The notes under the pieces: generated by a model | Seen by the model: only the letters and a program-made list of their open reading frames with translations | Database searches by the model: none | Told to the model about the DNA's origin: nothing | Assembly (NCBI RefSeq): GCF_009674825.1 | Contig: NZ_WKJH01000003.1 | Location: 1-64,000, forward strand | Direction: 5' to 3' | DNA: 64,000 bases | Origin: Maribacter luteus | Lineage (GTDB): Bacteria; Bacteroidota; Bacteroidia; Flavobacteriales; Flavobacteriaceae | Translations under genes and position numbers: made by a program | Shown: in pieces, positions 1 through 64,000 of the stretch | How the letters are laid out: every line of letters starts with the position of its first letter | Numbering within the stretch: the first letter of the stretch is position 1

Positions 1-104
1 TGAACGTTTCATAAGCAAATAATCTATTTAAAGTTAAACATTTATTCGCCCTATTTTCTCTAATTTTATTCTGTCCAGTTTATCGGGAGGAGGTCATGAA
101 AATA

Positions 105-120
105 GTAACTTTTAAGTTAC
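105..120. promoter_or_regulatory. Inverted repeat upstream of the toxin-antitoxin pair
   Basis: GTAACTT, two bases, then AAGTTAC form a perfect 7-bp inverted repeat that ends 10 bases before the toxin start codon. HigA/RelB-type antitoxins usually bind such palindromes to repress their own operon, so this is the likely operator. That role is inferred from position and symmetry only. Confidence 0.4.
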
Positions 121-129
121 CTTTGAGCA

Positions 130-474
130 ATGGAAAAAGTAAGGGAAGTTATCCAGTATAAAGGGTATTTCGAAGAATTCTTGCTCAAATAACCGAAAAA
201 GGTTCAGGACAAGATATTTAAAGTAATCGAAATAATCGAGACTTATGAAAGAGTTCCCTCCACTTATCTGAAAGCACTTGTCGGAACTAAAGGACTCTAC
301 GAAGCCCGAATAAAATTAGGCTCGGACATTTGGAGAGTCTTCTGTTTTTTCGACAAAGGAAAATTGGTAATACTCTTGAACGGATTTACCAAAAAATCGC
401 AGAAAACACCAAAAAAAGAAATCGACAAAGCGGTCGGACTAATGAATTCATACTATGAAGACAAAAACAAATAA
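130..474 (+). pseudogene. RelE/HigB-like toxin with an in-frame stop codon
   Basis: Read from ATG 130, the frame gives 20 residues, then TAA at 190-192, then continues open to 474. The remainder has the family hallmarks of phage-Gp49/HigB-type mRNA interferases: LYEARIKLGSDIWRVF, then CFFDKGKLVILLNGF and a KKSQKTPKKEI tail that lines up well with intact family members. Joining across the stop gives about 114 residues, the normal family length. A single substitution (CAA, GAA or AAA to TAA) explains the break. The downstream antitoxin overlaps the last 20 bases and is intact. The toxin is probably inactive unless the stop is read through or translation restarts internally. Confidence 0.75.
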
Positions 475-766
475 GATGGACACCAAGAGTTGGAAAGAAA
501 TCAAGGACACCGTTTATGGAAAAAAAGGAACGGAACGTAGAGACGGATTGGAAAGAGATTTTGAGTCTTTTAAAATCGGTTTGCTTTTGAGAAATGCACG
601 GGAAGAAAAAAACCTTACGCAGGAACAACTGGGCGAATTAGTAGACAAAAAACGGACTTATATTTCACGAGTAGAAAACAATGGCAGTAATCTGACATTG
701 AAAACGCTTTACGAAATTGTGGAAAAAGGTCTTGGCGGAAAAGTTACGATTTCAATCGAAGTGTAA
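455..766 (+). CDS. XRE-family antitoxin (HigA-like)
   Basis: This 103-residue protein has a helix-turn-helix domain at about residues 43-95 (LLLRNAREEKNLTQEQLGEL, then KRTYISRVENNGSNLTLKTL), the standard Cro/CI fold. It is the partner of the broken RelE/HigB-like toxin just upstream, and toxin-first order with a short overlap is typical of higBA. It should bind its own promoter and, if the toxin were made, neutralise it. The ATG at 455 lies inside the toxin frame. A second in-frame ATG at 476, just after the toxin stop, is an equally possible start. With its toxin disabled it is effectively an orphan antitoxin. Confidence 0.8.
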   Translation: MKTKTNKMDTKSWKEIKDTVYGKKGTERRDGLERDFESFKIGLLLRNAREEKNLTQEQLGELVDKKRTYISRVENNGSNLTLKTLYEIVEKGLGGKVTISIEV

Positions 767-793
767 AAAAAGTACGTTTTACAACAATAGTAA

Positions 794-1144
794 CCGTTGC
801 ACAAGCCCTTGAACAGCAAAAAAAAGACCTCTTTTAAGCCCTTTTTAGGGGCTTTTTGTTTTTAGGACACTGGACATTCTAGATTTTTAGGGGGGCCTAC
901 AAGTGTTCTTTCAAGTTCTTGGCACCTGTTTTTTGTAAAAAATGATAAAGCAAGTAATCCCACCCCACTTTTCGTTCGTTTTCCCATGAATTTCAGGTAT
1001 TTCTTCAGGTTGTAGGCGATCGTCAATTAAAAATGGGCGAACCGCTTTTCTTGATACTCCTTTTCCCCCGCATACCTAAAGTTACGATCCGTTTCCTGAT
1101 CGGCAATGATCCACAATGACTTTTTTCTTAACTTGTGCAACAGG
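794..1144. mobile_element. IS-derived non-autonomous element, copy 1
   Basis: The element is bounded by GTTGCACAAG (796-805) and its reverse complement CTTGTGCAAC (1132-1141). Near the left end is a GC-rich hairpin with a T run (about 833-860) that can act as a terminator. Read on the minus strand, about 960-1071 encodes a decayed transposase C-terminus (TIAYNLKKYLKF, then GKRTKSGVG) with an in-frame stop. The same architecture recurs at 4102-4453 and 5353-5701. The family name is uncertain; an IS4/IS5/IS1182-like DDE transposase is inferred from the xIAYNLKK end motif. Confidence 0.65.
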
Positions 1145-1380
1145 CACACAACCTATAAACAATACAGACTTCGGGTTTTACCCTAAGGCTTGTGCATTTT
1201 TATGAAGACCGCAAAATCTTATGGATTTAGCTTTGGACAAAAAAAGGAAAAACCAAAAGCTCTAGCTTCGTGCGTAGACGGAAACTGGCCAACACGCCAA
1301 CTCGCCAGCTGCTAACGCAGACGGCGTACCTCCTCACTGCTCTTTGCTTAACCGTTGGCAACAAGCTGGAAAATTTCACC
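1145..1380. repeat. Cassette spacer, attC-like (family shared with 12212-12420)
   Basis: There is no gene here. The segment shares blocks with the spacer at 12212-12420: a CTTCGGG-containing start, a TTTATGAAG/TTTATAAAG block, a purine-rich AGCTTTGGACAAAAAAAGG stretch, and a GTGCGTRG/GTGCGTGG block. It ends in CCGTTGGCAAC (1352-1362), the cassette-start type box also seen before other genes of this region. The left part of the spacer is interrupted by the IS-derived element. It probably serves as a recombination site between gene cassettes; that is inference. Confidence 0.5.
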
Positions 1381-1426
1381 CCCTAGAATTAAATTAACTA
1401 TTCTTTTTGGTAGCACAAACTTCACT

Positions 1427-1852
1427 CTATTTCCAATTTTCTAACTTATAGTCTTCAATTTTTTTATCAATAAAACCTTCTTTATTGTTTTTTATAATTT
1501 GAAGCGTTTCACCAGAATATAATTCTGGATGAAACTCTCTAACGTGTTTATCGCTCCAAAGAGATAATTCTGCTATTATGGGCATTAGATCTACACCCTT
1601 TTCGGTTAAAGTATAAATATTGGTTTTCTTATTATCTGGCAATTTATCTTTTGTGATAATCTTAAACTCTTCAAGCATTTTTAATCTTGATGATAATATG
1701 TTAGTAGCAATAGCTTCTTCACTCTCAATAAAATCTTTAAACGTTTTTTTCCCTTCAGTCAGCATTTGTTTAACAATAACCAAAGCCCATTTATCTCCAA
1801 TAACATCAAGCGCAACAGTTATAGGACAATTACATCTGAATTTATGATCCAT
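1427..1852 (-). CDS. HxlR-family transcriptional regulator
   Basis: The protein has 141 residues from the ATG at 1852; a TTG at 1882 would add ten residues without family similarity. It is a winged-helix HxlR protein: CNCPITVALDVIGDKWALVI, then SRLKMLEEFKII and YTLTEKGVDLMPII. A cysteine pair (CNC) sits next to the N-terminus, as in redox- or electrophile-sensing HxlR proteins such as YodB/HypR. It is divergent from two short-chain dehydrogenases and an NTF2-like protein, and the 156 bases between the start codons hold three copies of a putative operator. The likely role is a repressor that releases this operon when it meets a reactive carbonyl, quinone or similar compound. The inducer is unknown. 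Confidence 0.85.
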   Translation of the reverse strand: MDHKFRCNCPITVALDVIGDKWALVIVKQMLTEGKKTFKDFIESEEAIATNILSSRLKMLEEFKIITKDKLPDNKKTNIYTLTEKGVDLMPIIAELSLWSDKHVREFHPELYSGETLQIIKNNKEGFIDKKIEDYKLENWK

Positions 1853-1901
1853 TATATCTAATGTATTTATAATTGATTGCAAAGATACAATTTTTAATTT
1901 T

Positions 1902-1983
1902 TTACTTGCAAAATGAAATTAATTCAGTTTTTACTTGCATAGTAAAAGTAACTTATATATTTTTACTTGCAATTTAAAAGTAA
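1902..1983. promoter_or_regulatory. Three HxlR-type operators in the divergent promoter region
   Basis: The pattern TTACTT-N9-AAGTAA appears at 1931-1951 and 1963-1983, and with one half-site mismatch (AATTAA) at 1902-1922. Each copy has TTACTTGCA as its left half. The spacing is 29 and 32 bp, about three helical turns. Placement between the regulator and the SDR start codon at 2009 fits autorepression plus control of the operon. Confidence 0.6.
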
Positions 1984-2008
1984 TATACAATATATAAAAC
2001 AAATAAAA

Positions 2009-2878
2009 ATGAAAAATGTAATTATCACAGGAAGCAGTAACGGATTTGGATACCTTTCTGCAAAACTATTTGCAGACAACGGTTATAAGGTTTATGCAAC
2101 AATGAGAAATCCTGAAGGAAGCAATTCTGAAAAGAAACAAGAACTGGAAAAATATTCTTCGAGTATTAAAGTAGTGGATATGGACGTTGCCGAAGACGAT
2201 TCGGTAAAAGTTGCAATGGACAGCATAATTAAAGAAGTCGGTACAATTGATGTACTAATAAACAATGCTGGTATAATGCATTTAGGAATTGCAGAGGCTT
2301 TTAGTATTGCCCAAGCTAATGACTTAATGAATATAAACTATTACGGTATCATTAGAACCTCTCAGGCTGTATTACCAACAATGCGAAAAGAAGGAAAAGG
2401 GTTAATAATCAACACAACATCTGCTTATGGTAGAGTACCTGCTCCCTTTGCTTCAACTTATAGCGCATCTAAAGCAGCTGTAGAAGCTTATACACAAAGT
2501 TTAAAATATGAATTAGCTCCTACTGGAGTTGAATCCATTTTAGTTGAACCAGGACCATTTGCTACTAATTTAGGAAATTCATTTGTTCCAGAAGCTAGAA
2601 CAGAAATTGTAGCAGAGAACCCAGAATTACAAAAGATTCTTGGCAGTATGGTTGAAGGATTTGGAGTGTTAATGCAATCAAAAGATATTCCACAGCCTAG
2701 TATAGTTGCCGACGCTTATTTAAAACTGGCAGAAATGTCTCAAGGCTCAAGACCAACACGTACCACAGTTGGATTACCATTTGGTGCAGACAAGGTTAAT
2801 GAACTAACGCAGTCTATACAAGATGAGTCTTTAAGCAATTACAAATTAGAGTACTTATTAGAAACAAAAATCAAATAA
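2009..2878 (+). CDS. Short-chain dehydrogenase/reductase (SDR) 1
   Basis: This 289-residue classical SDR begins MKNVIITGSSNGFGY, with the TGxxxGxG-type NAD(P)-binding loop. It has the NNAG motif (INNAGIMHLG) and the catalytic Ser and YxxxK (NTTSAYG, then TYSASKAAVEAY). It oxidises or reduces a hydroxyl or carbonyl group with NAD(P); the substrate cannot be read from sequence. The start was chosen at ATG 2009 because it places the nucleotide loop at the N-terminus as in the family; an upstream TTG at 1967 would run through the third operator. It is first in a three-gene unit with the SDR at 2880 (1-base gap) and the NTF2-like gene at 3638. Confidence 0.88.
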   Translation: MKNVIITGSSNGFGYLSAKLFADNGYKVYATMRNPEGSNSEKKQELEKYSSSIKVVDMDVAEDDSVKVAMDSIIKEVGTIDVLINNAGIMHLGIAEAFSIAQANDLMNINYYGIIRTSQAVLPTMRKEGKGLIINTTSAYGRVPAPFASTYSASKAAVEAYTQSLKYELAPTGVESILVEPGPFATNLGNSFVPEARTEIVAENPELQKILGSMVEGFGVLMQSKDIPQPSIVADAYLKLAEMSQGSRPTRTTVGLPFGADKVNELTQSIQDESLSNYKLEYLLETKIK

Positions 2879-2879
2879 A

Positions 2880-3620
2880 ATGACCAATAATATAGCAGGC
2901 AAAGTAGTAGTCATTACAGGTGGAAGTAGCGGATTAGGAGAAGCTACAGCGCATTATTTGGCAGAAAAAGGAGCAAAAGTAGTATTAGGTGCTCGTAGAG
3001 TAGAAAAATTAGAAAAAGTGGCATCAGAAATTAAAAAAAATGGAGGTGCTGTTGAAATTTTAAGAACAGATGTTACCAGTGCCGATGATGTAAAAGCTTT
3101 GGTAAAAAAAGCCATTGACAGTTTTGGTAAAATTGATGTTATGGTCAACAATGCCGGTATTATGCCTTTGGCACCATTAAGTGCTTTAAAAGTTAACGAA
3201 TGGGACAGTATGATCGATGTTAACATAAAAGGTGTGTTATACGGTATTGCTGCAGCCTTGCCAGAATTTGAAAAACAAAAATCGGGTCACTTTATCAATT
3301 TAGCATCTGTTGCGGGATTAAAAGTAAGTCCCGGAGGAGCAGTTTATAGCGGTACTAAATATGCAGTGCGTGCCATAAGTGAAGGATTGAGGCAAGAGGT
3401 TGGTAAAGATATTAGAACCACTATTCTTTCACCGGGTTTAATAGATTCTGAACTACAATTAGGAAGTTCAGATGAGGCAACTTCACAATTTGTACAGCAA
3501 GTTTACAAAGATGCCATTCCTGCAATTTCCATTGCAAAAGCTGTTGCCTACGCTATTGAACAACCTGCAGATGTAGATATTAACGAACTAGTAATTCGTC
3601 CAACGATACAAGAATTTTAA
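2880..3620 (+). CDS. Short-chain dehydrogenase/reductase (SDR) 2
   Basis: This 246-residue classical SDR has the glycine loop TGGSSGLGEATA near residues 14-25, NNAGIMPLAPL, and the catalytic SVAG/YSGTKYAVRA segment. The C-terminus (IAYAIEQPADVDINELVIRP) matches the common clade of bacterial SDRs annotated as NADP-dependent 3-hydroxy acid dehydrogenase or YdfG-like. Its start follows the stop of SDR 1 by one base, so the two are probably translated from one message under HxlR control. The pair may act successively on one compound. The substrate is unknown. Confidence 0.88.
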   Translation: MTNNIAGKVVVITGGSSGLGEATAHYLAEKGAKVVLGARRVEKLEKVASEIKKNGGAVEILRTDVTSADDVKALVKKAIDSFGKIDVMVNNAGIMPLAPLSALKVNEWDSMIDVNIKGVLYGIAAALPEFEKQKSGHFINLASVAGLKVSPGGAVYSGTKYAVRAISEGLRQEVGKDIRTTILSPGLIDSELQLGSSDEATSQFVQQVYKDAIPAISIAKAVAYAIEQPADVDINELVIRPTIQEF

Positions 3621-3637
3621 AATAAAATTAGAATAAA

Positions 3638-4003
3638 ATGGAAGATTTTAAAAAAATATGGAATGACTGGTGTGAAAGTTGGACTATAACTAATAATACC
3701 GAAAGAGAACAAGAATTACAGAAATTTATAGCTGAAGATTTTAAATATACAGATCCACTTCAAGCAGTAAATGGTCGTGCACAAATATCGGATTATATAG
3801 GACAGTTTCAAGAGCAATTTCCTGGAACAACATTTGTTCCAACAAAAATACTTTCTCATCACGATAGATATCTAATAAAATGGGATATGCTAAACGAAAA
3901 GAATGAAGTTGTTGATGATGGAACGAGTTTTGCATTAGTTGAAGACAATAGATTAAAAGACATTACTGGATTCTTTGATGTAGAAAATTATCCTAATTTA
4001 TAA
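3638..4003 (+). CDS. NTF2-like (SnoaL-type) small protein
   Basis: This 121-residue protein has a nuclear-transport-factor-2-like fold, recognised by the N-terminal helix pair (IWNDWCESWTITNN), the FKYTDPLQAVNGRAQISDYI segment and a C-terminal strand pair that ends in a conserved IxGFFD. SnoaL-type proteins are isomerases, hydrolases or orphan ligand-binding proteins. It is the third gene of the HxlR-controlled unit, 17 bases after SDR 2, and a strong terminator follows. A role in handling the same small molecule as the two dehydrogenases is inferred. Confidence 0.75.
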   Translation: MEDFKKIWNDWCESWTITNNTEREQELQKFIAEDFKYTDPLQAVNGRAQISDYIGQFQEQFPGTTFVPTKILSHHDRYLIKWDMLNEKNEVVDDGTSFALVEDNRLKDITGFFDVENYPNL

Positions 4004-4033
4004 TTCAGTCTTCTTACGATTTAATGTTATTTC

Positions 4034-4076
4034 AAAAATCACAGTAGTATATTTCATTATTACTGTGATTTTTTTA
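4034..4076 (+). terminator. Rho-independent terminator after the SDR operon
   Basis: AAAATCACAGTA (4035-4046) pairs perfectly over 12 bp with TACTGTGATTTT (4061-4072), with a 14-base loop, and is followed by a T-rich run. It lies 30 bases after the stop of the NTF2-like gene. Confidence 0.8.
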
Positions 4077-4101
4077 TTTACCCAATGTTTAAAAATGGTA
4101 A

Positions 4102-4453
4102 CCGTTGCACAAGCCCTTAATTCCTACATAAACGGATTCATATAAGCCTCCTCAAGGGGCTTTTTTATTACTTCTTAGTGTTGGACTGTAAATTTCCGAT
4201 GGCCTGAAAAAGCTAAAAACAGATCTTGCACAACACTTTATTAAAAAGCCTTAAATAAAAGTTTTCCTAGCCCACTATTGGAGCGTTTTTGCTCGAATTT
4301 CAGGTATTTCTTCAGGTTGTAGTCGATCACCAACCGGAAACTCGCAAACAGTTTTTCTTGGTAATCTTTCTTTCCCTGCATACCTAAAGTTACGATCCAA
4401 ACGTTAAAATCACCTTTATCCTATGTGGTTTTTTCGTTAACTTGTGCAACAGG
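4102..4453. mobile_element. IS-derived non-autonomous element, copy 2
   Basis: The ends are GTTGCACAAG at 4104-4113 and CTTGTGCAAC at 4441-4450. The minus strand from about 4380 to 4270 reads as a transposase remnant (MQGKKDYQEKLFAS, then VIDYNLKKYLKF), parallel to copies 1 and 3. A hairpin AAGCC..CC / GGGGCTT followed by Ts near the left end (about 4145-4167) can terminate + strand transcripts. The left end is nearly identical to the truncated copy 4 at 6311, so these two form one subfamily. Confidence 0.65.
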
Positions 4454-4585
4454 CACACAGTATATAAAAAATTGCTGGTGTTTGGTTTAAATAAAAGCAG
4501 TTGCACGTTTGCTACGTCTGATTTTCCTTCGGAAAATCCTCGCACGCAAACACGCAACTTTTCATACATAAACACGTTAGCTTTA
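4454..4585. repeat. Cassette spacer, attC-like hairpin
   Basis: The left arm with GTATATAAAAAATTGC followed by TGGTGTTTG is imperfectly complementary to the right arm CGCAAACACGCAAC followed by CATAC. This gives a long stem with a central AT/GC-rich hairpin (GATTTTCCTTCGGAAAATC). It ends in GTTAGCTTTA at 4576-4585, which has its exact complement after the next gene (5335-5344). This is the R'/R'' arrangement of an integron cassette. Confidence 0.5.
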
Positions 4586-4587
4586 AT

Positions 4588-5331
4588 ATGAAAAAAATAG
4601 CCTTACTTGTTGGATTTATATTAATTATTTTTTATTTTTTTCACAGATATCTAATCTTTAGTTCCCCATACATAATTGAATTAAAGGATAATGATAATTT
4701 AGAAATATATCAAATTCTTGATTTCGACAAAGACAGTCTATATATCTCTAAAGAACGTTTTATAACAGATATACCGCTAACAGATTCAAATTATAGTCAG
4801 TTTGTACATATTCGTAAAGGGATATTGAGAGATTCTAATAACACTATTTTTTTTGTTAAATCAGACTATAATAAGAAAGAAAAAGAAGTTTATAGGATTA
4901 CAGATGACTATAAATACGAAAGAAGTGAAATTTCAGATTTAGATAAGTTAACACCTCTATATTACACAGAGTTCCCTAATGCCTCAGAGTTTAAACCATT
5001 TTACTATAAACTAAACGGCTACATAAATATAAATCCAGAAGCTACCAACCCAATTATTTTAGATTGCAAAAAGGAATTTTACCCTAGTTATTTTTTAAAA
5101 AACTTTTGGGAAATAGTATGTTGGAGTTTAAACCCTGCTGATTGTAGTCCAAATGCTCGAAAAGCGAAATACATAATCAAAATACAGTTAAAGAATCAAA
5201 CATTAAAACTTAAGAGTAAAGGTACTTCAGATTATGCTTACTTAAATATCTATTATAAAGATAATCCCAAAACTGATGATTTTATCCTTATTGAGTATTT
5301 TAATTCATTGTGGATTGTAAAAAATAAATAA
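4588..5331 (+). CDS. Membrane-anchored protein of unknown function (cassette gene)
   Basis: This 247-residue protein has an N-terminal membrane segment or uncleaved signal (KIALLVGFILIIFYFFHRYL) followed by an aromatic-, Asp- and Lys-rich extracytoplasmic part with no family I recognise. Two cysteines lie close together near the middle (CWSLNPADC). The gene is flanked by a perfect 10-bp inverted repeat, GTTAGCTTTA two bases before the ATG and TAAAGCTAAC three bases after the stop, so it fills a cassette almost exactly. Base use is more AT-rich than in the core genes further right. It is probably horizontally acquired. Confidence 0.7.
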   Translation: MKKIALLVGFILIIFYFFHRYLIFSSPYIIELKDNDNLEIYQILDFDKDSLYISKERFITDIPLTDSNYSQFVHIRKGILRDSNNTIFFVKSDYNKKEKEVYRITDDYKYERSEISDLDKLTPLYYTEFPNASEFKPFYYKLNGYININPEATNPIILDCKKEFYPSYFLKNFWEIVCWSLNPADCSPNARKAKYIIKIQLKNQTLKLKSKGTSDYAYLNIYYKDNPKTDDFILIEYFNSLWIVKNK

Positions 5332-5352
5332 TACTAAAGCTAACACCGGTAA

Positions 5353-5701
5353 CCGTCGCACAAGCCTTTAATCAGACATAATATTATCAATATAAGCCTC
5401 TTCAAGGGGCTTTTTTTATACCTCCCTAGAAGTTGAAAGTGAATTTTAGATGCCATAAAAATGTTCTGTTCAGGTATTGAAAGGCACTTTTAACAAATGC
5501 AACCAAAGCAAGCAATCCCACCCCACTTTTCGTTCGTTTTCCCATGAATTTCAGGTATTTCTTCAGGTTGTAGGCGATCGCCAACTGGTAACTCGCGAAC
5601 AGTTTTTTCTGATAGTCCTTCTTGCCTTGCATACCTAAAGTTACGATCCCTTTCCTGATTTAGAAAATAACCACGGTCTTTTTCATATCTTGTGTAACAG
5701 G
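5353..5701. mobile_element. IS-derived non-autonomous element, copy 3
   Basis: The ends are GTCGCACAAG (5355-5364) and CTTGTGTAAC (5689-5698), each one base off the consensus. On the minus strand 5632 to about 5500 is an open transposase remnant (MQGKKDYQKKLFAS, AIAYNLKKYLKF, GKRTKSGVGLLAL), the best preserved of the three. Here the element makes up nearly the whole junction between two cassettes: 10 bases separate the cassette-end box (5335-5344) from the left inverted repeat, and 11 separate the right inverted repeat from the next cassette-start box (5710-5719). Confidence 0.68.
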
Positions 5702-5731
5702 CACGCTGCGTCAGCACTAATTTGAAAATCA

Positions 5732-6289
5732 ATGAACCGATTCGCTAAAACCCTAGAAAAATACACTTCCGGAAAAAAAGTATTGGGTCTTTTTATACTC
5801 ACCAATGTTATTTACCTATTCATGTTACTGGTTACGATTCCAAAAACAATGGGATTCTCGAACGGAATGAAATTGTTGGATATGCTTCCAACGGGATATA
5901 ATCAGGACTATGTAAATAAATTATTTAGTACACTTGGTGAAAATGGGCGTGAAATTTATTTAACCAACCAAATACCTGTGGATATGATTTATCCGCTACT
6001 TTTTGGGCTGACCTATTCTTTGCTTTTGGCATTTTTTCTAAAAAAATTAAGCAAACTCAAGTCCCCTTTTACCTATCTTTCTATGTTACCAATAATTGCA
6101 GGAATCGCGGATTACCTGGAAAATATTGGGATTATCACAATGTTGAACAATTATCCGGACTTGACAGAGACTACAGTTAATGTAACCAATATTTTTTCAA
6201 TTATAAAAAGCACTACAACCAGTATATATTTTGTTGCTTTGATAGTAATCTTAATAATACTTGGAATTAAATTCATAAAAAAGAAATAA
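5732..6289 (+). CDS. Multi-pass membrane protein of unknown function (cassette gene)
   Basis: This 185-residue protein has about four predicted membrane segments: residues 18-36 (VLGLFILTNVIYLFMLLV), about 83-102 (IYPLLFGLTYSLLLAFFL), about 113-132, and a C-terminal one (FVALIVILIILGIKFI) ending in a KKK tail. I do not recognise a named family. The cassette is bounded by GTCAGCACTA (5710-5719) and TAGTGCTAAC (6293-6302), complementary at 9 of 10 positions. It probably encodes an inner-membrane protein. Confidence 0.7.
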   Translation: MNRFAKTLEKYTSGKKVLGLFILTNVIYLFMLLVTIPKTMGFSNGMKLLDMLPTGYNQDYVNKLFSTLGENGREIYLTNQIPVDMIYPLLFGLTYSLLLAFFLKKLSKLKSPFTYLSMLPIIAGIADYLENIGIITMLNNYPDLTETTVNVTNIFSIIKSTTTSIYFVALIVILIILGIKFIKKK

Positions 6290-6310
6290 AACTAGTGCTA
6301 ACACCGGTAA

Positions 6311-6378
6311 CCGTTGCACAAGCCCTTAATTCCTATATAAACGGATTTATATAAGCCTCCTCAAGGGGCTTTTTTCAT
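6311..6378. mobile_element. Left end only of the IS-derived element, copy 4
   Basis: GTTGCACAAG at 6313-6322 is followed by the same 60 bases as copy 2, with only a few substitutions, including the AAGCCTCC..GGGGCTTTTTT hairpin, which here can terminate the cassette transcript. After about 6378 similarity to the element stops and no right inverted repeat follows. The left end starts only a few bases after the cassette-end box TAGTGCTAAC, at the same offset as copies 3 and 5. Confidence 0.6.
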
Positions 6379-6601
6379 TGTGTCCACAGGCTCCATCGTG
6401 TATAACAACCTTAATTCCCTCTTTTCTTCTGTCTGATTATATTATAAATTTAAAGAGGATCAAACCTAGGACGTGTATAATTAATTACTCGTTGCGTGTG
6501 TACTCTGAAAATCCTGCAGATTTCGATAATGATTAGTTTCCATTTACTATCTTAGATCTAACCAACGCAACAAATCATATACGAACACCTTGGCAAACAT
6601 T
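6379..6601. repeat. Cassette spacer, attC-like hairpin
   Basis: ACGTGTATAATTAATTACTC and GTTGCGT (from 6471) are imperfectly complementary to ACGCAAC, AAATCATATACGAACACC (to 6590). This gives a roughly 120-base stem-loop. It ends in TTGGCAAACATT (6590-6601), matched at 9 of 12 positions by the complement of AACATTTACCAA after the next gene (7053-7064). This hairpin type (GTGTATAATTAATT..ACGCAAC) is one I recognise from intergenic spacers of other Flavobacteriaceae. No gene is seen in 6379-6470. Confidence 0.55.
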
Positions 6602-6613
6602 TAGCGCGACCTC

Positions 6614-7054
6614 ATGAAAAAAAGAAAGACAATTGCAATATTACTTTTGATTATCGGAATTGTTCTAAGTATCGCCTTTATAGTGAAGATTGATTTCCCC
6701 CAAGGTTTCGAGGCATATTTTAAAAGAGAGTATTATAATCAATTTGGTCCTTTAGCTATAAGTGTTGAGTTATTAATTGCTAGTTATTACCTATTTATAG
6801 GCCATAAAAAAACAAATTTCACTTTAGCTCTTTTTGGTTTTACTGCTTTGCTAGATCCCATTTTTAATCAAATTGGGCTTTTCAACAGCATCGTGCCTTT
6901 GTCTGGAACTATAATTTTATCGTTTTGTGCTTTGTTATGTCTATGGTTGGCATTTACAAACATTTATAAATTAAAACGCTTATCTATTTTTGCAGCTGTC
7001 CTCAGTGCTGTGCTTGGTGTCTTTATAGAACTGTTCTTCAATTACCTGCAATAA
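6614..7054 (+). CDS. Small membrane protein of unknown function (cassette gene)
   Basis: This 146-residue protein has four likely membrane segments: residues 8-24 (AILLLIIGIVLSIAFIV), about 45-62, about 70-88, and a long C-terminal hydrophobic region of two segments (SFCALLCLWLAFTNIY, then FAAVLSAVLGVFIELFF). No family is recognised. It is the sole gene of a cassette bounded by an imperfect inverted repeat (6590-6601 with 7053-7064, the latter overlapping the stop codon). Probably an inner-membrane protein. Confidence 0.68.
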   Translation: MKKRKTIAILLLIIGIVLSIAFIVKIDFPQGFEAYFKREYYNQFGPLAISVELLIASYYLFIGHKKTNFTLALFGFTALLDPIFNQIGLFNSIVPLSGTIILSFCALLCLWLAFTNIYKLKRLSIFAAVLSAVLGVFIELFFNYLQ

Positions 7055-7060
7055 CATTTA

Positions 7061-7143
7061 CCAATAACGCGAATAGTTCATTACTTCTGTTTATTCAGTA
7101 TCTTGGTATTAACACAACGAAACCATACACGAGCACATTGACT
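7061..7143. repeat. Short cassette spacer
   Basis: This 80-base spacer starts at a CCAATAACG box and ends with GAGCACATTGAC before the cyclase gene. The right part (ACACAACGAAACCATACACGAGCAC) resembles the right arms of the other cassette hairpins. I could not find a clear complement of its end box after the cyclase gene, so this unit is less certain than the others. Confidence 0.35.
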
Positions 7144-7185
7144 ACAATATGAAAGCATTCAATTTTTAGCGAAAAAAAGGACCAT

Positions 7186-8418
7186 ATGCCCAATGATGAT
7201 ATAAGCAAAACTTCAATTTTCCAAAGAATAGTTGATTATGGTGCTAATAAGGAGTTTTCAATAACTGAGAATAGGTATCTGCGGATAACAAATATTGCCT
7301 CTATCCTTGGCATCTTATTCATGGTGATGTGGATGATTACTGCTCTTTATCTTACAGATGCCCCAATACTTCACGTGAGCAATGGACTCTTGGCATTGAT
7401 GTTTTCATTCGTTCTACTGTTCAATGGCAAAGGTTGGAGGGTATTGGCTTCAACTTGGTTTACCGCTACAACTTATATTGGAATTATTCTATTTCTTTAT
7501 TTGCTGGGTTACTCGTCAGGGGTTTGGGTCATTTGTTACATCATAATAATTACTCCATACATGACCTTCCCTAAAAGTGCGAGGAAATTAGCTATCGGTT
7601 TTAGTATATTGGGGGGCTTGACTTTGATTATTTCGGTTGTGCTTCAATCAAAAATTATTGCTCACTATAATGTATTGGACCCTTATTTTCTGCAAGTGAT
7701 CAACATCAGCACAACGGGATTGATTTGCCTTACAATCGCATGGACTTTGTCTGTATTGATCGATAGGTCAGAAGAGTCTTTAAAGGCAGAGCAAAAAAGA
7801 TCAGATGACCTTCTGCATAATATCCTTCCGGTAAATGTGGCAAGAGATCTAAAAGAAACTGGTAAAACAGTACCTAAAAGACACAAAAATGTAACTATAC
7901 TGTTTACTGACTTCATAGGCTTTACCGAGTTAGTAGCTAGCATTCCTGCAATTACTTTGGTCAACGAACTCAATGATATTTTTGGACGATTCGATGAGAT
8001 TGTCGAGGAGACAGGAGTTGAAAAAATTGAAACAATTGGGGATGCATATATGGCTGCATGTGGCCTTGAAGAAGAGGTTAAAGAACATGCCATTAATTGT
8101 ATTAAAGCTGCACAACGCATGTTATCCTATCTTGAGGAGAGAAATAACAAACATGAAATAAAATGGAGAATGAGAGTTGGGGTACATTCGGGGCCAATAG
8201 TGGCCGGCGTAGTAGGAAAAAAGAAATTTAACTATGATCTCTTTGGAGATACGATTAATATGGCAAGTCGTATGGAATCTTTAGGAGAGCATGGCAAAAT
8301 AAATATATCAAAAACAACCTACCAGCTTGTCAAAAATGATATCAATTGTGAAAGCAGGGGAAAAATTCACGCTAAAGGAAAAGGGGAATTGGAAATGTAT
8401 TTTGTAAAATATAGCTGA
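7186..8418 (+). CDS. Membrane-bound class III adenylate/guanylate cyclase
   Basis: This 410-residue protein has an N-terminal region of about six membrane helices (residues 32-195), a short linker (SEESLKAEQKRSDDLLHNIL), then a class III cyclase domain (residues about 225-405). Metal-binding Asp residues lie in LFTDFIGFTEL (about 241) and IETIGDAYMA (about 285), the transition-state Asn/Arg region is GDTINMASRMES, and RVGVHSGPIVAGVVG is conserved. The substrate-selecting positions are mixed: Glu in KIETIG, as in guanylate cyclases, but Asp in NYDLFGD, as in adenylate cyclases. It makes cAMP or cGMP in response to an unknown membrane signal. It sits in the cassette region with no cyclic-nucleotide effector nearby. 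Confidence 0.88.
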   Translation: MPNDDISKTSIFQRIVDYGANKEFSITENRYLRITNIASILGILFMVMWMITALYLTDAPILHVSNGLLALMFSFVLLFNGKGWRVLASTWFTATTYIGIILFLYLLGYSSGVWVICYIIIITPYMTFPKSARKLAIGFSILGGLTLIISVVLQSKIIAHYNVLDPYFLQVINISTTGLICLTIAWTLSVLIDRSEESLKAEQKRSDDLLHNILPVNVARDLKETGKTVPKRHKNVTILFTDFIGFTELVASIPAITLVNELNDIFGRFDEIVEETGVEKIETIGDAYMAACGLEEEVKEHAINCIKAAQRMLSYLEERNNKHEIKWRMRVGVHSGPIVAGVVGKKKFNYDLFGDTINMASRMESLGEHGKINISKTTYQLVKNDINCESRGKIHAKGKGELEMYFVKYS

Positions 8419-8429
8419 CAATATGTAAT

Positions 8430-8817
8430 GTATAGCACCCTTCGGGATGCCACAACACCATATACAGAACAATGATGTAGCTTTATTCATATCATTTTCA
8501 TTGATTTTAAAGGTATTCCTGTGTTCGCTGCGCTCGTGACGCCCGCGTCGACCATAATCCCTTCATCCCCTTTAGCCCCACTCCTTCCCCCACACTGTTT
8601 TCGCAGATGTCGCCCGGTCTTTTGGAAATGCTACATCATCGCAGCGCCATATGCAATTTATCACCGCTGCTTGCCTATCTTACGGGTGTTCATCCGTCGC
8701 TTTGATCAGTGGTAGACGTCATTTTATTCCCAATATTGTCGAAAACCTTTTAAGGTTTTCACTATATTCCCTTAAAAATAACGTGGACTTCACATAGCGC
8801 GGCGTTGGCGGTAATAA
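8430..8817. repeat. Long intergenic repeat A, paired with 9970-10440
   Basis: There is no gene here. The block shares long stretches with the spacer after the next gene: the TTGATTTTAAAGGTATTC region, GCGTCGACCA.AATCCCTTCATC, CGCAGATGTCGCCCG, ATGCTACATCATCGCAGCGC, TTACGGGTGTTCATC, TTTTATTCCCAA, and CTTCACATAGCGC. It also contains a GAAAACCTT..AAGGTTTTC hairpin. It ends in GTTGGCGGTAATAA (8804-8817), complementary at 13 of 14 positions to the bases right after the hydrolase gene. The unit behaves as a cassette spacer of a longer type. Confidence 0.6.
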
Positions 8818-8845
8818 GAAAAACTACAGAACCAATTAAGAACAT

Positions 8846-9955
8846 ATGAAAATAGTAAAGAAAATAGGAAAGTGGTTTCTGATTTTATTGGGAGCAATTG
8901 TTGCGTTTATTTTAGTTGTTTTATTAGTAATCCGAATCAATAGTTCCGGAGATGAAGAACCTTTTTTAGACGAAAAGGGAAATGTGCTTCCAAATAGTAT
9001 TGCTATGCACGAGGATATGACAATTAATGGAGTACCACAAAGGATTACCATTAGAGGAAAAGACAAAAACAATCCCGTGCTACTAAAAGTTCACGGAGGA
9101 CCAGGAGCACCCATTTTACCCGTAATTTACAAACTCACAGGAGTTGATTTGGAAGATATATTTACGGTTTGTTATTGGGAACAAAGAGGCTCTGGACTAG
9201 CCTATAATGACAGCATACCTGATTCGTCGATTACCCTAAACCATATTGTGGATGATGGTTTGGAATTATCAAATCACTTAAAAAAGACTTTTAAAAAGGA
9301 TAAGATTTACATCGAAGGTTTATCTTGGGGAACAGCGGTAGCAGCTTATATGGTTCAAAAAAATCCTGAATTATATCACGCCTATATTGGTAGTGGTCTT
9401 ATGGCCAATCTATCACTTTCGGAAGAGTTATCTTATGAATTTGCAATGTCAGAATCGCAAAAACATAATGATACGATTTCAATAAATCAATTAAAACAAA
9501 TTGGAAGACCACCTTATGTTAAAAACTCAAAAAATTCAGTAGTTGAAGCCTTTGAAATAGAACGACAGATTGTAATGAAATATGCACCGATAAAATTAGA
9601 TACCGACTTTAATTTTATTAAAAGTATGTTTTTAGATGATGGATTGACGTTTAAGGAAAAATTTACCGATATGATAAATAGTCCTGAATCCTACTATCCT
9701 GCAGCTAAGATTTTACAACCTACTGCTATCGATATGAATCTAATGCGTGATGTTCCTGAATTTAAAGTGCCAGTATACATACTACAAGGAGACAATGACC
9801 ATTTTACTGAAACGTCTGTAGCAAAGGCGTATTTTGATTCAATTATTGCGCCATCTAAAAAATGGTTTTTATTTGAAAATGGAACGCACGGAGTACAGGT
9901 TGAATATCCAGAAAAATATCGTTCAATATACATCAATGAAATACTGGGGAAATAA
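8846..9955 (+). CDS. Membrane-anchored alpha/beta hydrolase, proline iminopeptidase-like (cassette gene)
   Basis: This 369-residue protein has an N-terminal membrane anchor (residues 9-31), then an alpha/beta-hydrolase fold. The oxyanion-hole HGGPG motif (KVHGGPGAPILP) and the following CYWEQRGSGLAY segment are diagnostic of the proline iminopeptidase (S33) group. The nucleophile elbow is GLSWG, the acid is probably the Asp in LQGDNDHFT, and the histidine is in ENGTHGVQ. It likely cleaves an N-terminal proline-type peptide or a related amide or ester at the membrane. The substrate is unknown. The gene is enclosed by a 14-bp inverted repeat (8804-8817 and 9956-9969). Confidence 0.82.
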   Translation: MKIVKKIGKWFLILLGAIVAFILVVLLVIRINSSGDEEPFLDEKGNVLPNSIAMHEDMTINGVPQRITIRGKDKNNPVLLKVHGGPGAPILPVIYKLTGVDLEDIFTVCYWEQRGSGLAYNDSIPDSSITLNHIVDDGLELSNHLKKTFKKDKIYIEGLSWGTAVAAYMVQKNPELYHAYIGSGLMANLSLSEELSYEFAMSESQKHNDTISINQLKQIGRPPYVKNSKNSVVEAFEIERQIVMKYAPIKLDTDFNFIKSMFLDDGLTFKEKFTDMINSPESYYPAAKILQPTAIDMNLMRDVPEFKVPVYILQGDNDHFTETSVAKAYFDSIIAPSKKWFLFENGTHGVQVEYPEKYRSIYINEILGK

Positions 9956-9969
9956 TTACTACCGCCAAC

Positions 9970-10440
9970 AATGAACTGAGCTAAAAAACAACTAAAACTT
10001 AGCTCAATCTGCCAGTATTCTCCCTATCATCTTCGTTGATTTTTAAAGGTATTCATATTTTCGCAATGCTCGGAACGCATGCGTCGACCAAAATCCCTTC
10101 ATCTCATTTTGCCACCGCTCCCTCCCGCACACTGCTCTCGCAGATGTCGCCCGTTCCTTTAAAAATGCTACATCATCGCAGCGCTATGACAGATTGCCAT
10201 CGGGATAGGATGAGAGGTCACTGGCAAATAACGCCGCTACGGCTTTTCAACGCAACATATCAATACGCTATATGCAATTTATTCACCGTTGCTTGCTTAT
10301 TTTACGGGTGTTCATCGGTCGCTTTGCTCGGTGGTACACATGATTTTATTCCCAACATCGTAGAAAACTTATAATGGTTTTCACTATATTTCCTTAAAAA
10401 TAACGTAGACTTCACATAGCGCTGTATTGGCAGCAAATTT
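9970..10440. repeat. Long intergenic repeat B, paired with 8430-8817
   Basis: There is no credible gene; an open frame across it is not protein-like and coincides with the repeat. It carries the same ordered blocks as repeat A, with an extra stretch near 10190-10260 (GGGATAGGATGAGAGGTCAC and following). It ends with TTGGCAGCAAATTT (10427-10440), whose complement at 12 of 14 positions follows the next gene (12198-12211). Confidence 0.6.
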
Positions 10441-10448
10441 CAAAAACC

Positions 10449-12197
10449 ATGATTAAAAAAGCAACAACAATTCTCATAATTCTTTTTATCAGTTGTTCGC
10501 CAAAATCTGACTTGCCCGACAATTCACAGAAAATTGAAAACCTTAAAACCTTTTCCAAGATTTATGGATATATAAAATATTTTCATCCAAGTGATGAAGC
10601 CTTTGGACTCGATTGGGATAAATTTTCAATTTATGCCGCAAACAAGGTGTTGAAATGTGAAACAAACGAAGCGTTTGTAAACACAATCTACTCTTTATTT
10701 TCTCCTATTGCACCTTCAATTAGATTTTCTAATTCTAATGGTGATACTTTGGTTATAAAAAATTCGAATAATTCTGATGTTATTGGAGAACAATTCTGGT
10801 TTCACCAAGGGGTTGGATATGGAATGTCAATTCAGAATGGTCCATTTTACAGTAAGCGCATTATTGCCACCCCTGAAAATGATTCTATATCATTTCGACC
10901 AAGATATGGAGAGACCACAATTGTTAGCCTTAATGAAAATCGATATTTAGCTATTCCTTTAGTTGTCAACGTAAATGAAAGTGGCACAATTCCAAAATCC
11001 AGTAAAAAGAGTATAGAGAATCTTAGAAATAAACTAAACAATTATAAAATTGACAAAAGTTCAATATCCTTTAGACTAGGAAATATTATAAATACTTATA
11101 ATGTGTTCCAACACTTTTTTCCCTATTTCGATGTTTTAAATTTGGATTGGGAAAATGAATTAGAAAGTGCTCTAATCAGGTCTTTTAAAGATTCCTCTTT
11201 AAAAGACCATCTTATTACACTCAGAAAATTCACATCGCCTTTAAAAGATGGTCACATATTCATAACTTCAAAAAGTGTTAAGGAAGAAGTATATGCCCCT
11301 CCCTTTTTTTGGGAGTGGTTAGATGATAAACTTGTGATTTCAGATGTTTGGGAAGATGATTTAAACCTTAAAAAAGGTGATGAAATAATAAAAATAAATG
11401 GAGTTGATTCAAAAGAATTTTTTGAAGAGATTAACTCAATGATATCCGCTGGAACTTTAGGCCGGTTGCGCCACAAATCAGAAGAGATTTCGCTTTTGGG
11501 AGAAAGTGGCTCAAAATTTACAATCGAAACTGTCAATCAAACAATTGAAGTTACCAGAAACCAAGAACCTTATAGTCATGCAAAATCACTTAACCCCTAC
11601 ACAAAGATTGAAGAAGGAATCCACTATCTAAATCTTTCCCTCATGGACATGGAAACCTTTAACTACCTGCTTCCTCAACTCGAAAAAAGTACTGGTTTAA
11701 TATTTGATTTACGAGGTTACCCCTATAATAATGGTGAGATTATTAAACATTTAATGAAAGTAGGTGATACAACAAAGGATTGGATGTATATTCCTAAAAT
11801 TGTTTACCCAGACCAGCAAAAACCTAAAAGTTATTTGACCGCAAGTTGGAAAGGATTTTTTGAACCGGCTTTACCATATTTGGGAGATAAAAAGGTAGCA
11901 GTAATTACCAACGGAAAAGCCATAAGCTATGCTGAGAGTCTAATGGGTTTCGTTAAGGGGTATAAATTAGCTACCATAGTAGGGCAACCAACTGCTGGGA
12001 CCAACGGAAATTTCAATACGTTTAATCTACCAGGTGAAATTGAAATTAGTTGGACTGGAATGAAAGTTGTAAAACATGACGGCTCTCAATTATATGGAAT
12101 AGGTATTTTACCCGATGTTTATGTTCAAAAAACAGTAAAAGGAATAAGAGAAGGCAGGGACGAGTTTCTTGAAAAAGCAATAGAAATTGTACGGTAA
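10449..12197 (+). CDS. S41-family peptidase, probable lipoprotein (cassette gene)
   Basis: This 582-residue protein starts with a short lipoprotein-like signal (IILFISCSPKSD). The order is an N-terminal helical region that includes FSKIYGYIKYFHPSDEAFGLDWD, a PDZ-like segment (LKKGDEIIKINGVDSKEFFEEI), and a C-terminal tail-specific protease domain. The domain contains GLIFDLRGYPYNNGE, VAVITNGKAISYAESLMGFV with the likely nucleophile Ser, and VGQPTAGTNGNFNTF. The catalytic Lys would be in the WTGMKVV segment. It is probably exported and membrane-tethered and degrades proteins or peptides from their C-termini. It is cassette cargo bounded by the inverted repeats at 10427 and 12198. Confidence 0.85.
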   Translation: MIKKATTILIILFISCSPKSDLPDNSQKIENLKTFSKIYGYIKYFHPSDEAFGLDWDKFSIYAANKVLKCETNEAFVNTIYSLFSPIAPSIRFSNSNGDTLVIKNSNNSDVIGEQFWFHQGVGYGMSIQNGPFYSKRIIATPENDSISFRPRYGETTIVSLNENRYLAIPLVVNVNESGTIPKSSKKSIENLRNKLNNYKIDKSSISFRLGNIINTYNVFQHFFPYFDVLNLDWENELESALIRSFKDSSLKDHLITLRKFTSPLKDGHIFITSKSVKEEVYAPPFFWEWLDDKLVISDVWEDDLNLKKGDEIIKINGVDSKEFFEEINSMISAGTLGRLRHKSEEISLLGESGSKFTIETVNQTIEVTRNQEPYSHAKSLNPYTKIEEGIHYLNLSLMDMETFNYLLPQLEKSTGLIFDLRGYPYNNGEIIKHLMKVGDTTKDWMYIPKIVYPDQQKPKSYLTASWKGFFEPALPYLGDKKVAVITNGKAISYAESLMGFVKGYKLATIVGQPTAGTNGNFNTFNLPGEIEISWTGMKVVKHDGSQLYGIGILPDVYVQKTVKGIREGRDEFLEKAIEIVR

Positions 12198-12211
12198 AAA
12201 TCTGCTGCTAA

Positions 12212-12420
12212 CAGAGCCTAAACGTAATGCGGGCTTCGGGCTTAATCTAAAGGTCTATGTATATTTATAAAGTCGCTAAATTGAATATTTCGCTGTCGCG
12301 TAATCTTTAATTTTAACTTTGGAAAAAAGAAAGAAAAAGCAAAACAAAAAGATTTTGCTATGTGCGTGGCGGAAAGCAAACGCTAGTTTGCGCCCATACT
12401 GTTCATAGCTCAACCGTTAG
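12212..12420. repeat. Cassette spacer, attC-like (family shared with 1145-1380)
   Basis: The spacer begins after TCTGCTGCTAAC and ends with CCGTTAG. Shared blocks with 1145-1380 include GGCTTCGGGCTTAATCTAA, TATTTATAAAGTC, AACTTTGGAAAAAAG, and GTGCGTGGCGGAAA. GCAAACGCTAGTTTGC (about 12376-12391) is a hairpin inside it. The terminal box GTTAGGCATAATA (12416-12428) fits the integron core consensus GTTRRRY exactly (GTTAGGC). Its complement follows the next gene at 13187-13199. Confidence 0.55.
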
Positions 12421-12433
12421 GCATAATAATGGC

Positions 12434-13186
12434 ATGAAAGAAGAGATTAACTTAGCAGGAAGACCTTACATCTTTAGATTCAGACAGAATACTGACAGAA
12501 CAATCGAGGAAATAGCCGAAAATTATATTTATTTTCCTGATAGAGAATCCCTGAATGACCCTTTTGATTCTAGTCCTGATTTAGTTTATTTGACAAAGAA
12601 CCCTGAAGCCACCTTAAAACTTTATCAATTAGTTTCTGAAGGAATTACGGATAAAGCGGTTAAAAAACATTTTGACTCTAAATATGATTTAGATAAACTT
12701 CAAGAATTCGCACATGAAAAAGTTAAGGATTTTATACTTGAATTTGGAGTTGCATGCTTTTCAATGTATTATATGAACTTGCCACTTTGGGCAAACTATG
12801 CAAATGACCATAAAGGTGTTTGTTTGCAATTTGACAGCGACATTGACAAAGATTTTTTCTCAGTTTTAGGACCAGTAAGTTATGTAGAAGACTTAACAAA
12901 ATTGGAATTCTCTCCGATTATTGAAGATTCTGACATGGGAAAAATTTTTTATAGAAAAGCCATAAATTGGAGTTATGAAAAAGAAGTTCGTTTAGTAAAA
13001 GGATTTAAAGGAAAAGCTAATTACAATAAAAGAGCATTGAGAAATGTGATTTTAGGATATAACTCTGACGATGATTTCAGAGATAAAATAGTTGAAGCAG
13101 TAAATAAAAATTATGAAGATGTTGGAGTTTACAAAATGGAAAAACCAACTAAAATAAATAAGTTTACATTGACAAAAATAAAATAA
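12434..13186 (+). CDS. DUF2971 family protein (cassette gene)
   Basis: This 250-residue protein has the DUF2971 signatures FRFRQNTDRTIEEI near the start, YFPDRESLNDPFDSS, and MNLPLWANYANDHKGVCLQFD, where the conserved W and HKG lie. YEKEVRLV is near residue 190. The function of the family is unproven; members are often found in defence islands and mobile regions. The start was placed at ATG 12434, because an open frame from further upstream would run through the cassette boundary GTTAGGCATAATA. This cassette has the cleanest integron-type boundary of the window (12 of 13 bases complementary). Confidence 0.8.
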   Translation: MKEEINLAGRPYIFRFRQNTDRTIEEIAENYIYFPDRESLNDPFDSSPDLVYLTKNPEATLKLYQLVSEGITDKAVKKHFDSKYDLDKLQEFAHEKVKDFILEFGVACFSMYYMNLPLWANYANDHKGVCLQFDSDIDKDFFSVLGPVSYVEDLTKLEFSPIIEDSDMGKIFYRKAINWSYEKEVRLVKGFKGKANYNKRALRNVILGYNSDDDFRDKIVEAVNKNYEDVGVYKMEKPTKINKFTLTKIK

Positions 13187-13207
13187 TACTATGCCTAACA
13201 CAGGTAA

Positions 13208-13316
13208 CCGTTGCACAAGCTCTTGAACAGCAAAAAAAAGACCTCTTTTAAACCCTTTTTAGGGGCTTTTTGTTTTTAGGCCACTGGGCTATCTAGATTT
13301 TTAGGGAAGCTTACAC
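13208..13316. mobile_element. Left end only of the IS-derived element, copy 5
   Basis: GTTGCACAAG at 13210-13219 is followed by a sequence nearly identical to the left 110 bases of copy 1, including the CTTTTTAGGGGCTTTTTG hairpin/terminator and the CTAGATTTTTAGGG block. Similarity ends around 13316, and CGTTGTGCCTAAT follows. No right end or transposase remnant is present. It starts a few bases after the cassette-end box ATGCCTAAC, as in copies 3 and 4. Confidence 0.6.
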
Positions 13317-13659
13317 TGCGTTGTGCCTAATTAAAAAATTCCGTTTCATAAAATAATTAAGATCAAATGATTTTATCTTTGATAGTATCAAAAATGAAAC
13401 CGCGCTACCGATTACATCTTCTATTTTAAAATTAATAATTTCTATTTCAGAAAAAATAGGAGATGTAATGAAGATGTGAAAGATTCACTGAAAGCAAGTA
13501 AAGGTTCTATTAATGGAAATGTAAACTTGTTACTAAATCAAAATAGCATTGAATAATCTTGAGAATATTTTGGAGAAAGGATTGCAATTTGATTTAGGTA
13601 CAGACAGTTTAAAGAAACAAAACCTAAATGAAATTCCAAATTATTATGAATTTCTTTAA
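13317..13659 (+). pseudogene. Degraded reading frame, unidentified
   Basis: There is no intact gene between copy 5 and the DUF6653 gene. Two short protein-like stretches lie in adjacent frames: KDSLKASKGSINGNVNLLLN, followed by QNSIE and a stop at 13553-13555, then NNLENILEKGLQFDLG, then TDSLKKQNLNEIPNYYEFL and a stop at 13657-13659. Joined by a frameshift, they would be the C-terminus of an unknown protein. A promoter-like or boundary role for the rest of this AT-rich stretch cannot be shown. Confidence 0.25.
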
Positions 13660-13712
13660 AATGAAATACCACTACTGAAAATTAAATAGGAGTAAAAAAA
13701 ACAAATAGAAAT

Positions 13713-14207
13713 ATGACCTTAGAAAAACAAATAGCTAAAATATTCAAACTTGATGGGGAGAGTTGGATGAAGCATACCAATCCTTGGTCTATATGGACAA
13801 GGTTTGCTACATTACCTTTTATAATTCTGGCTGTATGGTCGAGAATTTGGATTGGATGGTATTGTCTAATTCCGATTGCTATTCTTATTATTTGGATAAT
13901 TATAAATCCAACCTTATTTAAGAAGCCAAAAAGCATAGAAAATTGGGGTGCAAAAGCCGTTTTAGGAGAAAGGTACTGGGCTGAACGAAAAACAGTATCA
14001 GTTCCAAAACACCACTCTACACCAATTCTTATTCTAACCATATTACAAACTGTTGGTGGAATTATTTTAATGATAGGTTTATGGAAACTAGAAATAAACT
14101 TGACAATAATTGGTGCGATTATGGCTTATATGTCTAAAATGTGGTTTCTAGATAGAATGGTTTGGATATTTAGAGAAATGAAAACGAACACCCAACAACA
14201 TAAATAA
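13713..14207 (+). CDS. DUF6653 family membrane protein
   Basis: This 164-residue protein has an N-terminal MTLEKQIAKIFKLDGESWMK segment. Its HTNPWSIWTRFATLPF and ENWGAKAVLGERYWAERK motifs are characteristic of DUF6653. Hydrophobic segments lie at about residues 33-65 and 105-145. Function is unknown; probably an inner-membrane protein. It lies in the cassette region, but the spacer before it is decayed and no bounding inverted repeat was found. Confidence 0.75.
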   Translation: MTLEKQIAKIFKLDGESWMKHTNPWSIWTRFATLPFIILAVWSRIWIGWYCLIPIAILIIWIIINPTLFKKPKSIENWGAKAVLGERYWAERKTVSVPKHHSTPILILTILQTVGGIILMIGLWKLEINLTIIGAIMAYMSKMWFLDRMVWIFREMKTNTQQHK

Positions 14208-14214
14208 TTTATTG

Positions 14215-14330
14215 CCTCTTTTTGCTTACTTAAGAAAATCCTCCCGTATTTTCCATTCGGTCTGTATTTGCTAAATTAGTCGCTGAAAACACGCAACGAA
14301 ATCAAATACAAACACGTTGGAAAACAATAA
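14215..14330. repeat. Cassette spacer, attC-like
   Basis: GCTAAATTAGTCGCTGAAAA, then CACGCAACGAAATCAAATAC and ACACGTTGG, is a spacer end I recognise from other Flavobacteriaceae genomes. The left half (TTGCTTACTTAAGAAAATCC..TTTTCCATTCGG) is the matching arm. It ends with CGTTGGAAAACAATAAAG before the next gene. No complement of that end box was found after the gene at 15244, so the downstream boundary is decayed or different. Confidence 0.5.
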
Positions 14331-14356
14331 AGCAGAACCCCTTTAATAAGCAAATC

Positions 14357-15244
14357 ATGAAAAATATACTATTGCTTTTTGTTATCGTGATTCCATCATT
14401 GGTATGTGGACAAAAGCAGGAAACTTTAAGTGGGATTTTATGGGGTAGGGTGAATAATTGTTACTCAATGTTTGAAGATATGGACGATGATGGGGTTCTT
14501 GATTTCAACAAGATCGATGACTCCCAAAACGGTTACCTAAAAATCTCTGGTAGCTGGCCAACTTGTGGATGTTCGTGTAATTCTACGGTTGGGGCCTATA
14601 AAAACAGTGAGGGTAAGTATGTAATCCTTCAATCAGATCAAGTAGAATGTAGTTGGGAAAGAAAAATCTCATCCAATCTGGACCTAAAAGAAGTTTTACC
14701 CATTGATTTTGGTATCAATAATTTTACATCAGAGCATATCGATAGCGAAAGCGACTATTCGGTTTTTTTTATTGACATTGAAATTCCTAGGATTGGAACA
14801 GATACCAAAGTTAAAATTGAATTGGTCCCCTTTGGATTAAGACCCAAAGGTGAAAATTTAATTTGTTTTGGATACAAAGTAGAGGAACCTTATAAATTTC
14901 TCTATGGTATTAAAAATGTAGCAAAAGGAATATCAGACCCAAATACCATATCTTATTTATTAAACGGCTCTTTTGATAAAATATCATCTTCGGACAACAC
15001 ACTAATATCAAAATTACTTGGACCTGAAGATGATCGTTTTGAATCTATGGAAGAGTTGAGCGAATATTTAAAAGAACTAAAGAATACTTATGATCTGTAT
15101 TGCAAACTGAAAACCAATGAATTGATTCTGGGGTGGAATAGAAGTGAATCAAGGTTTTTCATAAAAGGTACAGGAGAAAAAATACCTGAAATATCATTTA
15201 GGGAATTCTTGATAAATAATAGCTATTGGAGCTGGATGTGCTAA
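14357..15244 (+). CDS. Secreted protein of unknown function
   Basis: This 295-residue protein has a cleavable signal peptide (MKNILLLFVIVIPSLVCGQ). The mature part has an Asp-rich FEDMDDDGVLDFNKIDD segment that could bind calcium or be an EF-hand-like loop (DMDDDGVLDF), then a cysteine cluster CGCSCN near residue 73. No family is recognised. The context is the cassette array, and it is probably horizontally acquired cargo that acts in the periplasm or outside the cell. Confidence 0.7.
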   Translation: MKNILLLFVIVIPSLVCGQKQETLSGILWGRVNNCYSMFEDMDDDGVLDFNKIDDSQNGYLKISGSWPTCGCSCNSTVGAYKNSEGKYVILQSDQVECSWERKISSNLDLKEVLPIDFGINNFTSEHIDSESDYSVFFIDIEIPRIGTDTKVKIELVPFGLRPKGENLICFGYKVEEPYKFLYGIKNVAKGISDPNTISYLLNGSFDKISSSDNTLISKLLGPEDDRFESMEELSEYLKELKNTYDLYCKLKTNELILGWNRSESRFFIKGTGEKIPEISFREFLINNSYWSWMC

Positions 15245-15544
15245 TAACACTATATAGGAATGCGCCTTTGGGGTACCGCTAGTGCAGACCCCGAACGTTG
15301 TCCATAGTTACACAATATGCTACCCCTACTTCAAAACCAATGAACTTTTTGCTTTCACGTTATTCGTATTAAAGTAAATTGAGTAAGATTTTGAGAAATA
15401 TAGAAACTAGAAATTTGGCTACACGTACATTGGAAGTAAGCACCTTTTCCCCAAATCCCTATGAATTCTACTAAAATTCCGTTTTCTTTATCTAAATTAG
15501 TTTCACGACGGGTCTTGCGGCCCACCAAACCATGACATATACTT
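15245..15544. other. Intergenic stretch with a degraded cassette spacer
   Basis: It contains GGAATGCGCCTTTGGGGTACC..CCCCGAACGTTGTCC, which resembles the end of a cassette spacer, and then about 200 AT-rich bases in which I see no gene, RNA or clear repeat. Confidence 0.35.
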
Positions 15545-16039
15545 ATGAAAAATGCAATACTAATTTTCATCTTATTGATAAGTACTGTTACGTATGCCCA
15601 AAAATCCAATCTTTCAATGTTCAATAATCTTGTGGGAAAATCTTGGAAAGCAAGTGGAACTTGGGGAGACGGGAATAAATTCGACCAAGAAATCAGGTTT
15701 CATTTTTCATTGGATAGCACGATAGTCATAGCTGAATCGTATGGATACATCAATAAGGAACAAACTAAGACAGGATTGCGAAATCATGGAATAAGACAGT
15801 ATGATAAAAATACCGATAGTATAAAATTTTGGGAATTCGATGTTTTCGGGGGATTGACCAAAGGAAGCGTTTATTCCGAAGGGAAGAATATTATATATCA
15901 ATATACCTATGGAACCTCAACTGTTACCGATATGTGGGAGTATGTTGATGACTCCACCTATAATTTCAAAGTCGGATTTTATGAAAATGGTGAATGGAAA
16001 CAAGTATATCTGAGCACTAAATTCAAAAAGGTCAAATAA
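15545..16039 (+). CDS. Secreted DUF1579/lipocalin-like protein
   Basis: This 164-residue protein has a signal peptide (MKNAILIFILLISTVTYAQ). The mature part is a run of beta strands typical of small secreted calycin-like proteins: LVGKSWKASGTWGDG, HGIRQYDKNTDSIKFWEFD, FGGLTKGSVYSEGKNIIYQY and WKQVYLSTKFKKVK. The pattern resembles DUF1579, but this is not certain. It is the last gene of the cassette-like region with a secretion signal of this kind. The substrate or ligand is unknown. Confidence 0.65.
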   Translation: MKNAILIFILLISTVTYAQKSNLSMFNNLVGKSWKASGTWGDGNKFDQEIRFHFSLDSTIVIAESYGYINKEQTKTGLRNHGIRQYDKNTDSIKFWEFDVFGGLTKGSVYSEGKNIIYQYTYGTSTVTDMWEYVDDSTYNFKVGFYENGEWKQVYLSTKFKKVK

Positions 16040-16136
16040 AATCATGTTAAACGGTTATTCTTCATAGCCAATCCTAACCTATATCCTAACTTAGCGATAT
16101 CGGAATCTGCTGATTTTTAATTGGTTTGTATGCCAA

Positions 16137-16158
16137 TTAGGTGTTAAAAAACACCTAA
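16137..16158. repeat. Perfect hairpin TTAGGTGTT/AACACCTAA
   Basis: This is a 9-bp perfect stem with a 4-base A loop, 97 bases after the stop of the secreted protein gene. It lacks a T run on the + strand, so it is a weak terminator candidate or a protein-binding palindrome. Confidence 0.4.
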
Positions 16159-16229
16159 CCTAACCACTTACAAATACATAATCCCTTATTTTTAAAAAGG
16201 CATTTTGTCATAATTACACCACGTCACCA

Positions 16230-17036
16230 TTGCAGAAAAAATTAGGGATATCATTACTATTGATCATATTGACTTCTATTTCAGGAATGGGTCAAGAAAA
16301 AACCACCCTATTGAAAGGGATGGTAAAAAGCCTTAAGAATGATGTTTCCAATTTATTGATCGTCAACCTGAATTCTAAAAAATCCACGATTACCGATTCC
16401 TTAGGCCTGTTCTCCATTGAAGTAAAACTGAAAGATACACTGCAGATTAGTGCGGTTCAATATCAAACGAAGGAATTCATTATTACCGATACGATCATTA
16501 ATCAGAATTTAGTCGTCATAAACCTTTCAGAGAACGTTATCAATTTAAATGAAGTCACGGTTACCCCTTATAATCTAACAGGGAAAATAGACCTTGACAT
16601 TGAGAGGCTGGGAATTAAGCCTGTTGTCACTTCATCTTCATTAAAACTGCCCAATGCCAATATAGAGGTAATGACCCAAAGTGAACGTTTGCTCTTGGAA
16701 GCCGATAGAGGAAAATATGTTTATTATTATGGCATAGCACTAGTAATAAATACACATAAAATAATGAACAAGCTTTCTGGTAGAACCAAATCTTTCGAGG
16801 ATATGATCGCACGTGATGAAAACATGGAACTGGAGAAGGAAATCATATCTAAGTTCTCAAAGAAAAAACTATCGGAAAGTTTCGATATCCCCGAGGCGAA
16901 CATCGACGGATTTCTTACGTATTGCCTAATCCAAGAAGATTTCCCAAGTCTGTCTAACAAGAGTACAACAGAGGTTTGGAAATATCTGAAAATAAAAAGT
17001 GTAGCTTTCAAAGAAGCGGATTTCTTTAACGAATAA
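16230..17036 (+). CDS. Secreted carboxypeptidase-like regulatory domain protein
   Basis: This 268-residue protein starts at TTG 16230, giving a signal peptide (KLGISLLLIILTSISGMGQE); no in-frame ATG lies upstream. Residues about 25-115 form a CarboxypepD_reg-like beta sandwich (GMVKSLKNDVSNLLIVNLNS, ITDSLGLFSIEVKLKDTLQI, VINLSENVINLNEVTV), the module Bacteroidota use at the N-terminus of TonB-dependent receptors and as stand-alone envelope proteins. The C-terminal 150 residues are helical and unassigned. Envelope localisation is likely; its role is unknown. Confidence 0.7.
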   Translation: MQKKLGISLLLIILTSISGMGQEKTTLLKGMVKSLKNDVSNLLIVNLNSKKSTITDSLGLFSIEVKLKDTLQISAVQYQTKEFIITDTIINQNLVVINLSENVINLNEVTVTPYNLTGKIDLDIERLGIKPVVTSSSLKLPNANIEVMTQSERLLLEADRGKYVYYYGIALVINTHKIMNKLSGRTKSFEDMIARDENMELEKEIISKFSKKKLSESFDIPEANIDGFLTYCLIQEDFPSLSNKSTTEVWKYLKIKSVAFKEADFFNE

Positions 17037-17490
17037 CAGAAAAAAAATAGAATTGTTCCTTATAAAAGGGATGGCAAAACAAGCAGCTGAAGTTGTAATC
17101 AATTCCTATAAAACAGATTTGCAATAAACACACAATCATTTCAATTTTACTTCCATTATTTAAATGAACCTAGGCCTTATCACCACATAGTCCGTGAGGT
17201 ATGACCCATTAATGAACCGATAACCCGGAATATACCTAGCCGAACCTCTTTACCCCTTATTTTGATTAAATCTATTGAACTAAAGTGGTATCTTTATTAT
17301 CAATTCAAACTTACAAGCCGTTACCTTTATAATATGTTTTAGGAACTGATTTACCTACACTTAAAAGAAGGAAGCTATTTTGCTTGCAAGAGATTTTCAA
17401 CAATGAATTCAACGTTCATACTTCTGTGGACAACACCATAAAGAATTACAAATTTATATCTATCTAGCTCGTTTTTAATTTTCGTCCAAT
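17037..17490. other. Intergenic region, no gene recognised
   Basis: This is AT-rich sequence without a convincing reading frame or repeat. A 19-codon frame at about 17070-17126 is too short to support. The right part presumably carries the promoter of the GH9 gene. Confidence 0.4.
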
Positions 17491-20022
17491 ATGAAAAAAG
17501 CAACGGTTTTATCACTTTTAGTACTACTATTATCAGCATGTAATTATGGTTTCAGCCAGGAATTGAAACTCAATGACCTAGAATATTTTGAGACGCAAGG
17601 TGTGAATGTACTAGTGTACAGCAACCTTTTTACAGGAGGTTTCAATGATGAGAAGACCGCTGGCATTGAATTGATTCATCATGGTGTCAGAACAGCACAA
17701 GGTGGGGCTGTTAGACTTTCCAGTACTCCAGAGCAGTGGGATCTTGTTCCTGAAATACCAACCCGAAAGGTAGATAAAGAATCGAAAAGCATTGAAGCTA
17801 CATTAAGGTATGGAGATTACGATTTTGATTCACGCGTGGTTGTAACGGCTAAGGGCAAAGGTGTTGAGATTGCCATTTACCTGGACAAACCGCTTCCTAA
17901 GGAACTTGAAGGGAGTGCCGGATTCAATCTAGAGTTTCTACCCTCTCAATATTGGGCAAAGACCTATCTGATGGATGGCCGTATAAATCGGTTCCCACGC
18001 TATGTGGTAGGCAACACTATAACGAGACCCAACAGTGAAAAACTTAAACAATTCAAAGGATATGTAACGTATGACGACAGAGGAACGGGCAGATTTATAG
18101 AGCCCTTACCCCTCGAAACCGGCCGTTCCATTATCCTTGCACCCGATAAACCAGAACGTTTGGTGAAAATCACCTCACATGAAGCAGATCTTATGCTATT
18201 CGATGGCCGCGTATTGGCCCAAAACGGATGGTTTGTAGTACGCAGTTTGCTTCCAGCAGGGAAAACAGGCAAGGTGTTGACCTGGACCGTTGAACCAAAT
18301 GCCATAAACGATTGGGTAAGGGATCCGAATATCGGTTTCTCTCAGGTGGGTTATCTCCCCTCGCAACAAAAAGTAGCCGTCATAGAACTCGACAAACATG
18401 ATAAACCCCTTGAAAAAGCATCGATTTACAAAATCGGTAACGATGGTAAGGCAACTGAAGTTTTCAATGGCAATATCGCAACATGGGGAGACTATTATAA
18501 ATACCACTACATTAAATTCGATTTTTCTTCAGTCAATACTCCCGGTATATACTATATAAAGTATGGCAACTTTAAAACAAACAACTTTTTAATTGAAAAC
18601 AACGTTTACGACAAGATCACTGATGCCACAAGTGATATATGGATCCCCATACATATGAATCATATGTTCGTTAACGAGGCGTACAGGGTGTGGCACGGCG
18701 AGCCATTCAAGGAAGGTTATCTCCAGGCTCCACCAAATACCGATCACTTTGACCTGCATGGTCAAGGGCCAACAACCGATACAAAGTATAAGCCAATGGA
18801 AACGATTCCAGGATTGAACGTTGGCGGCTTTTTCGATGCCGGGGATTTTGATATCGAGACAGGATCTAACATTGGTGTGGTACAGAACTTTGTTAAAACA
18901 TGGGAATATTTTAAACCCTTGCGCGATCAGAATTTTGTTGATGAGAAACAGCGTTATGTTGATCTTCACCGTCCGGATGGAACCCCTGACATATTGCAAT
19001 TTATTGAGCATGGAACTCTGAACCTAGTGGCCCAGGCAGAGATTATCGGCCACATGGCACAAACACTTTCGAACTCTGTTTTAGATAATTACCATCACCT
19101 CGGTGACGCAGCATCGATAACAGACGGTCTCCCTTATAATCCGAACCTTGGTCCTTACGAAGTGGCCCCTGATGGCCGGTCGAGCGGAGTCAAGGATGAT
19201 ATGTGGGCATTTACAAGTCGTAATGCTGGTCTTAATCTTAGGGCAGCAACTATGTTTGCAGCGACAAGCCGGGTGTTGAAAGGATATAACGATGATCTTT
19301 CTGCAAGGACATTGCAACAATCAAAAAGACTCCTGAAGGAGGCTACGGAATTACTAGCCGAACAGCCACAGGACAGCCTTGGGTGGAGAGCCATTTCAGC
19401 AAATATGACCACCAACTTGCAACTGTACATCTCAACCAAAGAACAACAATACAAAGATAAATTCCAGGAACTTTTATGGCCTGCACTTGATAAAAACGTA
19501 AGTTTTACCATATTGACCGCTTTGGAGGCCATACCTCACATGGATATCGCTTTTAAAGAAAAACTGCGCCCATATGTAGTAAAATATAAAGAATATATAG
19601 ACGAGCTTGAAAATGACAATCCATATGGTGTACCTATTGGCCTAGGTAATTGGGCACGGAGCGGAACCATAGTCAGTTTTGGTACCACCATCTGCTTTGC
19701 CAATAAATATTTTCCGGATATCATTGATGCCAGTCATGCTTTCAAAACTACCAATTGGCTGTTTGGCTGCCATCCGTACCACAATTACTCCTTAGTGGCA
19801 GCGGTAGGTGCAGCACGTCCAAAAAAAGTGTTTTATGGTAATAACAGGGCAGATTTCTCATTTATTCCAGGAAATGTAGCCCCAGGAATATTATTCAGAA
19901 AACCCGATCACTTTGAAAATTATGACGATTGGCCATTTCTTTGGGGACAAAACGAAGGCACAATTGGTGGTAATACCAACTATCTGATTTTTGGGTCGGC
20001 TTTTAAGAATTTAGTCAAATAA
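17491..20022 (+). CDS. Glycoside hydrolase family 9 protein, lipoprotein
   Basis: This 843-residue protein has a lipoprotein signal ending in LLSAC (Cys 17), so it is probably surface- or periplasm-tethered. An N-terminal beta-rich domain (about 25-270) is followed by the CelD-type Ig-like module (about 275-370, from IGFSQVGYLPSQQKVAVIEL) and the GH9 (alpha/alpha)6 barrel. The catalytic base region is GGFFDAGDFD (about 446-455) and the acid Glu is in WGQNEGTIGG near residue 822, immediately before the C-terminus, as in the family. It cleaves beta-1,4-glucan-type or related polysaccharides; the exact substrate cannot be told. No SusC/SusD pair lies next to it. Confidence 0.88.
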   Translation: MKKATVLSLLVLLLSACNYGFSQELKLNDLEYFETQGVNVLVYSNLFTGGFNDEKTAGIELIHHGVRTAQGGAVRLSSTPEQWDLVPEIPTRKVDKESKSIEATLRYGDYDFDSRVVVTAKGKGVEIAIYLDKPLPKELEGSAGFNLEFLPSQYWAKTYLMDGRINRFPRYVVGNTITRPNSEKLKQFKGYVTYDDRGTGRFIEPLPLETGRSIILAPDKPERLVKITSHEADLMLFDGRVLAQNGWFVVRSLLPAGKTGKVLTWTVEPNAINDWVRDPNIGFSQVGYLPSQQKVAVIELDKHDKPLEKASIYKIGNDGKATEVFNGNIATWGDYYKYHYIKFDFSSVNTPGIYYIKYGNFKTNNFLIENNVYDKITDATSDIWIPIHMNHMFVNEAYRVWHGEPFKEGYLQAPPNTDHFDLHGQGPTTDTKYKPMETIPGLNVGGFFDAGDFDIETGSNIGVVQNFVKTWEYFKPLRDQNFVDEKQRYVDLHRPDGTPDILQFIEHGTLNLVAQAEIIGHMAQTLSNSVLDNYHHLGDAASITDGLPYNPNLGPYEVAPDGRSSGVKDDMWAFTSRNAGLNLRAATMFAATSRVLKGYNDDLSARTLQQSKRLLKEATELLAEQPQDSLGWRAISANMTTNLQLYISTKEQQYKDKFQELLWPALDKNVSFTILTALEAIPHMDIAFKEKLRPYVVKYKEYIDELENDNPYGVPIGLGNWARSGTIVSFGTTICFANKYFPDIIDASHAFKTTNWLFGCHPYHNYSLVAAVGAARPKKVFYGNNRADFSFIPGNVAPGILFRKPDHFENYDDWPFLWGQNEGTIGGNTNYLIFGSAFKNLVK

Positions 20023-20165
20023 CGGGTATTTCTTAATACTATATCAATCCTTGGACCAAAGACCGAAGTTGTTTTAAATTCGTAGATTCCATTAAAAAAG
20101 TCATCATACGTTCGTTTTATTGCCGATCGTGACCAACGATCGATCATAACCACTATATAAAAAAC

Positions 20166-21032
20166 ATTAAACCAATCGAAACCCATATTGCCCCCAAACT
20201 AATTGCTCCTGTACGGTTACAAGAGTATGGCGTAGGAATTTTCAATTCAGTCCCGACAAAATCGGCATTAAAGAAGGCGATAAAAAAACAATTGGTAACG
20301 GTCAATGATGTTATAGCCACAACGGCAACTTATATTCATGGCGGGGAATATATACGCCTATCAATACCAGAAGTACAGGCGCCAAGAAAAAAACTGGTAT
20401 TTCCCCTGCAGGTCCTATATGAAGATGAATACTTAGCAGTAATCCATAAACCTGGTGGTATCCTTGTCAGCGGTAACGGTTTTAAGACCATTGCCCATGC
20501 TTTGGCACAGAACATAAAAAAAAGCAACCTTCCCGATGTCACTACCCCCCAGCCCGTGCATAGATTGGATTTTGCCACAACGGGCATTCTTTTAGTGGGT
20601 AAAACAAGCGGCAGTATACGTGCTTTGAATAAATTATTTGAACAAAGTGCCATAATAAAAACCTACTATGCCGTTACTATAGGCGAAATGGAGCAAAATG
20701 GGGAAATAACATCAGACATCGATGGCAAGAAATCGCGATCGAATTATACCCTTTGTAAATCCGTAGCCTCAGAAAGGTTCGGTACACTCAACTTGGTTAA
20801 ACTTGAACCCCGAACTGGTCGTAGACATCAACTACGCAAGCATTTATCCTGTATCGGAAACCCGATATTGGGAGATAAGGTATACGGGATTGAAAATTTG
20901 ATCCTCAATGGCAAAGGGCTGTACCTGCATGCTTATTCCCTGCAATTCATCCATCCGTTTACAAAGAAAGAATTGTACCTAACAGATGGCTTTCCCGAAA
21001 GGTTCAAAAAAATCTTCGGTCAATTGGAATAA
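20166..21032 (+). CDS. RluA-family pseudouridine synthase, probable ATT start
   Basis: This 288-residue protein has an S4-like RNA-binding segment at about residues 15-60 (VRLQEYGVGIFNSVPTKSAL, LVTVNDVIATTATYI) and the catalytic domain with VHRLDFATTGILLVGKTSG, where the Asp of HRLD is the nucleophile. RTGRRHQLRKHLSCIGNPILGD is also conserved. It makes pseudouridine in rRNA or tRNA. The S4 region lies upstream of the first usual start codon in frame (TTG 20292), and a stop precedes at 20130. The only sensible start that keeps the family N-terminus (KPIETHIAPKL) is ATT at 20166. A decayed or rare start is therefore inferred. Confidence 0.75.
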   Translation: MKPIETHIAPKLIAPVRLQEYGVGIFNSVPTKSALKKAIKKQLVTVNDVIATTATYIHGGEYIRLSIPEVQAPRKKLVFPLQVLYEDEYLAVIHKPGGILVSGNGFKTIAHALAQNIKKSNLPDVTTPQPVHRLDFATTGILLVGKTSGSIRALNKLFEQSAIIKTYYAVTIGEMEQNGEITSDIDGKKSRSNYTLCKSVASERFGTLNLVKLEPRTGRRHQLRKHLSCIGNPILGDKVYGIENLILNGKGLYLHAYSLQFIHPFTKKELYLTDGFPERFKKIFGQLE

Positions 21033-21143
21033 CTCAATTGATGTCCGAAAACAAATAGTAAAAACATTCCTTTTCAACATGTCATAAAAGCCAAGACGGT
21101 ATAATATTCACTAAATTTGGTTGTCATTTAATCCAACTAAATC

Positions 21144-22454
21144 ATGACCAAAATCCAATTTTTATTTAAATGTCTCCTACCCTATTTCCTGTTTTCAGCA
21201 CCATTTCTGTTATTCTCCCAAACTACCGATAAATGGATTGACAAGAACGAGAATGAGAATTACACCGCACGCCATGAGTGTTCTTTTGTACAAGCCGGTG
21301 ATTCCTTTTATTTATTAGGTGGAAGGGAAAATGCACAAACGTTGGAGGTGTACGATTTTGGGAATGATTCATGGAAAAAAGCGGGAAACAAAGTGCCGAA
21401 AGAATTCAATCATTTTCAAGCGACTTTTTATAAAGGTTTTGTATGGGTGATCGGTGCATTTAAGACCAACTCCTTCCCAAGGGAAATTCCTGAAGAAGCC
21501 ATTTGGTTGTACCATCCTCCTACCGATCAATGGATACGGGGACCTGAAATTCCTGAAGACAGAAGAAGGGGTGGTGCCGGACTGGTCGTTTATAACGATG
21601 TTTTTTATTTGATTGGGGGAAATACCATAGGTCATGACGGTGGATACGTAAATTGGTTCGATGCCTACGACCCCAAAGAAAACAGCTGGACGGTTTTAGA
21701 AGATGCTTCCCAAAAACGGGATCATTTTCATGCTGCCATTATCGATGATGTGCTTTACGCCGTAGGTGGAAGACAATCTGGTGGTGAAGGCGGGGTTTTT
21801 TCACCACTGATCAGTATCGTTGACGTTTATGATTTTAAAACCAACAAATGGTCGACGTTGAAAAACGATTTACCTACACCTAGGGCTGCTCCGGGTATTA
21901 TCGCGTTTAACAACGAATTATTCGTCATGGGTGGCGAAGGGGAAAAACAAGGTCCTGCGTTCAACATTGTGGAAGCCTATAACCCTAAAACAGAAAGTTG
22001 GACAGATAAAGCCCCCATGCACTACCCACGACATGGCACGCAGGCCATTTTATCCGGGGAAGGTATATATATTGCTGCCGGCTCCCCAACCAGAGGCGGG
22101 GGAAACCAACACCATATGGAGGTGTATCATAAAGACCAACCCTATGGCCAAAAATTAATCGCTTCCGAATTGGTCGTACCTAAAAAAGTAAAAATTGCGG
22201 AAGGCAACACCAAATCGATCACTGTTCACAATAAAAACGGTAATACGGGTAGTTTTGTCACTTCCATAAAGATATCCGGAGCGGCAAAAGACAATTTTGC
22301 TATTAAATCAAAGTCCGATAACTTTTTAGTTGACCCCAACGGTAAATTTGAGATTGAAATAGAACATCAGGGAAAGGTTGAAAACGGGAAAGCTTTTCTA
22401 GAGGTTTACTACAATGGTAACCTAAAGGAAACCATGGAAATACGAACAAAATAA
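21144..22454 (+). CDS. Secreted Kelch-repeat protein
   Basis: This 436-residue protein has a signal peptide (LLPYFLFSAPFLLFSQ). Residues about 45-330 are five to six Kelch repeats (for example FYLLGGRENAQTLEVYDFGN, VFYLIGGNTIGHDGG, VLYAVGGRQSGGEGG, LFVMGGEGEKQGP), giving a beta propeller. The C-terminal 100 residues (LVVPKKVKIAEGNTKSITVH, then GNTGSFVTSIKISG) form an Ig-like domain of the type that often follows sugar-binding propellers. It is upstream of a DUF922-like gene and a GH43 xylosidase on the same strand. A role in carbohydrate binding outside the cell is plausible but inferred. Confidence 0.8.
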   Translation: MTKIQFLFKCLLPYFLFSAPFLLFSQTTDKWIDKNENENYTARHECSFVQAGDSFYLLGGRENAQTLEVYDFGNDSWKKAGNKVPKEFNHFQATFYKGFVWVIGAFKTNSFPREIPEEAIWLYHPPTDQWIRGPEIPEDRRRGGAGLVVYNDVFYLIGGNTIGHDGGYVNWFDAYDPKENSWTVLEDASQKRDHFHAAIIDDVLYAVGGRQSGGEGGVFSPLISIVDVYDFKTNKWSTLKNDLPTPRAAPGIIAFNNELFVMGGEGEKQGPAFNIVEAYNPKTESWTDKAPMHYPRHGTQAILSGEGIYIAAGSPTRGGGNQHHMEVYHKDQPYGQKLIASELVVPKKVKIAEGNTKSITVHNKNGNTGSFVTSIKISGAAKDNFAIKSKSDNFLVDPNGKFEIEIEHQGKVENGKAFLEVYYNGNLKETMEIRTK

Positions 22455-22485
22455 ATTTAATTATAACGTTAACAATCAATATCCA

Positions 22486-23076
22486 ATGCACTATAAACTA
22501 ATTTTCATTCTCATAATTTGCGGTTATTCCGGAATAGGTCAGGAAACTAAGATTGAATGGAGTCCGGATTACCAAATAACGATCGAGGATTTCAAAGGGC
22601 CACAAACGAAAATAAACCAAAAAGGGAGTTCGGTTTATGTGCAATCGGGCGTTAGTATGGAATTAGCCGTACAAATGAGCAACTTTGAATTTATGTTCAC
22701 TAAAAATTTCAATTCAAAAATAACATGTACTTTTCAAAAAGAAGCCGCAACTCTAATAGCCCCCGACAGTATTAGGGCTGTACAATTGGCCAATCTGGTC
22801 CAATATGATTTTGACCTGTCTGAACTATACACCAGAAAGATCAGGAAAGAACTGTTCGAGAACAAAAAAACGTTCTCCAATGTCACCTTCTTTCAGCCCT
22901 ATTTTGACAAAATGATCGCGGAACGTAATAAAGTGAGCTCCAAGATTTATACGGATACCGACTTTGGCACCAATACAGCTCTTTTAGAAAAAGAACATAA
23001 AGAAGTACTCAAAGAAATAGATTTACTGTCCGATTATTGCAAAGCATGCAAACCTCCCAAAAACAAAAAAAATTAA
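22486..23076 (+). CDS. DUF922-like secreted protein lacking the zinc-binding motif
   Basis: This 196-residue protein has a signal peptide (MHYKLIFILIICGYSGIGQ). IEWSPDYQITIEDFKGPQ matches the start of the DUF922 zinc-protease-like family. In the family a HExxHF-type motif precedes DISELYARKLRK; here the corresponding segment is LANLVQYDFDLSELYTRKIRKEL, so the helix is kept but the His and Glu ligands are missing. It is probably a catalytically dead relative. A KACKPPKNKKN tail ends it. It is followed closely by the GH43 gene (11 bases). Confidence 0.65.
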   Translation: MHYKLIFILIICGYSGIGQETKIEWSPDYQITIEDFKGPQTKINQKGSSVYVQSGVSMELAVQMSNFEFMFTKNFNSKITCTFQKEAATLIAPDSIRAVQLANLVQYDFDLSELYTRKIRKELFENKKTFSNVTFFQPYFDKMIAERNKVSSKIYTDTDFGTNTALLEKEHKEVLKEIDLLSDYCKACKPPKNKKN

Positions 23077-23087
23077 AAAAAACACCA

Positions 23088-24677
23088 ATGGAAATAAAAA
23101 ATCCCATACTTCCGGGTTTCAACCCGGATCCTTCGATATTAAGGGTAGAAGATGATTACTATATTGCCACATCAACGTTCGAATGGTTTCCCGGTGTCCA
23201 GATCCACCATTCCAAGGATTTGGTCAATTGGAGGTTGTTAACCCATCCTCTTAATCGCACTTCCCAATTGAACATGGCCGGTAATCCAAATTCCTGCGGG
23301 GTTTGGGCACCATGCCTTTCCTATGACAAGGGTACTTTTTATCTCATTTTTTCCGATGTAAAGACATTTAGGAGTCCGTTCAAGGATGTACATAATTACC
23401 TGGTTACTACCGACGATATTATGGGTGAATGGTCAGACCCCATTTATCTCAACAGTTCAGGTTTTGACCCTTCATTGTTCCATGACACCGATGGTCGAAA
23501 ATGGTTGACCAACGTACTTTGGGACCACCGAAAAGGAAAGAATCCGTTTAGTGGAATCTTATTACAAGAGTATTCAACGGAGGAAAAAAAACTCATCGGC
23601 CCCATAACCAATATTTACCAAGGTACTGAAATAGGGCTGGTAGAAGGTTCTCATTTATATAAGAAAGACGGCTATTACTACCTCATGACCGCTGAGGGTG
23701 GCACAGTATATAAACATGCCGTGACCATGGCTCGTTCAAAACAACTTGCCGGACCATATGAAACCGATCCGGAAAATCCCATTTTAACATCATACAACAA
23801 TCCGTCATTGGAATTACAGAGGGCCGGACACGCATCATTGGTAGAAACACAGACAGGGGAATGGTATTTGGCCCATTTATGTGGTAGATACCTTCCTTCT
23901 AGGGGAAGATGCATCATGGGACGTGAAACCGCCTTACAAAAGATGACATGGACACCTGACGGATGGCTGCGTTTGCAATGTGGTGGTAACGAACCCCAAC
24001 TAACGGTCACGGCCCCAAAACTTCCTGAATGCAAATGGGATGCCCTTCCTATAAGGGATGATTTTGATGATGATAAACTTAATATCAACTTTCAATTCCT
24101 AAGGGTAAAACTGGATTCTGAAAGTTATTCATTGACCGAACGACCCGGATATTTACGACTTAAGGGGCGGGAATCGATAAATTCGCACCATACCCAAGCA
24201 TTAATAGTAAGACGACAACAAGCGTTTTGCTATTCTGCGGGCACATGTCTCGATTTTAACCCGGAAAGCTTTCAACAAATGGCAGGTTTAACCGCTTTTT
24301 ACGATAATGAAAACTTCTATTACCTATATGTGACCCACGATGCCGAACATGGTAAATGTCTCGATATTATGAGCAGTGTAAAAGGCAATATTGATTTTCC
24401 GTTGGAAAAAAAGATTCCTTTGAACGAACATAAGGAAAGCTATCTTCGTCTAAATGTACGCTATGACAAACTGAATTTCCAATACTCGGAAGATGGTCAA
24501 AATTGGAAAGGCATAGGTCCCGATCTAGATTGCAGCACCTTGTCCGACGAATTTCAGGAAGGCGATAAGAATGCCACATTTACAGGGGCTTTTGTAGGGC
24601 TGTGCTGTCAAGATCTTACAGGAAGGAGACTACCGTCCGACTTTGATTATTTTGATTATAAAGAAACTAAAGCTTAG
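23088..24677 (+). CDS. GH43 beta-xylosidase/arabinofuranosidase (XynB-like)
   Basis: This 529-residue protein is a five-bladed propeller (residues 1-320) with the GH43 base Asp14 (GFNPDPSILRV), the pKa-modulating Asp127 (SGFDPSLFHD) and the acid Glu186 (LVEGSHLYKK). A C-terminal beta-sandwich domain (about 335-529: IRDDFDDDKLNINFQFLRV, FVGLCCQDLTG) typical of GH43 subfamily 11 beta-xylosidases follows. ATG 23088 was chosen over a start 17 codons upstream because MEIKNPILPGFNPDPS is the usual N-terminus. It has no signal peptide, so it is cytoplasmic and cleaves imported xylo-oligosaccharides. Confidence 0.88.
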   Translation: MEIKNPILPGFNPDPSILRVEDDYYIATSTFEWFPGVQIHHSKDLVNWRLLTHPLNRTSQLNMAGNPNSCGVWAPCLSYDKGTFYLIFSDVKTFRSPFKDVHNYLVTTDDIMGEWSDPIYLNSSGFDPSLFHDTDGRKWLTNVLWDHRKGKNPFSGILLQEYSTEEKKLIGPITNIYQGTEIGLVEGSHLYKKDGYYYLMTAEGGTVYKHAVTMARSKQLAGPYETDPENPILTSYNNPSLELQRAGHASLVETQTGEWYLAHLCGRYLPSRGRCIMGRETALQKMTWTPDGWLRLQCGGNEPQLTVTAPKLPECKWDALPIRDDFDDDKLNINFQFLRVKLDSESYSLTERPGYLRLKGRESINSHHTQALIVRRQQAFCYSAGTCLDFNPESFQQMAGLTAFYDNENFYYLYVTHDAEHGKCLDIMSSVKGNIDFPLEKKIPLNEHKESYLRLNVRYDKLNFQYSEDGQNWKGIGPDLDCSTLSDEFQEGDKNATFTGAFVGLCCQDLTGRRLPSDFDYFDYKETKA

Positions 24678-24860
24678 AAAAAGGTCTTGAAGTCACGATT
24701 TATCTTTTCAGGGATCGGCTATCATGGAGACTAATGACAGGGCGTTTAAAATTAACGACGGAAATTAGAACCACTTTTACTATCTTGTTTCCGCAACACA
24801 TTGTTAATGTGTGTTTTTTAACCAATTATGCCAAACCCTTTGTGATAACCCGCCTAAAAA

Positions 24861-25502
24861 ATGAATATAAACAGTATTCCTATCGATTTAAAGAACATAA
24901 TCGATCCCGAACAACCAGATTTCATAGTAAGGACCAAAAGGAACTATCCGCGTAAGAAAGGTATGTCCATGCTGTTTTTTTCCTTGTTCTGGAATGCCTT
25001 CATCAGCATTTTTGTCATAGCCTTTATCGTTCCGTTGGTTTCTGGCCAGGAAGTACATTTCAAAACCAACGATGTACCCACCTCTGGTAGTTTGGAAAAT
25101 TGGGAACCCGTATTGGTACCTAGTCTTATTATTGGTCTTTTTGTCGCTGTGGGCATTGGTATGTTCATTTGGGCGCTGGTCATGCTGTTTCAAAAAGGTG
25201 CATTTTTCGCTGGAACGGAAACCAGGCTTATTAAATACAGGAACGGAAAATTGACCGTAAAGGATTGGGAGCAGTTTTCAGGGAATATTGAAGTGAAGCA
25301 AAAAAATGTTTACGGAGACCTGGAAATGGAAATGCGAACGGGCAAAATGAAAAGTCGAAGTAAGGGTTCCGACAAATTCGTTCCCGATATCATTTATATC
25401 TCCGGAGTGAAGAATGTTTTCGATATCGAAAGGAAATGTCGAATCAGAATCAAGGAAAACGACCCAACTCCGGTAATTGCGGTTGATAACACAACCTCAT
25501 AA
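24861..25502 (+). CDS. Two-helix membrane protein of unknown function
   Basis: This 213-residue protein has membrane segments at about residues 37-60 (MLFFSLFWNAFISIFVIAFI) and about 88-112 (VPSLIIGLFVAVGIGMFIWA). A cytoplasmic-type tail of beta strands follows, with GTETRLIKYRNGKLTVKDWE. No family is recognised. It is 14 bases upstream of a methyltransferase gene, so the two are probably one operon. A role in the membrane or envelope is all that can be inferred. Confidence 0.7.
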   Translation: MNINSIPIDLKNIIDPEQPDFIVRTKRNYPRKKGMSMLFFSLFWNAFISIFVIAFIVPLVSGQEVHFKTNDVPTSGSLENWEPVLVPSLIIGLFVAVGIGMFIWALVMLFQKGAFFAGTETRLIKYRNGKLTVKDWEQFSGNIEVKQKNVYGDLEMEMRTGKMKSRSKGSDKFVPDIIYISGVKNVFDIERKCRIRIKENDPTPVIAVDNTTS

Positions 25503-25516
25503 CCAAACCTTTAAGA

Positions 25517-26149
25517 ATGGAAGATAAATACCAAGAAACATTCGAAACTTGGAATAAAGTAGCCCCATTGTACGAGGAAAGATTCATGCAGCTGGATTTA
25601 TACAATGACACCTATGATGTTTTCTGTGGGTTATGGTCCAAACCCAAGGCTAGGGTTCTTGAAATTGGTTGTGGCCCCGGTAATATCACCCGTTATGTAA
25701 AAACCAACAATCCTAACAGTCATATAACGGCCATAGATGTTTCCAAGAACATGGTGAAATTGGCAAAAAAGAATATTCCCGAGGTTGATTTTCGGATCAT
25801 GGATTGTCGCAATTTACGGGATATCGGGAATTCGTTTGACGCTATCGTTTGCGGATTTACAATGCCATATCTATCAAAACCGGATTGCTCCAAATTAATT
25901 TCTGATTGTAAGGAATTAATGAACAAAGAGGCGGTTCTCTATTTAAGTTTTGTACCTGGGGACTATGATAGATCGGGGTATATTACAGGTAGTAGTGGAG
26001 ATAGAACCTATTTTTACTATCATGACCCAAAAGCCATCATAAAAGAATTGCACAAAAATTCTTTTTCGGTAATCCATAATATTGAAAAAGAATATCCCAA
26101 ATCCGATGGTTCCACTGAAACGCATACGATTATTATTGCCAAAAAATGA
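25517..26149 (+). CDS. Class I SAM-dependent methyltransferase
   Basis: This 210-residue methyltransferase has motif I RVLEIGCGPGNITRYV, the acidic residue that binds the ribose in ITAIDVSKNMVKLAK, and the motif III-like SFDAIVCGFTMPYLS. Post-motif sequence ends YITGSSGDRTYFYYHDPKAI. It transfers a methyl group from SAM to an unknown small-molecule acceptor. It begins 14 bases after the gene for a two-helix membrane protein. Confidence 0.85.
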   Translation: MEDKYQETFETWNKVAPLYEERFMQLDLYNDTYDVFCGLWSKPKARVLEIGCGPGNITRYVKTNNPNSHITAIDVSKNMVKLAKKNIPEVDFRIMDCRNLRDIGNSFDAIVCGFTMPYLSKPDCSKLISDCKELMNKEAVLYLSFVPGDYDRSGYITGSSGDRTYFYYHDPKAIIKELHKNSFSVIHNIEKEYPKSDGSTETHTIIIAKK

Positions 26150-26214
26150 AAATGGCAGTCAACCATATTTAAAACATTCCCCATATCAACGATGCCTGCA
26201 TTACGGTAAAATTT

Positions 26215-26334
26215 ATGGTTTTCTTGTTAATTATACTACTTTCAGGCTTGCTGAGACTTTATGTTCTACGCAGATGGCTAGATGATTTAAATAATGGAAA
26301 CAATAAACCCCATTCACATGTATTGATAAAATAA
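26215..26334 (+). CDS. Possible 39-residue membrane peptide
   Basis: This short frame starts MVFLLIILLSGLLRLYVLRR, a hydrophobic helix with a positive end, then a hydrophilic tail (LDDLNNGNNKPHSHVLIK). The composition is what a small single-span membrane protein looks like, but there is no strong ribosome site or known homolog to confirm it. It sits in the otherwise gene-free 26150-26480 interval. Confidence 0.3.
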   Translation: MVFLLIILLSGLLRLYVLRRWLDDLNNGNNKPHSHVLIK

Positions 26335-26480
26335 AATGCCCTGATTGCCCTTGTTATGGCGCTAAGTTTATAAATTTGGCCTCCTTTATATGAATACGCG
26401 CTGATTTTCAACGATTTCTTCCTTACAACGGTTCGTTGGCGAAAAGCTTAATCAAGAACCCTTAGTCAATACGAAGTGGA

Positions 26481-27413
26481 ATGATCACACATACAAGCAT
26501 CGAAAACGGTCTTTTCAAAGTAGAAACCGGACTTGAATCTTTGAATAAAAATATCTTCTGGATAGATTTGATCAATCCGACCAAGGAGGAAATAGAACGG
26601 ATTGAAGAGTATTTTGGGGTAGAATTATTCACTTCCCAAGAAAGTGAAGAAATCGAATCGAGTTCCAAATACAACGAAACTGAAAATGAAATAGGGATCA
26701 ACCTGAACTTTTTAAGAAAGGAAAACAACAAACATATTAATGATCCAGTCTCTTTTATCCTAAGAAAAGACTTTTTGATTACCCAGCGCGAACATGAATA
26801 CAAAACCTTTCAAGACACTTATAAAAAGGTAAAATCGATACGGCCAAAAACCGGGATCGATGTATTTCTTACCATACTGGACACACGGATAGATTTTGAT
26901 GCCGATTTAATCGAGAATATTACCGAACAGGTTACCGGAATCAGTAGAGGGTTGGTTAAGGACAATACCATTGAGCGTGAAGTTTTACTGAAAATAACCA
27001 CCTTTCAAGAATCCACCATTTCAATACGTGAAAACATCATTGAAAAACAACGCATACTTTCTGCCATATTGAAGAGTAAATTCTTTCCGCAAGAGGATTA
27101 TGAAAATATCAGGGTAATGATCAAGGATGTTGGTTCTTTGTTAGACCATACCAGCTTTAACTTTGAACGCCTTGAATTTCTACAAAACACGTTTTTAGGC
27201 TTGGTGGATATGGAACAAAACCGGATCATTAAGATCTTCACGGTGGTAACGGTAATTTTTATGCCCCCTACCCTGATCGCCAGTATGTATGGTATGAACT
27301 TTAAATTTATGCCGGAATTGGGTAAGACCTGGGGTTATCCATTAGCTATAGGACTCATGGTACTATCTTCTGTTTTGACGCTTTTATTCTTTAAACGTAA
27401 AAGATGGCTCTGA
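26481..27413 (+). CDS. corA: CorA-type magnesium/cobalt transporter
   Basis: This 310-residue protein has a long cytoplasmic helical domain (residues 1-245), then two C-terminal helices. The first ends in the selectivity motif GMN (PPTLIASMYGMNFKFMPEL), and the second (IGLMVLSSVLTLLFFKRKRWL) ends in a basic tail. It transports Mg2+ or related divalent cations across the inner membrane as a pentamer. It stands alone, with no operon partner in the same direction. Confidence 0.9.
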   Translation: MITHTSIENGLFKVETGLESLNKNIFWIDLINPTKEEIERIEEYFGVELFTSQESEEIESSSKYNETENEIGINLNFLRKENNKHINDPVSFILRKDFLITQREHEYKTFQDTYKKVKSIRPKTGIDVFLTILDTRIDFDADLIENITEQVTGISRGLVKDNTIEREVLLKITTFQESTISIRENIIEKQRILSAILKSKFFPQEDYENIRVMIKDVGSLLDHTSFNFERLEFLQNTFLGLVDMEQNRIIKIFTVVTVIFMPPTLIASMYGMNFKFMPELGKTWGYPLAIGLMVLSSVLTLLFFKRKRWL

Positions 27414-27594
27414 TAATTGGCCTTTTTTAAATAAACCCTTACGGAAGAATAAAAAATATTGTGAAATTCTGAAATGGGTAGGCCATGTTCAAAAACTTAA
27501 CACTGGTCTAAAAATACACTTATTGCCAAAAACGATTGAATCCCGCCTAATTACATCAAAAACACCTTTCTACAAGGCTGTTACGTCTTTTCCT

Positions 27595-28548
27595 TTATCT
27601 CGTTTTCAAGTAGTTCACGACATTGTTTTCAATACGCTCCTGAATATTCGAAATATTGGCTTTTTCAAAAGATTCCCCGGTAATATTCTCGTAGAGTTCA
27701 ATATAGCGCTCAGAAACCGTTTCAATATAGGCATCGGTCATTTCGGGTAAGGTTTGTCCTTCCAATCCCTGAAAACCATTACCGATCAACCATTGGCGAA
27801 CAAACTCTTTCGAAAGTTGTTTTTGGGCCTCTCCCCTATTTTGTCTGTCCTGATAACCCTCGGCATAAAAATAGCGTGAAGAATCGGGCGTATGTATTTC
27901 ATCTATCAAAACGATTTTACCATCCTTGGTCTTTCCGAATTCATATTTGGTATCGACCAAGATCAATCCCCTAGCGGCAGCAATCTCGGTTCCCCTTTGG
28001 AACAATGCTTTCGTGTATTTCTCAAGCACAGCATAATCAGCTTCCGAAACAATTCCCCTTTTCAGGATATCCTCCTTTGAAATATCTTCATCATGATCGC
28101 CCATTTCTGCCTTTGTTGCCGGGGTAATTATGGGTTCGGGAAATTTATCGTTCTCTTTCATACCATCGGGCATGGGAACACCACAGAGCATTCTTTTGCC
28201 AGCCTTATACTCACGGGCCGCATGACCCGATAGATAACCACGTATAACCATTTCTACCTTAAAAGGCTCGCAAGCATGGCCCACGGCCACATTAGGGTCT
28301 GGGGTAGCCATTAACCAATTAGGAACAATATCGGCCGTATCTGCCATCATTTTAGTGGCGATTTGGTTTAAGATCTGTCCTTTATAGGGTATTCCCTTCG
28401 GCATTACCACATCAAAAGCCGAAAGTCGATCAGTGGCTATCATAACCATGATGTCATTTTCAAGACGGTACACCTCCCGCACTTTGCCTTTATAAACACT
28501 TTGTTGTCCTGGAAAATTGAAGTTTGTATCGGTTATCGTATTACCCAT
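27595..28548 (-). CDS. purC: Phosphoribosylaminoimidazole-succinocarboxamide synthase
   Basis: This 317-residue SAICAR synthase matches the longer, eukaryote-like PurC common in Bacteroidota. The nucleotide loop is [51 protein letters not shown] and [13 protein letters not shown] are conserved. It ligates aspartate to CAIR with ATP in purine synthesis, in the cytosol. It follows phoH (stop at 28558) after 9 bases and is likely co-transcribed with it. Confidence 0.93.
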
Positions 28549-28557
28549 AGCGAATGC

Positions 28558-29511
28558 TTAATTTTGATGTTCTATGCTTTTGTAAGCATCAATTACTTTT
28601 TTGACCAATTTATGACGGATGACATCCTTGTCATCTAAATAGATCATGGAGATTCCGTTGACATTGCCAAGAATCAACAAGGCCTCTTTTAATCCGGAAA
28701 TCACCCTTCTAGGTAAATCTATCTGACCTGGATCACCTGTAATCAGGAATTTGGCATTTTTACCCATTCGGGTAAGGAACATTTTCATTTGCGCGTGTGT
28801 GGTATTCTGGGCTTCATCCAGGATAACAAAAGCATTATCCAAAGTTCGCCCCCTCATAAAGGCCATCGGTGCTATTTGAATGGTTCCGTTTTCAATAAAA
28901 TGGGCCAATTTTTCAGCGGGGATCATATCTCTAAGAGCATCGTACAAAGGCTGCATATAGGGATCCAATTTTTCCTGAAGATCACCGGGTAAAAAACCTA
29001 GGTTTTCCCCTGCCTCTACTGCTGGGCGGGTCAAAATGATACGTTTTACCTGTTTTTCCTTGAGTGCCTTAACGGCCAAAGCGACTCCGGTATAGGTTTT
29101 GCCCGTTCCTGCGGGACCAATGGCAAAGACCATATCGTTTTTAAGTGAGGCGTCTACCAATCTACGCTGGTTAACGGTCTGGGCCTTGATCAAGCGACCA
29201 CTAACCCCATGTACCAGAACAGCTCCACTATTTTCAGGGGATTCATAATCCTCTTTTCCGTTACTGGTCAAAAGGCGTTCTATACTATTCTCGTCCAACT
29301 TATTGTATTTTATGAAATGTTGGGAAAGCATGTCGAACCTTTTGTCGAATTCCTCTAAAAGTTCCTCGTCTCCGTATACTTTTATTTTATTTCCCCGAGC
29401 TACTATCTTCAGTTTCGGGAAATACTTTTTAATGATATCAATATTCTCGTTTGCCTGTCCAAAAAACTCCCTTGGACTAATCTCGATAAGTTCTAGAATA
29501 AGTTCGTTCAA
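28558..29511 (-). CDS. phoH: PhoH-family ATPase
   Basis: This 317-residue protein has an N-terminal KH-like segment and a P-loop ATPase core. The Walker A is GPAGTGKTYTGVALA at about 133-147, and the Walker B FVILDEAQNTTHAQMKMFLT. LTRPAVEAGENLGFLPGDLQ and GDPGQIDLP are PhoH-specific. It is an RNA-associated ATPase/putative helicase of the phosphate-starvation PhoH class. It is divergent from the SAM hydrolase gene and upstream of purC. Confidence 0.9.
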   Translation of the reverse strand: MNELILELIEISPREFFGQANENIDIIKKYFPKLKIVARGNKIKVYGDEELLEEFDKRFDMLSQHFIKYNKLDENSIERLLTSNGKEDYESPENSGAVLVHGVSGRLIKAQTVNQRRLVDASLKNDMVFAIGPAGTGKTYTGVALAVKALKEKQVKRIILTRPAVEAGENLGFLPGDLQEKLDPYMQPLYDALRDMIPAEKLAHFIENGTIQIAPMAFMRGRTLDNAFVILDEAQNTTHAQMKMFLTRMGKNAKFLITGDPGQIDLPRRVISGLKEALLILGNVNGISMIYLDDKDVIRHKLVKKVIDAYKSIEHQN

Positions 29512-29572
29512 AAAATGGTGGGGTGTTAAATTAATGCCTGTAATAATAATTTCACTTGGCTGTTTTTTTGTT

Positions 29573-29580
29573 TAATTTTG
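29573..29580 (+). promoter_or_regulatory. Bacteroidota-type -7 box (TAATTTTG)
   Basis: TAATTTTG matches the TAnnTTTG consensus of Bacteroidota sigma factor sites and lies 60 bases before the start of the SAM hydrolase gene at 29640. A clear -33 TTG at the normal spacing is not obvious. Confidence 0.35.
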
Positions 29581-29639
29581 TTTAACAAACTTAAGTAAAA
29601 TTTAGGTTTGACGAATCAAAAACATATCAACATTGCTGT

Positions 29640-30470
29640 ATGGCAATAATAACATTAACGACCGATTTTGGATTAAAAGATCATTTTGTAGGAGCTTTGA
29701 AGGGCGCTATCTACAAAGAACTCGCCGATGCAAGGATTGTTGATATTTCGCATAACGTTAGTCCGTTCAACATTCAAGAATGTGCATATATTCTAAAAAA
29801 CTCTTATCAAAGCTTCCCAAAAGGCACCATTCATATCGTTGGTGTAGATTCGGAAGCCACTCCGGAAATAAAACATATTGTCGTACTTATCGACGGTCAC
29901 TATTTCATTACGGCGGATAATGGGGTGATCGGTTTGATCATTTCCGAGATAAAGCCCCAAAAAGTCTTTGAGATCAACTTACCCAATACCGAAAATGGCC
30001 CTTTTCCCGTGTTGGATGTTTTTGTGAAAGTGGCCTGCCATATAGTTAGAGGGGGTACCTTGGAGGTTGTTGGCAAGTCGTTGGATACTTTGAAAGACCT
30101 TAGGGACTTTTCACCACGTATCGCCGATGATGGTAAAAAAATCATAGGCAGTATCATTTATATAGACAACTATGGCAATGTGGTGACAAATATTCAAAAA
30201 AGTCTTTTCGAGGCCTATAGAAAAGGACGCTCCTTCGAATTGCACGCAAGAACCAGTTTGATCACTAAAATCCTCAATAATTACAGTGAAATCGTTAATT
30301 ATGAATTAGATCGTAACAGAAGAAAAGGTGCCGGTGACCTGCTCGCGCTTTTTAATTCTTCAGGGTATATTGAATTGGCAATCTATAAAAGTAACCTGAA
30401 AACCGTTGGGGGGGCCTCCACTTTATTAGGGTTGGATTATAGGGATACCGTGACGATAAATTTTTTATAA
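29640..30470 (+). CDS. SAM hydroxide adenosyltransferase (DUF62)
   Basis: This 276-residue protein has the Asp/His-containing motifs LTTDFGLKDHFVGALKG and VDISHNVSPFNIQECAYIL, and the second-domain IIYIDNYGNVVTNI. These are the DUF62 duplication. Family members hydrolyse S-adenosylmethionine to adenosine and methionine with a hydroxide nucleophile; chlorinases and fluorinases are relatives. No halogenase-specific context is seen. The stop touches the start of the next gene at 30471, so translation is coupled. Confidence 0.88.
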   Translation: MAIITLTTDFGLKDHFVGALKGAIYKELADARIVDISHNVSPFNIQECAYILKNSYQSFPKGTIHIVGVDSEATPEIKHIVVLIDGHYFITADNGVIGLIISEIKPQKVFEINLPNTENGPFPVLDVFVKVACHIVRGGTLEVVGKSLDTLKDLRDFSPRIADDGKKIIGSIIYIDNYGNVVTNIQKSLFEAYRKGRSFELHARTSLITKILNNYSEIVNYELDRNRRKGAGDLLALFNSSGYIELAIYKSNLKTVGGASTLLGLDYRDTVTINFL

Positions 30471-30758
30471 ATGCTGGTACGTATCGTAAAACTAACATTC
30501 AAGACAGAACATATACACGAATTTGAGGGAATTTTTGAAGCTTCGAATGAATTGATAAGCAATTTTGAAGGATGTATTTCTGTTGATTTATTACAGGACA
30601 TTGCAAACCCCAACGTCTTTTTCACCTATAGCCATTGGCAAAGTGAAGATCATTTGAATGCCTATCGAAATTCGAAAGTATTCAAAACAATTTGGGGCAA
30701 AACCAAAATATTGTTCAGTGACAAACCGGAAGCATGGAGTTTGCAAAAAAGGCATTGA
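30471..30758 (+). CDS. ABM-domain protein (quinol monooxygenase-like)
   Basis: This 95-residue protein is a single antibiotic-biosynthesis-monooxygenase domain, a dimeric ferredoxin-like fold: MLVRIVKLTFKTEHIHEFEG, then FEGCISVDLLQDIANPNVFF, and HWQSEDHLNAYRNSKVFKTI. It is likely cytosolic. Its substrate is unknown. It abuts the SAM hydrolase gene. Confidence 0.8.
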   Translation: MLVRIVKLTFKTEHIHEFEGIFEASNELISNFEGCISVDLLQDIANPNVFFTYSHWQSEDHLNAYRNSKVFKTIWGKTKILFSDKPEAWSLQKRH

Positions 30759-31115
30759 GAAAAAAATGTACCATATATTCGGGGTTTGGCAATTTGGATT
30801 TCTTAGACTTATAAACATTACAAATGAATGGGGAATAAGATTTTTTTTGTCCGATATTCGATACCGTATTTTTAAAATATGACCCACTGTACTATTTACG
30901 GTCGATACCAACGTTTTTACCTGCATGCGGATCATTGTTTTATTTTAATTAAGGGACCTACATACGGAAAGGTGAGTGTTGATAAGTTTGTTTCCTTAAA
31001 AAGGACAATTAAAATATCTTTGTTTGATTGCGTAAGGCATGTTCAATAAAATTTAAGGGTGCATGGCCAGTAAAAAAAATCGAACAAAAAGTAATTCAGA
31101 AAAAAAGAACATCGA
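30759..31115. other. dnaN upstream region with a candidate -7 box
   Basis: No gene is supported here. TATCTTTG at 31015-31022 fits the TAnnTTTG box and is 94 bases before the dnaN start, so the transcription start would be near 31029. The leader is unusually A-rich (for example CAGTAAAAAAAATCGAAC). Confidence 0.4.
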
Positions 31116-32234
31116 ATGAAATTTATAGTATCCAGTACTTATTTGCTAAAACAACTTCAGGTTTTAGGTGGGGTCATCAATAACAGTAATACCCTTCCGA
31201 TCTTGGACAATTTCCTTTTTGATTTACAGCAGAATAAATTAACGGTTTCAGCCTCCGATTTAGAAACCACAATGAGCACTGTTCTCGAAGTGGATTCTGA
31301 CAACGAAGGAACCATTGCGGTACCCGCAAAATTATTATTGGAGACCTTAAAGACCTTTCCGGAACAACCATTGACTTTTGTTGTGGAAGATAACAACACT
31401 GTTGAAATAAGCAGTAACCATGGTAAATATGCCTTGGCATATGCAGATGGGGCAGAATTCCCCAAGGCTGTTGAATTGGCCAACCCCAGTTCTACCGTTA
31501 TTATGGGCGATATTCTGGCCACCGCCATCAATAAGACCATTTTCGCTGCCGGGAATGATGATCTTAGACCGGTAATGAGCGGTGTGTTCTTTCAGTTTTC
31601 CCCTGAGCATTTGACCTTTGTGGCCACAGACGCCCATAAATTGGTGAAATACCAAAGAGCGGACGTTACCGCTTCGCAAGTGGCGGAATTCATCATGCCA
31701 AAAAAACCATTGAACTTATTAAAAGGGATTTTGGCAGGTAGTGAATCCGAAGTTACCATTGAATACAATGACAGTAATGCCAAGTTCAGTTTTGAGAACA
31801 CCGAACTGATCTGTAGATTGATAGATGGAAAATACCCGAATTATGAAGCGGTGATTCCAAAGGAGAATCCCAATAAATTGACCATTGCCAGAAATCAATT
31901 CCTAAGTTCTGTTAGGCGAGTATCTATATTCTCTAACAAAACCACACACCAGATCAGGTTAAAGATCGCTGGTGCGGAATTGAATATTTCAGCCGAGGAC
32001 ATTGATTATAGCAATAAGGCCGAAGAACGTTTAACCTGTTCTTACCATGGTGATGACATGCAGATCGGCTTCAATTCAAGGTTTTTGACCGAAATGTTGA
32101 ACAACTTGAATTCCGATGAAGTATCCTTGGAAATGAGTTTACCCAACAGGGCAGGAATCCTAACCCCTACAGATGGTTTGGATGAAGGCGAACATGTGAC
32201 CATGTTGGTTATGCCGGTAATGTTGAACAGCTAA
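31116..32234 (+). CDS. dnaN: DNA polymerase III beta subunit (sliding clamp)
   Basis: This 372-residue protein contains three clamp domains: MKFIVSSTYLLKQLQVLGGV, the first domain; FVATDAHKLVKYQR in the second; and YNSRFLTEMLNNLN-type sequence in the third, ending VMPVMLNS. It closes around DNA as a dimer and tethers polymerase III. It is preceded by a 357-base intergenic region and followed by a strong bidirectional terminator. It is core genome with mnmE nearby. Confidence 0.94.
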   Translation: MKFIVSSTYLLKQLQVLGGVINNSNTLPILDNFLFDLQQNKLTVSASDLETTMSTVLEVDSDNEGTIAVPAKLLLETLKTFPEQPLTFVVEDNNTVEISSNHGKYALAYADGAEFPKAVELANPSSTVIMGDILATAINKTIFAAGNDDLRPVMSGVFFQFSPEHLTFVATDAHKLVKYQRADVTASQVAEFIMPKKPLNLLKGILAGSESEVTIEYNDSNAKFSFENTELICRLIDGKYPNYEAVIPKENPNKLTIARNQFLSSVRRVSIFSNKTTHQIRLKIAGAELNISAEDIDYSNKAEERLTCSYHGDDMQIGFNSRFLTEMLNNLNSDEVSLEMSLPNRAGILTPTDGLDEGEHVTMLVMPVMLNS

Positions 32235-32258
32235 GAAATCATCGACCACATTCCATAT

Positions 32259-32290
32259 AAAAAAGACCACTGATATAGTGGTCTTTTTTT
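32259..32290. terminator. Bidirectional terminator between dnaN and the DUF4870 gene
   Basis: AAAAGACCACT (32261-32271) pairs with AGTGGTCTTTT (32277-32287) around a GATAT loop. An A run precedes and a T run follows, so it can work in both directions between converging genes. Confidence 0.85.
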
Positions 32291-32310
32291 ATTTTAAGTA
32301 AAAATGTTTC

Positions 32311-32676
32311 TTAAGCAATAAATCGGATCGTTCCGAAGTAACTTGGTGATTCCCCATTACTGGCCCGTACGGCATTCACAATGGGCATGATCAAGGAAAG
32401 CATCCCTGCGAAAACCAACAGTAATATTCCCAGACCCAATAAAAGGATACTCGGTATACCTATTACCAAATAAAGGATAAGACTCAATTGTAGGTTAATT
32501 ACAGATTTACCATGTTCGTTCATTCCAAGAACCGCATCCTTATTGGTAAGCCAAAGGATCAGGGGTACAATAAGACCACCAAATCCCGTTACATAATCTA
32601 AATATTGGGTCAAATGTGTAATGACCAAAAGTTGCCGATCTTCTCGAAAAGTGATGTTTTTGCTTATAATTTCCAT
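32311..32676 (-). CDS. DUF4870 membrane protein
   Basis: This 121-residue protein has three likely helices: FGGLIVPLILWLTNKDA, then LILYLVIGIPSILLLGLGIL and LLVFAGMLSLIMPIVNAVRA. The HLTQYLDYVTGFGGLIVPLI and SVINLQLSLILYLV segments are typical of DUF4870 (Tic20-like). Function is unknown; inner-membrane location is likely. It converges on dnaN with the shared terminator between them. Confidence 0.8.
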   Translation of the reverse strand: MEIISKNITFREDRQLLVITHLTQYLDYVTGFGGLIVPLILWLTNKDAVLGMNEHGKSVINLQLSLILYLVIGIPSILLLGLGILLLVFAGMLSLIMPIVNAVRASNGESPSYFGTIRFIA

Positions 32677-32751
32677 TTTTTTGATTGATTTTAGATGAAT
32701 AACTATATATAAGACGCAAAAACAAAGTTTTTGTTACAAAGAACCCTAAGG

Positions 32752-33168
32752 CTATTTATCCTTATTGAGTTTATTAAGTTTTACTTTATCCTTGGCTATT
32801 GAAGCTTTAAGTTTTTCTTTCTTAGCCTCCATCTTCTCAATATCAACAGGAGATAATTTACCTTTTGCCTTTCCTTTTTCCAATTTATCCTCTAAGGATA
32901 GTATTTTACGTTCATTTTTAGCAATGGCTTTTTGCTTTTCCCTTATACTTTGATCCAATTTATCGGCCTGTTTCTTTTTCTTGGCTTCCTTTTTCGCTTC
33001 TTTCTCTTTTTTAGCGGCTTTCTTTTCTTCTTTTTCGACCTTTTTGATTACCGCTTTCCGCTCTAACTCGGCCTCCTTTTCTATATCGGAAGTGCTACGG
33101 ACTTCGGTCTGGGCCGATGATACCTGAAAGGCAATGACAAATAATAAAGTGAAGATAATCTGTTTCAT
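32752..33168 (-). CDS. Secreted Lys/Glu-rich coiled-coil protein
   Basis: This 138-residue protein has a signal peptide (MKQIIFTLLFVIAFQVSSAQ), then nearly all helix-forming charged residues: EKEEKKAAKKEKEAKKEAKK at about 45-65 and a heptad-like RKILSLEDKLEKGKAKGKLS. No family beyond low-complexity coiled coil can be named. It is probably periplasmic. Bacteroidota commonly carry such short charged exported proteins, whose role is not known. Confidence 0.6.
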   Translation of the reverse strand: MKQIIFTLLFVIAFQVSSAQTEVRSTSDIEKEAELERKAVIKKVEKEEKKAAKKEKEAKKEAKKKKQADKLDQSIREKQKAIAKNERKILSLEDKLEKGKAKGKLSPVDIEKMEAKKEKLKASIAKDKVKLNKLNKDK

Positions 33169-33302
33169 TCTAATAAAATTATATGGTTAATGTTGGGGCG
33201 AATATATAAAATTCAATGATTGCTATTCAATATTATAACACGACGTTAACAGCCATGAAATATAGCCTTGATTTGCCTATTTTTGCCTTAAAATAACATC
33301 TC

Positions 33303-34715
33303 ATGAATTCTATGGATACTATTGTTGCTTTAGCTACACCTTCAGGTGCTGGGGCCATTGCCGTAATTCGGGTATCGGGCAAGGACGCCATTACATTGGC
33401 CAATAGTGTATTTACATCTATTCACGGGAAAGATCTTACCCAGCAGAAAAGTCATACGATTCATTTAGGCCATATTATGGATGGAAAGAAAACCTTGGAC
33501 GAGGTCTTACTATCCGTGTTCAAAGGCCCTAATTCCTATACAGGGGAAAACGTTATCGAAATATCCTGTCACGGATCACCCTATATTCAACAACAGATCA
33601 TCCAATTGTTCCTTCGTAAGGGATGCCGAATGGCCGATGCGGGGGAATTTACCCTGCGTGCCTTCTTGAACGGAAAGCTAGACTTGAGTCAGGCAGAAGC
33701 GGTAGCAGATTTAATTTCAAGTGAAAACGAAGCATCACACCAAATAGCCATGCAGCAAATGCGTGGTGGTTTCAGTAACGAAATAAAAATGTTGCGGGAC
33801 GAACTATTGAATTTCGCCTCCTTGATCGAATTGGAGCTCGATTTTGCCGAAGAAGATGTTGAATTTGCCGACCGTTCCCAATTCAAGGCACTTTTAAATA
33901 GGATCCAAGAAGTCCTGAAAAGATTGATCGATTCTTTCGCTGTCGGTAATGTTATAAAAAACGGAATTCCCGTGGCTATTGTCGGGGAACCCAATGTTGG
34001 TAAATCAACGTTACTGAATTCCCTGTTGAACGAAGAGCGAGCCATAGTTTCCGATATTGCAGGTACGACCCGCGACGCCATTGAGGATGAAATGAACATT
34101 GGGGGTATTGGTTTCCGTTTCATTGATACCGCAGGTATTCGGGAAACCAAGGACGTGGTCGAAAATATCGGCATAAAAAAAACCTTTGAAAAAATAACCC
34201 AGGCCCAAGTAGTCCTGTTTCTTCATAGTGCCGAAGAATTCAAAAAGTCGGAAATAGACCTTAAAAGCCTACAGACCGAAGTTGGTAAAATAGCTACCAA
34301 ACATCCAGATAAACCTTTAGTTATCTTGGTGAATAAAATCGATATTCTAAGTGAAAAGGAAAGGGAATCCCTAAAGCAACTCCTTACCAATGTCGACGGC
34401 ACTACCTTTCAAATGATTTCTGCCAAAACCGGTGAGGGAGTCGAAGCCCTAAAAAACCAACTTCTGCATTTTGTGAATACCGGTGCCTTGCGAAACAATG
34501 AGACCATTGTCACCAATACCCGCCACTATGATGCCCTTTTAAAAGCATTGGAAGAAGTGCAAAAAGTTCAATTTGGTCTCGAAAATGGGATATCCGGTGA
34601 TCTTTTGGCCATCGATATTCGCCAAGCCTTGTACCATTTTGGTGAGATTACCGGTGAGATCACCTCTGATGACCTCTTGGGAAATATCTTTGCGAATTTT
34701 TGTATCGGGAAATAA
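33303..34715 (+). CDS. mnmE: tRNA modification GTPase MnmE
   Basis: This 470-residue protein has the N-terminal tetrahydrofolate-binding domain (ATPSGAGAIAVIRVSG), the helical domain (GEFTLRAFLNGKLDLSQAEA), and the G domain with G1 GEPNVGKSTLLNSLL at 228-242, G3 DTAGIRET, and G4 NKID. It ends in the obligatory FCIGK, where Cys is catalytic. With MnmG it adds the 5-carboxymethylaminomethyl group to wobble uridines. ATG 33303 was chosen; ATG 33312 is a close alternative. The accessory island starts immediately after its stop, consistent with the mnmE 3' end being a common integration site. Confidence 0.94.
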   Translation: MNSMDTIVALATPSGAGAIAVIRVSGKDAITLANSVFTSIHGKDLTQQKSHTIHLGHIMDGKKTLDEVLLSVFKGPNSYTGENVIEISCHGSPYIQQQIIQLFLRKGCRMADAGEFTLRAFLNGKLDLSQAEAVADLISSENEASHQIAMQQMRGGFSNEIKMLRDELLNFASLIELELDFAEEDVEFADRSQFKALLNRIQEVLKRLIDSFAVGNVIKNGIPVAIVGEPNVGKSTLLNSLLNEERAIVSDIAGTTRDAIEDEMNIGGIGFRFIDTAGIRETKDVVENIGIKKTFEKITQAQVVLFLHSAEEFKKSEIDLKSLQTEVGKIATKHPDKPLVILVNKIDILSEKERESLKQLLTNVDGTTFQMISAKTGEGVEALKNQLLHFVNTGALRNNETIVTNTRHYDALLKALEEVQKVQFGLENGISGDLLAIDIRQALYHFGEITGEITSDDLLGNIFANFCIGK

Positions 34716-34821
34716 AGGTTGTTTCTCCCATTGTACTTAAGAAAACCATCCTAAAACTTCTTCCCCAATAGTACCATTTAAACTATCCCCTCCCGGATAT
34801 TAAATCACAGGTAGACGATGA

Positions 34822-34905
34822 TCAAAAACCGTTAGGTAAACCTTTTTTCTCAAAATCCTTTATTCCTTGTATTATGTGGTCCTTGGTAACCTTATCGAAC
34901 ATCAT
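34822..34905 (-). pseudogene. Truncated N-terminus of an McrB-like restriction protein
   Basis: This 27-codon frame starts MMFDKVTKDHIIQGIKDFEK and ends KGLPNGF followed by TGA. The sequence matches the start of a known family N-terminus (the ScoMcrA-like head of 5-methylcytosine restriction enzymes, xFDKVTKDHVLQGIKDxxxKGxPxGF). In intact members this continues into FGPSSTYD. Here the frame stops right there. It is a remnant of a second restriction system between mnmE and hsdR. Confidence 0.55.
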
Positions 34906-34945
34906 TGTCTCTCTACTTGTAATTTTATAAAAAAATCATTCAATT

Positions 34946-37819
34946 TTAAGCACTTAATCCTTGAACGAAAATGGACACGAACTCTTTCATTTTATCTAAA
35001 ATACGCTCCCCTATTTCCCTTGCTTTTAAAATGCTAGGTCTATTATCCAAACACTTAAAAACCTCGTCACGTATGGGTTCCTGGCCACTATAGATATAAC
35101 TCTCGATCAAGGCATTGAACTGGCCCTTGTCAAGGTTTTCCTCTTCACACAATTTAGACAGCGCCAATACCTTTTGTTCTTGCCAGTACCTTTCAAATTC
35201 ATCTTCAATATCATCTACATCATTAATTTGCGGTAAATTTTCCTCAATGAATTTCTCGATAAGCTCGCGTTTGCTACGCAGCATAAGATCTCCGCCCAAT
35301 AAATCGATAATGGCTTTTTTTTGCGCCTTAACTTCCGATGTTTTGGCACCTTTGAGTTTGGCCAACAACTTCAAGATATAGGCGACATTTATTTCATCAC
35401 GATGTATGAGCTCCAACTCAAAATCGATATCCTCCAAAATAGATGTTTTTTGCTTTGCCCTATCTTGCTTTATCCGGTCGTAGAGATCTAAATATTTACT
35501 TTTATAATCTTCGTATTCCTGTTCGTCTATAGTAAGGTCTTCCCAATCAAAATCGGTGTAGGACTGCAAAACGTTCATGCTTCGCATAAGTTTACGAAAT
35601 GCCTGAACAAATTGTGCCTGTTCTTCTTCACTGGGTAAATCGTCCACACTTTTATAGGTAGGTACCACATCCCGTAAGTTTTTGAGTGCCTCGTCAAATT
35701 TGTTGGCTATCACCCCATAATCAGGCATAACGACCGTTTCAATGGCATCCTTATTGGAGAAAAGTGTTATGGCATCATCGGTCGCTTTTTTTAGGTTTCG
35801 GAAACAAAGGATGTTTCCTTGGGACTTCTGTTCCCCCAATATTCTGTTGGTTCGGGAGAAAGCTTGGATCAGGCCGTGCTGTCTTAAATTCTTGTCTACA
35901 TATAGGGTGTTTACCTTTTTGGCATCAAACCCTGTAAGCATCATATTCACCACCAATACAATGTCCAATCTATCCTTTTCATCATTAAAGGTGGTTTTCT
36001 CCCGCTCCTTTAAACGTTTGCTGATGTCTTTAAAGTAATTCTCAAATTGTTGGGCGTCCTTTGTGGAGAATTTGGTGTTGTACATTTTGTTGTAGTCACC
36101 AATAAATGCATCCAATTTATCCCTCGTATGACTGGATAGGTATTTTATTTCCGATTCCGCTGCCTTTGGCAATTCATCACCTGGCAAATAATCCTGTGCC
36201 TCTTCATCTTCTTCATTGGCTCCATAGGTGAATATCGTGGCGACACGTATATTGTGCCTGCCTTCTTCCTTTTTCTTTTGAAAGAGCTCGTAATACCGTA
36301 TCACATTATCGATACTGCTAACCGCGAACAGGGCCGAATACTCTTTACTGAAGGTTTTTTGGCCGTGGTAGGCAATGATATAATCCACGATTTTCTCCAA
36401 ACGTTTGGGGTCATCAAAGACTTCTTTTTTATCAATATCCTCGACCTCGATATCTATAAAGGTATTTCCTTTTTGCTTGTACCTGCCCACATATTCAATT
36501 CCGAACTTAAGCACGTTCTGGTCCCTTATGGCATCCGTGATTACATATTTATGCAGGCAGTTACCGAAGAGGTCCTTCGTGGTACGTTTCCCTAAATCGT
36601 TTTTTGATGCATTATCGGCAAAAATGGGCGTACCCGTAAAGCCGAACAGCTGACTTGCCTTAAAATATTCGTTGATTTTTTTGTGCGTTTCCCCAAACTG
36701 ACTTCGATGGCACTCATCAAAAATAAAAACCACTTTTTTATCCTGTAAATGGCCTAGGCTTTTCTCGTACCGGGCTTTGGAAATGGCATTGTTCAATTTT
36801 TGAATGGTAGTCAATACCAGTTTAGAATCGTCCGAGAGTTGTTTTACGAGAGAACGGGTATTGTCGGTAACGTCTACACTGTCTTTTTTAAAGGCATTGA
36901 ACTCCTTCATGGTCTGGTAATCGAGGTCTTTACGGTCTACTACAAAAACCACTTTATGCACCTCGGGCAGATCCATCACAATTTGGCTCGCCTTAAAAGA
37001 GGTCAAGGTTTTGCCCGATCCCGTGGTGTGCCAGATATAGCCATTTTCGTTGGAAGTCGCTACTTGGTTTATGATGGCCTCTGCGGCGTAGTACTGATAA
37101 GGCCGCAGTACCATCATGATCTTGTACGCCTCGTTCATTACCACATAGTGGGCGATCATTTTACCCAAATGATCTGGATCAAGGAATGCTTCTGCAAAAG
37201 CCTCTAATTCGGTTATATTCTTATTGTTCTTATCGGCCCAATAGAAGGTCTGTTTTACCGATTGCAATTTGTTGTTTGCCAAATACTTGGTATCGACCCC
37301 ATTGCTGATCACAAACAATTGTACATATTGGAACAAGCCGTGATTGCTCCAGAAAGAATGTTTTTGATAGCGATTGATCTGGTTGAAGGCTTCCTTTATT
37401 TCAAGTCCTCGACGTTTAAGCTCAATTTGCACCAGAGGCAGGCCATTGACCAATACCGTAACATCGTAGCGGTTTAAGTACGACCCTTCTTGCTGCAGTT
37501 GGTTGGTGACCTGAAAGCGGTTGTTCTTCCAGTTTTCCGAATCAAAAAAACGCACATACACCACCTCACCGTCTTCGCGGGTAAAGCTTAAGCGATCCCT
37601 TAGGGTTTTGGCCTTTTCAAATACATTGCCTTTGGCCAAATGGTTTAGAACGGTATCGAACTCCTTATCGGAATAGGTAATTTTGTTAAAGGCCTCTAAC
37701 TGTAACTTTAAATTGGAAACCAGGGCATCGCCATCTTGTATTTTTACAGCAGCATAGCCCAGGCCAATAAGTTGTTGGATCAAGTTATGTTCTAATAGGC
37801 ACTCTGGTTGTTTGGTCAT
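34946..37819 (-). CDS. hsdR: Type I restriction enzyme R subunit
   Basis: This 957-residue protein starts with the PD-(D/E)xK nuclease domain (LPLVQIELKRRGLEIKEAF contains the ExK). Next are the SF2 translocase motifs: Walker A WHTTGSGKTLTSFKA, DECH box FIFDECHRSQFGETH, and motif VI region QAFSRTNRILG. It cuts unmodified DNA after ATP-driven translocation by the HsdR2M2S complex. It starts at the base next to the fic stop (37820), so fic and hsdR are translated together. The C-terminal 250 residues are helical, as usual for HsdM/S contact. Confidence 0.93.
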   Translation of the reverse strand: MTKQPECLLEHNLIQQLIGLGYAAVKIQDGDALVSNLKLQLEAFNKITYSDKEFDTVLNHLAKGNVFEKAKTLRDRLSFTREDGEVVYVRFFDSENWKNNRFQVTNQLQQEGSYLNRYDVTVLVNGLPLVQIELKRRGLEIKEAFNQINRYQKHSFWSNHGLFQYVQLFVISNGVDTKYLANNKLQSVKQTFYWADKNNKNITELEAFAEAFLDPDHLGKMIAHYVVMNEAYKIMMVLRPYQYYAAEAIINQVATSNENGYIWHTTGSGKTLTSFKASQIVMDLPEVHKVVFVVDRKDLDYQTMKEFNAFKKDSVDVTDNTRSLVKQLSDDSKLVLTTIQKLNNAISKARYEKSLGHLQDKKVVFIFDECHRSQFGETHKKINEYFKASQLFGFTGTPIFADNASKNDLGKRTTKDLFGNCLHKYVITDAIRDQNVLKFGIEYVGRYKQKGNTFIDIEVEDIDKKEVFDDPKRLEKIVDYIIAYHGQKTFSKEYSALFAVSSIDNVIRYYELFQKKKEEGRHNIRVATIFTYGANEEDEEAQDYLPGDELPKAAESEIKYLSSHTRDKLDAFIGDYNKMYNTKFSTKDAQQFENYFKDISKRLKEREKTTFNDEKDRLDIVLVVNMMLTGFDAKKVNTLYVDKNLRQHGLIQAFSRTNRILGEQKSQGNILCFRNLKKATDDAITLFSNKDAIETVVMPDYGVIANKFDEALKNLRDVVPTYKSVDDLPSEEEQAQFVQAFRKLMRSMNVLQSYTDFDWEDLTIDEQEYEDYKSKYLDLYDRIKQDRAKQKTSILEDIDFELELIHRDEINVAYILKLLAKLKGAKTSEVKAQKKAIIDLLGGDLMLRSKRELIEKFIEENLPQINDVDDIEDEFERYWQEQKVLALSKLCEEENLDKGQFNALIESYIYSGQEPIRDEVFKCLDNRPSILKAREIGERILDKMKEFVSIFVQGLSA

Positions 37820-39358
37820 TTAATCTTCTAAAAAAATGGTTTTATATTGCTTTTCGATTTCCATGATTTCTTTCTCTTTTAAAACCGAAAATTCTTTTTT
37901 CAACGCTCTTTTTGATAAAACGCCATCATTTTGTTCTAAAAAACGAACCAAATGGGCAACCAATTTATCCGGCATTTCAAAATTGTTGTCTATATACCTT
38001 TTAAATGCATCATAGTTTTGCAAATAGGTTACTTCTTCCGGAATAACGCGTTCTAGAGTATCTTGTACGCAATCGTATAAAAATTCCGCTTGTTTTGTAG
38101 CATCGAAATAACGGTAAAAATCAATGGTATCATTAGTAACATCAACATTATGGTCTTCGGTTTCTTTCCAATCAATATGGTTCAACAAGGGGTGTGAATA
38201 CGATTCCAAAACGGTTTTGTAATCATCGATGTGGTCGAGTATGGATGAGGATACAGGAAAAATAACACCTTGTTGTGTAAATTCTTTTTTTGCTAAAATA
38301 TGATGGATAATATAGCGATGTAATCGTCCGTTACCATCAACAAAAGGATGTATGAATACAAATCCGAATGCTATGGTCGCCGCTGCCAACACCGCATCAT
38401 AGGTTTGGTCTTGCAATGCTTCATTGGTTGCCATCAATCCTTTTAATAGGGGTTCAACATCAGCTGCCTTAGCGGATATATGGTCTGGAATAGGTTCTCC
38501 GGTGACGCGGTCATGTTCGCCAACAAATCCGCCCTTTTTTCTCAATCCCATCTCTAAAAATCGACTGTTTTCTATGACTATTTGCTGTAAGCGAATTAAT
38601 TCATCTATGCTTAATGGTTTTTGACCCGCTTGCCCAATAGCTTTTCCCCAACGCATGGCCCTGTTGTTTCCGGGGTTTTCGCCTTCTATGGTAAAAGAGG
38701 CTTTGGAATCTTTTAGCAATAAAAAAGAAGATGCGCGTTGTAAGACATCTTTATGGATACCGTTAAGGAATGTATTTTTCTTACCCGCTATATTGGCATT
38801 GATATAGGTTTCCAGTTTCTCGGTCTTAAAAATCAACGGACAAAAATCTTTGGTTCCCGGAAGGTTGTTTATAATGCGGTGTCTTGATGAGCGACTGCCT
38901 TTAACGCAGTACTGCATTTTGTCGTCTATTAACGGTACAAAATTTTTAATGGTCAAATCTTTAATAGCCAGTTGCTTTTGCAAAAGCCATTCGTAAAGAA
39001 ACCATATTTTTCGACTGTACTGCCCGGTGGGTTCCAATTGTACTAATGTTGTGATGTCTTGTTCAGATAGTTGATCAAATAGTTTTTTAAAGAACAAAAG
39101 ATTAATGCCTTCGTATTTTAAGGCGAAAACCAAATGCCTGTACAACGTATCATCAAAGGCTGCCCTGGAAGAAAACACCTTCCAGTTTTCTGTACTATAG
39201 CTCCGTCTTTTAGTGCTTATAATTGCCAATTTTTCGGGGAAAGGCATTTGTAATTGGAAGCCTTCCATTATAGCACCATAACCCACTAACACACCTTCTT
39301 CTGGTGCTTTTATACCGTGAAAAACAGTTATTTTATGTGAAAAACGTTTCGTATTCAT
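37820..39358 (-). CDS. Fic-domain enzyme inside the type I restriction operon
   Basis: This 512-residue protein has the catalytic Fic motif HPFVDGNGRLHR at about 337-348, and before it, near residue 219, SFTIEGE, the (S/T)xxxE(G/N) inhibitory helix of class II Fic proteins. It should thus be an autoinhibited AMPylase (or related nucleotide-transferase). The N-terminal 200 residues do not match a named domain. Its C-terminus (ALKKEFSVLKEKEIMEIEKQ) is winged-helix-like. It directly precedes hsdR in the same direction, so it is probably a companion of the restriction system. The target is unknown. Confidence 0.85.
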   Translation of the reverse strand: MNTKRFSHKITVFHGIKAPEEGVLVGYGAIMEGFQLQMPFPEKLAIISTKRRSYSTENWKVFSSRAAFDDTLYRHLVFALKYEGINLLFFKKLFDQLSEQDITTLVQLEPTGQYSRKIWFLYEWLLQKQLAIKDLTIKNFVPLIDDKMQYCVKGSRSSRHRIINNLPGTKDFCPLIFKTEKLETYINANIAGKKNTFLNGIHKDVLQRASSFLLLKDSKASFTIEGENPGNNRAMRWGKAIGQAGQKPLSIDELIRLQQIVIENSRFLEMGLRKKGGFVGEHDRVTGEPIPDHISAKAADVEPLLKGLMATNEALQDQTYDAVLAAATIAFGFVFIHPFVDGNGRLHRYIIHHILAKKEFTQQGVIFPVSSSILDHIDDYKTVLESYSHPLLNHIDWKETEDHNVDVTNDTIDFYRYFDATKQAEFLYDCVQDTLERVIPEEVTYLQNYDAFKRYIDNNFEMPDKLVAHLVRFLEQNDGVLSKRALKKEFSVLKEKEIMEIEKQYKTIFLED

Positions 39359-39393
39359 GGGTTTAAGTTACAAACAGTACTATCAAATATAAT

Positions 39394-39464
39394 GGAAAAA
39401 CAGGTTTTATTTTGGAAAAACGGGTTTTATTTTGATTATTTAAGGAAAAACGGGTTTTTAAGTA
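39394..39464. promoter_or_regulatory. Three phased copies of GGAAAAACGGGTTTT upstream of fic-hsdR
   Basis: GGAAAAACAGGTTTTATTTT starts at 39394, GGAAAAACGGGTTTTATTTT at 39414 and GGAAAAACGGGTTTTTAAGT at 39444. The offsets are 20 and 30 bases, so all three lie on about the same face of the helix. They precede the fic start codon (39358, minus strand) by 36 to 106 bases. A shorter relative, TTAGGTTTTATTTTAC, appears further upstream. They are candidate operators for an unidentified regulator. Confidence 0.5.
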
Positions 39465-39700
39465 TTTTGGATTATTAGGTTTTATAATGACATTTTAGGT
39501 TTTATTTTACTTGTTATTGGAAAATTAGGTCTAAAAACGTGGGGCAATGAATAAAAACGAGCGCAAAACTTACTACTACTAAAATACGTGCGCCACTATT
39601 CTTTAATTTTCGAATAACCTGTTGTTTCCAATGCTTTTTTTTGTTTCAGCTACGCTCAACAATCAAGCACCGATAATACTATGTATTACAATTTTAACCC

Positions 39701-41002
39701 TTAGACAAACATCTGCTGCAACAAGCCTTTTTTAAAGATTTGGGTCTGGTTGAGTTGTTGGTTGACCTTTTCTATTTTGGTATCGATACTGGATAAATAA
39801 CTAGCGATTTTTTGTTGTTCTGGGAGAGTTGGGATTCTAATCTTACCACTAAGTATATAATCTGAATCCGCAGTAATATAGCGATCACCAACTAAAACAT
39901 ATTTTCTTAGAAAATTATTTGCTCTATATGAATCACTAAAATAATATTCTAGAAATAATGGGTTTGCTTTTTCCTTCACTTTGAAGGTATAATATAAAGT
40001 CGATAGTAAACCATCTCTACAAAGATTGGCTTTGAAAACGCCAAAAGGCGCATTAGCACTAATGCTTTTTGCGTATACAAAGTCATTCAACCGTGTTTTT
40101 ACATAATTTAAGTGGTTTACTTTACTGTAGGTATCTTGAAGCAATTCTTTTCTGTCTACTATTCCGTACTTTGAGGAAAGCGATAGAATATCATCTATAC
40201 TAAACTCCTCATCCTTATTATTTTCTGAGTACCTTACTAGCAATTGGGATAAACGATTTTCTTCATAGTCACCAGTAAACTCAGGAAACCTCAGTTTACC
40301 AGAAAACAATTGTTGCATCACCCCTTTTTTGTAGTCCAATAGCAAGGCTTTCTTTTGGGTGAGCTGCTGTATTTTTTGATCTACGGCAGCCAAAAAGGCC
40401 GCTATTTTTTGTTGTTCGGGGAGATTTGGGCATTGAATTTTGACTTTTCTTAAATCAGCCAAAGAGATTTCTTGAAATGTACTCCCCTTTGACACTGAAA
40501 GAATTCTCTTTACTACTGACAATGTGTGCAGTGAATGAAAAGTAAACAAATTTGATTGCTTTTCTTTTACAGAAATTCGTGCCGTTCCTTGTGTAAGATT
40601 AGCAACCTTTATTGAATCGGGTAATATTTGTGAAACGCCTATATTACCTCTCAAGGAAAATATAACATCGCCAGGTGATACTTCAGATCTTTGATATTTC
40701 TTTGCGATTTCATCAGAAGTACGTTCGAGTTCGTCCAAAATTATAGGGCTATTTAAGTCTTTACTTTTAATATAAGGCATCCCGCCTTCAATGTGTTCAC
40801 CCGCCTGAACTATTCCATAGGAAATCTTTTTACCTACTATTTCTTCTAACTTATAGCAACTCCATTCTCCTTCAAACTCTTTAAAGCGTAATGTGGGAAC
40901 AAGTGATTGCTTCGTTGTCTTCGAAAGGGCAGATTGCTTCGCTCCTTCCTCACTCGCAATGACGGGTTGTTTTGAAATGATGGTTTTGTTTTGTACTGCC
41001 AT
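39701..41002 (-). CDS. hsdS: Type I restriction enzyme specificity subunit
   Basis: This 433-residue protein has two target-recognition domains. The first is residues about 35-205, preceded by LRFKEFEGEW and ending LPEQQKIAAFLAAVDQKIQQ. The second is about 230-420, ending LPEQQKIASYLSSIDTKIEK. The conserved LPEQQKIA..L coiled-coil spacers are typical. It chooses the DNA sequence that HsdM methylates. It overlaps the hsdM stop (TAATG). The first 31 residues (VIASEEGAKQSALSKTTKQS) are extra: they are encoded by a dispersed GTCATTGCGAG-type repeat read in frame. Confidence 0.9.
   Translation of the reverse strand: MAVQNKTIISKQPVIASEEGAKQSALSKTTKQSLVPTLRFKEFEGEWSCYKLEEIVGKKISYGIVQAGEHIEGGMPYIKSKDLNSPIILDELERTSDEIAKKYQRSEVSPGDVIFSLRGNIGVSQILPDSIKVANLTQGTARISVKEKQSNLFTFHSLHTLSVVKRILSVSKGSTFQEISLADLRKVKIQCPNLPEQQKIAAFLAAVDQKIQQLTQKKALLLDYKKGVMQQLFSGKLRFPEFTGDYEENRLSQLLVRYSENNKDEEFSIDDILSLSSKYGIVDRKELLQDTYSKVNHLNYVKTRLNDFVYAKSISANAPFGVFKANLCRDGLLSTLYYTFKVKEKANPLFLEYYFSDSYRANNFLRKYVLVGDRYITADSDYILSGKIRIPTLPEQQKIASYLSSIDTKIEKVNQQLNQTQIFKKGLLQQMFV
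40905..40963. repeat. Dispersed repeat translated within hsdS
   Basis: On the minus strand the bases read CGTCATTGCGAGTGAGGAAG..GAAGCAATC (40931-40963) and then a second GAAGCAATC (40905-40914). This resembles the widespread CGTCATTGCGAGGAGG..GAAGCAATC intergenic repeat. Here it lies inside a gene and keeps its frame, adding a flexible N-terminal stretch to HsdS. No other copy is visible in the window. Confidence 0.6.
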
Positions 41003-42582
41003 TAAAAAGGGGTATCTATGCCCAGTTCATCACAGAACTGTTGTATGGTGTTATCGGTTTTCCTTATCTCTTTTTCGAGTTGTTTCAAGTCTTGGGAAAC
41101 CTGTTGCAAGTCCACCGGCTCTTCTTCCTCAAAGGTGTCCACATAGCGCGGTATGTTCAGGTTGTAATCGTTTTCGGCTACCTCGGCCAATGGGGCCACA
41201 TAGCTGTATTTGTCCACCTCGGCATCGTCAAAGGCTCCACTGCTGTAGGCCTTGTAAACATCTATTACTTTGGTAATGTCCCCGTCCCGCAACACATTTT
41301 GGGTCTTTACCTTTTCAAAATGTTGGCTAGCGTCTATAAAGAGTATATTCTTAGCTTCTGACCTGTTTTTCTTCAATACCAAAATACAGGTAGGGATGCT
41401 CGTACCGTAAAAAATATTGGCGGGCAGGCCGATAACGGCATCGAGGTAATTGCGGTCTTCTATCAGGTACTTACGTATATGCCCTTCGGCAGCTCCCCTA
41501 AACAATACGCCATGGGGCAATACACAGGCCATGGTACCATTATCGGCCAATTGGTGCACCATGTGCTGTACAAAGGCAAAATCGGCCTTACTGCCCGGTG
41601 CCAGTTTGCCGTAGACGGCAAAACGGTCGTCGCTCATAAACAAGGGACTGGCACTCCACTTGGCCGAAAAGGGCGGGTTGGCGACAATGGCCTCAAAACG
41701 CATATCTACATGCTGTGGTTTTTCGAGGGTGTTCTCGTTTTTTATATCGAACTTTTTGTAATGCACATCGTGCATGATCATGTTCATGCGACACAGGTTG
41801 TAGGTGGTGGGGTTCATTTCCTGACCGTAGAATCCGCCCACTTGCTTTACTTGTTTGGCAACGCGCAGCAACAAAGAGCCAGAACCACAGGTGGGGTCGT
41901 AAACCGACTTTAACTTGTCCTTACCCAAAGTGACCAATTGCGCCAATACGTTCGATACTTGTTGGGGCGTGTAGAACTCCCCTGCTTTTTTACCCGCACC
42001 GGAGGCAAATTGCCCGATCAGGTATTCATAGGCATCGCCCAGCATATCGCTTTCTGAATTGGCAATATCAAAATCGATTTCCTCTAAATGCGAAAGCACT
42101 TTTACAATGAGTTCGTTCTTATCGTTCTCCGACTTCCCGAGTTTGGAGCTGGTGAGATCCAGATCCTCGAAGAGGTTGCCAAAATCCTCTTCACTTTCAC
42201 TGCCCATGGTACTCTGCTCAATGTGCGTCAATACCCTAGTTAAATCCCCTAGGATAAATTGGTGTTTTCCGCCGGAATTGCCACGTCTGGCCAGTTCGGA
42301 GAACAGCTCAGAGGGCAATAGAAAATAGCCCAGTTTATCCAAGGCGGCATCCCGTACGGCTTCTATGTATTCCGCTTCCTGCGGATGGCCTTCCAAATCA
42401 CGGAACTTTAGTTGGTCGGGTTCCAAGATTTCGTTGGCATAGAGTTCCATTTTTTTACTCAGGTATTTGTAAAAAATGAAGCCTAGTATGTAGTCCCTAA
42501 AATCATCGGCATCCATCTTCCCCCGAAGGGTATTGGCAATATTCCAGAGTTGTGCTTGTAATTGTTGTGTTTGTTGGGTCAT
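41002..42582 (-). CDS. hsdM: Type I restriction enzyme N6-adenine methyltransferase
   Basis: This 526-residue protein has the N-terminal HsdM helical domain (LWNIANTLRGKMDADDFRDY), the SAM motif DPTCGSGSLLLRV near residues 227-239, and the catalytic motif IVANPPFSAKWS near 302-313. It methylates adenine in the target set by HsdS. It is 6 bases downstream of the WG-repeat gene and overlaps hsdS by the TAATG arrangement. The long C-terminal helix (QDLKQLEKEIRKTDNTIQQF) contacts HsdS. Confidence 0.93.
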   Translation of the reverse strand: MTQQTQQLQAQLWNIANTLRGKMDADDFRDYILGFIFYKYLSKKMELYANEILEPDQLKFRDLEGHPQEAEYIEAVRDAALDKLGYFLLPSELFSELARRGNSGGKHQFILGDLTRVLTHIEQSTMGSESEEDFGNLFEDLDLTSSKLGKSENDKNELIVKVLSHLEEIDFDIANSESDMLGDAYEYLIGQFASGAGKKAGEFYTPQQVSNVLAQLVTLGKDKLKSVYDPTCGSGSLLLRVAKQVKQVGGFYGQEMNPTTYNLCRMNMIMHDVHYKKFDIKNENTLEKPQHVDMRFEAIVANPPFSAKWSASPLFMSDDRFAVYGKLAPGSKADFAFVQHMVHQLADNGTMACVLPHGVLFRGAAEGHIRKYLIEDRNYLDAVIGLPANIFYGTSIPTCILVLKKNRSEAKNILFIDASQHFEKVKTQNVLRDGDITKVIDVYKAYSSGAFDDAEVDKYSYVAPLAEVAENDYNLNIPRYVDTFEEEEPVDLQQVSQDLKQLEKEIRKTDNTIQQFCDELGIDTPF

Positions 42583-42588
42583 TTGCTA

Positions 42589-43086
42589 TTATTCATCCTT
42601 TTTTATTATGAATTCTCCCTTGAAGTTGTAAATAATTCCATCTGCATAGAACAACTCCTCATCGTCAAAATATTGTATCTTATTAAATGTTGGTTCTAGA
42701 ATATAGTCGCCATATCTATTAATGACCCCCATTTTCCAATCATCATTAGCCACAGAATAGTAGGCTCTATCATTTTCACTTAAGCCAAAACCAGTAAACA
42801 TTACTACAAATAATTTTACTCCGGGTATATAATGGTGGATTTCTTTAATTCCTTTTTTAACCAAGTCACCATCTTTTGAAACAATTGCAAAATGGTCCGT
42901 ACCTTCCCATTCTCCATACTTAACCTGTAAATAGTTCTTGTCTTCTCCCAACCATTCACATTCGGATACAGTTGCATTTAATAATTTTTCTAAATCGATT
43001 ACAATTGTACCGTTGCCTTTATCAAGCTTATATTTGGTTACTTCGTCACCTTCAACATTTTCTTGGTAGGTTATTATTTCTGTCAT
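42589..43086 (-). CDS. WG-repeat-like protein upstream of hsdM
   Basis: This 165-residue protein has no signal peptide. The C-terminal half (WKMGVINRYGDYILEPTFNK followed by IQYFDDEELFYAD) fits a WG repeat (WG-x-V-x3-G-x2-I-x-P-x-Y-D-x-I). The N-terminal half (TKYKLDKGNGTIVIDLEKLL) may be a diverged pair of the same repeat. Function unknown. Only 6 bases separate it from hsdM in the same direction, and it follows the PLD-like gene with a 48-base gap, so it may be part of the restriction operon. Confidence 0.6.
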   Translation of the reverse strand: MTEIITYQENVEGDEVTKYKLDKGNGTIVIDLEKLLNATVSECEWLGEDKNYLQVKYGEWEGTDHFAIVSKDGDLVKKGIKEIHHYIPGVKLFVVMFTGFGLSENDRAYYSVANDDWKMGVINRYGDYILEPTFNKIQYFDDEELFYADGIIYNFKGEFIIKKDE

Positions 43087-43134
43087 TAAGCGTTTTTAAT
43101 TATTTCGGAATAGTAATTATTGTGAACTTCTAAT

Positions 43135-44043
43135 TTATATTAATTCGGCTAAAGACTGTGGGTAAACAATCCATTTATTGCCTTTGGTATTTTCTTTATA
43201 TTCAATCCCAACCAATCTACCTTTATCGGTTATGGTCGTCTTATCCAACACATATCCTTTCGCTATCATTACTTCAATGACTTCCGCAAAAGATTTATCC
43301 TTTAACTTACCGAGATTTGTTGCCGAAAGAAGTTTATCTTTTACTATAGGTTCCTGAACTTCAATAATGGTTTCAGCTTGAATGTTTTGTTTTTCAAATT
43401 CTTCCCTACTGGGTCTTTCCATATGGTCTGCCATATCCACAAAGGTTTTGTCCATAAATTCAAAAACACTCCGTTTCGTTTTGATTCCACCATTTAATAA
43501 TTCATCAGTAAGGTCTAAACGAGTTTCGGACCCAACATAATCTTTTGCTATTAAATACTTCTTTTTATAATTCGGTCTTCGTATAAAAATAGTGTAGTTT
43601 TTTCCTAGAGTCTTCATTGATTCATCCCAAGCCTGTTTGTCTATTCCTGAGCCTCCGAATATGGAAGTTTCACTGATGACCCCAAACTCCACATTGTTTT
43701 TAAAGGAGTAATCATACAGATTGATGGATGTTATGATACCTCTTTTTTCATTGGCATAATATTTAGCATGTAGATTTGGAATAAAGACAATAGAAACATT
43801 CGGGAAATCCTTGAAATAATTAAGGTCTTCTACTTTCAAACTTTTTTCAGGATGCTTTTCATTTTTTCCAAATGCGATAATAATATGTAGTTCAGAGTTT
43901 CTTTTATGGTTTTCAAAAAGTGCTTTTTTGAAATAATCATCGAGTTTAATATAAGGCGACACGATCAACAGTTGCTTCTTCGCCTTATGGATGATTTCAT
44001 AAACTTCTTCTGTAAGTTCTTGTCCTGTAATGAATTTTGCCAT
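43135..44043 (-). CDS. PLD-like protein with a single degenerate HKD motif
   Basis: This 302-residue protein has a phospholipase D/nuclease-type domain: QLLIVSPYIKLDDYFKKALF, then NLHAKYYANEKRGIITSINL. His92 and Lys94 are present, but the third motif residue is Glu99 rather than Asp, and only one half is seen, so it must act as a dimer. The rest (residues 180-302) is helical with a winged-helix-like end. PLD-like nucleases are frequent in restriction and defence loci. It begins the minus-strand block that leads through WG-repeat to hsdM. Confidence 0.75.
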   Translation of the reverse strand: MAKFITGQELTEEVYEIIHKAKKQLLIVSPYIKLDDYFKKALFENHKRNSELHIIIAFGKNEKHPEKSLKVEDLNYFKDFPNVSIVFIPNLHAKYYANEKRGIITSINLYDYSFKNNVEFGVISETSIFGGSGIDKQAWDESMKTLGKNYTIFIRRPNYKKKYLIAKDYVGSETRLDLTDELLNGGIKTKRSVFEFMDKTFVDMADHMERPSREEFEKQNIQAETIIEVQEPIVKDKLLSATNLGKLKDKSFAEVIEVMIAKGYVLDKTTITDKGRLVGIEYKENTKGNKWIVYPQSLAELI

Positions 44044-44380
44044 TTTAATTGGTTATTTAATATGAAGTTTTTTTAAATAGTTTTCAAATTGTAAACGGAT
44101 TAATACGACATGTTCAATCATTGTGTTTGTTGAATAAATTCATGCTTTCCAAACCTGGAACGGTAAAAAAAGCTAAATATATTAGGCCCCATTTTTTTTG
44201 TAAATAACAAAGATTCCAATAATCAACTTAGAGCAACTAAAGTTAAAACATTTATTTAGTTGAAGGCAAATCTTACGCTAAAGAACGAATATAAACTTTG
44301 GTCTTATTATAGCCTTTCTACAAACAGCTTATTTTTAAATTCAGCATGCCTTTGCAACTTAGAACATTTTAAATTATTAC

Positions 44381-44400
44381 CCTTACAGATATCTGTAAGG
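44381..44400. repeat. Perfect 20-bp palindrome CCTTACAGAT/ATCTGTAAGG
   Basis: The sequence is its own reverse complement with no loop. It lies in the 763-base interval between the divergent PLD-like gene and hipB. A dimeric DNA-binding protein or site-specific enzyme is a plausible reader, but none is identified. Confidence 0.55.
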
Positions 44401-44563
44401 ACCATAAAATAATTATTAGTAAGCATAATGGGAGACATTTACCAATTCTTAAACTAGGATCGTCTAAGTTTAAAGGTTTATCTTTTATTTCCCGGAATAA
44501 AGACCCCAACCTACCCTATATTAAAAATTCAATATTTTTGGCGGTAATCAACTACCATATTCC

Positions 44564-44597
44564 CTACCCGGTTAACTACCCGGTTAACTACCCTAAT
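44564..44597. repeat. 12-bp tandem repeat CTACCCGGTTAA
   Basis: Two exact copies (44564-44575 and 44576-44587) are followed by a diverged third (CTACCCTAATTT). A related ACTACCATATTCC precedes. This is short, in phase with roughly one helical turn plus 1.5 bp, and in a region without genes. Confidence 0.5.
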
Positions 44598-44670
44598 TTT
44601 TATCATTCACATTTATTCCATCGGAATATTAAATACTCTTTACCAACCACTTACATTAATTAACGTGTTT

Positions 44671-44813
44671 AATAGTGCATTATAATGCACTATTATCACT
44701 CAAAGAGCAAAAAAAATAAAAAAGTACCCTTTTAGTGCTATTTAATGCACTTTAATGGTGTTTATTCCAAATAAATACCTATTTTTACCCTTAAAAGAGC
44801 CATATAATGCACT
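44671..44813. promoter_or_regulatory. Three operator copies before and at the hipB start
   Basis: AGTGC-N8-GCACT is perfect at 44674-44691, where it is the core of a 24-bp palindrome, and at 44734-44751. The third copy, with AGAGC in the left half (44796-44813), overlaps the hipB start codon. The centres are 60 and 62 bp apart. Multiple phased operators that overlap the start suit cooperative HipB binding and autorepression, as in hipBA. Confidence 0.65.
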
Positions 44814-45022
44814 TTAATAATCTTATAAATAGTATAAAAGAGCGAAGAGAAATGCTAAAAGTTACCCAAGAAACATTGGCAGAACTTTCAGGAGTAGGTC
44901 TTCGTACCCTTAAGCAATTTGAAAGTGGCAAAGGCAACCCTACGGCAGAAACATTGAACAAATTGGGTGATGCATTAGGTATGGAACTCACTTTTCAAGT
45001 AAAAAAGACAAAACCTGAATAA
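44807..45022 (+). CDS. hipB: HipB-like XRE antitoxin/repressor
   Basis: This 71-residue protein is one helix-turn-helix domain (LINSIKERREMLKVTQETLA, LRTLKQFESGKGNPTAETLN, KLGDALGMELTFQV). It ends with a short basic tail (KKTKPE). It should bind the AGTGC-N8-GCACT operators just upstream, one of which covers its own start codon. The stop overlaps the next start as TAATG, so translation is coupled. It forms a three-gene module with the two HipA pieces. Confidence 0.85.
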   Translation: MHFNNLINSIKERREMLKVTQETLAELSGVGLRTLKQFESGKGNPTAETLNKLGDALGMELTFQVKKTKPE

Positions 45023-45369
45023 TGAGGCAAGCTGTTGTTTTATACAAAATGGAGGAGGCAGGACTGCTGACCCAACGCGATGATGGTAGTTTCACCTTCC
45101 GTTACAATGACCTATGGTTTGAATCAAGCGGAAAACCAGCCATTAGCCTTACCCTACCCAAAAGCCAACAAGAGTATCATTCAGAATTTCTTTTTCCTTT
45201 TTTTTATAACATGCTACCTGAAGGTTCTAACAAGCAAAATATTTGTTTTGAAATGCGTATAGATTTAAAAGACCATTTTGGTCTACTATTGACTACGGCT
45301 AAATATGATACCATTGGAGCTATTCAGGTCAAGGAAATAAAAAACAATGAGCCCAATGAACATAAATAA
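45022..45369 (+). CDS. hipS: HipS-like protein (HipA N-terminal subdomain 1 alone)
   Basis: This 115-residue protein corresponds to the small N-terminal domain of HipA (ALRNGVL-type beta region): AVVLYKMEEAGLLTQRDDGS, FRYNDLWFESSGKPAISLTL, then FLFPFFYNMLPEGSNKQNIC. In E. coli O127 the same domain is a separate protein, HipS, which is the antitoxin for the kinase HipT. Order here is hipB, hipS, hipT, the same as that system. The stop lies inside the next gene. Confidence 0.8.
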   Translation: MRQAVVLYKMEEAGLLTQRDDGSFTFRYNDLWFESSGKPAISLTLPKSQQEYHSEFLFPFFYNMLPEGSNKQNICFEMRIDLKDHFGLLLTTAKYDTIGAIQVKEIKNNEPNEHK

Positions 45370-46333
45370 TTGCCCTGGCACTTTAAAGAAAGGACTCAAT
45401 GCTTACAGTAAAACAGCATTAAATCGTTTATTCAACGGTAGAAAAGTAAGTCCTACCCTACCCTATGAATCACCCGTTACCAATGCAATTACCGAAGCGC
45501 TTTTTAAAGAAAGCAAAAAACGATTATCAATTTCCGGGGTACAAGAAAAATTCTCTGTACTACTGGAGAAGAATAAACTACGTTTGATCAATGAAGGAGA
45601 ACAAGGACAGTATATTTTAAAACCAATTCCCAATGTAGGAAACCGAAAAGAACAAATGCCGGCCAACGAACATTTGAGCATGCAGATAGCACGCCAAGTA
45701 TTCGGAATAGAAACCGCGGAGAACGGCCTGGTATTTTTTAAAAACGGAGAACCCGCCTATCTTACAAAACGTTTTGATGTGCAAGAAGATGGCACTAAAT
45801 GGGCCATTGAAGACTTTGCCGCTCTTGCTGGTAGAACACCACAAACCCATGGAACGGATTTTAAATATTCTGGAAATTATTTAGAACTATTTGGCCTTTT
45901 AAAAAAATATGTCCCTGCCTATCCCATTGAGGCCATCAAATTATTCAAGTTACTTCTCTATAACTATCTTATATCCAATGGTGATGCCCATTTCAAAAAT
46001 TTCTCTTTGATAGAAACAGCATTAGGAGATTTTAAATTGAGTCCGGCTTATGACCTACTGAACAGTAGGATCCATATTGAAGACAGGGATTTTGCCTTGG
46101 AAGATGGGCTTTTACCACTAAACCAATCAAGCGGTAAGATTGCGGAGCAGTTTTTTAAACTAGCAGAACTTGCCGGCATTTCCAAAAAGCAATGTGAAAA
46201 GACATTTAAAAGTTTAACCACCCATCAAGAAAAGGTTTTGGCCTTAATCGAACTTTCATATCTCGATGAAAAGACAAAAAGAACCTATGCACAAGGGTAT
46301 CAAACGAGACTTAAGAAACTTTTACGCACCTAA
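45347..46333 (+). CDS. hipT: HipT-like Ser/Thr kinase toxin
   Basis: This 328-residue protein is the HipA kinase core without the N-terminal subdomain. RLSISGVQEKFSV holds the SIS motif at residues 61-63, equal to the autophosphorylation serines of HipT. The catalytic loop is SNGDAHFKNFSL (Asp near 212), and the metal-binding DLL is in LSPAYDLLNSRIHI. Family members phosphorylate aminoacyl-tRNA synthetases and arrest growth. The start overlaps hipS by 23 bases; ATG 45356 is an alternative. An 11-residue N-terminus before NAYSKTALNRLF is unusual. Confidence 0.85.
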   Translation: MSPMNINNCPGTLKKGLNAYSKTALNRLFNGRKVSPTLPYESPVTNAITEALFKESKKRLSISGVQEKFSVLLEKNKLRLINEGEQGQYILKPIPNVGNRKEQMPANEHLSMQIARQVFGIETAENGLVFFKNGEPAYLTKRFDVQEDGTKWAIEDFAALAGRTPQTHGTDFKYSGNYLELFGLLKKYVPAYPIEAIKLFKLLLYNYLISNGDAHFKNFSLIETALGDFKLSPAYDLLNSRIHIEDRDFALEDGLLPLNQSSGKIAEQFFKLAELAGISKKQCEKTFKSLTTHQEKVLALIELSYLDEKTKRTYAQGYQTRLKKLLRT

Positions 46334-46804
46334 CTTTATATTTTTGGTATAAATTATCCTAAAACGTAAAAACAAACCTTCGGTAGAAAGAAACACCTGC
46401 AGCGTTCCCCTTTTGCTCCTTTAACGCTATAACCCCAATTTATATTTAAATTGTTGCATATTGAACGAGACTACCACCCCCTTCCTAGTACTTATCATAT
46501 AAACTACACATACATCCCTTCTTAGGTTTGAAAGTTTTTCCATTTTAGACTACCCTCTTGATTTCTTATTGCCAATCCAAAAAGAATAAAAATATGGGGA
46601 GATTAAAGGGGAATCCTTAAATTAGTAAAATGAAGATTTGAAAAAGCCAATTTCCGTGCTAACTTCCGAGACTTATTGTACCTCATGCGCCTCAACATCC
46701 AGTAATATATAGAAAAATAATTTCTGTATCGGCAAATAACCATTACAAAAAAAAGCCTTGGAATCGTTCAATTTATCAATACTGTCAACCAATAAAATTA
46801 AAGT
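46334..46804. other. Intergenic region, no gene recognised
   Basis: AT-rich sequence without a clear reading frame, RNA or repeat. It separates the HipBST-type module from the sugar kinase gene and may contain the right boundary of the accessory island. Confidence 0.4.
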
Positions 46805-47809
46805 ATGCCCAAAAAAGTAATAACATTCGGAGAAGTAATGATGCGTTTATCCCCTCCCGGGTATTCAAAATTTTCCCAAGCAACTTCTTTTGATCTTGTT
46901 TATGGGGGTGGCGAGGCAAATGTAGCCATATCATTGGCCTATCTTGGAATGAAAGCGGCCCATGTAACCCGTTTCCCTGACAACGCACTTGGTAAGGCAG
47001 CCACACAATTCTTACGTAAACACTGGTTGAGCTCCGAACATATTATCTATGGCGGAAATATGATAGGCAAGTATTTTCTGGAAAAAGGTGCCGTTCATAG
47101 ATCTAGTGAAGTCATTTATGAAAGGGAAGGGTCTTCCTTTTCTTTAATAGAACCTTCGATGATCGATTGGGAAGTTGTTCTTAAAGATGCGGATTGGTTT
47201 CATTGGACAGGAATAACACCGGCCATTTCCGATGGGGCCGCAATGTGTTGTTTGGAAGCCATTAAAACCGCGAACAGAATGGGCATAACCGTTTCAGGGG
47301 ATATTAATTCCCGTAAAAATATGTGGAAGTATGGGAAAACCATGCAAGAAGTAATGCCGAAATTGGTAGAGCATTGTGATATTGTAATCACTAGCAGTCG
47401 GGGAATTCATGAAATGTTCAACATTGGACAAACGGGGGACAAATTTCGGTTTATGGCCAAACAACTAATGGAAACCTTTCCAAGAATCAAAAAAGTAGTG
47501 GGAAAGACCAGAAGATCCATAAGTGCATCACACCAACAAATTCAAGGTAAAATGTGGAACGGTACGGAATATATCAAAACCGAGACCTTGAACGTTACCC
47601 ACGTTGTGGATCGTGTGGGCACTGGAGATGCATATGCAGCCGGACTAATTTATGGTCTATTGCATTATGGGAAAGACATGCAAGCATTGAACTTTGCCAC
47701 TGCGGCATGTGCCCTTAAACATACAATATTGGGCGATGTGAATATCGTATCCTTAGACAACGTAATAAGCTTGATGAAGGGTGATACTTCTGGGGCCATT
47801 CGAAGATAA
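46805..47809 (+). CDS. kdgK: PfkB-family sugar kinase, probable 2-keto-3-deoxygluconate kinase
   Basis: This 334-residue ribokinase-fold protein has FGEVMMRLSPPGYSKFSQAT and the substrate-loop GGGEANVAISLAYLGMKAAH near the start. The catalytic region is HVVDRVGTGDAYAAGLIYGL, with Asp near residue 276 as base. These match KdgK of uronate degradation. It would phosphorylate 2-keto-3-deoxygluconate with ATP in the cytosol. No aldolase (kdgA) gene is beside it. The gene converges on an AraC-type regulator gene. Confidence 0.8.
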   Translation: MPKKVITFGEVMMRLSPPGYSKFSQATSFDLVYGGGEANVAISLAYLGMKAAHVTRFPDNALGKAATQFLRKHWLSSEHIIYGGNMIGKYFLEKGAVHRSSEVIYEREGSSFSLIEPSMIDWEVVLKDADWFHWTGITPAISDGAAMCCLEAIKTANRMGITVSGDINSRKNMWKYGKTMQEVMPKLVEHCDIVITSSRGIHEMFNIGQTGDKFRFMAKQLMETFPRIKKVVGKTRRSISASHQQIQGKMWNGTEYIKTETLNVTHVVDRVGTGDAYAAGLIYGLLHYGKDMQALNFATAACALKHTILGDVNIVSLDNVISLMKGDTSGAIRR

Positions 47810-47851
47810 CAGGGCACTTTCATTAATTGGGAAAGAACAGTATACCCAAAC

Positions 47852-48769
47852 CTAATTCAACGATCTAAATTCATTGGGGGAATACCCAACCCTTTGTTTA
47901 AAAAGTCTACTAAAATGTTGTGGATATTTAAAGCCAAGTTCATAAGCCACCTCACTTATTGACTTTGCCGGGTCAAAAACCTTCTCCTTGGCAACCTCTA
48001 TCAATTTATCCTGAATATATTCCTGTGCGGATTTCCCGGTTTCCTTTTTGACCATATCCCCAAAATAATTGGAAGAAAGATGAAGTTGATCGGCAAAATA
48101 TCCTACAGAAGGTGTACCATGTTTTTGTGGTTTGTCCGATGTAAAATAGTTCATCAACAAACTGTCGAACTCCTGTAAAGAACCCTTATTTACATTCTCC
48201 CTAGTAAGGAATTGACGGTCATAAAAACGTACACAATAATCCAGAAAAAGTTCAATGTTGGCCACGATCAATTTTTTACTATGCTTATCGAGATTCTGAT
48301 CAAGTTCAAACTGTATTTTTTCGAATAGCCCCAAAATTACTTTTCTTTCCCTTGCAGAAAGATGGAGCGCCTCTTTGGTAGAATATGAGAAAAAACTATA
48401 ATTGTCCATTTTTTTTCCTAAATCGGTTCCCAATAGCAAATCCGGATGAAATAGCAATGCGTATCCTTTAGGTACGTAATTGGGATCATAATCACCTAAT
48501 TCAATCGTTTGGTTAGGACTCAAAAAAACAAGGGTACCCTCATCATAATCATAGGGTTTACCTCCATAGGTGATCTTACACCCCATAGCATCCTTTAAAA
48601 ATATGGCGTAACACTTATAATGAAAGGCATCATATCCGTCATTGGTATATCCTTCTTCGCCCAAATCATTAAAATCGATTATCCCTACCAACGGGTGCAA
48701 CACCACACATCTGCGCAATTTAAAATAATCGGCAACCGATTTTATATGTAGAATATTAGCCATAACCAA
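47852..48769 (-). CDS. AraC-family transcriptional regulator
   Basis: This 305-residue protein has an N-terminal cupin-like ligand domain (residues about 20-170, with YDEGTLVFLSPNQTIELGDY) and a C-terminal AraC/XylS DNA-binding domain. That domain has two helix-turn-helix units: VGYFADQLHLSSNYFGDMVK and ISEVAYELGFKYPQHFSRLF, ending KQRVGYSPNEFRSLN. It is divergent from the DUF5916 gene, whose promoter region contains a direct repeat with 21-bp spacing. It probably activates the downstream genes on sensing an unknown ligand. Confidence 0.88.
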   Translation of the reverse strand: MVMANILHIKSVADYFKLRRCVVLHPLVGIIDFNDLGEEGYTNDGYDAFHYKCYAIFLKDAMGCKITYGGKPYDYDEGTLVFLSPNQTIELGDYDPNYVPKGYALLFHPDLLLGTDLGKKMDNYSFFSYSTKEALHLSARERKVILGLFEKIQFELDQNLDKHSKKLIVANIELFLDYCVRFYDRQFLTRENVNKGSLQEFDSLLMNYFTSDKPQKHGTPSVGYFADQLHLSSNYFGDMVKKETGKSAQEYIQDKLIEVAKEKVFDPAKSISEVAYELGFKYPQHFSRLFKQRVGYSPNEFRSLN

Positions 48770-48826
48770 GGTATTTTAAGTAAATATAAGATATTGGATA
48801 TCAGTATTTAAAACAACAATCGTAAA

Positions 48827-48856
48827 ATCCGTAATAATGGTATGAACATCCGTAAT
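48827..48856. promoter_or_regulatory. Direct repeat ATCCGTAAT spaced 21 bp, likely AraC-type site
   Basis: ATCCGTAAT occurs at 48827-48835 and 48848-48856. The centre-to-centre distance is exactly 21 bp, two helical turns, as in classical AraC half-site pairs. The pair is 43-72 bases before the start codon of the DUF5916 gene (48899) and 58-87 bases from the regulator start. Confidence 0.55.
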
Positions 48857-48898
48857 CTGGGTATTACTTAACGGGTATCCAATCAATACTTTTGGAAT

Positions 48899-51133
48899 AT
48901 GGTTACGGATAAATCCAGAATAACATATAATCTAAATCTAAAAAAGGTTCTTTTAACAGGTGCCCTATTGTTTGGGTTTAATATTGCCTTAGGCCAAAAT
49001 GTCCAAAAAAGCCATATGGCCAAATACATCACGGAAGAAATTGTCTTGGACGGTAATATGAATGAAGCTGTTTGGGATGAAGCCGAAACAGGTGGGGACT
49101 TTTGGCAATACTTTCCTTCCGATAACGAGCAGGCCAAATACCAGTCAAGTTTCAAAATTCTTTATTCCGAAAAAACCCTCTTTATAGGCGTTCGTGCCGA
49201 AGCGGCAAATGGCAAATATGTGGTTTCCTCTCTAAAAAGGGATTTTAGTGCATTGACCAATGATAATTTTTCTTTGTTGTTCGACACTTTCAGTTATGGC
49301 AATACGGCTTTCTTTTTTGGGGTTACCCCTTACGGAGTGCGACGGGAAGGTTTGGTCTCTGCAGGTGGTGATGATTTTAACAACACCTGGGATGTAAAAT
49401 GGCAAGCAGAGGCCCATCGCTTCGATGACCATTACACTATAGAGATCGCCATACCCTTTACCTCACTAAAATTTGCGGAGGGTTCTACAAAATGGCGCTT
49501 TCGTCCCTATCGCTGGAACCACCAATCTAACGAACAAACCACTTGGAACCGTATACCCCAACAGCAAAAACTCTCAAGCTTGGCCTATATGGGGGAACTC
49601 AGATTTGAAAACCCCCTAGGCAAATCGAGAACCCCCATCGCCTTAATACCTTATGTTAATACGCTCAGTGATAAAGATTATGTTACCGAAGACTCCAAAA
49701 CGGACTTAAAAGTCGGTGGTGATGCCAAAATTGCAATTGGTGATGGTATGAACCTTGACCTTACATTTAACCCCGATTTCAGTAATGTCGAAGTAGATGA
49801 TATTTTCACCAATCTAACACGTTTTGAAATTTTATTACCTGAAAAGCGACAATTCTTCATTGATAATAGTGATCTATTTTCTTCTTTTGGAAATTACTTC
49901 AGTGAAGGCAGTCCGTTTTTTTCTAGGCGAATTGGATTGGCAAGGGATCCTTCCGGGAATTTAATCCAAAATCGAATAATAGCCGGTGCCCGTCTTAGTG
50001 GAAACTTAAACAAAGATTGGCGGTTAGGATTTTTAAACCTTCAGACCGAAGAAGACCCCGATAATGAAATTGCCTCTGACAATAATATGATGTTCGCCTT
50101 GCAAAGAAAGTTGGGAAGCCGCTCCAATATTGGGGTTTTCATAGTGAACAGACAGACTTTTGGAGACTATGTTTTTTTGGATGACAGTGAAACATATAAC
50201 AGGGTAATCGGGGCTGACTATAATTTGGCGACCCAGGATAATACATGGGCGGGTAGGTTCTATGTACATAAGTCGTTTCAACCAAACGATTCTAAAGGTA
50301 ATCTTGCATCACAAGCCGCCTTGGTTTACAACAAGAACAATTGGTATATCGGAAGTGAGGCATTTTATGTAAATGAAGGTTTTCAGGCAGATTTAGGGTA
50401 TATGCCCCGAAAAGATATTTTTAAGTTCGGAACATTGGTCCAACGGTATTTGTATCCCAAAAACAGGGATTTTTTGAACAGACATAGTTTTCAGGTTATT
50501 TACAACGACTACTGGAAACCAAGCAGTGATTTTAAAAAAACGGACAATCGAATAATCGCATCTTGGATTGCTGAATTCAAAAATCAATCCGATTTAACCT
50601 TAGGTTATTCCAATGAATACATTTTTCTTTCCAATGAATTTGACCCAACCCGTTCAGAGAATGCCGTACCATTACCCATCAACTCTGACTATCGCTTTAA
50701 CCGATTCTATTTTGAATACCAATCAAACAACACTAAACTGCTCACCTATGGGGCCAATGCCACTGTGGGTAGTTTTTACAATGGGGATATTGTCTCTTTA
50801 GGAGGACAAATTGCGTATAGAATACAACCTTGGGTGCAGTTCGGCATGGCGATTGATTATGACGGTATTCGACTACCAGAACCTTATGAAAGTGCCGATA
50901 TTTGGTTGGTTACGCCCAGAATGAACGTGACCTTCAACAAAAAGCTTTTCTGGTCTACATTGATACAATACAGCAATCAACGAAACAATCTGGGTATCAA
51001 TTCTCGCCTACAATGGCGTTTTGCTCCATTGTCAGATCTATATTTGGTCTACAACGATAATTATTTCACCGAAATTTTCGCCCCTAGGTTTCGGTCCATC
51101 AACCTAAAACTTACTTATTGGTTGAATCTTTAA
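48899..51133 (+). CDS. DUF5916 protein: CBM9-like domain plus outer-membrane beta barrel
   Basis: This 744-residue protein has a signal peptide (KKVLLTGALLFGFNIALGQ, residues about 15-33). Residues about 40-230 form a carbohydrate-binding family 9-like domain (ITEEIVLDGNMNEAVWDEAE, LFIGVRAEAANGKYVVSSLK). The rest is a DUF5916 beta-rich region with PEKRQFFIDNSDLF and many aromatic-ended strands, ending in a typical LTYWLNL. It is likely in the outer membrane. Function is unknown. The gene is the first on the + strand after the divergent AraC regulator; the enzyme genes follow from 51196. Confidence 0.82.
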   Translation: MVTDKSRITYNLNLKKVLLTGALLFGFNIALGQNVQKSHMAKYITEEIVLDGNMNEAVWDEAETGGDFWQYFPSDNEQAKYQSSFKILYSEKTLFIGVRAEAANGKYVVSSLKRDFSALTNDNFSLLFDTFSYGNTAFFFGVTPYGVRREGLVSAGGDDFNNTWDVKWQAEAHRFDDHYTIEIAIPFTSLKFAEGSTKWRFRPYRWNHQSNEQTTWNRIPQQQKLSSLAYMGELRFENPLGKSRTPIALIPYVNTLSDKDYVTEDSKTDLKVGGDAKIAIGDGMNLDLTFNPDFSNVEVDDIFTNLTRFEILLPEKRQFFIDNSDLFSSFGNYFSEGSPFFSRRIGLARDPSGNLIQNRIIAGARLSGNLNKDWRLGFLNLQTEEDPDNEIASDNNMMFALQRKLGSRSNIGVFIVNRQTFGDYVFLDDSETYNRVIGADYNLATQDNTWAGRFYVHKSFQPNDSKGNLASQAALVYNKNNWYIGSEAFYVNEGFQADLGYMPRKDIFKFGTLVQRYLYPKNRDFLNRHSFQVIYNDYWKPSSDFKKTDNRIIASWIAEFKNQSDLTLGYSNEYIFLSNEFDPTRSENAVPLPINSDYRFNRFYFEYQSNNTKLLTYGANATVGSFYNGDIVSLGGQIAYRIQPWVQFGMAIDYDGIRLPEPYESADIWLVTPRMNVTFNKKLFWSTLIQYSNQRNNLGINSRLQWRFAPLSDLYLVYNDNYFTEIFAPRFRSINLKLTYWLNL

Positions 51134-51195
51134 AATAATCAATATGGATAAAAAAGCCTAATTTGTAGTTTGAATAAATCCTAAGTATTGCCATC

Positions 51196-52305
51196 ATGAA
51201 AAATACGTTAACGTTAAAATTGCTAACCTGTCTGATCTCTCTGATGAGCTTTACCCTTTATTCAAATGTAGGTGAACCCAAAGTCCTGACAGCGAAAGAA
51301 AAATCAATAGTTACCATTTCGACACTGACCGCAAATGGAGATTTGGAAAATCTTAATACGGCCATTACCGATGGACTAGAAGTGGGTTTAACAGTAAATG
51401 AAATCAAAGAGGTTATCGTGCATATTTATGCCTATTGTGGTTTTCCACGAAGTATTAGAGGACTCCAAACGGCAATTGCGGTTCTGGATGAACGAAAGGC
51501 GCGAGGGATCATCGATGTTATGGGTAAAGAAGCTTCCCTTATCAAGGACAATAGGCCTAAGTATGATCGTGGTAAAGAAAACTTGGAAAAACTGGTCAAT
51601 GCAAAGTTGAACGGACCCCAAAAAGCATATGCCCAGTTCTCCCCAGAGATAGAGGTTTTCTTAAAAGAGCATCTATTTGCCGATATATTTGAACGCGATG
51701 TACTCAATTTTAGACAACGCGAACTTGCAACGGTAGCAGCCCTCATTGCCGTAGGCAAGGTAGAACCCATGATACGCTCCCATATGAATATTTGTTTGGT
51801 ACAAGGAATAACCCCGAATCAACTGTCTCATTTGGTTAAAATTACGGAGCAATACATCAAAAAGGATAAAACAAGCGCAGCAAAACAAGTATTGGATCAA
51901 TTACTCGAAAGTCTTAAACTTTCTATCGAAGATGCTGACGAAAACAAAAGGGACAAACCAAGAGAAAACAAATCGGAATTCATCATCCGCATTTCAGAAA
52001 TAGAAGTACATCCCGAATTTCTTAACGAGTACAAGGCTATTTTGAAGGAAGAAGCAGCAGCTTCAGTAGAATTAGAGGCCGGGGTCATCTCTATTTTTCC
52101 CATGTTTGAGGAAGAAAAACCTTGTCATTTAAGGATTTTGGAAATCTATGCCGATTTAGGCGCATATGAATCCCACCTGCAAACACCACATTTCAAACAT
52201 TATAAAACCTCAACGGTTAAAATGGTAAAGTCATTGCAGCTAGTGGATATGGAAAGTTTGGATGTAGAAACCATGGATGAAATATTCAAAAAATCAAAAC
52301 AATGA
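51196..52305 (+). CDS. Fusion of two carboxymuconolactone decarboxylase-like domains and an ABM domain
   Basis: This 369-residue protein has a signal peptide (LTCLISLMSFTLYS). Residues about 25-110 are one CMD domain (LTAKEKSIVTISTLTANGDL, VIVHIYAYCGFPRSIRGLQT) and about 140-235 a second (VLNFRQRELATVAALIAVGK, SHMNICLVQGITPNQLSHLV), the pattern of AhpD-like alpha-helical enzymes. Residues about 262-350 are an ABM domain (EFIIRISEIEVHPEFLNEYK). All three are known to act on small aromatic or peroxide substrates. The stop overlaps the next gene as ATGA. Confidence 0.8.
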   Translation: MKNTLTLKLLTCLISLMSFTLYSNVGEPKVLTAKEKSIVTISTLTANGDLENLNTAITDGLEVGLTVNEIKEVIVHIYAYCGFPRSIRGLQTAIAVLDERKARGIIDVMGKEASLIKDNRPKYDRGKENLEKLVNAKLNGPQKAYAQFSPEIEVFLKEHLFADIFERDVLNFRQRELATVAALIAVGKVEPMIRSHMNICLVQGITPNQLSHLVKITEQYIKKDKTSAAKQVLDQLLESLKLSIEDADENKRDKPRENKSEFIIRISEIEVHPEFLNEYKAILKEEAAASVELEAGVISIFPMFEEEKPCHLRILEIYADLGAYESHLQTPHFKHYKTSTVKMVKSLQLVDMESLDVETMDEIFKKSKQ

Positions 52306-53378
52306 AAAAACCAATTGCACTACTTGGAATAGTACTTGCTTCATTAGTACCTCTTAATCACCTAAGGGCACAAACTTCCGAAAAGCAAGAGCCGATTATG
52401 ATAGAGAGACAAGGTAGCTTTGCCATTGGTGGTTCGGTCATTAAAAATCCTGGCACGTTTGACCCTATAGAGCGTACACCGGAAGGTCAGACTTTTCATG
52501 GTGACCATGCCTACGTTTTTTACCAAATACCTTTAGAAACCCGAAAATACCCCTTGGTCATGTGGCATGGTTTCGGTCAATTTTCGAAAACATGGGAAAC
52601 TACACCTGACGGACGGGAAGGCTACCAGAACATATTTTTACGACGTGGTTACAGCGTTTATTTAATGAACCAACCAAGAAGGGGAAATGCAGGCCGAAGT
52701 ACAGAACTAGCCACCATTACACCTACCCCGGATGAGCAATTCTGGTTCAATATATTTCGAATTGGTGAATGGCCTAACTATTTCCCAGGAGTACAGTTTG
52801 CTGAAGATAAGGAAACCTTGAATCAATATTTTAGGCAAATCACCCCTAATATCGGAGGATTTGATAAGGAGGTGATTACTGATGCCGTATCCCTACTTTT
52901 TGATAAAATCGGGGAAGGTATTCTGGTTACCCACTCACATTCCGGAGGTTTCGGATGGGCAACCGCTATAAAAAACCCGAAAATAAAAGCCATTGTTTCT
53001 TATGAACCTGGCTCTGGTTTTCTTTTTCCAGAAGGTGAAGTCCCTTCCCCTATTGCAAATTCAGCAGGTCAATTAGAAGCTCTTGGTGTTCCCAAGGAAG
53101 AATTTTTAAAACTGACGAAGATCCCTATCATTATATACTATGGCGACAATATTCCTGAGAAGCCCGATCCAAATCCTGGAATCGATGGCTGGCGTGCAAG
53201 ATTGGAAATGGCAAGACTATGGAGCGACACCGTAAACAAACATGGCGGAGATGTAACGGTTGTACACCTACCGGAAATCGGAATCAAAGGCAATACCCAT
53301 TTTCCGTTTTCCGACTTGAACAACGTGCAAATTGCGAACTTGATGTCAAGTTGGCTACAAGAGAAAAAACTGGATTAA
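52302..53378 (+). CDS. Secreted alpha/beta hydrolase
   Basis: This 358-residue protein has a signal peptide (IALLGIVLASLVPLNHLRAQ). After an N-terminal beta part the fold has MWHGFGQFSKTWETTPDGRE with the oxyanion HGFG, and the nucleophile elbow THSHSGGFGWATAI (Ser in HSG). The acid may be the Asp in IIYYGDNIPEKPD, and His in NTHFPF is the base. It hydrolyses an ester or similar bond outside the cytoplasm. It overlaps the previous gene by 4 bases (ATGA), so they are translationally coupled. Confidence 0.82.
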   Translation: MKKPIALLGIVLASLVPLNHLRAQTSEKQEPIMIERQGSFAIGGSVIKNPGTFDPIERTPEGQTFHGDHAYVFYQIPLETRKYPLVMWHGFGQFSKTWETTPDGREGYQNIFLRRGYSVYLMNQPRRGNAGRSTELATITPTPDEQFWFNIFRIGEWPNYFPGVQFAEDKETLNQYFRQITPNIGGFDKEVITDAVSLLFDKIGEGILVTHSHSGGFGWATAIKNPKIKAIVSYEPGSGFLFPEGEVPSPIANSAGQLEALGVPKEEFLKLTKIPIIIYYGDNIPEKPDPNPGIDGWRARLEMARLWSDTVNKHGGDVTVVHLPEIGIKGNTHFPFSDLNNVQIANLMSSWLQEKKLD

Positions 53379-53399
53379 TATCCATAAAATAAAACAACA

Positions 53400-53852
53400 A
53401 TGAAACAATCAAAAACAAAATTATTAGTGTTTATGTGCATTCTATTCGGTCTTCAATGGTCCGTTGCACAAGAAGTTGACACGAAAAAAGAAATCAAAGA
53501 ACTTTCAATGAAAAAGTGGCAATGGATGGCGGACAAAAATGCTGACAGTCTTGCCATTCTTTTCCATGATAAGGCCAAATTCGTACATATGGGAGGCACA
53601 TGGGGCAAGGACCGTGAAGTGGATATCATCAAAAGTGGAGGCATTCATTACAAAAAGGCAGATGTACATGAAGTGATGATAGAAGTGCTGAATGAATACA
53701 CCGCAATAATCTGGAACCGAATTACCCTTGTGGCCGTTGTCGGGGGTAATGAAGTAACAAATCCGTTTATGGTAACAGAAGTGTATACCAAAGAAAACGA
53801 TACTTGGAAACTGGCCGATTTGACCTTTAGCAAACTTCTGGTTCGGGAGTAA
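53400..53852 (+). CDS. Secreted NTF2-like (DUF4440-type) protein
   Basis: This 150-residue protein has a signal peptide (LLVFMCILFGLQWSVAQ). The mature protein has the DUF4440 pattern: helix KWQWMADKNADSLAILFHDK, then AKFVHMGGTWGKDREVDIIK, and the strand ending TYTKENDTWKLADLTFSKLL. It forms a small cone-shaped pocket that binds or isomerises small molecules in other members. It is third in the CMD-hydrolase operon. The role is inferred from its neighbours only. Confidence 0.75.
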   Translation: MKQSKTKLLVFMCILFGLQWSVAQEVDTKKEIKELSMKKWQWMADKNADSLAILFHDKAKFVHMGGTWGKDREVDIIKSGGIHYKKADVHEVMIEVLNEYTAIIWNRITLVAVVGGNEVTNPFMVTEVYTKENDTWKLADLTFSKLLVRE

Positions 53853-53887
53853 GTAGGTGGAATAATATCAAAGAAATAAACAACCCT

Positions 53888-54388
53888 ATGAGATCTAATG
53901 TAATCATACTGTTAATGGCCACTACCCTAATTTTGAATATGGCCTGTAAAATCGATTCCCAAAAAAACAAGGATTCAACCATCGAATCTTCCGCTTTACT
54001 ATATGATAAAGGAATGAAGATCGAAAATAGCAATTTTATCGGCAATGCCTATTTAACCGGATTGGTCAAGGCGGATAGTATCAACACCAATGCAGTGGGT
54101 AATGTTCATTTTGAGCCCGGAGCGAGAAGTAACTGGCATCTTCACCCGGCCGGACAAATTCTACTTGTAACTGATGGCGAAGGATACTATCAAGAAGAAG
54201 GAAGTCCTTTAAGGGTATTAAAAAGGGGCGATGTGGTCAAATGCCCTGCAAATACCCCTCATTGGCATGGTGCCAGTATTGATAGGGAATTTGTACAAAT
54301 AGCAATAACGGGTAGACAATATGGCCCTACGGAATGGCTACGTCCTGTTACCGACGAGGAATATAATTCACTAACAAGTACAGAATGA
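53888..54388 (+). CDS. Cupin-domain protein, probable lipoprotein
   Basis: This 166-residue protein has a signal peptide with a Cys near residue 20 (LMATTLILNMACKIDSQ), although the residue three before Cys (Asn) is unusual for a lipobox. The cupin motifs are GARSNWHLHPAGQILLVTDG, with His-x-His metal ligands, and CPANTPHWHGASIDREFVQI. Such proteins bind a metal in a small beta barrel and often act as isomerases or quercetinase-like oxygenases. It is part of the operon with IorAB-like genes. Confidence 0.78.
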   Translation: MRSNVIILLMATTLILNMACKIDSQKNKDSTIESSALLYDKGMKIENSNFIGNAYLTGLVKADSINTNAVGNVHFEPGARSNWHLHPAGQILLVTDGEGYYQEEGSPLRVLKRGDVVKCPANTPHWHGASIDREFVQIAITGRQYGPTEWLRPVTDEEYNSLTSTE

Positions 54389-54576
54389 TCAATTGCCTCA
54401 TACACTTAATATAAACATTCAAAATTAAAATTGAACATAACCTGTTTACGCTAAGGGATTGATTATTAATTCAATAAGTATTTAACATTTTTTTAATTAA
54501 CACCTTAACAATCCTACTGGTTTATCTAGGATTATATTTCGTAACTTCAACTCATTCATTCACTTATACTTAAATC

Positions 54577-55044
54577 ATGGCTAGTTTTAATTTGAATATC
54601 AACGGAAAATCGCAACAAGTGGAAGTTGACCCCTCTACCCCTATTCTTTGGGTACTGCGTGATCATCTTGATCTTGTTGGCACTAAGTACGGATGCGGCA
54701 TTGCCCAGTGTGGTTCGTGTACCATACACGTAAATGGTATGGCGGTAAGATCCTGTCAATTGCCTGTTTCCGCTGTCGGCAATCAAGAAATCACGACAAT
54801 TGAAGGCTTATCGGAAAATGTTGACCACCCCGTTCAAAAAGCTTGGTTAGAACATGATGTTTATCAATGCGGGTATTGCCAAGCAGGACAGATAATGTCG
54901 GCCACCGCATTATTGAACAGCAATCCGAATCCCAGCGATGAGGAAATCGAGGGTTCCATGAATGGCAACATCTGTCGTTGTGGCACATACACTCGAATAA
55001 AAAAGGCTATCAAAACAGCGGCATCCAATATGGAAAACGCTTAA
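54577..55044 (+). CDS. Molybdenum hydroxylase small subunit with two [2Fe-2S] clusters (IorA/CoxS-like)
   Basis: This 155-residue protein has the plant-ferredoxin-type cluster motif [18 protein letters not shown] and a second set [29 protein letters not shown], exactly as in the small subunits of aldehyde and isoquinoline oxidoreductases. It passes electrons from the molybdenum subunit encoded next (55075). The two genes are 30 bases apart. No FAD subunit gene is present, so the electron acceptor is probably a cytochrome or a quinone. Confidence 0.9.
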
Positions 55045-55074
55045 AATTACCTTCTACAACCTAAAAAAATAAAA

Positions 55075-57273
55075 ATGACACGTATTAAGACCTCCTATAA
55101 TCGACGCTCTTTTATGAAGATATCCGCAGCCGCAAGTGGGGGAATGCTCATCGGCTTTAGCTGGCTCAATGGTTGCGTACCTGCTACTCCGGATAAAAAA
55201 ACCGGATTGGCCGTTCCTAAAGAATGGTTTGATATCAATGGCTATATAAAAATAGGGGATACCGGAGTGGTGACCATTTATTCCCCCAATCCCGAAATCG
55301 GTCAAAATGTAAAGACCTCAATGCCCATGATCGTTGCAGAAGAACTCGACATACCTTGGGAAAATGTCATTGTTGAACAGGCACCTCTGAACACTGGGTT
55401 CTATCAAAATCAATTCGCAGGTGGAAGTCTTTCGATACGATTGAGCTGGAACGCCCTTCGAATGGCAGGTGCTACAGGTAGAAGAATGCTAATGGAGGCT
55501 GCCGCCAAAGAATGGGGATTAGCAGTTTCCGATGTGGATGCCAAGGATGGAATGATTCATGAAAACAATGGTGAGCGCTCCGTCTCATATGGTGAAATAG
55601 CTTCGAAAGCTGTAGGTATTGAAATTCCCGAAGAAGTTGAACTTAAGGAAATAAAAGATTTCAGACTGATAGGTACCAGCAAAAAAAATGTAGATGGCAA
55701 GAAAATATTAAAAGGAGAACCTTTGTTCGGATTGGATTTTAAGAGGGAAGGCATGAAAATTGCCATGATACAGCACCCACCCGCGTTTGGCATGACAGTG
55801 AAGGATTTTAATGTCGATGAAATCAAGAACATGCCAGGGGTTACCGATGCATTTATTGTTGATACTACGTTGCCAGAACCAGGAATGTTCGATGAAAAAG
55901 GATTTTTACAACTTATCGCCATTGTCGGGGAATCCACTTGGCCTTTAATGCAAGCCAAAAAGGCCATTAAAGCCAATTGGGAAACCGTTGATGCATTGGA
56001 AGATTCCGAAACTCACACCAAACGCTTGGAAAAAGCCCTGGAATCGGGGAAAGCAAGTGAAATTCGAAAAGACGGTAATCCAGATGCCGCCTTTAAAAAA
56101 GCAGCCAAAGTCATAGAACGAACCTATAGTGCCCCTTTCATTGCCCACAACACGATGGAGCCTATGAATTTCTTTGCCCATGTCACCGAAAATTCCGCGG
56201 AGCTCATTGGTCCTACCCAAACCCCAGAGGCAATGGAGAAATCGGTATCAAAACTTTTGGATATGCCCATCGAGAATATTACGGTGAACATGACCCGGAT
56301 CGGTGGTGGTTTCGGAAGAAGGCTCTATGTTAATTTTGGGGTCGAGGCTGCTGCCATTTCCAAGAGAATCGGCGCACCGGTAAAATTGATATATACCAGG
56401 GAAGATGATATGTCCCAAGGAACCTACAGACCCACCTATAGGTCCAGGTATAAGGCCGGTTTGGATGAAAACAATAACCTTATCGCTTTTTCCGTCAAAG
56501 GTGCGGGATTACCAGAAAGCCCTGTATTTCCAAAACGTTTTCCTGCAGGAGCGGTTGAAAACTATGTTGCGGAAAGAATTCATGGGAAAACCAATGTTAC
56601 CACTGGGGCATGGAGGGCCCCAAGATCTAATTTTACCGCAGGGGCCGAACAATCGTTTTTAGATGAAGTAGCAGAACTGGCCGGTAAGGACCCTATAGAT
56701 TTTCGATTGGAATTGTTTGAAAGGGCCATGAACAATCCCGTTGGTGAAGAACATGATTATGAGGCGGAACGCTATGCCGGCGTTTTGAAAATGGTAAAAG
56801 AAAAATCGAATTGGGGAGAAGAAAAACCAGGGGTATACCGAGGCGTGGCCGCCTATTTTTGCCATTCCAGCTATGTTGCCGAAGTCTTTGACATGATAAT
56901 GGTAAACGGACAACCGAAAATCAAAAAAGTGTGGTGCGCCGTTGATTGTGGTATTGTCGTGAACAGGGATGCGGCCAAAAATATGGTCGAAGGAGGGGTT
57001 ATCGATGGTATAGGACATTCAATGTACAGTAAACTGACCTTTGCCAATGGTGCGGCCAGTGAAATGAATTTTGACAGGTACCAATTGATACGCCATTCCC
57101 AAGTACCCGAAGAAATCGAAGTGTTCTTCGTGGAGAATGAAATAGCCCCGACCGGATTGGGAGAACCAGGTCTGCCCCCTGCAATCGGAGCATTGGCCAA
57201 TGCCATGTACAAAGCCACGGGACAACGCTATTACCATCAACCTTTTGCAACGGAACGGCAGGTAATCGGCTAA
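55075..57273 (+). CDS. Molybdopterin-binding aldehyde/isoquinoline oxidoreductase large subunit (IorB-like)
   Basis: This 732-residue protein has a twin-arginine signal (YNRRSFMKISAAASGG, Arg 10-11), then the molybdopterin dinucleotide domain: QFAGGSLSIRLSWNALRMAG, TRIGGGFGRRLYVNFGVEAA, TGAWRAPRSNFTAGAEQSFL, and a C-terminal GEPGLPPAIGALANAM with Glu near 698 as base. It hydroxylates an aldehyde or N-heterocycle in the periplasm with water as oxygen donor. With the small subunit at 54577 it makes a two-subunit enzyme. Length and features match IorB. Confidence 0.88.
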   Translation: MTRIKTSYNRRSFMKISAAASGGMLIGFSWLNGCVPATPDKKTGLAVPKEWFDINGYIKIGDTGVVTIYSPNPEIGQNVKTSMPMIVAEELDIPWENVIVEQAPLNTGFYQNQFAGGSLSIRLSWNALRMAGATGRRMLMEAAAKEWGLAVSDVDAKDGMIHENNGERSVSYGEIASKAVGIEIPEEVELKEIKDFRLIGTSKKNVDGKKILKGEPLFGLDFKREGMKIAMIQHPPAFGMTVKDFNVDEIKNMPGVTDAFIVDTTLPEPGMFDEKGFLQLIAIVGESTWPLMQAKKAIKANWETVDALEDSETHTKRLEKALESGKASEIRKDGNPDAAFKKAAKVIERTYSAPFIAHNTMEPMNFFAHVTENSAELIGPTQTPEAMEKSVSKLLDMPIENITVNMTRIGGGFGRRLYVNFGVEAAAISKRIGAPVKLIYTREDDMSQGTYRPTYRSRYKAGLDENNNLIAFSVKGAGLPESPVFPKRFPAGAVENYVAERIHGKTNVTTGAWRAPRSNFTAGAEQSFLDEVAELAGKDPIDFRLELFERAMNNPVGEEHDYEAERYAGVLKMVKEKSNWGEEKPGVYRGVAAYFCHSSYVAEVFDMIMVNGQPKIKKVWCAVDCGIVVNRDAAKNMVEGGVIDGIGHSMYSKLTFANGAASEMNFDRYQLIRHSQVPEEIEVFFVENEIAPTGLGEPGLPPAIGALANAMYKATGQRYYHQPFATERQVIG

Positions 57274-57294
57274 AAAACCAATATACAACGTAAT

Positions 57295-57329
57295 AAAAAA
57301 GGAGGGTAAATAATTACCCTCCTTTTTTT
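57295..57329. terminator. Bidirectional terminator between iorB-like gene and msrA
   Basis: GGAGGGTAA (57301-57309) pairs with TTACCCTCC (57314-57322), with an A run before and a T run after. It lies between converging genes. Confidence 0.9.
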
Positions 57330-57381
57330 ATTGAAATTATCATTTACCCTTCAAATAGAATAGGTATATAAATCCCAAATC

Positions 57382-57879
57382 TTATAAAAAACTTTCAGTA
57401 AACCGCTCAAAATGGCAGGTATACCCATTAGGATTGCGCACCAAATAATCTTGATGTTCAGGTTCTGCTGGCCAAAACGTCGTATAGGGTTCCAAGGTCG
57501 TCACAACTTTCCCTTCCCATTTTTGTGAGGCGTCAACAATGGCCATGACTTCCTGCGCTTGTTCTTTTTCCTCTTCATTCTGAAAAAAAATGGCCGAACG
57601 GTAACTAGAGCCTAAATCGTTCCCTTGCCTATCAATGGTTGTGGGGTTGTGCATCCGAAAGAAATAATCCAGCAGCTCTTTAAATGTGGTAACTGAAGGG
57701 TCATAAGTAATTTCTATACCTTCGGCATGACCGGGGTGATTTTTATAGGTCGGATGTTCATTTTCCCCACCGATATATCCTACTTCGGTATCCTTTACTC
57801 CGGGGCGTGTTCTAAAAAGTTCTTCCATTCCCCAAAAACACCCACCGGCTATATATGCTTTTTTATCGTTGTTCATCAT
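57382..57879 (-). CDS. msrA: Peptide methionine sulfoxide reductase A
   Basis: This 165-residue protein has the catalytic GCFWGMEE at the start, followed by [20 protein letters not shown] and [20 protein letters not shown], all MsrA hallmarks. It reduces methionine-S-sulfoxide to methionine in the cytosol. It stands opposite selO and converges with the iorB-like gene. Confidence 0.93.
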
Positions 57880-58012
57880 CTAAGAATTTAATTGTAATGC
57901 AATATCAATATAACGGGAATGTTAGTCAATTTTAATTTCAAAAAATTACATGTTGATGCGATTATTTACATCTTTTTTGATCGATCATCATCCTGATTCG
58001 TAAGAAACAAAC

Positions 58013-59578
58013 CTACGAACTACAGGACAACATAGAACAGCCTACTTTGTTCCTTGCCCATTCGGGACGTTTGGCAAACCATTTGCCGCTATCGGGCTGC
58101 TCATCATAAGGCTTCTTCAAGAGGTTGAAAAGTTCATCCAAAATAGTGTAGTCCCCTTTATCGGCGGCATCAATGGCCAATTGGGCCATATAATTGCGAA
58201 GTACGTACTTAGGATTTACGGTATTCATTCCTTCAACCCGTTCAACGTCGTTCTTCTCCTCTAATTTCAGACGTACCCTATAAGCCAAAAACCACTCTTT
58301 CCATTGTCTTGAAACTTCACCTTTAATTTCTTCAGGATGGTAAAAAGCATCTTTTATCAAATCCAATCCATCATTGGAATCATCTCCTTTAAAACCAGTA
58401 AGCAATCTAAAGAAGATAGTCATATCGGTTTCTGAAAGTTGTAGTACATCTTCCAGTTTATCTACCAAATCCTGATCATTTTCAACTGTCTTATATAAAC
58501 CTAACTTAGATTTCATCATGTTCAGATAAGCCACTTTCAACTCATCTTGATATTCTGCAAGTACGGCCTGTAGAGGTTCCGCTTCTTCAATAAGTGGATA
58601 TAAGGCATTTGCTAGTTTCAATAGGTTCCATAGAACAACCTGAGGTTGGGTGCCATACCTATAACGCTTATGTGCTTTATCAGTTGTATTGGGTGTCCAC
58701 CCGTGATCATACCCCTCTAACCATCCATAAGGGCCATAATCAATGGTAAGGCCTAAAATGGACATATTATCGGTATTCATTACCCCATGCACAAAACCTA
58801 CACGTTGCCAATGCATCACCATTTCCAGGCTTTTCACGGCAACTTCCTTAAAAAAAGCCAAATAAGTATCCTTGGAAGGTTTGCCCAAATATGAAAAATA
58901 GTGCTTTATGGTAAAATCGGTTAATTCACGTAAGGTTTTCACATCCTCTTGTGCCGCCAATATCTCAAAATTCCCAAAACGGATAAAAGATGGTGCCACC
59001 CGACATACTATAGCTCCTTTTTCATAGGCAGGGTTACCGTCATACATAACATCCCGCAAAACCTCATCACCACTTAATACAAGGGATAATGAACGGGTGG
59101 TGGGTACACCAAGATAAAACATGGCCTCGGCACATAAATATTCCCGAATGGAAGAACGTAAAACGGCCAAGCCATCTGCAGTTCTAGAATATGGGGTCTC
59201 CCCTGCCCCTTTGAGCTGAAGCGCCCATGTTTTACCATTATTTTCTACCTCGGCAAGGTTTATGGCCCGACCGTCACCCAACTGTCCTGCCCAATTCCCA
59301 AACTGATGTCCGCCATAACACATGGCATAGGGTTTTGTTCCTTTCATTACTTTGGCACCCGAGAATACATTTAAAAAATCTTTTGACTCAATAGAATTCA
59401 TTATCCCCAGTGTCTCTCCCATTTCTGGTGAAACATGCACCAATGAAGGGTCGGAAGGCTTTCTTGGGGTAACATAAGAGAAACATGCGTTACGTACTTG
59501 TCTTCTAGTATTCCGCTCATTAGGATCAGCCGGAAGCTCCTTATTGAATTTATCCGCTATGTTGAGTTTTAATTTCAA
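58013..59578 (-). CDS. selO: Protein adenylyltransferase SelO
   Basis: This 521-residue protein has the SelO/YdiU core: GGHQFGNWAGQLGDGRAINL, QLKGAGETPYSRTADGLAVL, RSSIREYLCAEAMFYLGVPT, and the catalytic HGVMNTDNMSILGLTIDYGP. It ends SMLSCSS; the CSS ending is seen at the tail of SelO proteins. The pseudokinase fold transfers AMP to Ser/Thr/Tyr residues, which in other bacteria regulates redox proteins. It lies next to msrA, which also belongs to oxidative stress response. Confidence 0.92.
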   Translation of the reverse strand: MKLKLNIADKFNKELPADPNERNTRRQVRNACFSYVTPRKPSDPSLVHVSPEMGETLGIMNSIESKDFLNVFSGAKVMKGTKPYAMCYGGHQFGNWAGQLGDGRAINLAEVENNGKTWALQLKGAGETPYSRTADGLAVLRSSIREYLCAEAMFYLGVPTTRSLSLVLSGDEVLRDVMYDGNPAYEKGAIVCRVAPSFIRFGNFEILAAQEDVKTLRELTDFTIKHYFSYLGKPSKDTYLAFFKEVAVKSLEMVMHWQRVGFVHGVMNTDNMSILGLTIDYGPYGWLEGYDHGWTPNTTDKAHKRYRYGTQPQVVLWNLLKLANALYPLIEEAEPLQAVLAEYQDELKVAYLNMMKSKLGLYKTVENDQDLVDKLEDVLQLSETDMTIFFRLLTGFKGDDSNDGLDLIKDAFYHPEEIKGEVSRQWKEWFLAYRVRLKLEEKNDVERVEGMNTVNPKYVLRNYMAQLAIDAADKGDYTILDELFNLLKKPYDEQPDSGKWFAKRPEWARNKVGCSMLSCSS

Positions 59579-60052
59579 TAATACATTTATTAAATTAGAA
59601 TCAAAGATACCATCTTCATTATATATTTAAAACAATTACAAAACAAGGCCTTTATGGGTTCAAATCACGAACCCGACCAAATTCTAATTACCTTAAGCCT
59701 TAATAACCTAAGGCAAATTAAGAAAAGAAACTACCCTATTGGCACATATTGTAACTTAATGGTTAATAAACCATTATAGCCTACTCAAGAGTAATCTGCC
59801 AATTAAACAAGGATTTCCTATTCAAGTTGAAGAATATTTGTACATCTTCCCTAATTCAAATTTCTAAACAATGAATGTGACCAATATAAATAGAATTATA
59901 ATAGGTCGTAGAATCCTTTGAAAACCGTTAACATTTAGTTAATAATTCGTTATTAATAGCCATTTACACAATTGTAAGTATAAAAAGTCAATTTAATTCT
60001 TAATTTTAAACCACTTTCCCCATTATAACTCCCCCCTGTAAGAATTTTGAAT
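59579..60052. other. Intergenic region, no gene recognised
   Basis: AT-rich sequence without an ORF of note. It contains no clear tRNA, repeat or other element I can name. It probably contains the promoters of selO and of the gene at 60053. Confidence 0.4.
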
Positions 60053-60487
60053 ATGAAACATGAAAAACGACCAGAAGGTCTTGGTTTGGGAGAAAGTCAG
60101 ATTAAGGGCTATCAAAATCAAGATGAAGTACATATGGGCCATTGGAATTCTGAAGTTTCAGATTTCAGTCTAGAAATAGATGTGACTACCTACATTACCG
60201 TGGTTAAAGTTAGACTCGCTGAAATAGAATCAGCAAGACGATTATGGATATCATGGGGTGATTTTGAAACTGACAGAATATCCTTTAATCATGAAATAAA
60301 CTATACCGATTCACCGGAATTGGGATTACCTATTTCCCTCCCAAAAAGAAGATACGAAGCATTACATGTTTATGACAAGCCTAAAGATTCAAGCGAATTC
60401 GAAAAAAATATCACTGTAAGAATTCAGGATCATTCAGGGAGTATCCGCCAATGCTCGAAAACAATAAATATATCCCATATTTTTTAA
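60053..60487 (+). CDS. Hypothetical protein, soluble
   Basis: This 144-residue protein has no signal or membrane segment. It contains SLEIDVTTYITVVKVRLAEI, LWISWGDFETDRISFNHEIN and ITVRIQDHSGSIRQCSKTIN, a pattern of alternating beta strands like an immunoglobulin-type domain. No family is recognised. ATG 60053 was chosen over a TTG two codons upstream. It stands alone upstream of ppdK. Confidence 0.65.
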   Translation: MKHEKRPEGLGLGESQIKGYQNQDEVHMGHWNSEVSDFSLEIDVTTYITVVKVRLAEIESARRLWISWGDFETDRISFNHEINYTDSPELGLPISLPKRRYEALHVYDKPKDSSEFEKNITVRIQDHSGSIRQCSKTINISHIF

Positions 60488-60616
60488 ACCACCTCTCACG
60501 AAACAGTAATTGTAAAACCATTCTTTTTAGAATGTAGATGAAATAAAATTTAGTCAAGAATGAAAATTTTTAAATAAAAATTCAATAACCAAATAAAAAC
60601 CCCGTTTTAAGTACAA

Positions 60617-60638
60617 TAATTTTGTAACCTAGGTTACA
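60617..60638. promoter_or_regulatory. TAATTTTG box with a perfect palindrome in the ppdK promoter
   Basis: TAATTTTG (60617-60624) fits the Bacteroidota -7 consensus. TGTAACCT/AGGTTACA (60623-60638) is a perfect 16-bp palindrome that starts in the last two bases of the box. A protein bound there would sit over the transcription start. Distance to the ppdK ATG is 86 bases. Confidence 0.5.
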
Positions 60639-60723
60639 CAGAGGTAGTTATCATGATAAATGTCATGAGATTTGGTTTTCTAAGTCTTTAAATTTGGTAG
60701 AATACATACTAATATAAATTCTT

Positions 60724-63453
60724 ATGGAAACCTTAACAGAAATAAAAAAAAGAGTATTCCTATTTGGAGATAAAAAAGCTGATGGGAACAGTAAAATGAA
60801 AAACCTTCTAGGAGGTAAAGGGGCCAACTTAGCCGAAATGAGTGCAATTGGTATACCCGTGCCCCCAGGATTCACAATTACCACAGAGGTATGTACGGAA
60901 TATAACACCCTAGGAAAAGATATAGTGATCAATGAACTTAAGGAAAGTGTTGAATCGGCTATCGAATCCATCGAAAAAACAATGGGCACTAAATTCGGGG
61001 ATTCCGAGAATCCATTGTTGATTTCCGTACGATCCGGTGCTCGGGTTTCCATGCCGGGAATGATGGACACCGTTCTTAACCTTGGACTTAACGACCAAGC
61101 AGTACTAGGCTTGGTAAAGAAAACCAATAACGAGCGATTCGCTTGGGATTCATACCGTAGATTCATTCAAATGTACGGTGGTGTTGTTCTAGGAATGAAA
61201 CCCCATACCAAAGAAGATATTGATCCTTTTGAGGAAATAATGGAGCACCTTAAGGATAAAAGAAATATAGAGTTGGATACTGAATTCACGGTTCAGGATT
61301 TACAGGATTTGGTCTATGACTTCAAAGATGCCGTAAAAAAACGAACCGGTCATGATTTTCCTACCGATCCTTGGGATCAATTGTGGAGAGCAGTAATGGC
61401 CGTTTTTGATAGTTGGAACGGTGATAGGGCCAAATATTATCGTAAAATGCATAATTATCCTGGTGACTGGGGTACAGCTGTGAATGTACAGGCCATGGTT
61501 TTCGGTAATATGGGAACCAATTCCGGTACGGGCGTTTGCTTTACCCGTGACGCAGGTACAGGTGAGAATGTTTTTAATGGCGAATACCTAATTGATGCCC
61601 AAGGAGAGGATGTTGTAGCCGGGGTAAGAACCCCACAGCAGATTACAAAATTGGGGTCACAACGTTGGGCAGAACTAGCTAAGGTTGAAGAAGCGGATAG
61701 AGCTGAGAATTATCCTTCTTTGGAAGAATTGATGCCTTCTATATATGCCGAACTCAATGAGTACCAACAAAAACTGGAAGACCATTACTCCGATATGCAA
61801 GATATGGAGTTTACCATCCAAGACGGTAAATTGTGGATCCTACAAACACGAATAGGTAAGCGAACCGGTGCCGCAATGGTCAAAATAGCGATGGACCTCT
61901 TTAAAGAAGGAGTTATAGATGAAAAAGAAACCTTATTACGTATTGAGCCCAATAAATTGGATGAATTATTGCATCCTGTCTTTGATACGAAAGCCTTGAA
62001 AAGAGCCAATGTAATTGCACAAGGGTTACCTGCATCCCCAGGTGCGGCAACCGGTCAGATCGTTTTCTTTGCTGATGAGGCCAAAAAATTCAAGAATACC
62101 ATATTAACACGAATAGAAACATCTCCTGAGGATTTAGAGGGTATGAATGTCGCTAAGGGAATCTTAACCGCTCGTGGTGGTATGACCTCCCATGCAGCCG
62201 TTGTGGCACGTGGTATGGGCAAATGTTGTGTTTCAGGGGCAGGAGCCTTAAAAATCGATTATAAGAATAGGGTTCTAAGAGTCGATGGCAAGGAATTTCA
62301 TGAAGGGGATTGGATTTCCCTAAATGGATCTACCGGGAACATCATCGAAGGTAAAGTCGCCACTATGGAACCCGAATTAAGTGGTGAATTTGGGGAAATT
62401 ATGGAACTTTCGGATAAATACAGTACCATGGAAGTGCGTACAAATGCCGACACCCCCAAAGATGCGGCCATCGCAAGAAACTTCGGGGCACAAGGTATCG
62501 GGCTCACAAGAACGGAACATATGTTCTTTGAAGTAGACCGGATTAAAGCCATGCGTGAAATGATATTGGCCGATACCGTTAAAGGAAGAAAACATGCGTT
62601 GGAAGAATTACTTCCTATGCAACGAAGTGACTTTGAGGGTATCTTCGAAGCTATGCAAGGGTTACCGGTAACCGTTCGTTTATTGGATCCCCCATTACAT
62701 GAATTTGTTCCCCATCAATTGGCAACACAAAAAGAATTGGCCGAAGATATGCATATTTCCTTGGCCGCAGTCAAAAATAAAGTGGCCGAACTACAGGAAT
62801 TCAACCCCATGTTGGGGCATAGGGGATGTAGGCTGGGTAACACCTACCCTGAAATCACGGAAACGCAGACCAGGGCGATCATAGAGGCTGCACTGAACTT
62901 AAAGGAAAAAGGCATAGTGGCCAAACCTGAAATAATGGTGCCGCTCGTAGGAACCGCTAATGAGTTCATAGAACAGAAAAAGATCATTACCGAAACTGCC
63001 AATAAAGTTTTTAAAGAAAGAAATGACAGCATCGAGTATTTGGTCGGTACAATGATCGAGATTCCACGTGCCGCATTAATGGCCGATAAGATTGCCGAAC
63101 ATGCGGATTTCTTTTCTTTTGGAACCAATGATTTAACACAGATGACCTTGGGCTATTCCAGGGACGATGCCGGTAAATTCTTGAATGTATACCTTGAAAA
63201 AGGGATCCTTACCCACGATCCTTTCGAAGTATTGGATCAAGAAGGCGTTGGCCAACTAGTGGAAATGGGAACGTTAAGGGGCAGAAGCACCAAACCGAAC
63301 CTAAAAGTAGGTATTTGTGGTGAGCATGGTGGAGAACCAAGCTCAGTGGAATTCTGTAACAAAACAGGTATGAATTATGTTAGTTGCTCGCCCTTTAGAG
63401 TGCCTATAGCAAGACTTTCCGCTGCTCAGGCCGCCATTAAAGCAAAAGCTTAA
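60724..63453 (+). CDS. ppdK: Pyruvate, phosphate dikinase
   Basis: This 909-residue protein has the ATP-grasp nucleotide domain (LLGGKGANLAEMSAIGIPVP), the central phosphohistidine domain (LTARGGMTSHAAVVARGMGK, with the catalytic His), and the C-terminal PEP-binding TIM barrel (ADFFSFGTNDLTQMTLGYSR, VGICGEHGGEPSSVEF). Length is typical. It interconverts pyruvate + ATP + Pi and PEP + AMP + PPi, serving gluconeogenesis from pyruvate. A strong terminator follows at 63473. Confidence 0.94.
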   Translation: METLTEIKKRVFLFGDKKADGNSKMKNLLGGKGANLAEMSAIGIPVPPGFTITTEVCTEYNTLGKDIVINELKESVESAIESIEKTMGTKFGDSENPLLISVRSGARVSMPGMMDTVLNLGLNDQAVLGLVKKTNNERFAWDSYRRFIQMYGGVVLGMKPHTKEDIDPFEEIMEHLKDKRNIELDTEFTVQDLQDLVYDFKDAVKKRTGHDFPTDPWDQLWRAVMAVFDSWNGDRAKYYRKMHNYPGDWGTAVNVQAMVFGNMGTNSGTGVCFTRDAGTGENVFNGEYLIDAQGEDVVAGVRTPQQITKLGSQRWAELAKVEEADRAENYPSLEELMPSIYAELNEYQQKLEDHYSDMQDMEFTIQDGKLWILQTRIGKRTGAAMVKIAMDLFKEGVIDEKETLLRIEPNKLDELLHPVFDTKALKRANVIAQGLPASPGAATGQIVFFADEAKKFKNTILTRIETSPEDLEGMNVAKGILTARGGMTSHAAVVARGMGKCCVSGAGALKIDYKNRVLRVDGKEFHEGDWISLNGSTGNIIEGKVATMEPELSGEFGEIMELSDKYSTMEVRTNADTPKDAAIARNFGAQGIGLTRTEHMFFEVDRIKAMREMILADTVKGRKHALEELLPMQRSDFEGIFEAMQGLPVTVRLLDPPLHEFVPHQLATQKELAEDMHISLAAVKNKVAELQEFNPMLGHRGCRLGNTYPEITETQTRAIIEAALNLKEKGIVAKPEIMVPLVGTANEFIEQKKIITETANKVFKERNDSIEYLVGTMIEIPRAALMADKIAEHADFFSFGTNDLTQMTLGYSRDDAGKFLNVYLEKGILTHDPFEVLDQEGVGQLVEMGTLRGRSTKPNLKVGICGEHGGEPSSVEFCNKTGMNYVSCSPFRVPIARLSAAQAAIKAKA

Positions 63454-63472
63454 CAATGCTATTATTATTTTT

Positions 63473-63510
63473 AATAAAGGCTTTACAACACTGTAAAGCC
63501 TTTATTGTTT
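63473..63510 (+). terminator. Rho-independent terminator after ppdK
   Basis: AATAAAGGCTTTACA (63473-63487) pairs perfectly over 15 bp with TGTAAAGCCTTTATT (63492-63506), with an ACAC loop, followed by T residues. Confidence 0.9.
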
Positions 63511-63616
63511 AAACGAACTAAAGGTTCATTAATCGCTGTAACACTCAAAATAGAAGTACTATATTTGTTGTTTCCAAACTACACGATTGTAGTGTAGCTA
63601 CAAATTAATTTGAATA

Positions 63617-64000
63617 ATGTTTGACTTTTTCAAAAAGAAAAATTTTCTAGTCGATTATTTAGAAGGTTTTATTGATATTCACAATCACATCTTACCGGGT
63701 ATTGATGATGGGTCAAAAAATGTTGATGAATCCATTGAGCTGATCCAAGGCTTTGGAGAAATCGGAGTTACCGATTTCATTGCAACGCCACACATTATGA
63801 ACAATTATTACCCGAACGATCCAAAATCCATTAAGGAAGCTTTGATTGTTGTAAAAAATGAATTGATACAACACAAATTGAAAGATGTCTCTATTCGGGC
63901 CGCAGCCGAACATATGATCGATGACAATTTTGAAGCTATTCTGGAACGGGATGAGATCATGCCATTGGGAGGCAATTACCTCTTGGTTGAGATGTCTTAT
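63617..64000 (+). CDS. CpsB/CapC-type tyrosine-protein phosphatase, cut by the window end
   Basis: The first 128 codons are present. The PHP-domain signature FIDIHNHILPGIDDGSKNVD (metal-binding HNH near residue 21) and FIATPHIMNNYYPND are those of manganese-dependent tyrosine phosphatases of capsule regulation. Such genes normally lie in exopolysaccharide clusters. About half the protein is beyond the window. Confidence 0.8.
   Translation, partial: MFDFFKKKNFLVDYLEGFIDIHNHILPGIDDGSKNVDESIELIQGFGEIGVTDFIATPHIMNNYYPNDPKSIKEALIVVKNELIQHKLKDVSIRAAAEHMIDDNFEAILERDEIMPLGGNYLLVEMSY

Follow-up and report, generated by a model that had tools for sequence, protein, structure and literature searches.

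Decayed gene-cassette array in Maribacter luteus, very probably part of an integron-like system of Bacteroidota

Maribacter luteus carries part of a decayed gene-cassette array, with about nine units in the window studied here (the whole stretch of 64,000 nucleotides, positions 1 to 64,000 of contig NZ_WKJH01000003.1 in RefSeq assembly GCF_009674825.1) and a continuation on other contigs. The array very probably belongs to an integron-like system of Bacteroidota that has its own recombinase and its own site code. The system appears to be previously unrecognised and has relatives in many Bacteroidota: it would work like an integron but falls outside the usual definition, because its recombinase lacks the IntI-specific domain, carries an N-terminal extension and is co-directional with the array, and because the GTTRRRY consensus is found in only 17/304 sites.

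The array in the window and in its genome

A sequence-only reading of this DNA had proposed an integron-like array from six inverted repeats, each private to the gene it encloses. Recomputed from the window sequence, all six pairs were recovered at the same positions and with the same scores: 10/10 for 4576/5335, 9/10 for 5710/6293, 9/12 for 6590/7053, 13/14 for 8804/9956, 12/14 for 10427/12198 and 12/13 for 12416/13187. A strict 12-nt rule, derived later from relatives (positions 1-10 match, position 11 is A against C), picks out three pairs between window positions 4000 and 14000, at 4576-5344, 8804-9969 and 12416-13199. Three strict pairs were reached in 0/200 shuffles of this stretch (mean 0.015), and five 10-kb control stretches from the rest of the window had none on either strand. 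A looser test (at least 11/12) is weaker: it gives 4 pairs in 4000-14000, one of them unrelated (5087/5671), with a mean of 1.1 under shuffling and 6/200 shuffles reaching 4, and it gives 0, 1, 1, 0 and 3 pairs in the five control stretches. The pairs at 5710, 6590 and 10427 look like mutated forms of the strict rule, their first triplets being GTC, CTT and ATT.

The six units first noticed are part of a longer array, which runs on the + strand from an end box at 774-785 to probable further units up to about 15.25 kb; the genes at 1427-4003, inside this span, have no recognisable boxes. The leftmost end box (ACGTTTTACAAC, 774..785) closes a truncated first unit, whose HTH gene (455-766) was read by eye, and is followed by a long-loop ("A-type") attC-like spacer with inner arms near 790-806 and 1132-1147. 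Another A-type spacer (arms 4097-4114 and 4441-4456) leads into the right part of a C-type site ending in CATACATAAACAC before GTT; this combined spacer (4097..4575) has no intact end box on its left side. Cassette 1 (4576..5344) holds a gene at 4588-5331, with a weak DUF7863 match under that family's cut-off, between boxes GTTAGCTTTAAT (4576-4587) and ACTAAAGCTAAC (5333-5344). The A-type attC-like spacer behind it (5345..5709, 365 nt), rebuilt with cassette 1's own start box, has predicted energies of -33.9 (top) and -41.0 kcal/mol (bottom). Cassette 2 (5710..6302) is bounded by GTCAGCACTAAT (5710-5721, first triplet mutated) and ACTAGTGCTAAC (6291-6302), and cassette 3 (6590..7064) by the decayed boxes TTGGCAAACATT and AACATTTACCAA (9/12); neither the gene of cassette 2 (5732-6289) nor that of cassette 3 (6614-7054) has a Pfam match. 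Between them lies a hybrid spacer (6303..6589) with an A-type left end (6306-6323) and a C-type right end (ending in CATATACGAACACC).

Probable cassette 4 (7137..8422) has decayed boxes, ATTGACTACAAT and TATAGCTGACAAT, that do not match as a pair; its gene (7186-8418) encodes an adenylate/guanylate cyclase with a relative (70% over 1307 nt) inside the array of genome G032, from another species of the same genus. Cassette 5 (8804..9969; boxes GTTGGCGGTAAT at 8804-8815 and ACTACCGCCAAC at 9958-9969) carries an alpha/beta hydrolase gene (8846-9955), and the B-type attC-like spacer behind it (9970..10426) partly repeats stretches of 8505-8814 at 81-85%. An S41 peptidase gene (10449-12197) occupies cassette 6 (10427..12212), between the partly decayed boxes TTGGCAGCAAAT and ATCTGCTGCTAAC. 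Then come a D-type attC-like spacer (12213..12415), which starts with AGAGCCTAAACGTAATGCGGGC and ends in CATAGCTCAACC before GTT, and cassette 7 (12416..13199), with a DUF2971 gene (12437-13186) between GTTAGGCATAAT (12416-12427) and ACTATGCCTAAC (13188-13199). A possible unit 8 (13713..14207) contains a DUF6653 gene and a putative end box, ACACCCAAC (14188-14196), which overlaps the gene end; no start box matching ACACCCAAC was found. A C-type spacer (14197-14315) is followed by probable unit 9, which reaches to 15248 and has a start box GTTGGAAAACAA (14316-14327), a gene (14357-15244) and a degenerate end box TGTGCTAATAAC (15237-15248) mismatched to the start box.

No Rfam family matched the window at gathering scores. 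The A-type spacer is read as a long-loop site type because its arms, GTAACCGTTGCACAAG and CTTGTGCAACAGGCAC, pair like the L stem described below. An IS or MITE inserted in the sites was considered for it and seems less likely: a search of the genome gave 15 matches, all on the array-match strand, and none could be called a full element. A 74-aa minus-strand frame inside the spacer matched no Pfam family.

The genome is assembled as 4.65 Mb in 30 contigs, with the window on C19. With at most two mismatches allowed, a 17-nt spacer motif matches 15 times on one strand and 3 times on the opposite one; the reversed pattern yields 2 and 1. Most of the matches fall at the beginnings of C9, C19, C23 and C26 or at 87-91 kb of C29, so the array has probably been split up by the assembly. 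On C29 it stands behind a C-terminal recombinase fragment with in-frame stops (profile positions 284-366, E 7e-31), and the first two units there, read by eye, have private pairs too. The sole match in this genome to the N-terminal extension is an intact recombinase at 234 kb of C19, with no array behind it. With several mutated boxes and a broken enzyme as the sole array-side recombinase found, the window array is probably a relic; missing sequence at the contig ends could hide a working copy. The first reading saw no integrase, but there is a candidate: relatives carry a tyrosine recombinase 5' of their arrays, whereas in this genome the broken fragment is all that was found beside an array. 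In G032, for example, the recombinase is intact, ten exact-pair units are convincing, and the relative of the cyclase cassette is present; in a blastn comparison of its array region with the array contigs of the present genome, the sites and the cyclase cassette matched, and nothing outside the G032 array did.

Sites and cassettes in relatives

The box rule was first read in the array of G306: a unit begins with GTT-N6-AAT and ends with ACT-N6-AAC, and the six private bases are complementary. Units defined by flank cues alone, which avoids circularity (n=259, possible repeats of one place included), match at 6/6 private bases in 193/259 cases, compared with 1.36% in 200 shuffles of the ends. 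A second set was picked with the box rule and comprises 362 units, 309 of them with a recognisable right end; the 53 units without one were left out, and the remainder gives 304 distinct sites, in which GTT/AAC ends and R-box complementarity are fixed by selection. The window and contigs C9, C23, C26 and C29 were included in the unit counts and contribute 2/362 strict units, so these statistics describe relatives. The 304 sites have 114 different private 6-mers, and position 11 is A/C in 262, A/G in 35, A/T in 5 and A/A in 2. From end box to next start box the distance is 115-124 nt in 190/199 neighbouring units. One window box (GTTAGGC) had been noted to fit GTTRRRY and does so, but such boxes are exceptional here (the 17 sites given above), and the RYYYAAC/GTTRRRY pattern expected of IntI-type integrons is not that of this set.

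Each site was rebuilt as in an excised circle, with gene-internal windows as controls. In this circular form the predicted bottom-strand fold is the more stable in 300/304 sites (means -26.1 kcal/mol for the bottom and -21.8 for the top strand), and in the integrated form in 296/304 (means -20.6 and -17.1 kcal/mol); gene-internal windows lean the opposite way (bottom better in 82/304). The bottom strand folds better because the stems hold G·T there and A·C on the top strand: counted over the outer stems, G·T pairs number 1274 for the bottom strand and 33 for the top. Covariation was read from 50 bottom-strand sites out of 78 drawn references, one per named locus. Of the 16 pairs predicted in the L stem, 11 show double changes that keep pairing, and one is G·U in 50/50 sites; thus the spacer types change in sequence while stem and wobbles persist. 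In the five example folds a short one-sided bulge is predicted between the R and L stems.

Cassettes of relatives also recur in new surroundings. Five groups are 88-100% identical inside, within genomes and between species, whereas the same groups fall to chance-level identity outside (0.25-0.36 at 140-300 nt upstream, 0.29-0.40 downstream); the 45 nt directly upstream are 40-84% alike because the sites resemble one another. One 512-bp cassette of G335 occurs in six identical copies: one at the place of the first cassette behind the recombinase (the attI place), the other five each behind another site, in one case behind a further copy of itself. Its left flanks before GTT are ATT, CAC, TAC, AAC, ACC or AAC and its right flanks diverge just after GTT; flanks change on either side of GTT, so the exchange point appears to lie within it. 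As in IntI-type integrons, cassettes hold single genes in one orientation: the longest ORF is on the cassette strand in 281/302 (18 opposite, 3 none; 2 cassettes over 4 kb were dropped from this count) and covers a median 92% of the body. These results support the integron-like interpretation of the first reading, which had named a lack of stable hairpins and a fixed cassette order as grounds for giving it up: the sites are predicted to fold as strand-asymmetric hairpins, and cassettes of relatives are duplicated, with new neighbours and exact boundaries.

The recombinase, its place and its distribution

On the 5' side of each of the four large arrays examined first (one in G306, two in G335, one in G163) stands a tyrosine recombinase about 355-405 residues long, whose N-terminal extension measures about 90 residues. 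The residues that we take to be catalytic are invariant in 12 aligned recombinase rows. The IntI-specific domain is absent from the recombinases (7 enzymes scanned; one compared with IntI4). The best NCBIfam match is NF040815 for 6/7, above cut-off in 3, and the integron-integrase model TIGR02249 for 1/7, with TIGR02249 second for five. Against Pfam the extension gives at most a weak DUF5710 match (E 0.011-0.098 in 4/6), and a profile search of PDB sequences gave nothing significant (3nnq at 0.044; SMARCAL1, 4o66, at E 0.066 and rank 2); the listed fold matches of a full-length recombinase model cover residues 102-366. If this were a classical integron (IntI, attI, attC) with an integrase that is just divergent or was missed, the GTT/AAC ends, the bottom-strand bias, the single-gene cassettes and the TIGR02249 matches would be accounted for, but the IntI domain is missing, and we consider that explanation very unlikely.

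The extended recombinase has a recurring position in relatives: recombinase, attI place, array. In the family, 17 regions were taken from the 23 best recombinase matches (minus four at contig edges and two already in the set) and completed by G014 and G032, chosen by genome, which gives 19 regions not picked for sites; the first exact-pair cassette lies 36-114 nt past the recombinase stop in 11/19. The four array stretches and 6/7 loci of the site-motif scan agree with this layout, both having been picked for having sites, and in total the array starts 30-114 nt behind a co-directional recombinase in 20/28 distinct family loci. Among 20 regions from other families of the class, selected for E-value and for enough space after the gene, 12 have an exact pair 36-133 nt behind the stop. 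Four further ones (L283, L285, L288, L291) show a partnerless box by eye, two of them at a contig edge, and in L289, L290, L293 and L296 a box at the attI place is not clearly recognisable. In other classes of the phylum, an exact pair stands at the attI place in 3/8 regions. The regions that lack one (8/19 in the family, 8/20 in the class, 5/8 in the phylum) include some cut off by a contig edge and some with a partnerless box; L241 (family) and L323 (phylum) have no recognisable box there. Judged from the box tails, the array is co-directional with the recombinase at the loci with an exact pair (20 family, 12 class, 3 phylum). A palindrome (arm of at least 10, at most one mismatch) precedes the first cassette at 15/32 loci, with single shuffles reaching 12 at two loci. 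The place may act as attI: the first cassette lies there, and the repeated G335 cassette occurs at it as well as further down the array. The class scan also returned six more exact pairs within 400 nt, which look like chance.

The right-end pattern of one spacer type (25 positions, at most 2 mismatches) occurs in 212/397 family genomes, with two matches in all for the reversed pattern, and a scan of named genomes found it in at least 119 stretches; among the 80 stretches listed, most are presumably from Flavobacteriaceae (Winogradskyella, Polaribacter, Lacinutrix, Maribacter, Zobellia, Algibacter). The extension is present in 229/397 family and 167/395 class genomes (E 1e-5) and in 29/296 phylum genomes (E 1e-10). 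Recombinase, sites or both were found in 290 of the 397 sampled family genomes (both 151, motif only 61, recombinase only 78, neither 107), and the two are associated (odds ratio 3.4, p 5e-9). If the system works as proposed, a detector based on the IntI domain would not call these 290 complete integrons. The exact right-end pattern is also found in 1 viral contig, with no recombinase among its ORFs by eye, and blastn with one site gave 9 phage records (Polaribacter, Tenacibaculum) and 5 plasmid records (Tenacibaculum, Persicobacter, Flagellimonas). Polaribacter phage P12002L has one site of the present type beside methyltransferase genes, with no bottom-strand gain in the integrated form (top -13.7, bottom -13.4), and phage P12002S has three, for which the bottom strand is slightly better.

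The motif is present in 61/168 family genomes that have no extended recombinase, with eight genomes having at least 8 matches; the motif-rich G141, G294 and G091 possess recombinase cores that lack the extension. Such cores were considered as array integrases and rejected on the two that were followed, those of G141 and L104, behind which there is no array; the cores of L331 and L332 contain a stop. Another enzyme (host XerC/D or a different recombinase) could move the cassettes, the extended recombinase being a neighbour without a role, and both the motif-rich genomes without an extended enzyme and the extension-less cores would fit this; but the order of recombinase, attI place and first cassette recurs in family, class and phylum, and the G335 cassette stands both at the attI place and further along its array, which makes this very unlikely. 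Intergenic repeats (REP/MITE-like) or transcription terminators as spacers, with genes exchanged by homologous recombination in repeat-rich loci, can hardly be the explanation: A-type spacers have terminator-like hairpins by eye and 15 genome matches, and many arrays lie at contig ends, but the private boxes paired across each gene, the exchange within GTT, the contrast of identity inside and outside cassettes and the fixed place behind a recombinase would stay unexplained, and terminators would be expected to work in the transcript of the top strand, yet the wobbles favour the bottom strand.

Proposed mechanism and comparison with known systems

In the integron-like system proposed here, a cassette would consist of one gene and the site behind it. 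In the excised circle its first 12 nt (GTT-N6-AAT) would adjoin its own end box (ACT-N6-AAC), and the folded bottom strand would form a hairpin with some 28 outer pairs, consisting of the R stem, a short asymmetric bulge and the L stem, with G·T wobbles labelling this strand as the substrate. The extended tyrosine recombinase, encoded just upstream and co-directional, is presumably the enzyme, and it would join the folded strand at GTT to a target, either the attI-like site just past its own stop codon or the site of another cassette. The substrate would be the single-stranded bottom strand, with circular intermediates; the cut would fall between G and TT, and the N-terminal extension may read the folded site.

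We also lean, if only slightly, towards seeing here a phylum-wide second lineage of integrons. It would use a XerA-like recombinase and not IntI, and would choose the strand by G·T wobbles and not by extrahelical bases; private R stems would make the free circle (-26.1 kcal/mol) a better substrate than the integrated site (-20.6), favouring capture over loss. The N-terminal extension would then be a junction-binding domain, at which the SMARCAL1 HARP domain match (E 0.066) gives a non-significant hint. If the system works as proposed, it allows the requirements of an integron to be tested independently, on an enzyme, a strand code and an attI layout that are each of a second kind.

A literature search, with preprints and most subscription journals outside its scope, found no description of the present system. 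One report, by the authors of the usual detector of integron integrases, describes a single complete integron in Bacteroidetes, in Salinibacter (PMC9024848), others count Bacteroidota among integron-bearing phyla without detail (PMC8618304, PMC9668308), and another places intI in the Bacteroidetes/Chlorobi group (PMC2426708). PMC9668308 has the IntI-specific domain define IntI and serve for its detection, and PMC2727003 attributes strand choice mainly to an extrahelical base. The P12002L stretch is treated in PMC9892861 as an attC cluster in a phage; two sites were tested, and for one of them recombination with IntI1 took place with the bottom strand, while the top strand yielded no clones. 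The same phage stretch holds the present-type site, which may or may not be one of the two tested.

The present enzymes share core and catalytic domains with XerA-type recombinases (NF040815, "site-specific tyrosine recombinase/integron integrase"; PDB 5hxy, 4a8e), but they carry the roughly 90-residue extension, and their genes are followed by a cassette array. Like a CALIN (a cluster of attC sites without an integrase), the window array has no working integrase alongside, but its sites are of the type described here. Sedentary chromosomal integrons, such as those of Vibrio, consist of IntI, attI and attC, and the integrase is usually divergent from the array, with exceptions. The present system has in common with IntI integrons the arrays of one-gene cassettes, repeated and shuffled, the exchange at GTT, sites that fold preferentially as bottom-strand hairpins, and, in relatives, a putative attI beside a recombinase gene that adjoins the array. 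It differs from them in a recombinase that has an N-terminal extension in place of an IntI-specific domain and is co-directional with the array instead of divergent, in an attI place that lies behind the 3' end of the gene and is palindromic in about half of the loci, and in a private R stem of 9-12 nt that replaces GTTRRRY, with the strand marked by G·T wobbles.

The extended recombinase and contig ends

The extended recombinase, the tyrosine recombinase with an N-terminal extension that we propose as the enzyme of the array, has an intact copy at 234 kb on the contig of the window (locus L033, 6191-10356). No array lies 3′ of the gene in that locus, and by eye the two adjoining genes resemble a Sir2-like/HerA-like pair. 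Several class-level matches to the extended recombinase (for example G408:C132, G478:C19 and G536:C21) lie on the minus strand roughly 1 kb into a contig, so that the 3′ side of the gene faces the contig end, a recurrent position that would be expected if repeats directly 3′ of the gene break assemblies. Within the Maribacter luteus genome, a near-identical cassette end opens contigs C9 (L030, 1-300) and C26 (L032, 1-300), the spacer subtypes of the two diverging past the common motif GTAACCGTTGCACAAG.

In the window itself, 34946-44043 resembles a type I restriction-modification operon on a by-eye reading; its subunit genes are separated by a Fic-like gene, and a phospholipase-D-like gene adjoins the operon.

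Sites in phages and on plasmids

Sites of the array's type (attC-like hairpin spacers) adjoin methyltransferase genes in Polaribacter phages P12002L (L327, 3115-3254) and P12002S (L328, 1346-2002, 2942, 3839 and 4502); in one P12002S stretch an exact private box pair encloses a methyltransferase gene. Among viral contigs, the exact right-end motif of one spacer type occurs only in L313 (6584-6608), where by-eye inspection of the ORFs recognised no recombinase.

A tyrosine recombinase gene immediately adjoins an array-type site on two Tenacibaculum finnmarkense plasmids, CP116296.1 (L329; 6894-8878 and 10118-12141) and CP116298.1 (L318; 8008-9142). The former carries two such genes, each with an IS91-family transposase gene alongside in the deposited annotation. 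The arrangement is possibly that of an insertion unit that aims at these hairpins.
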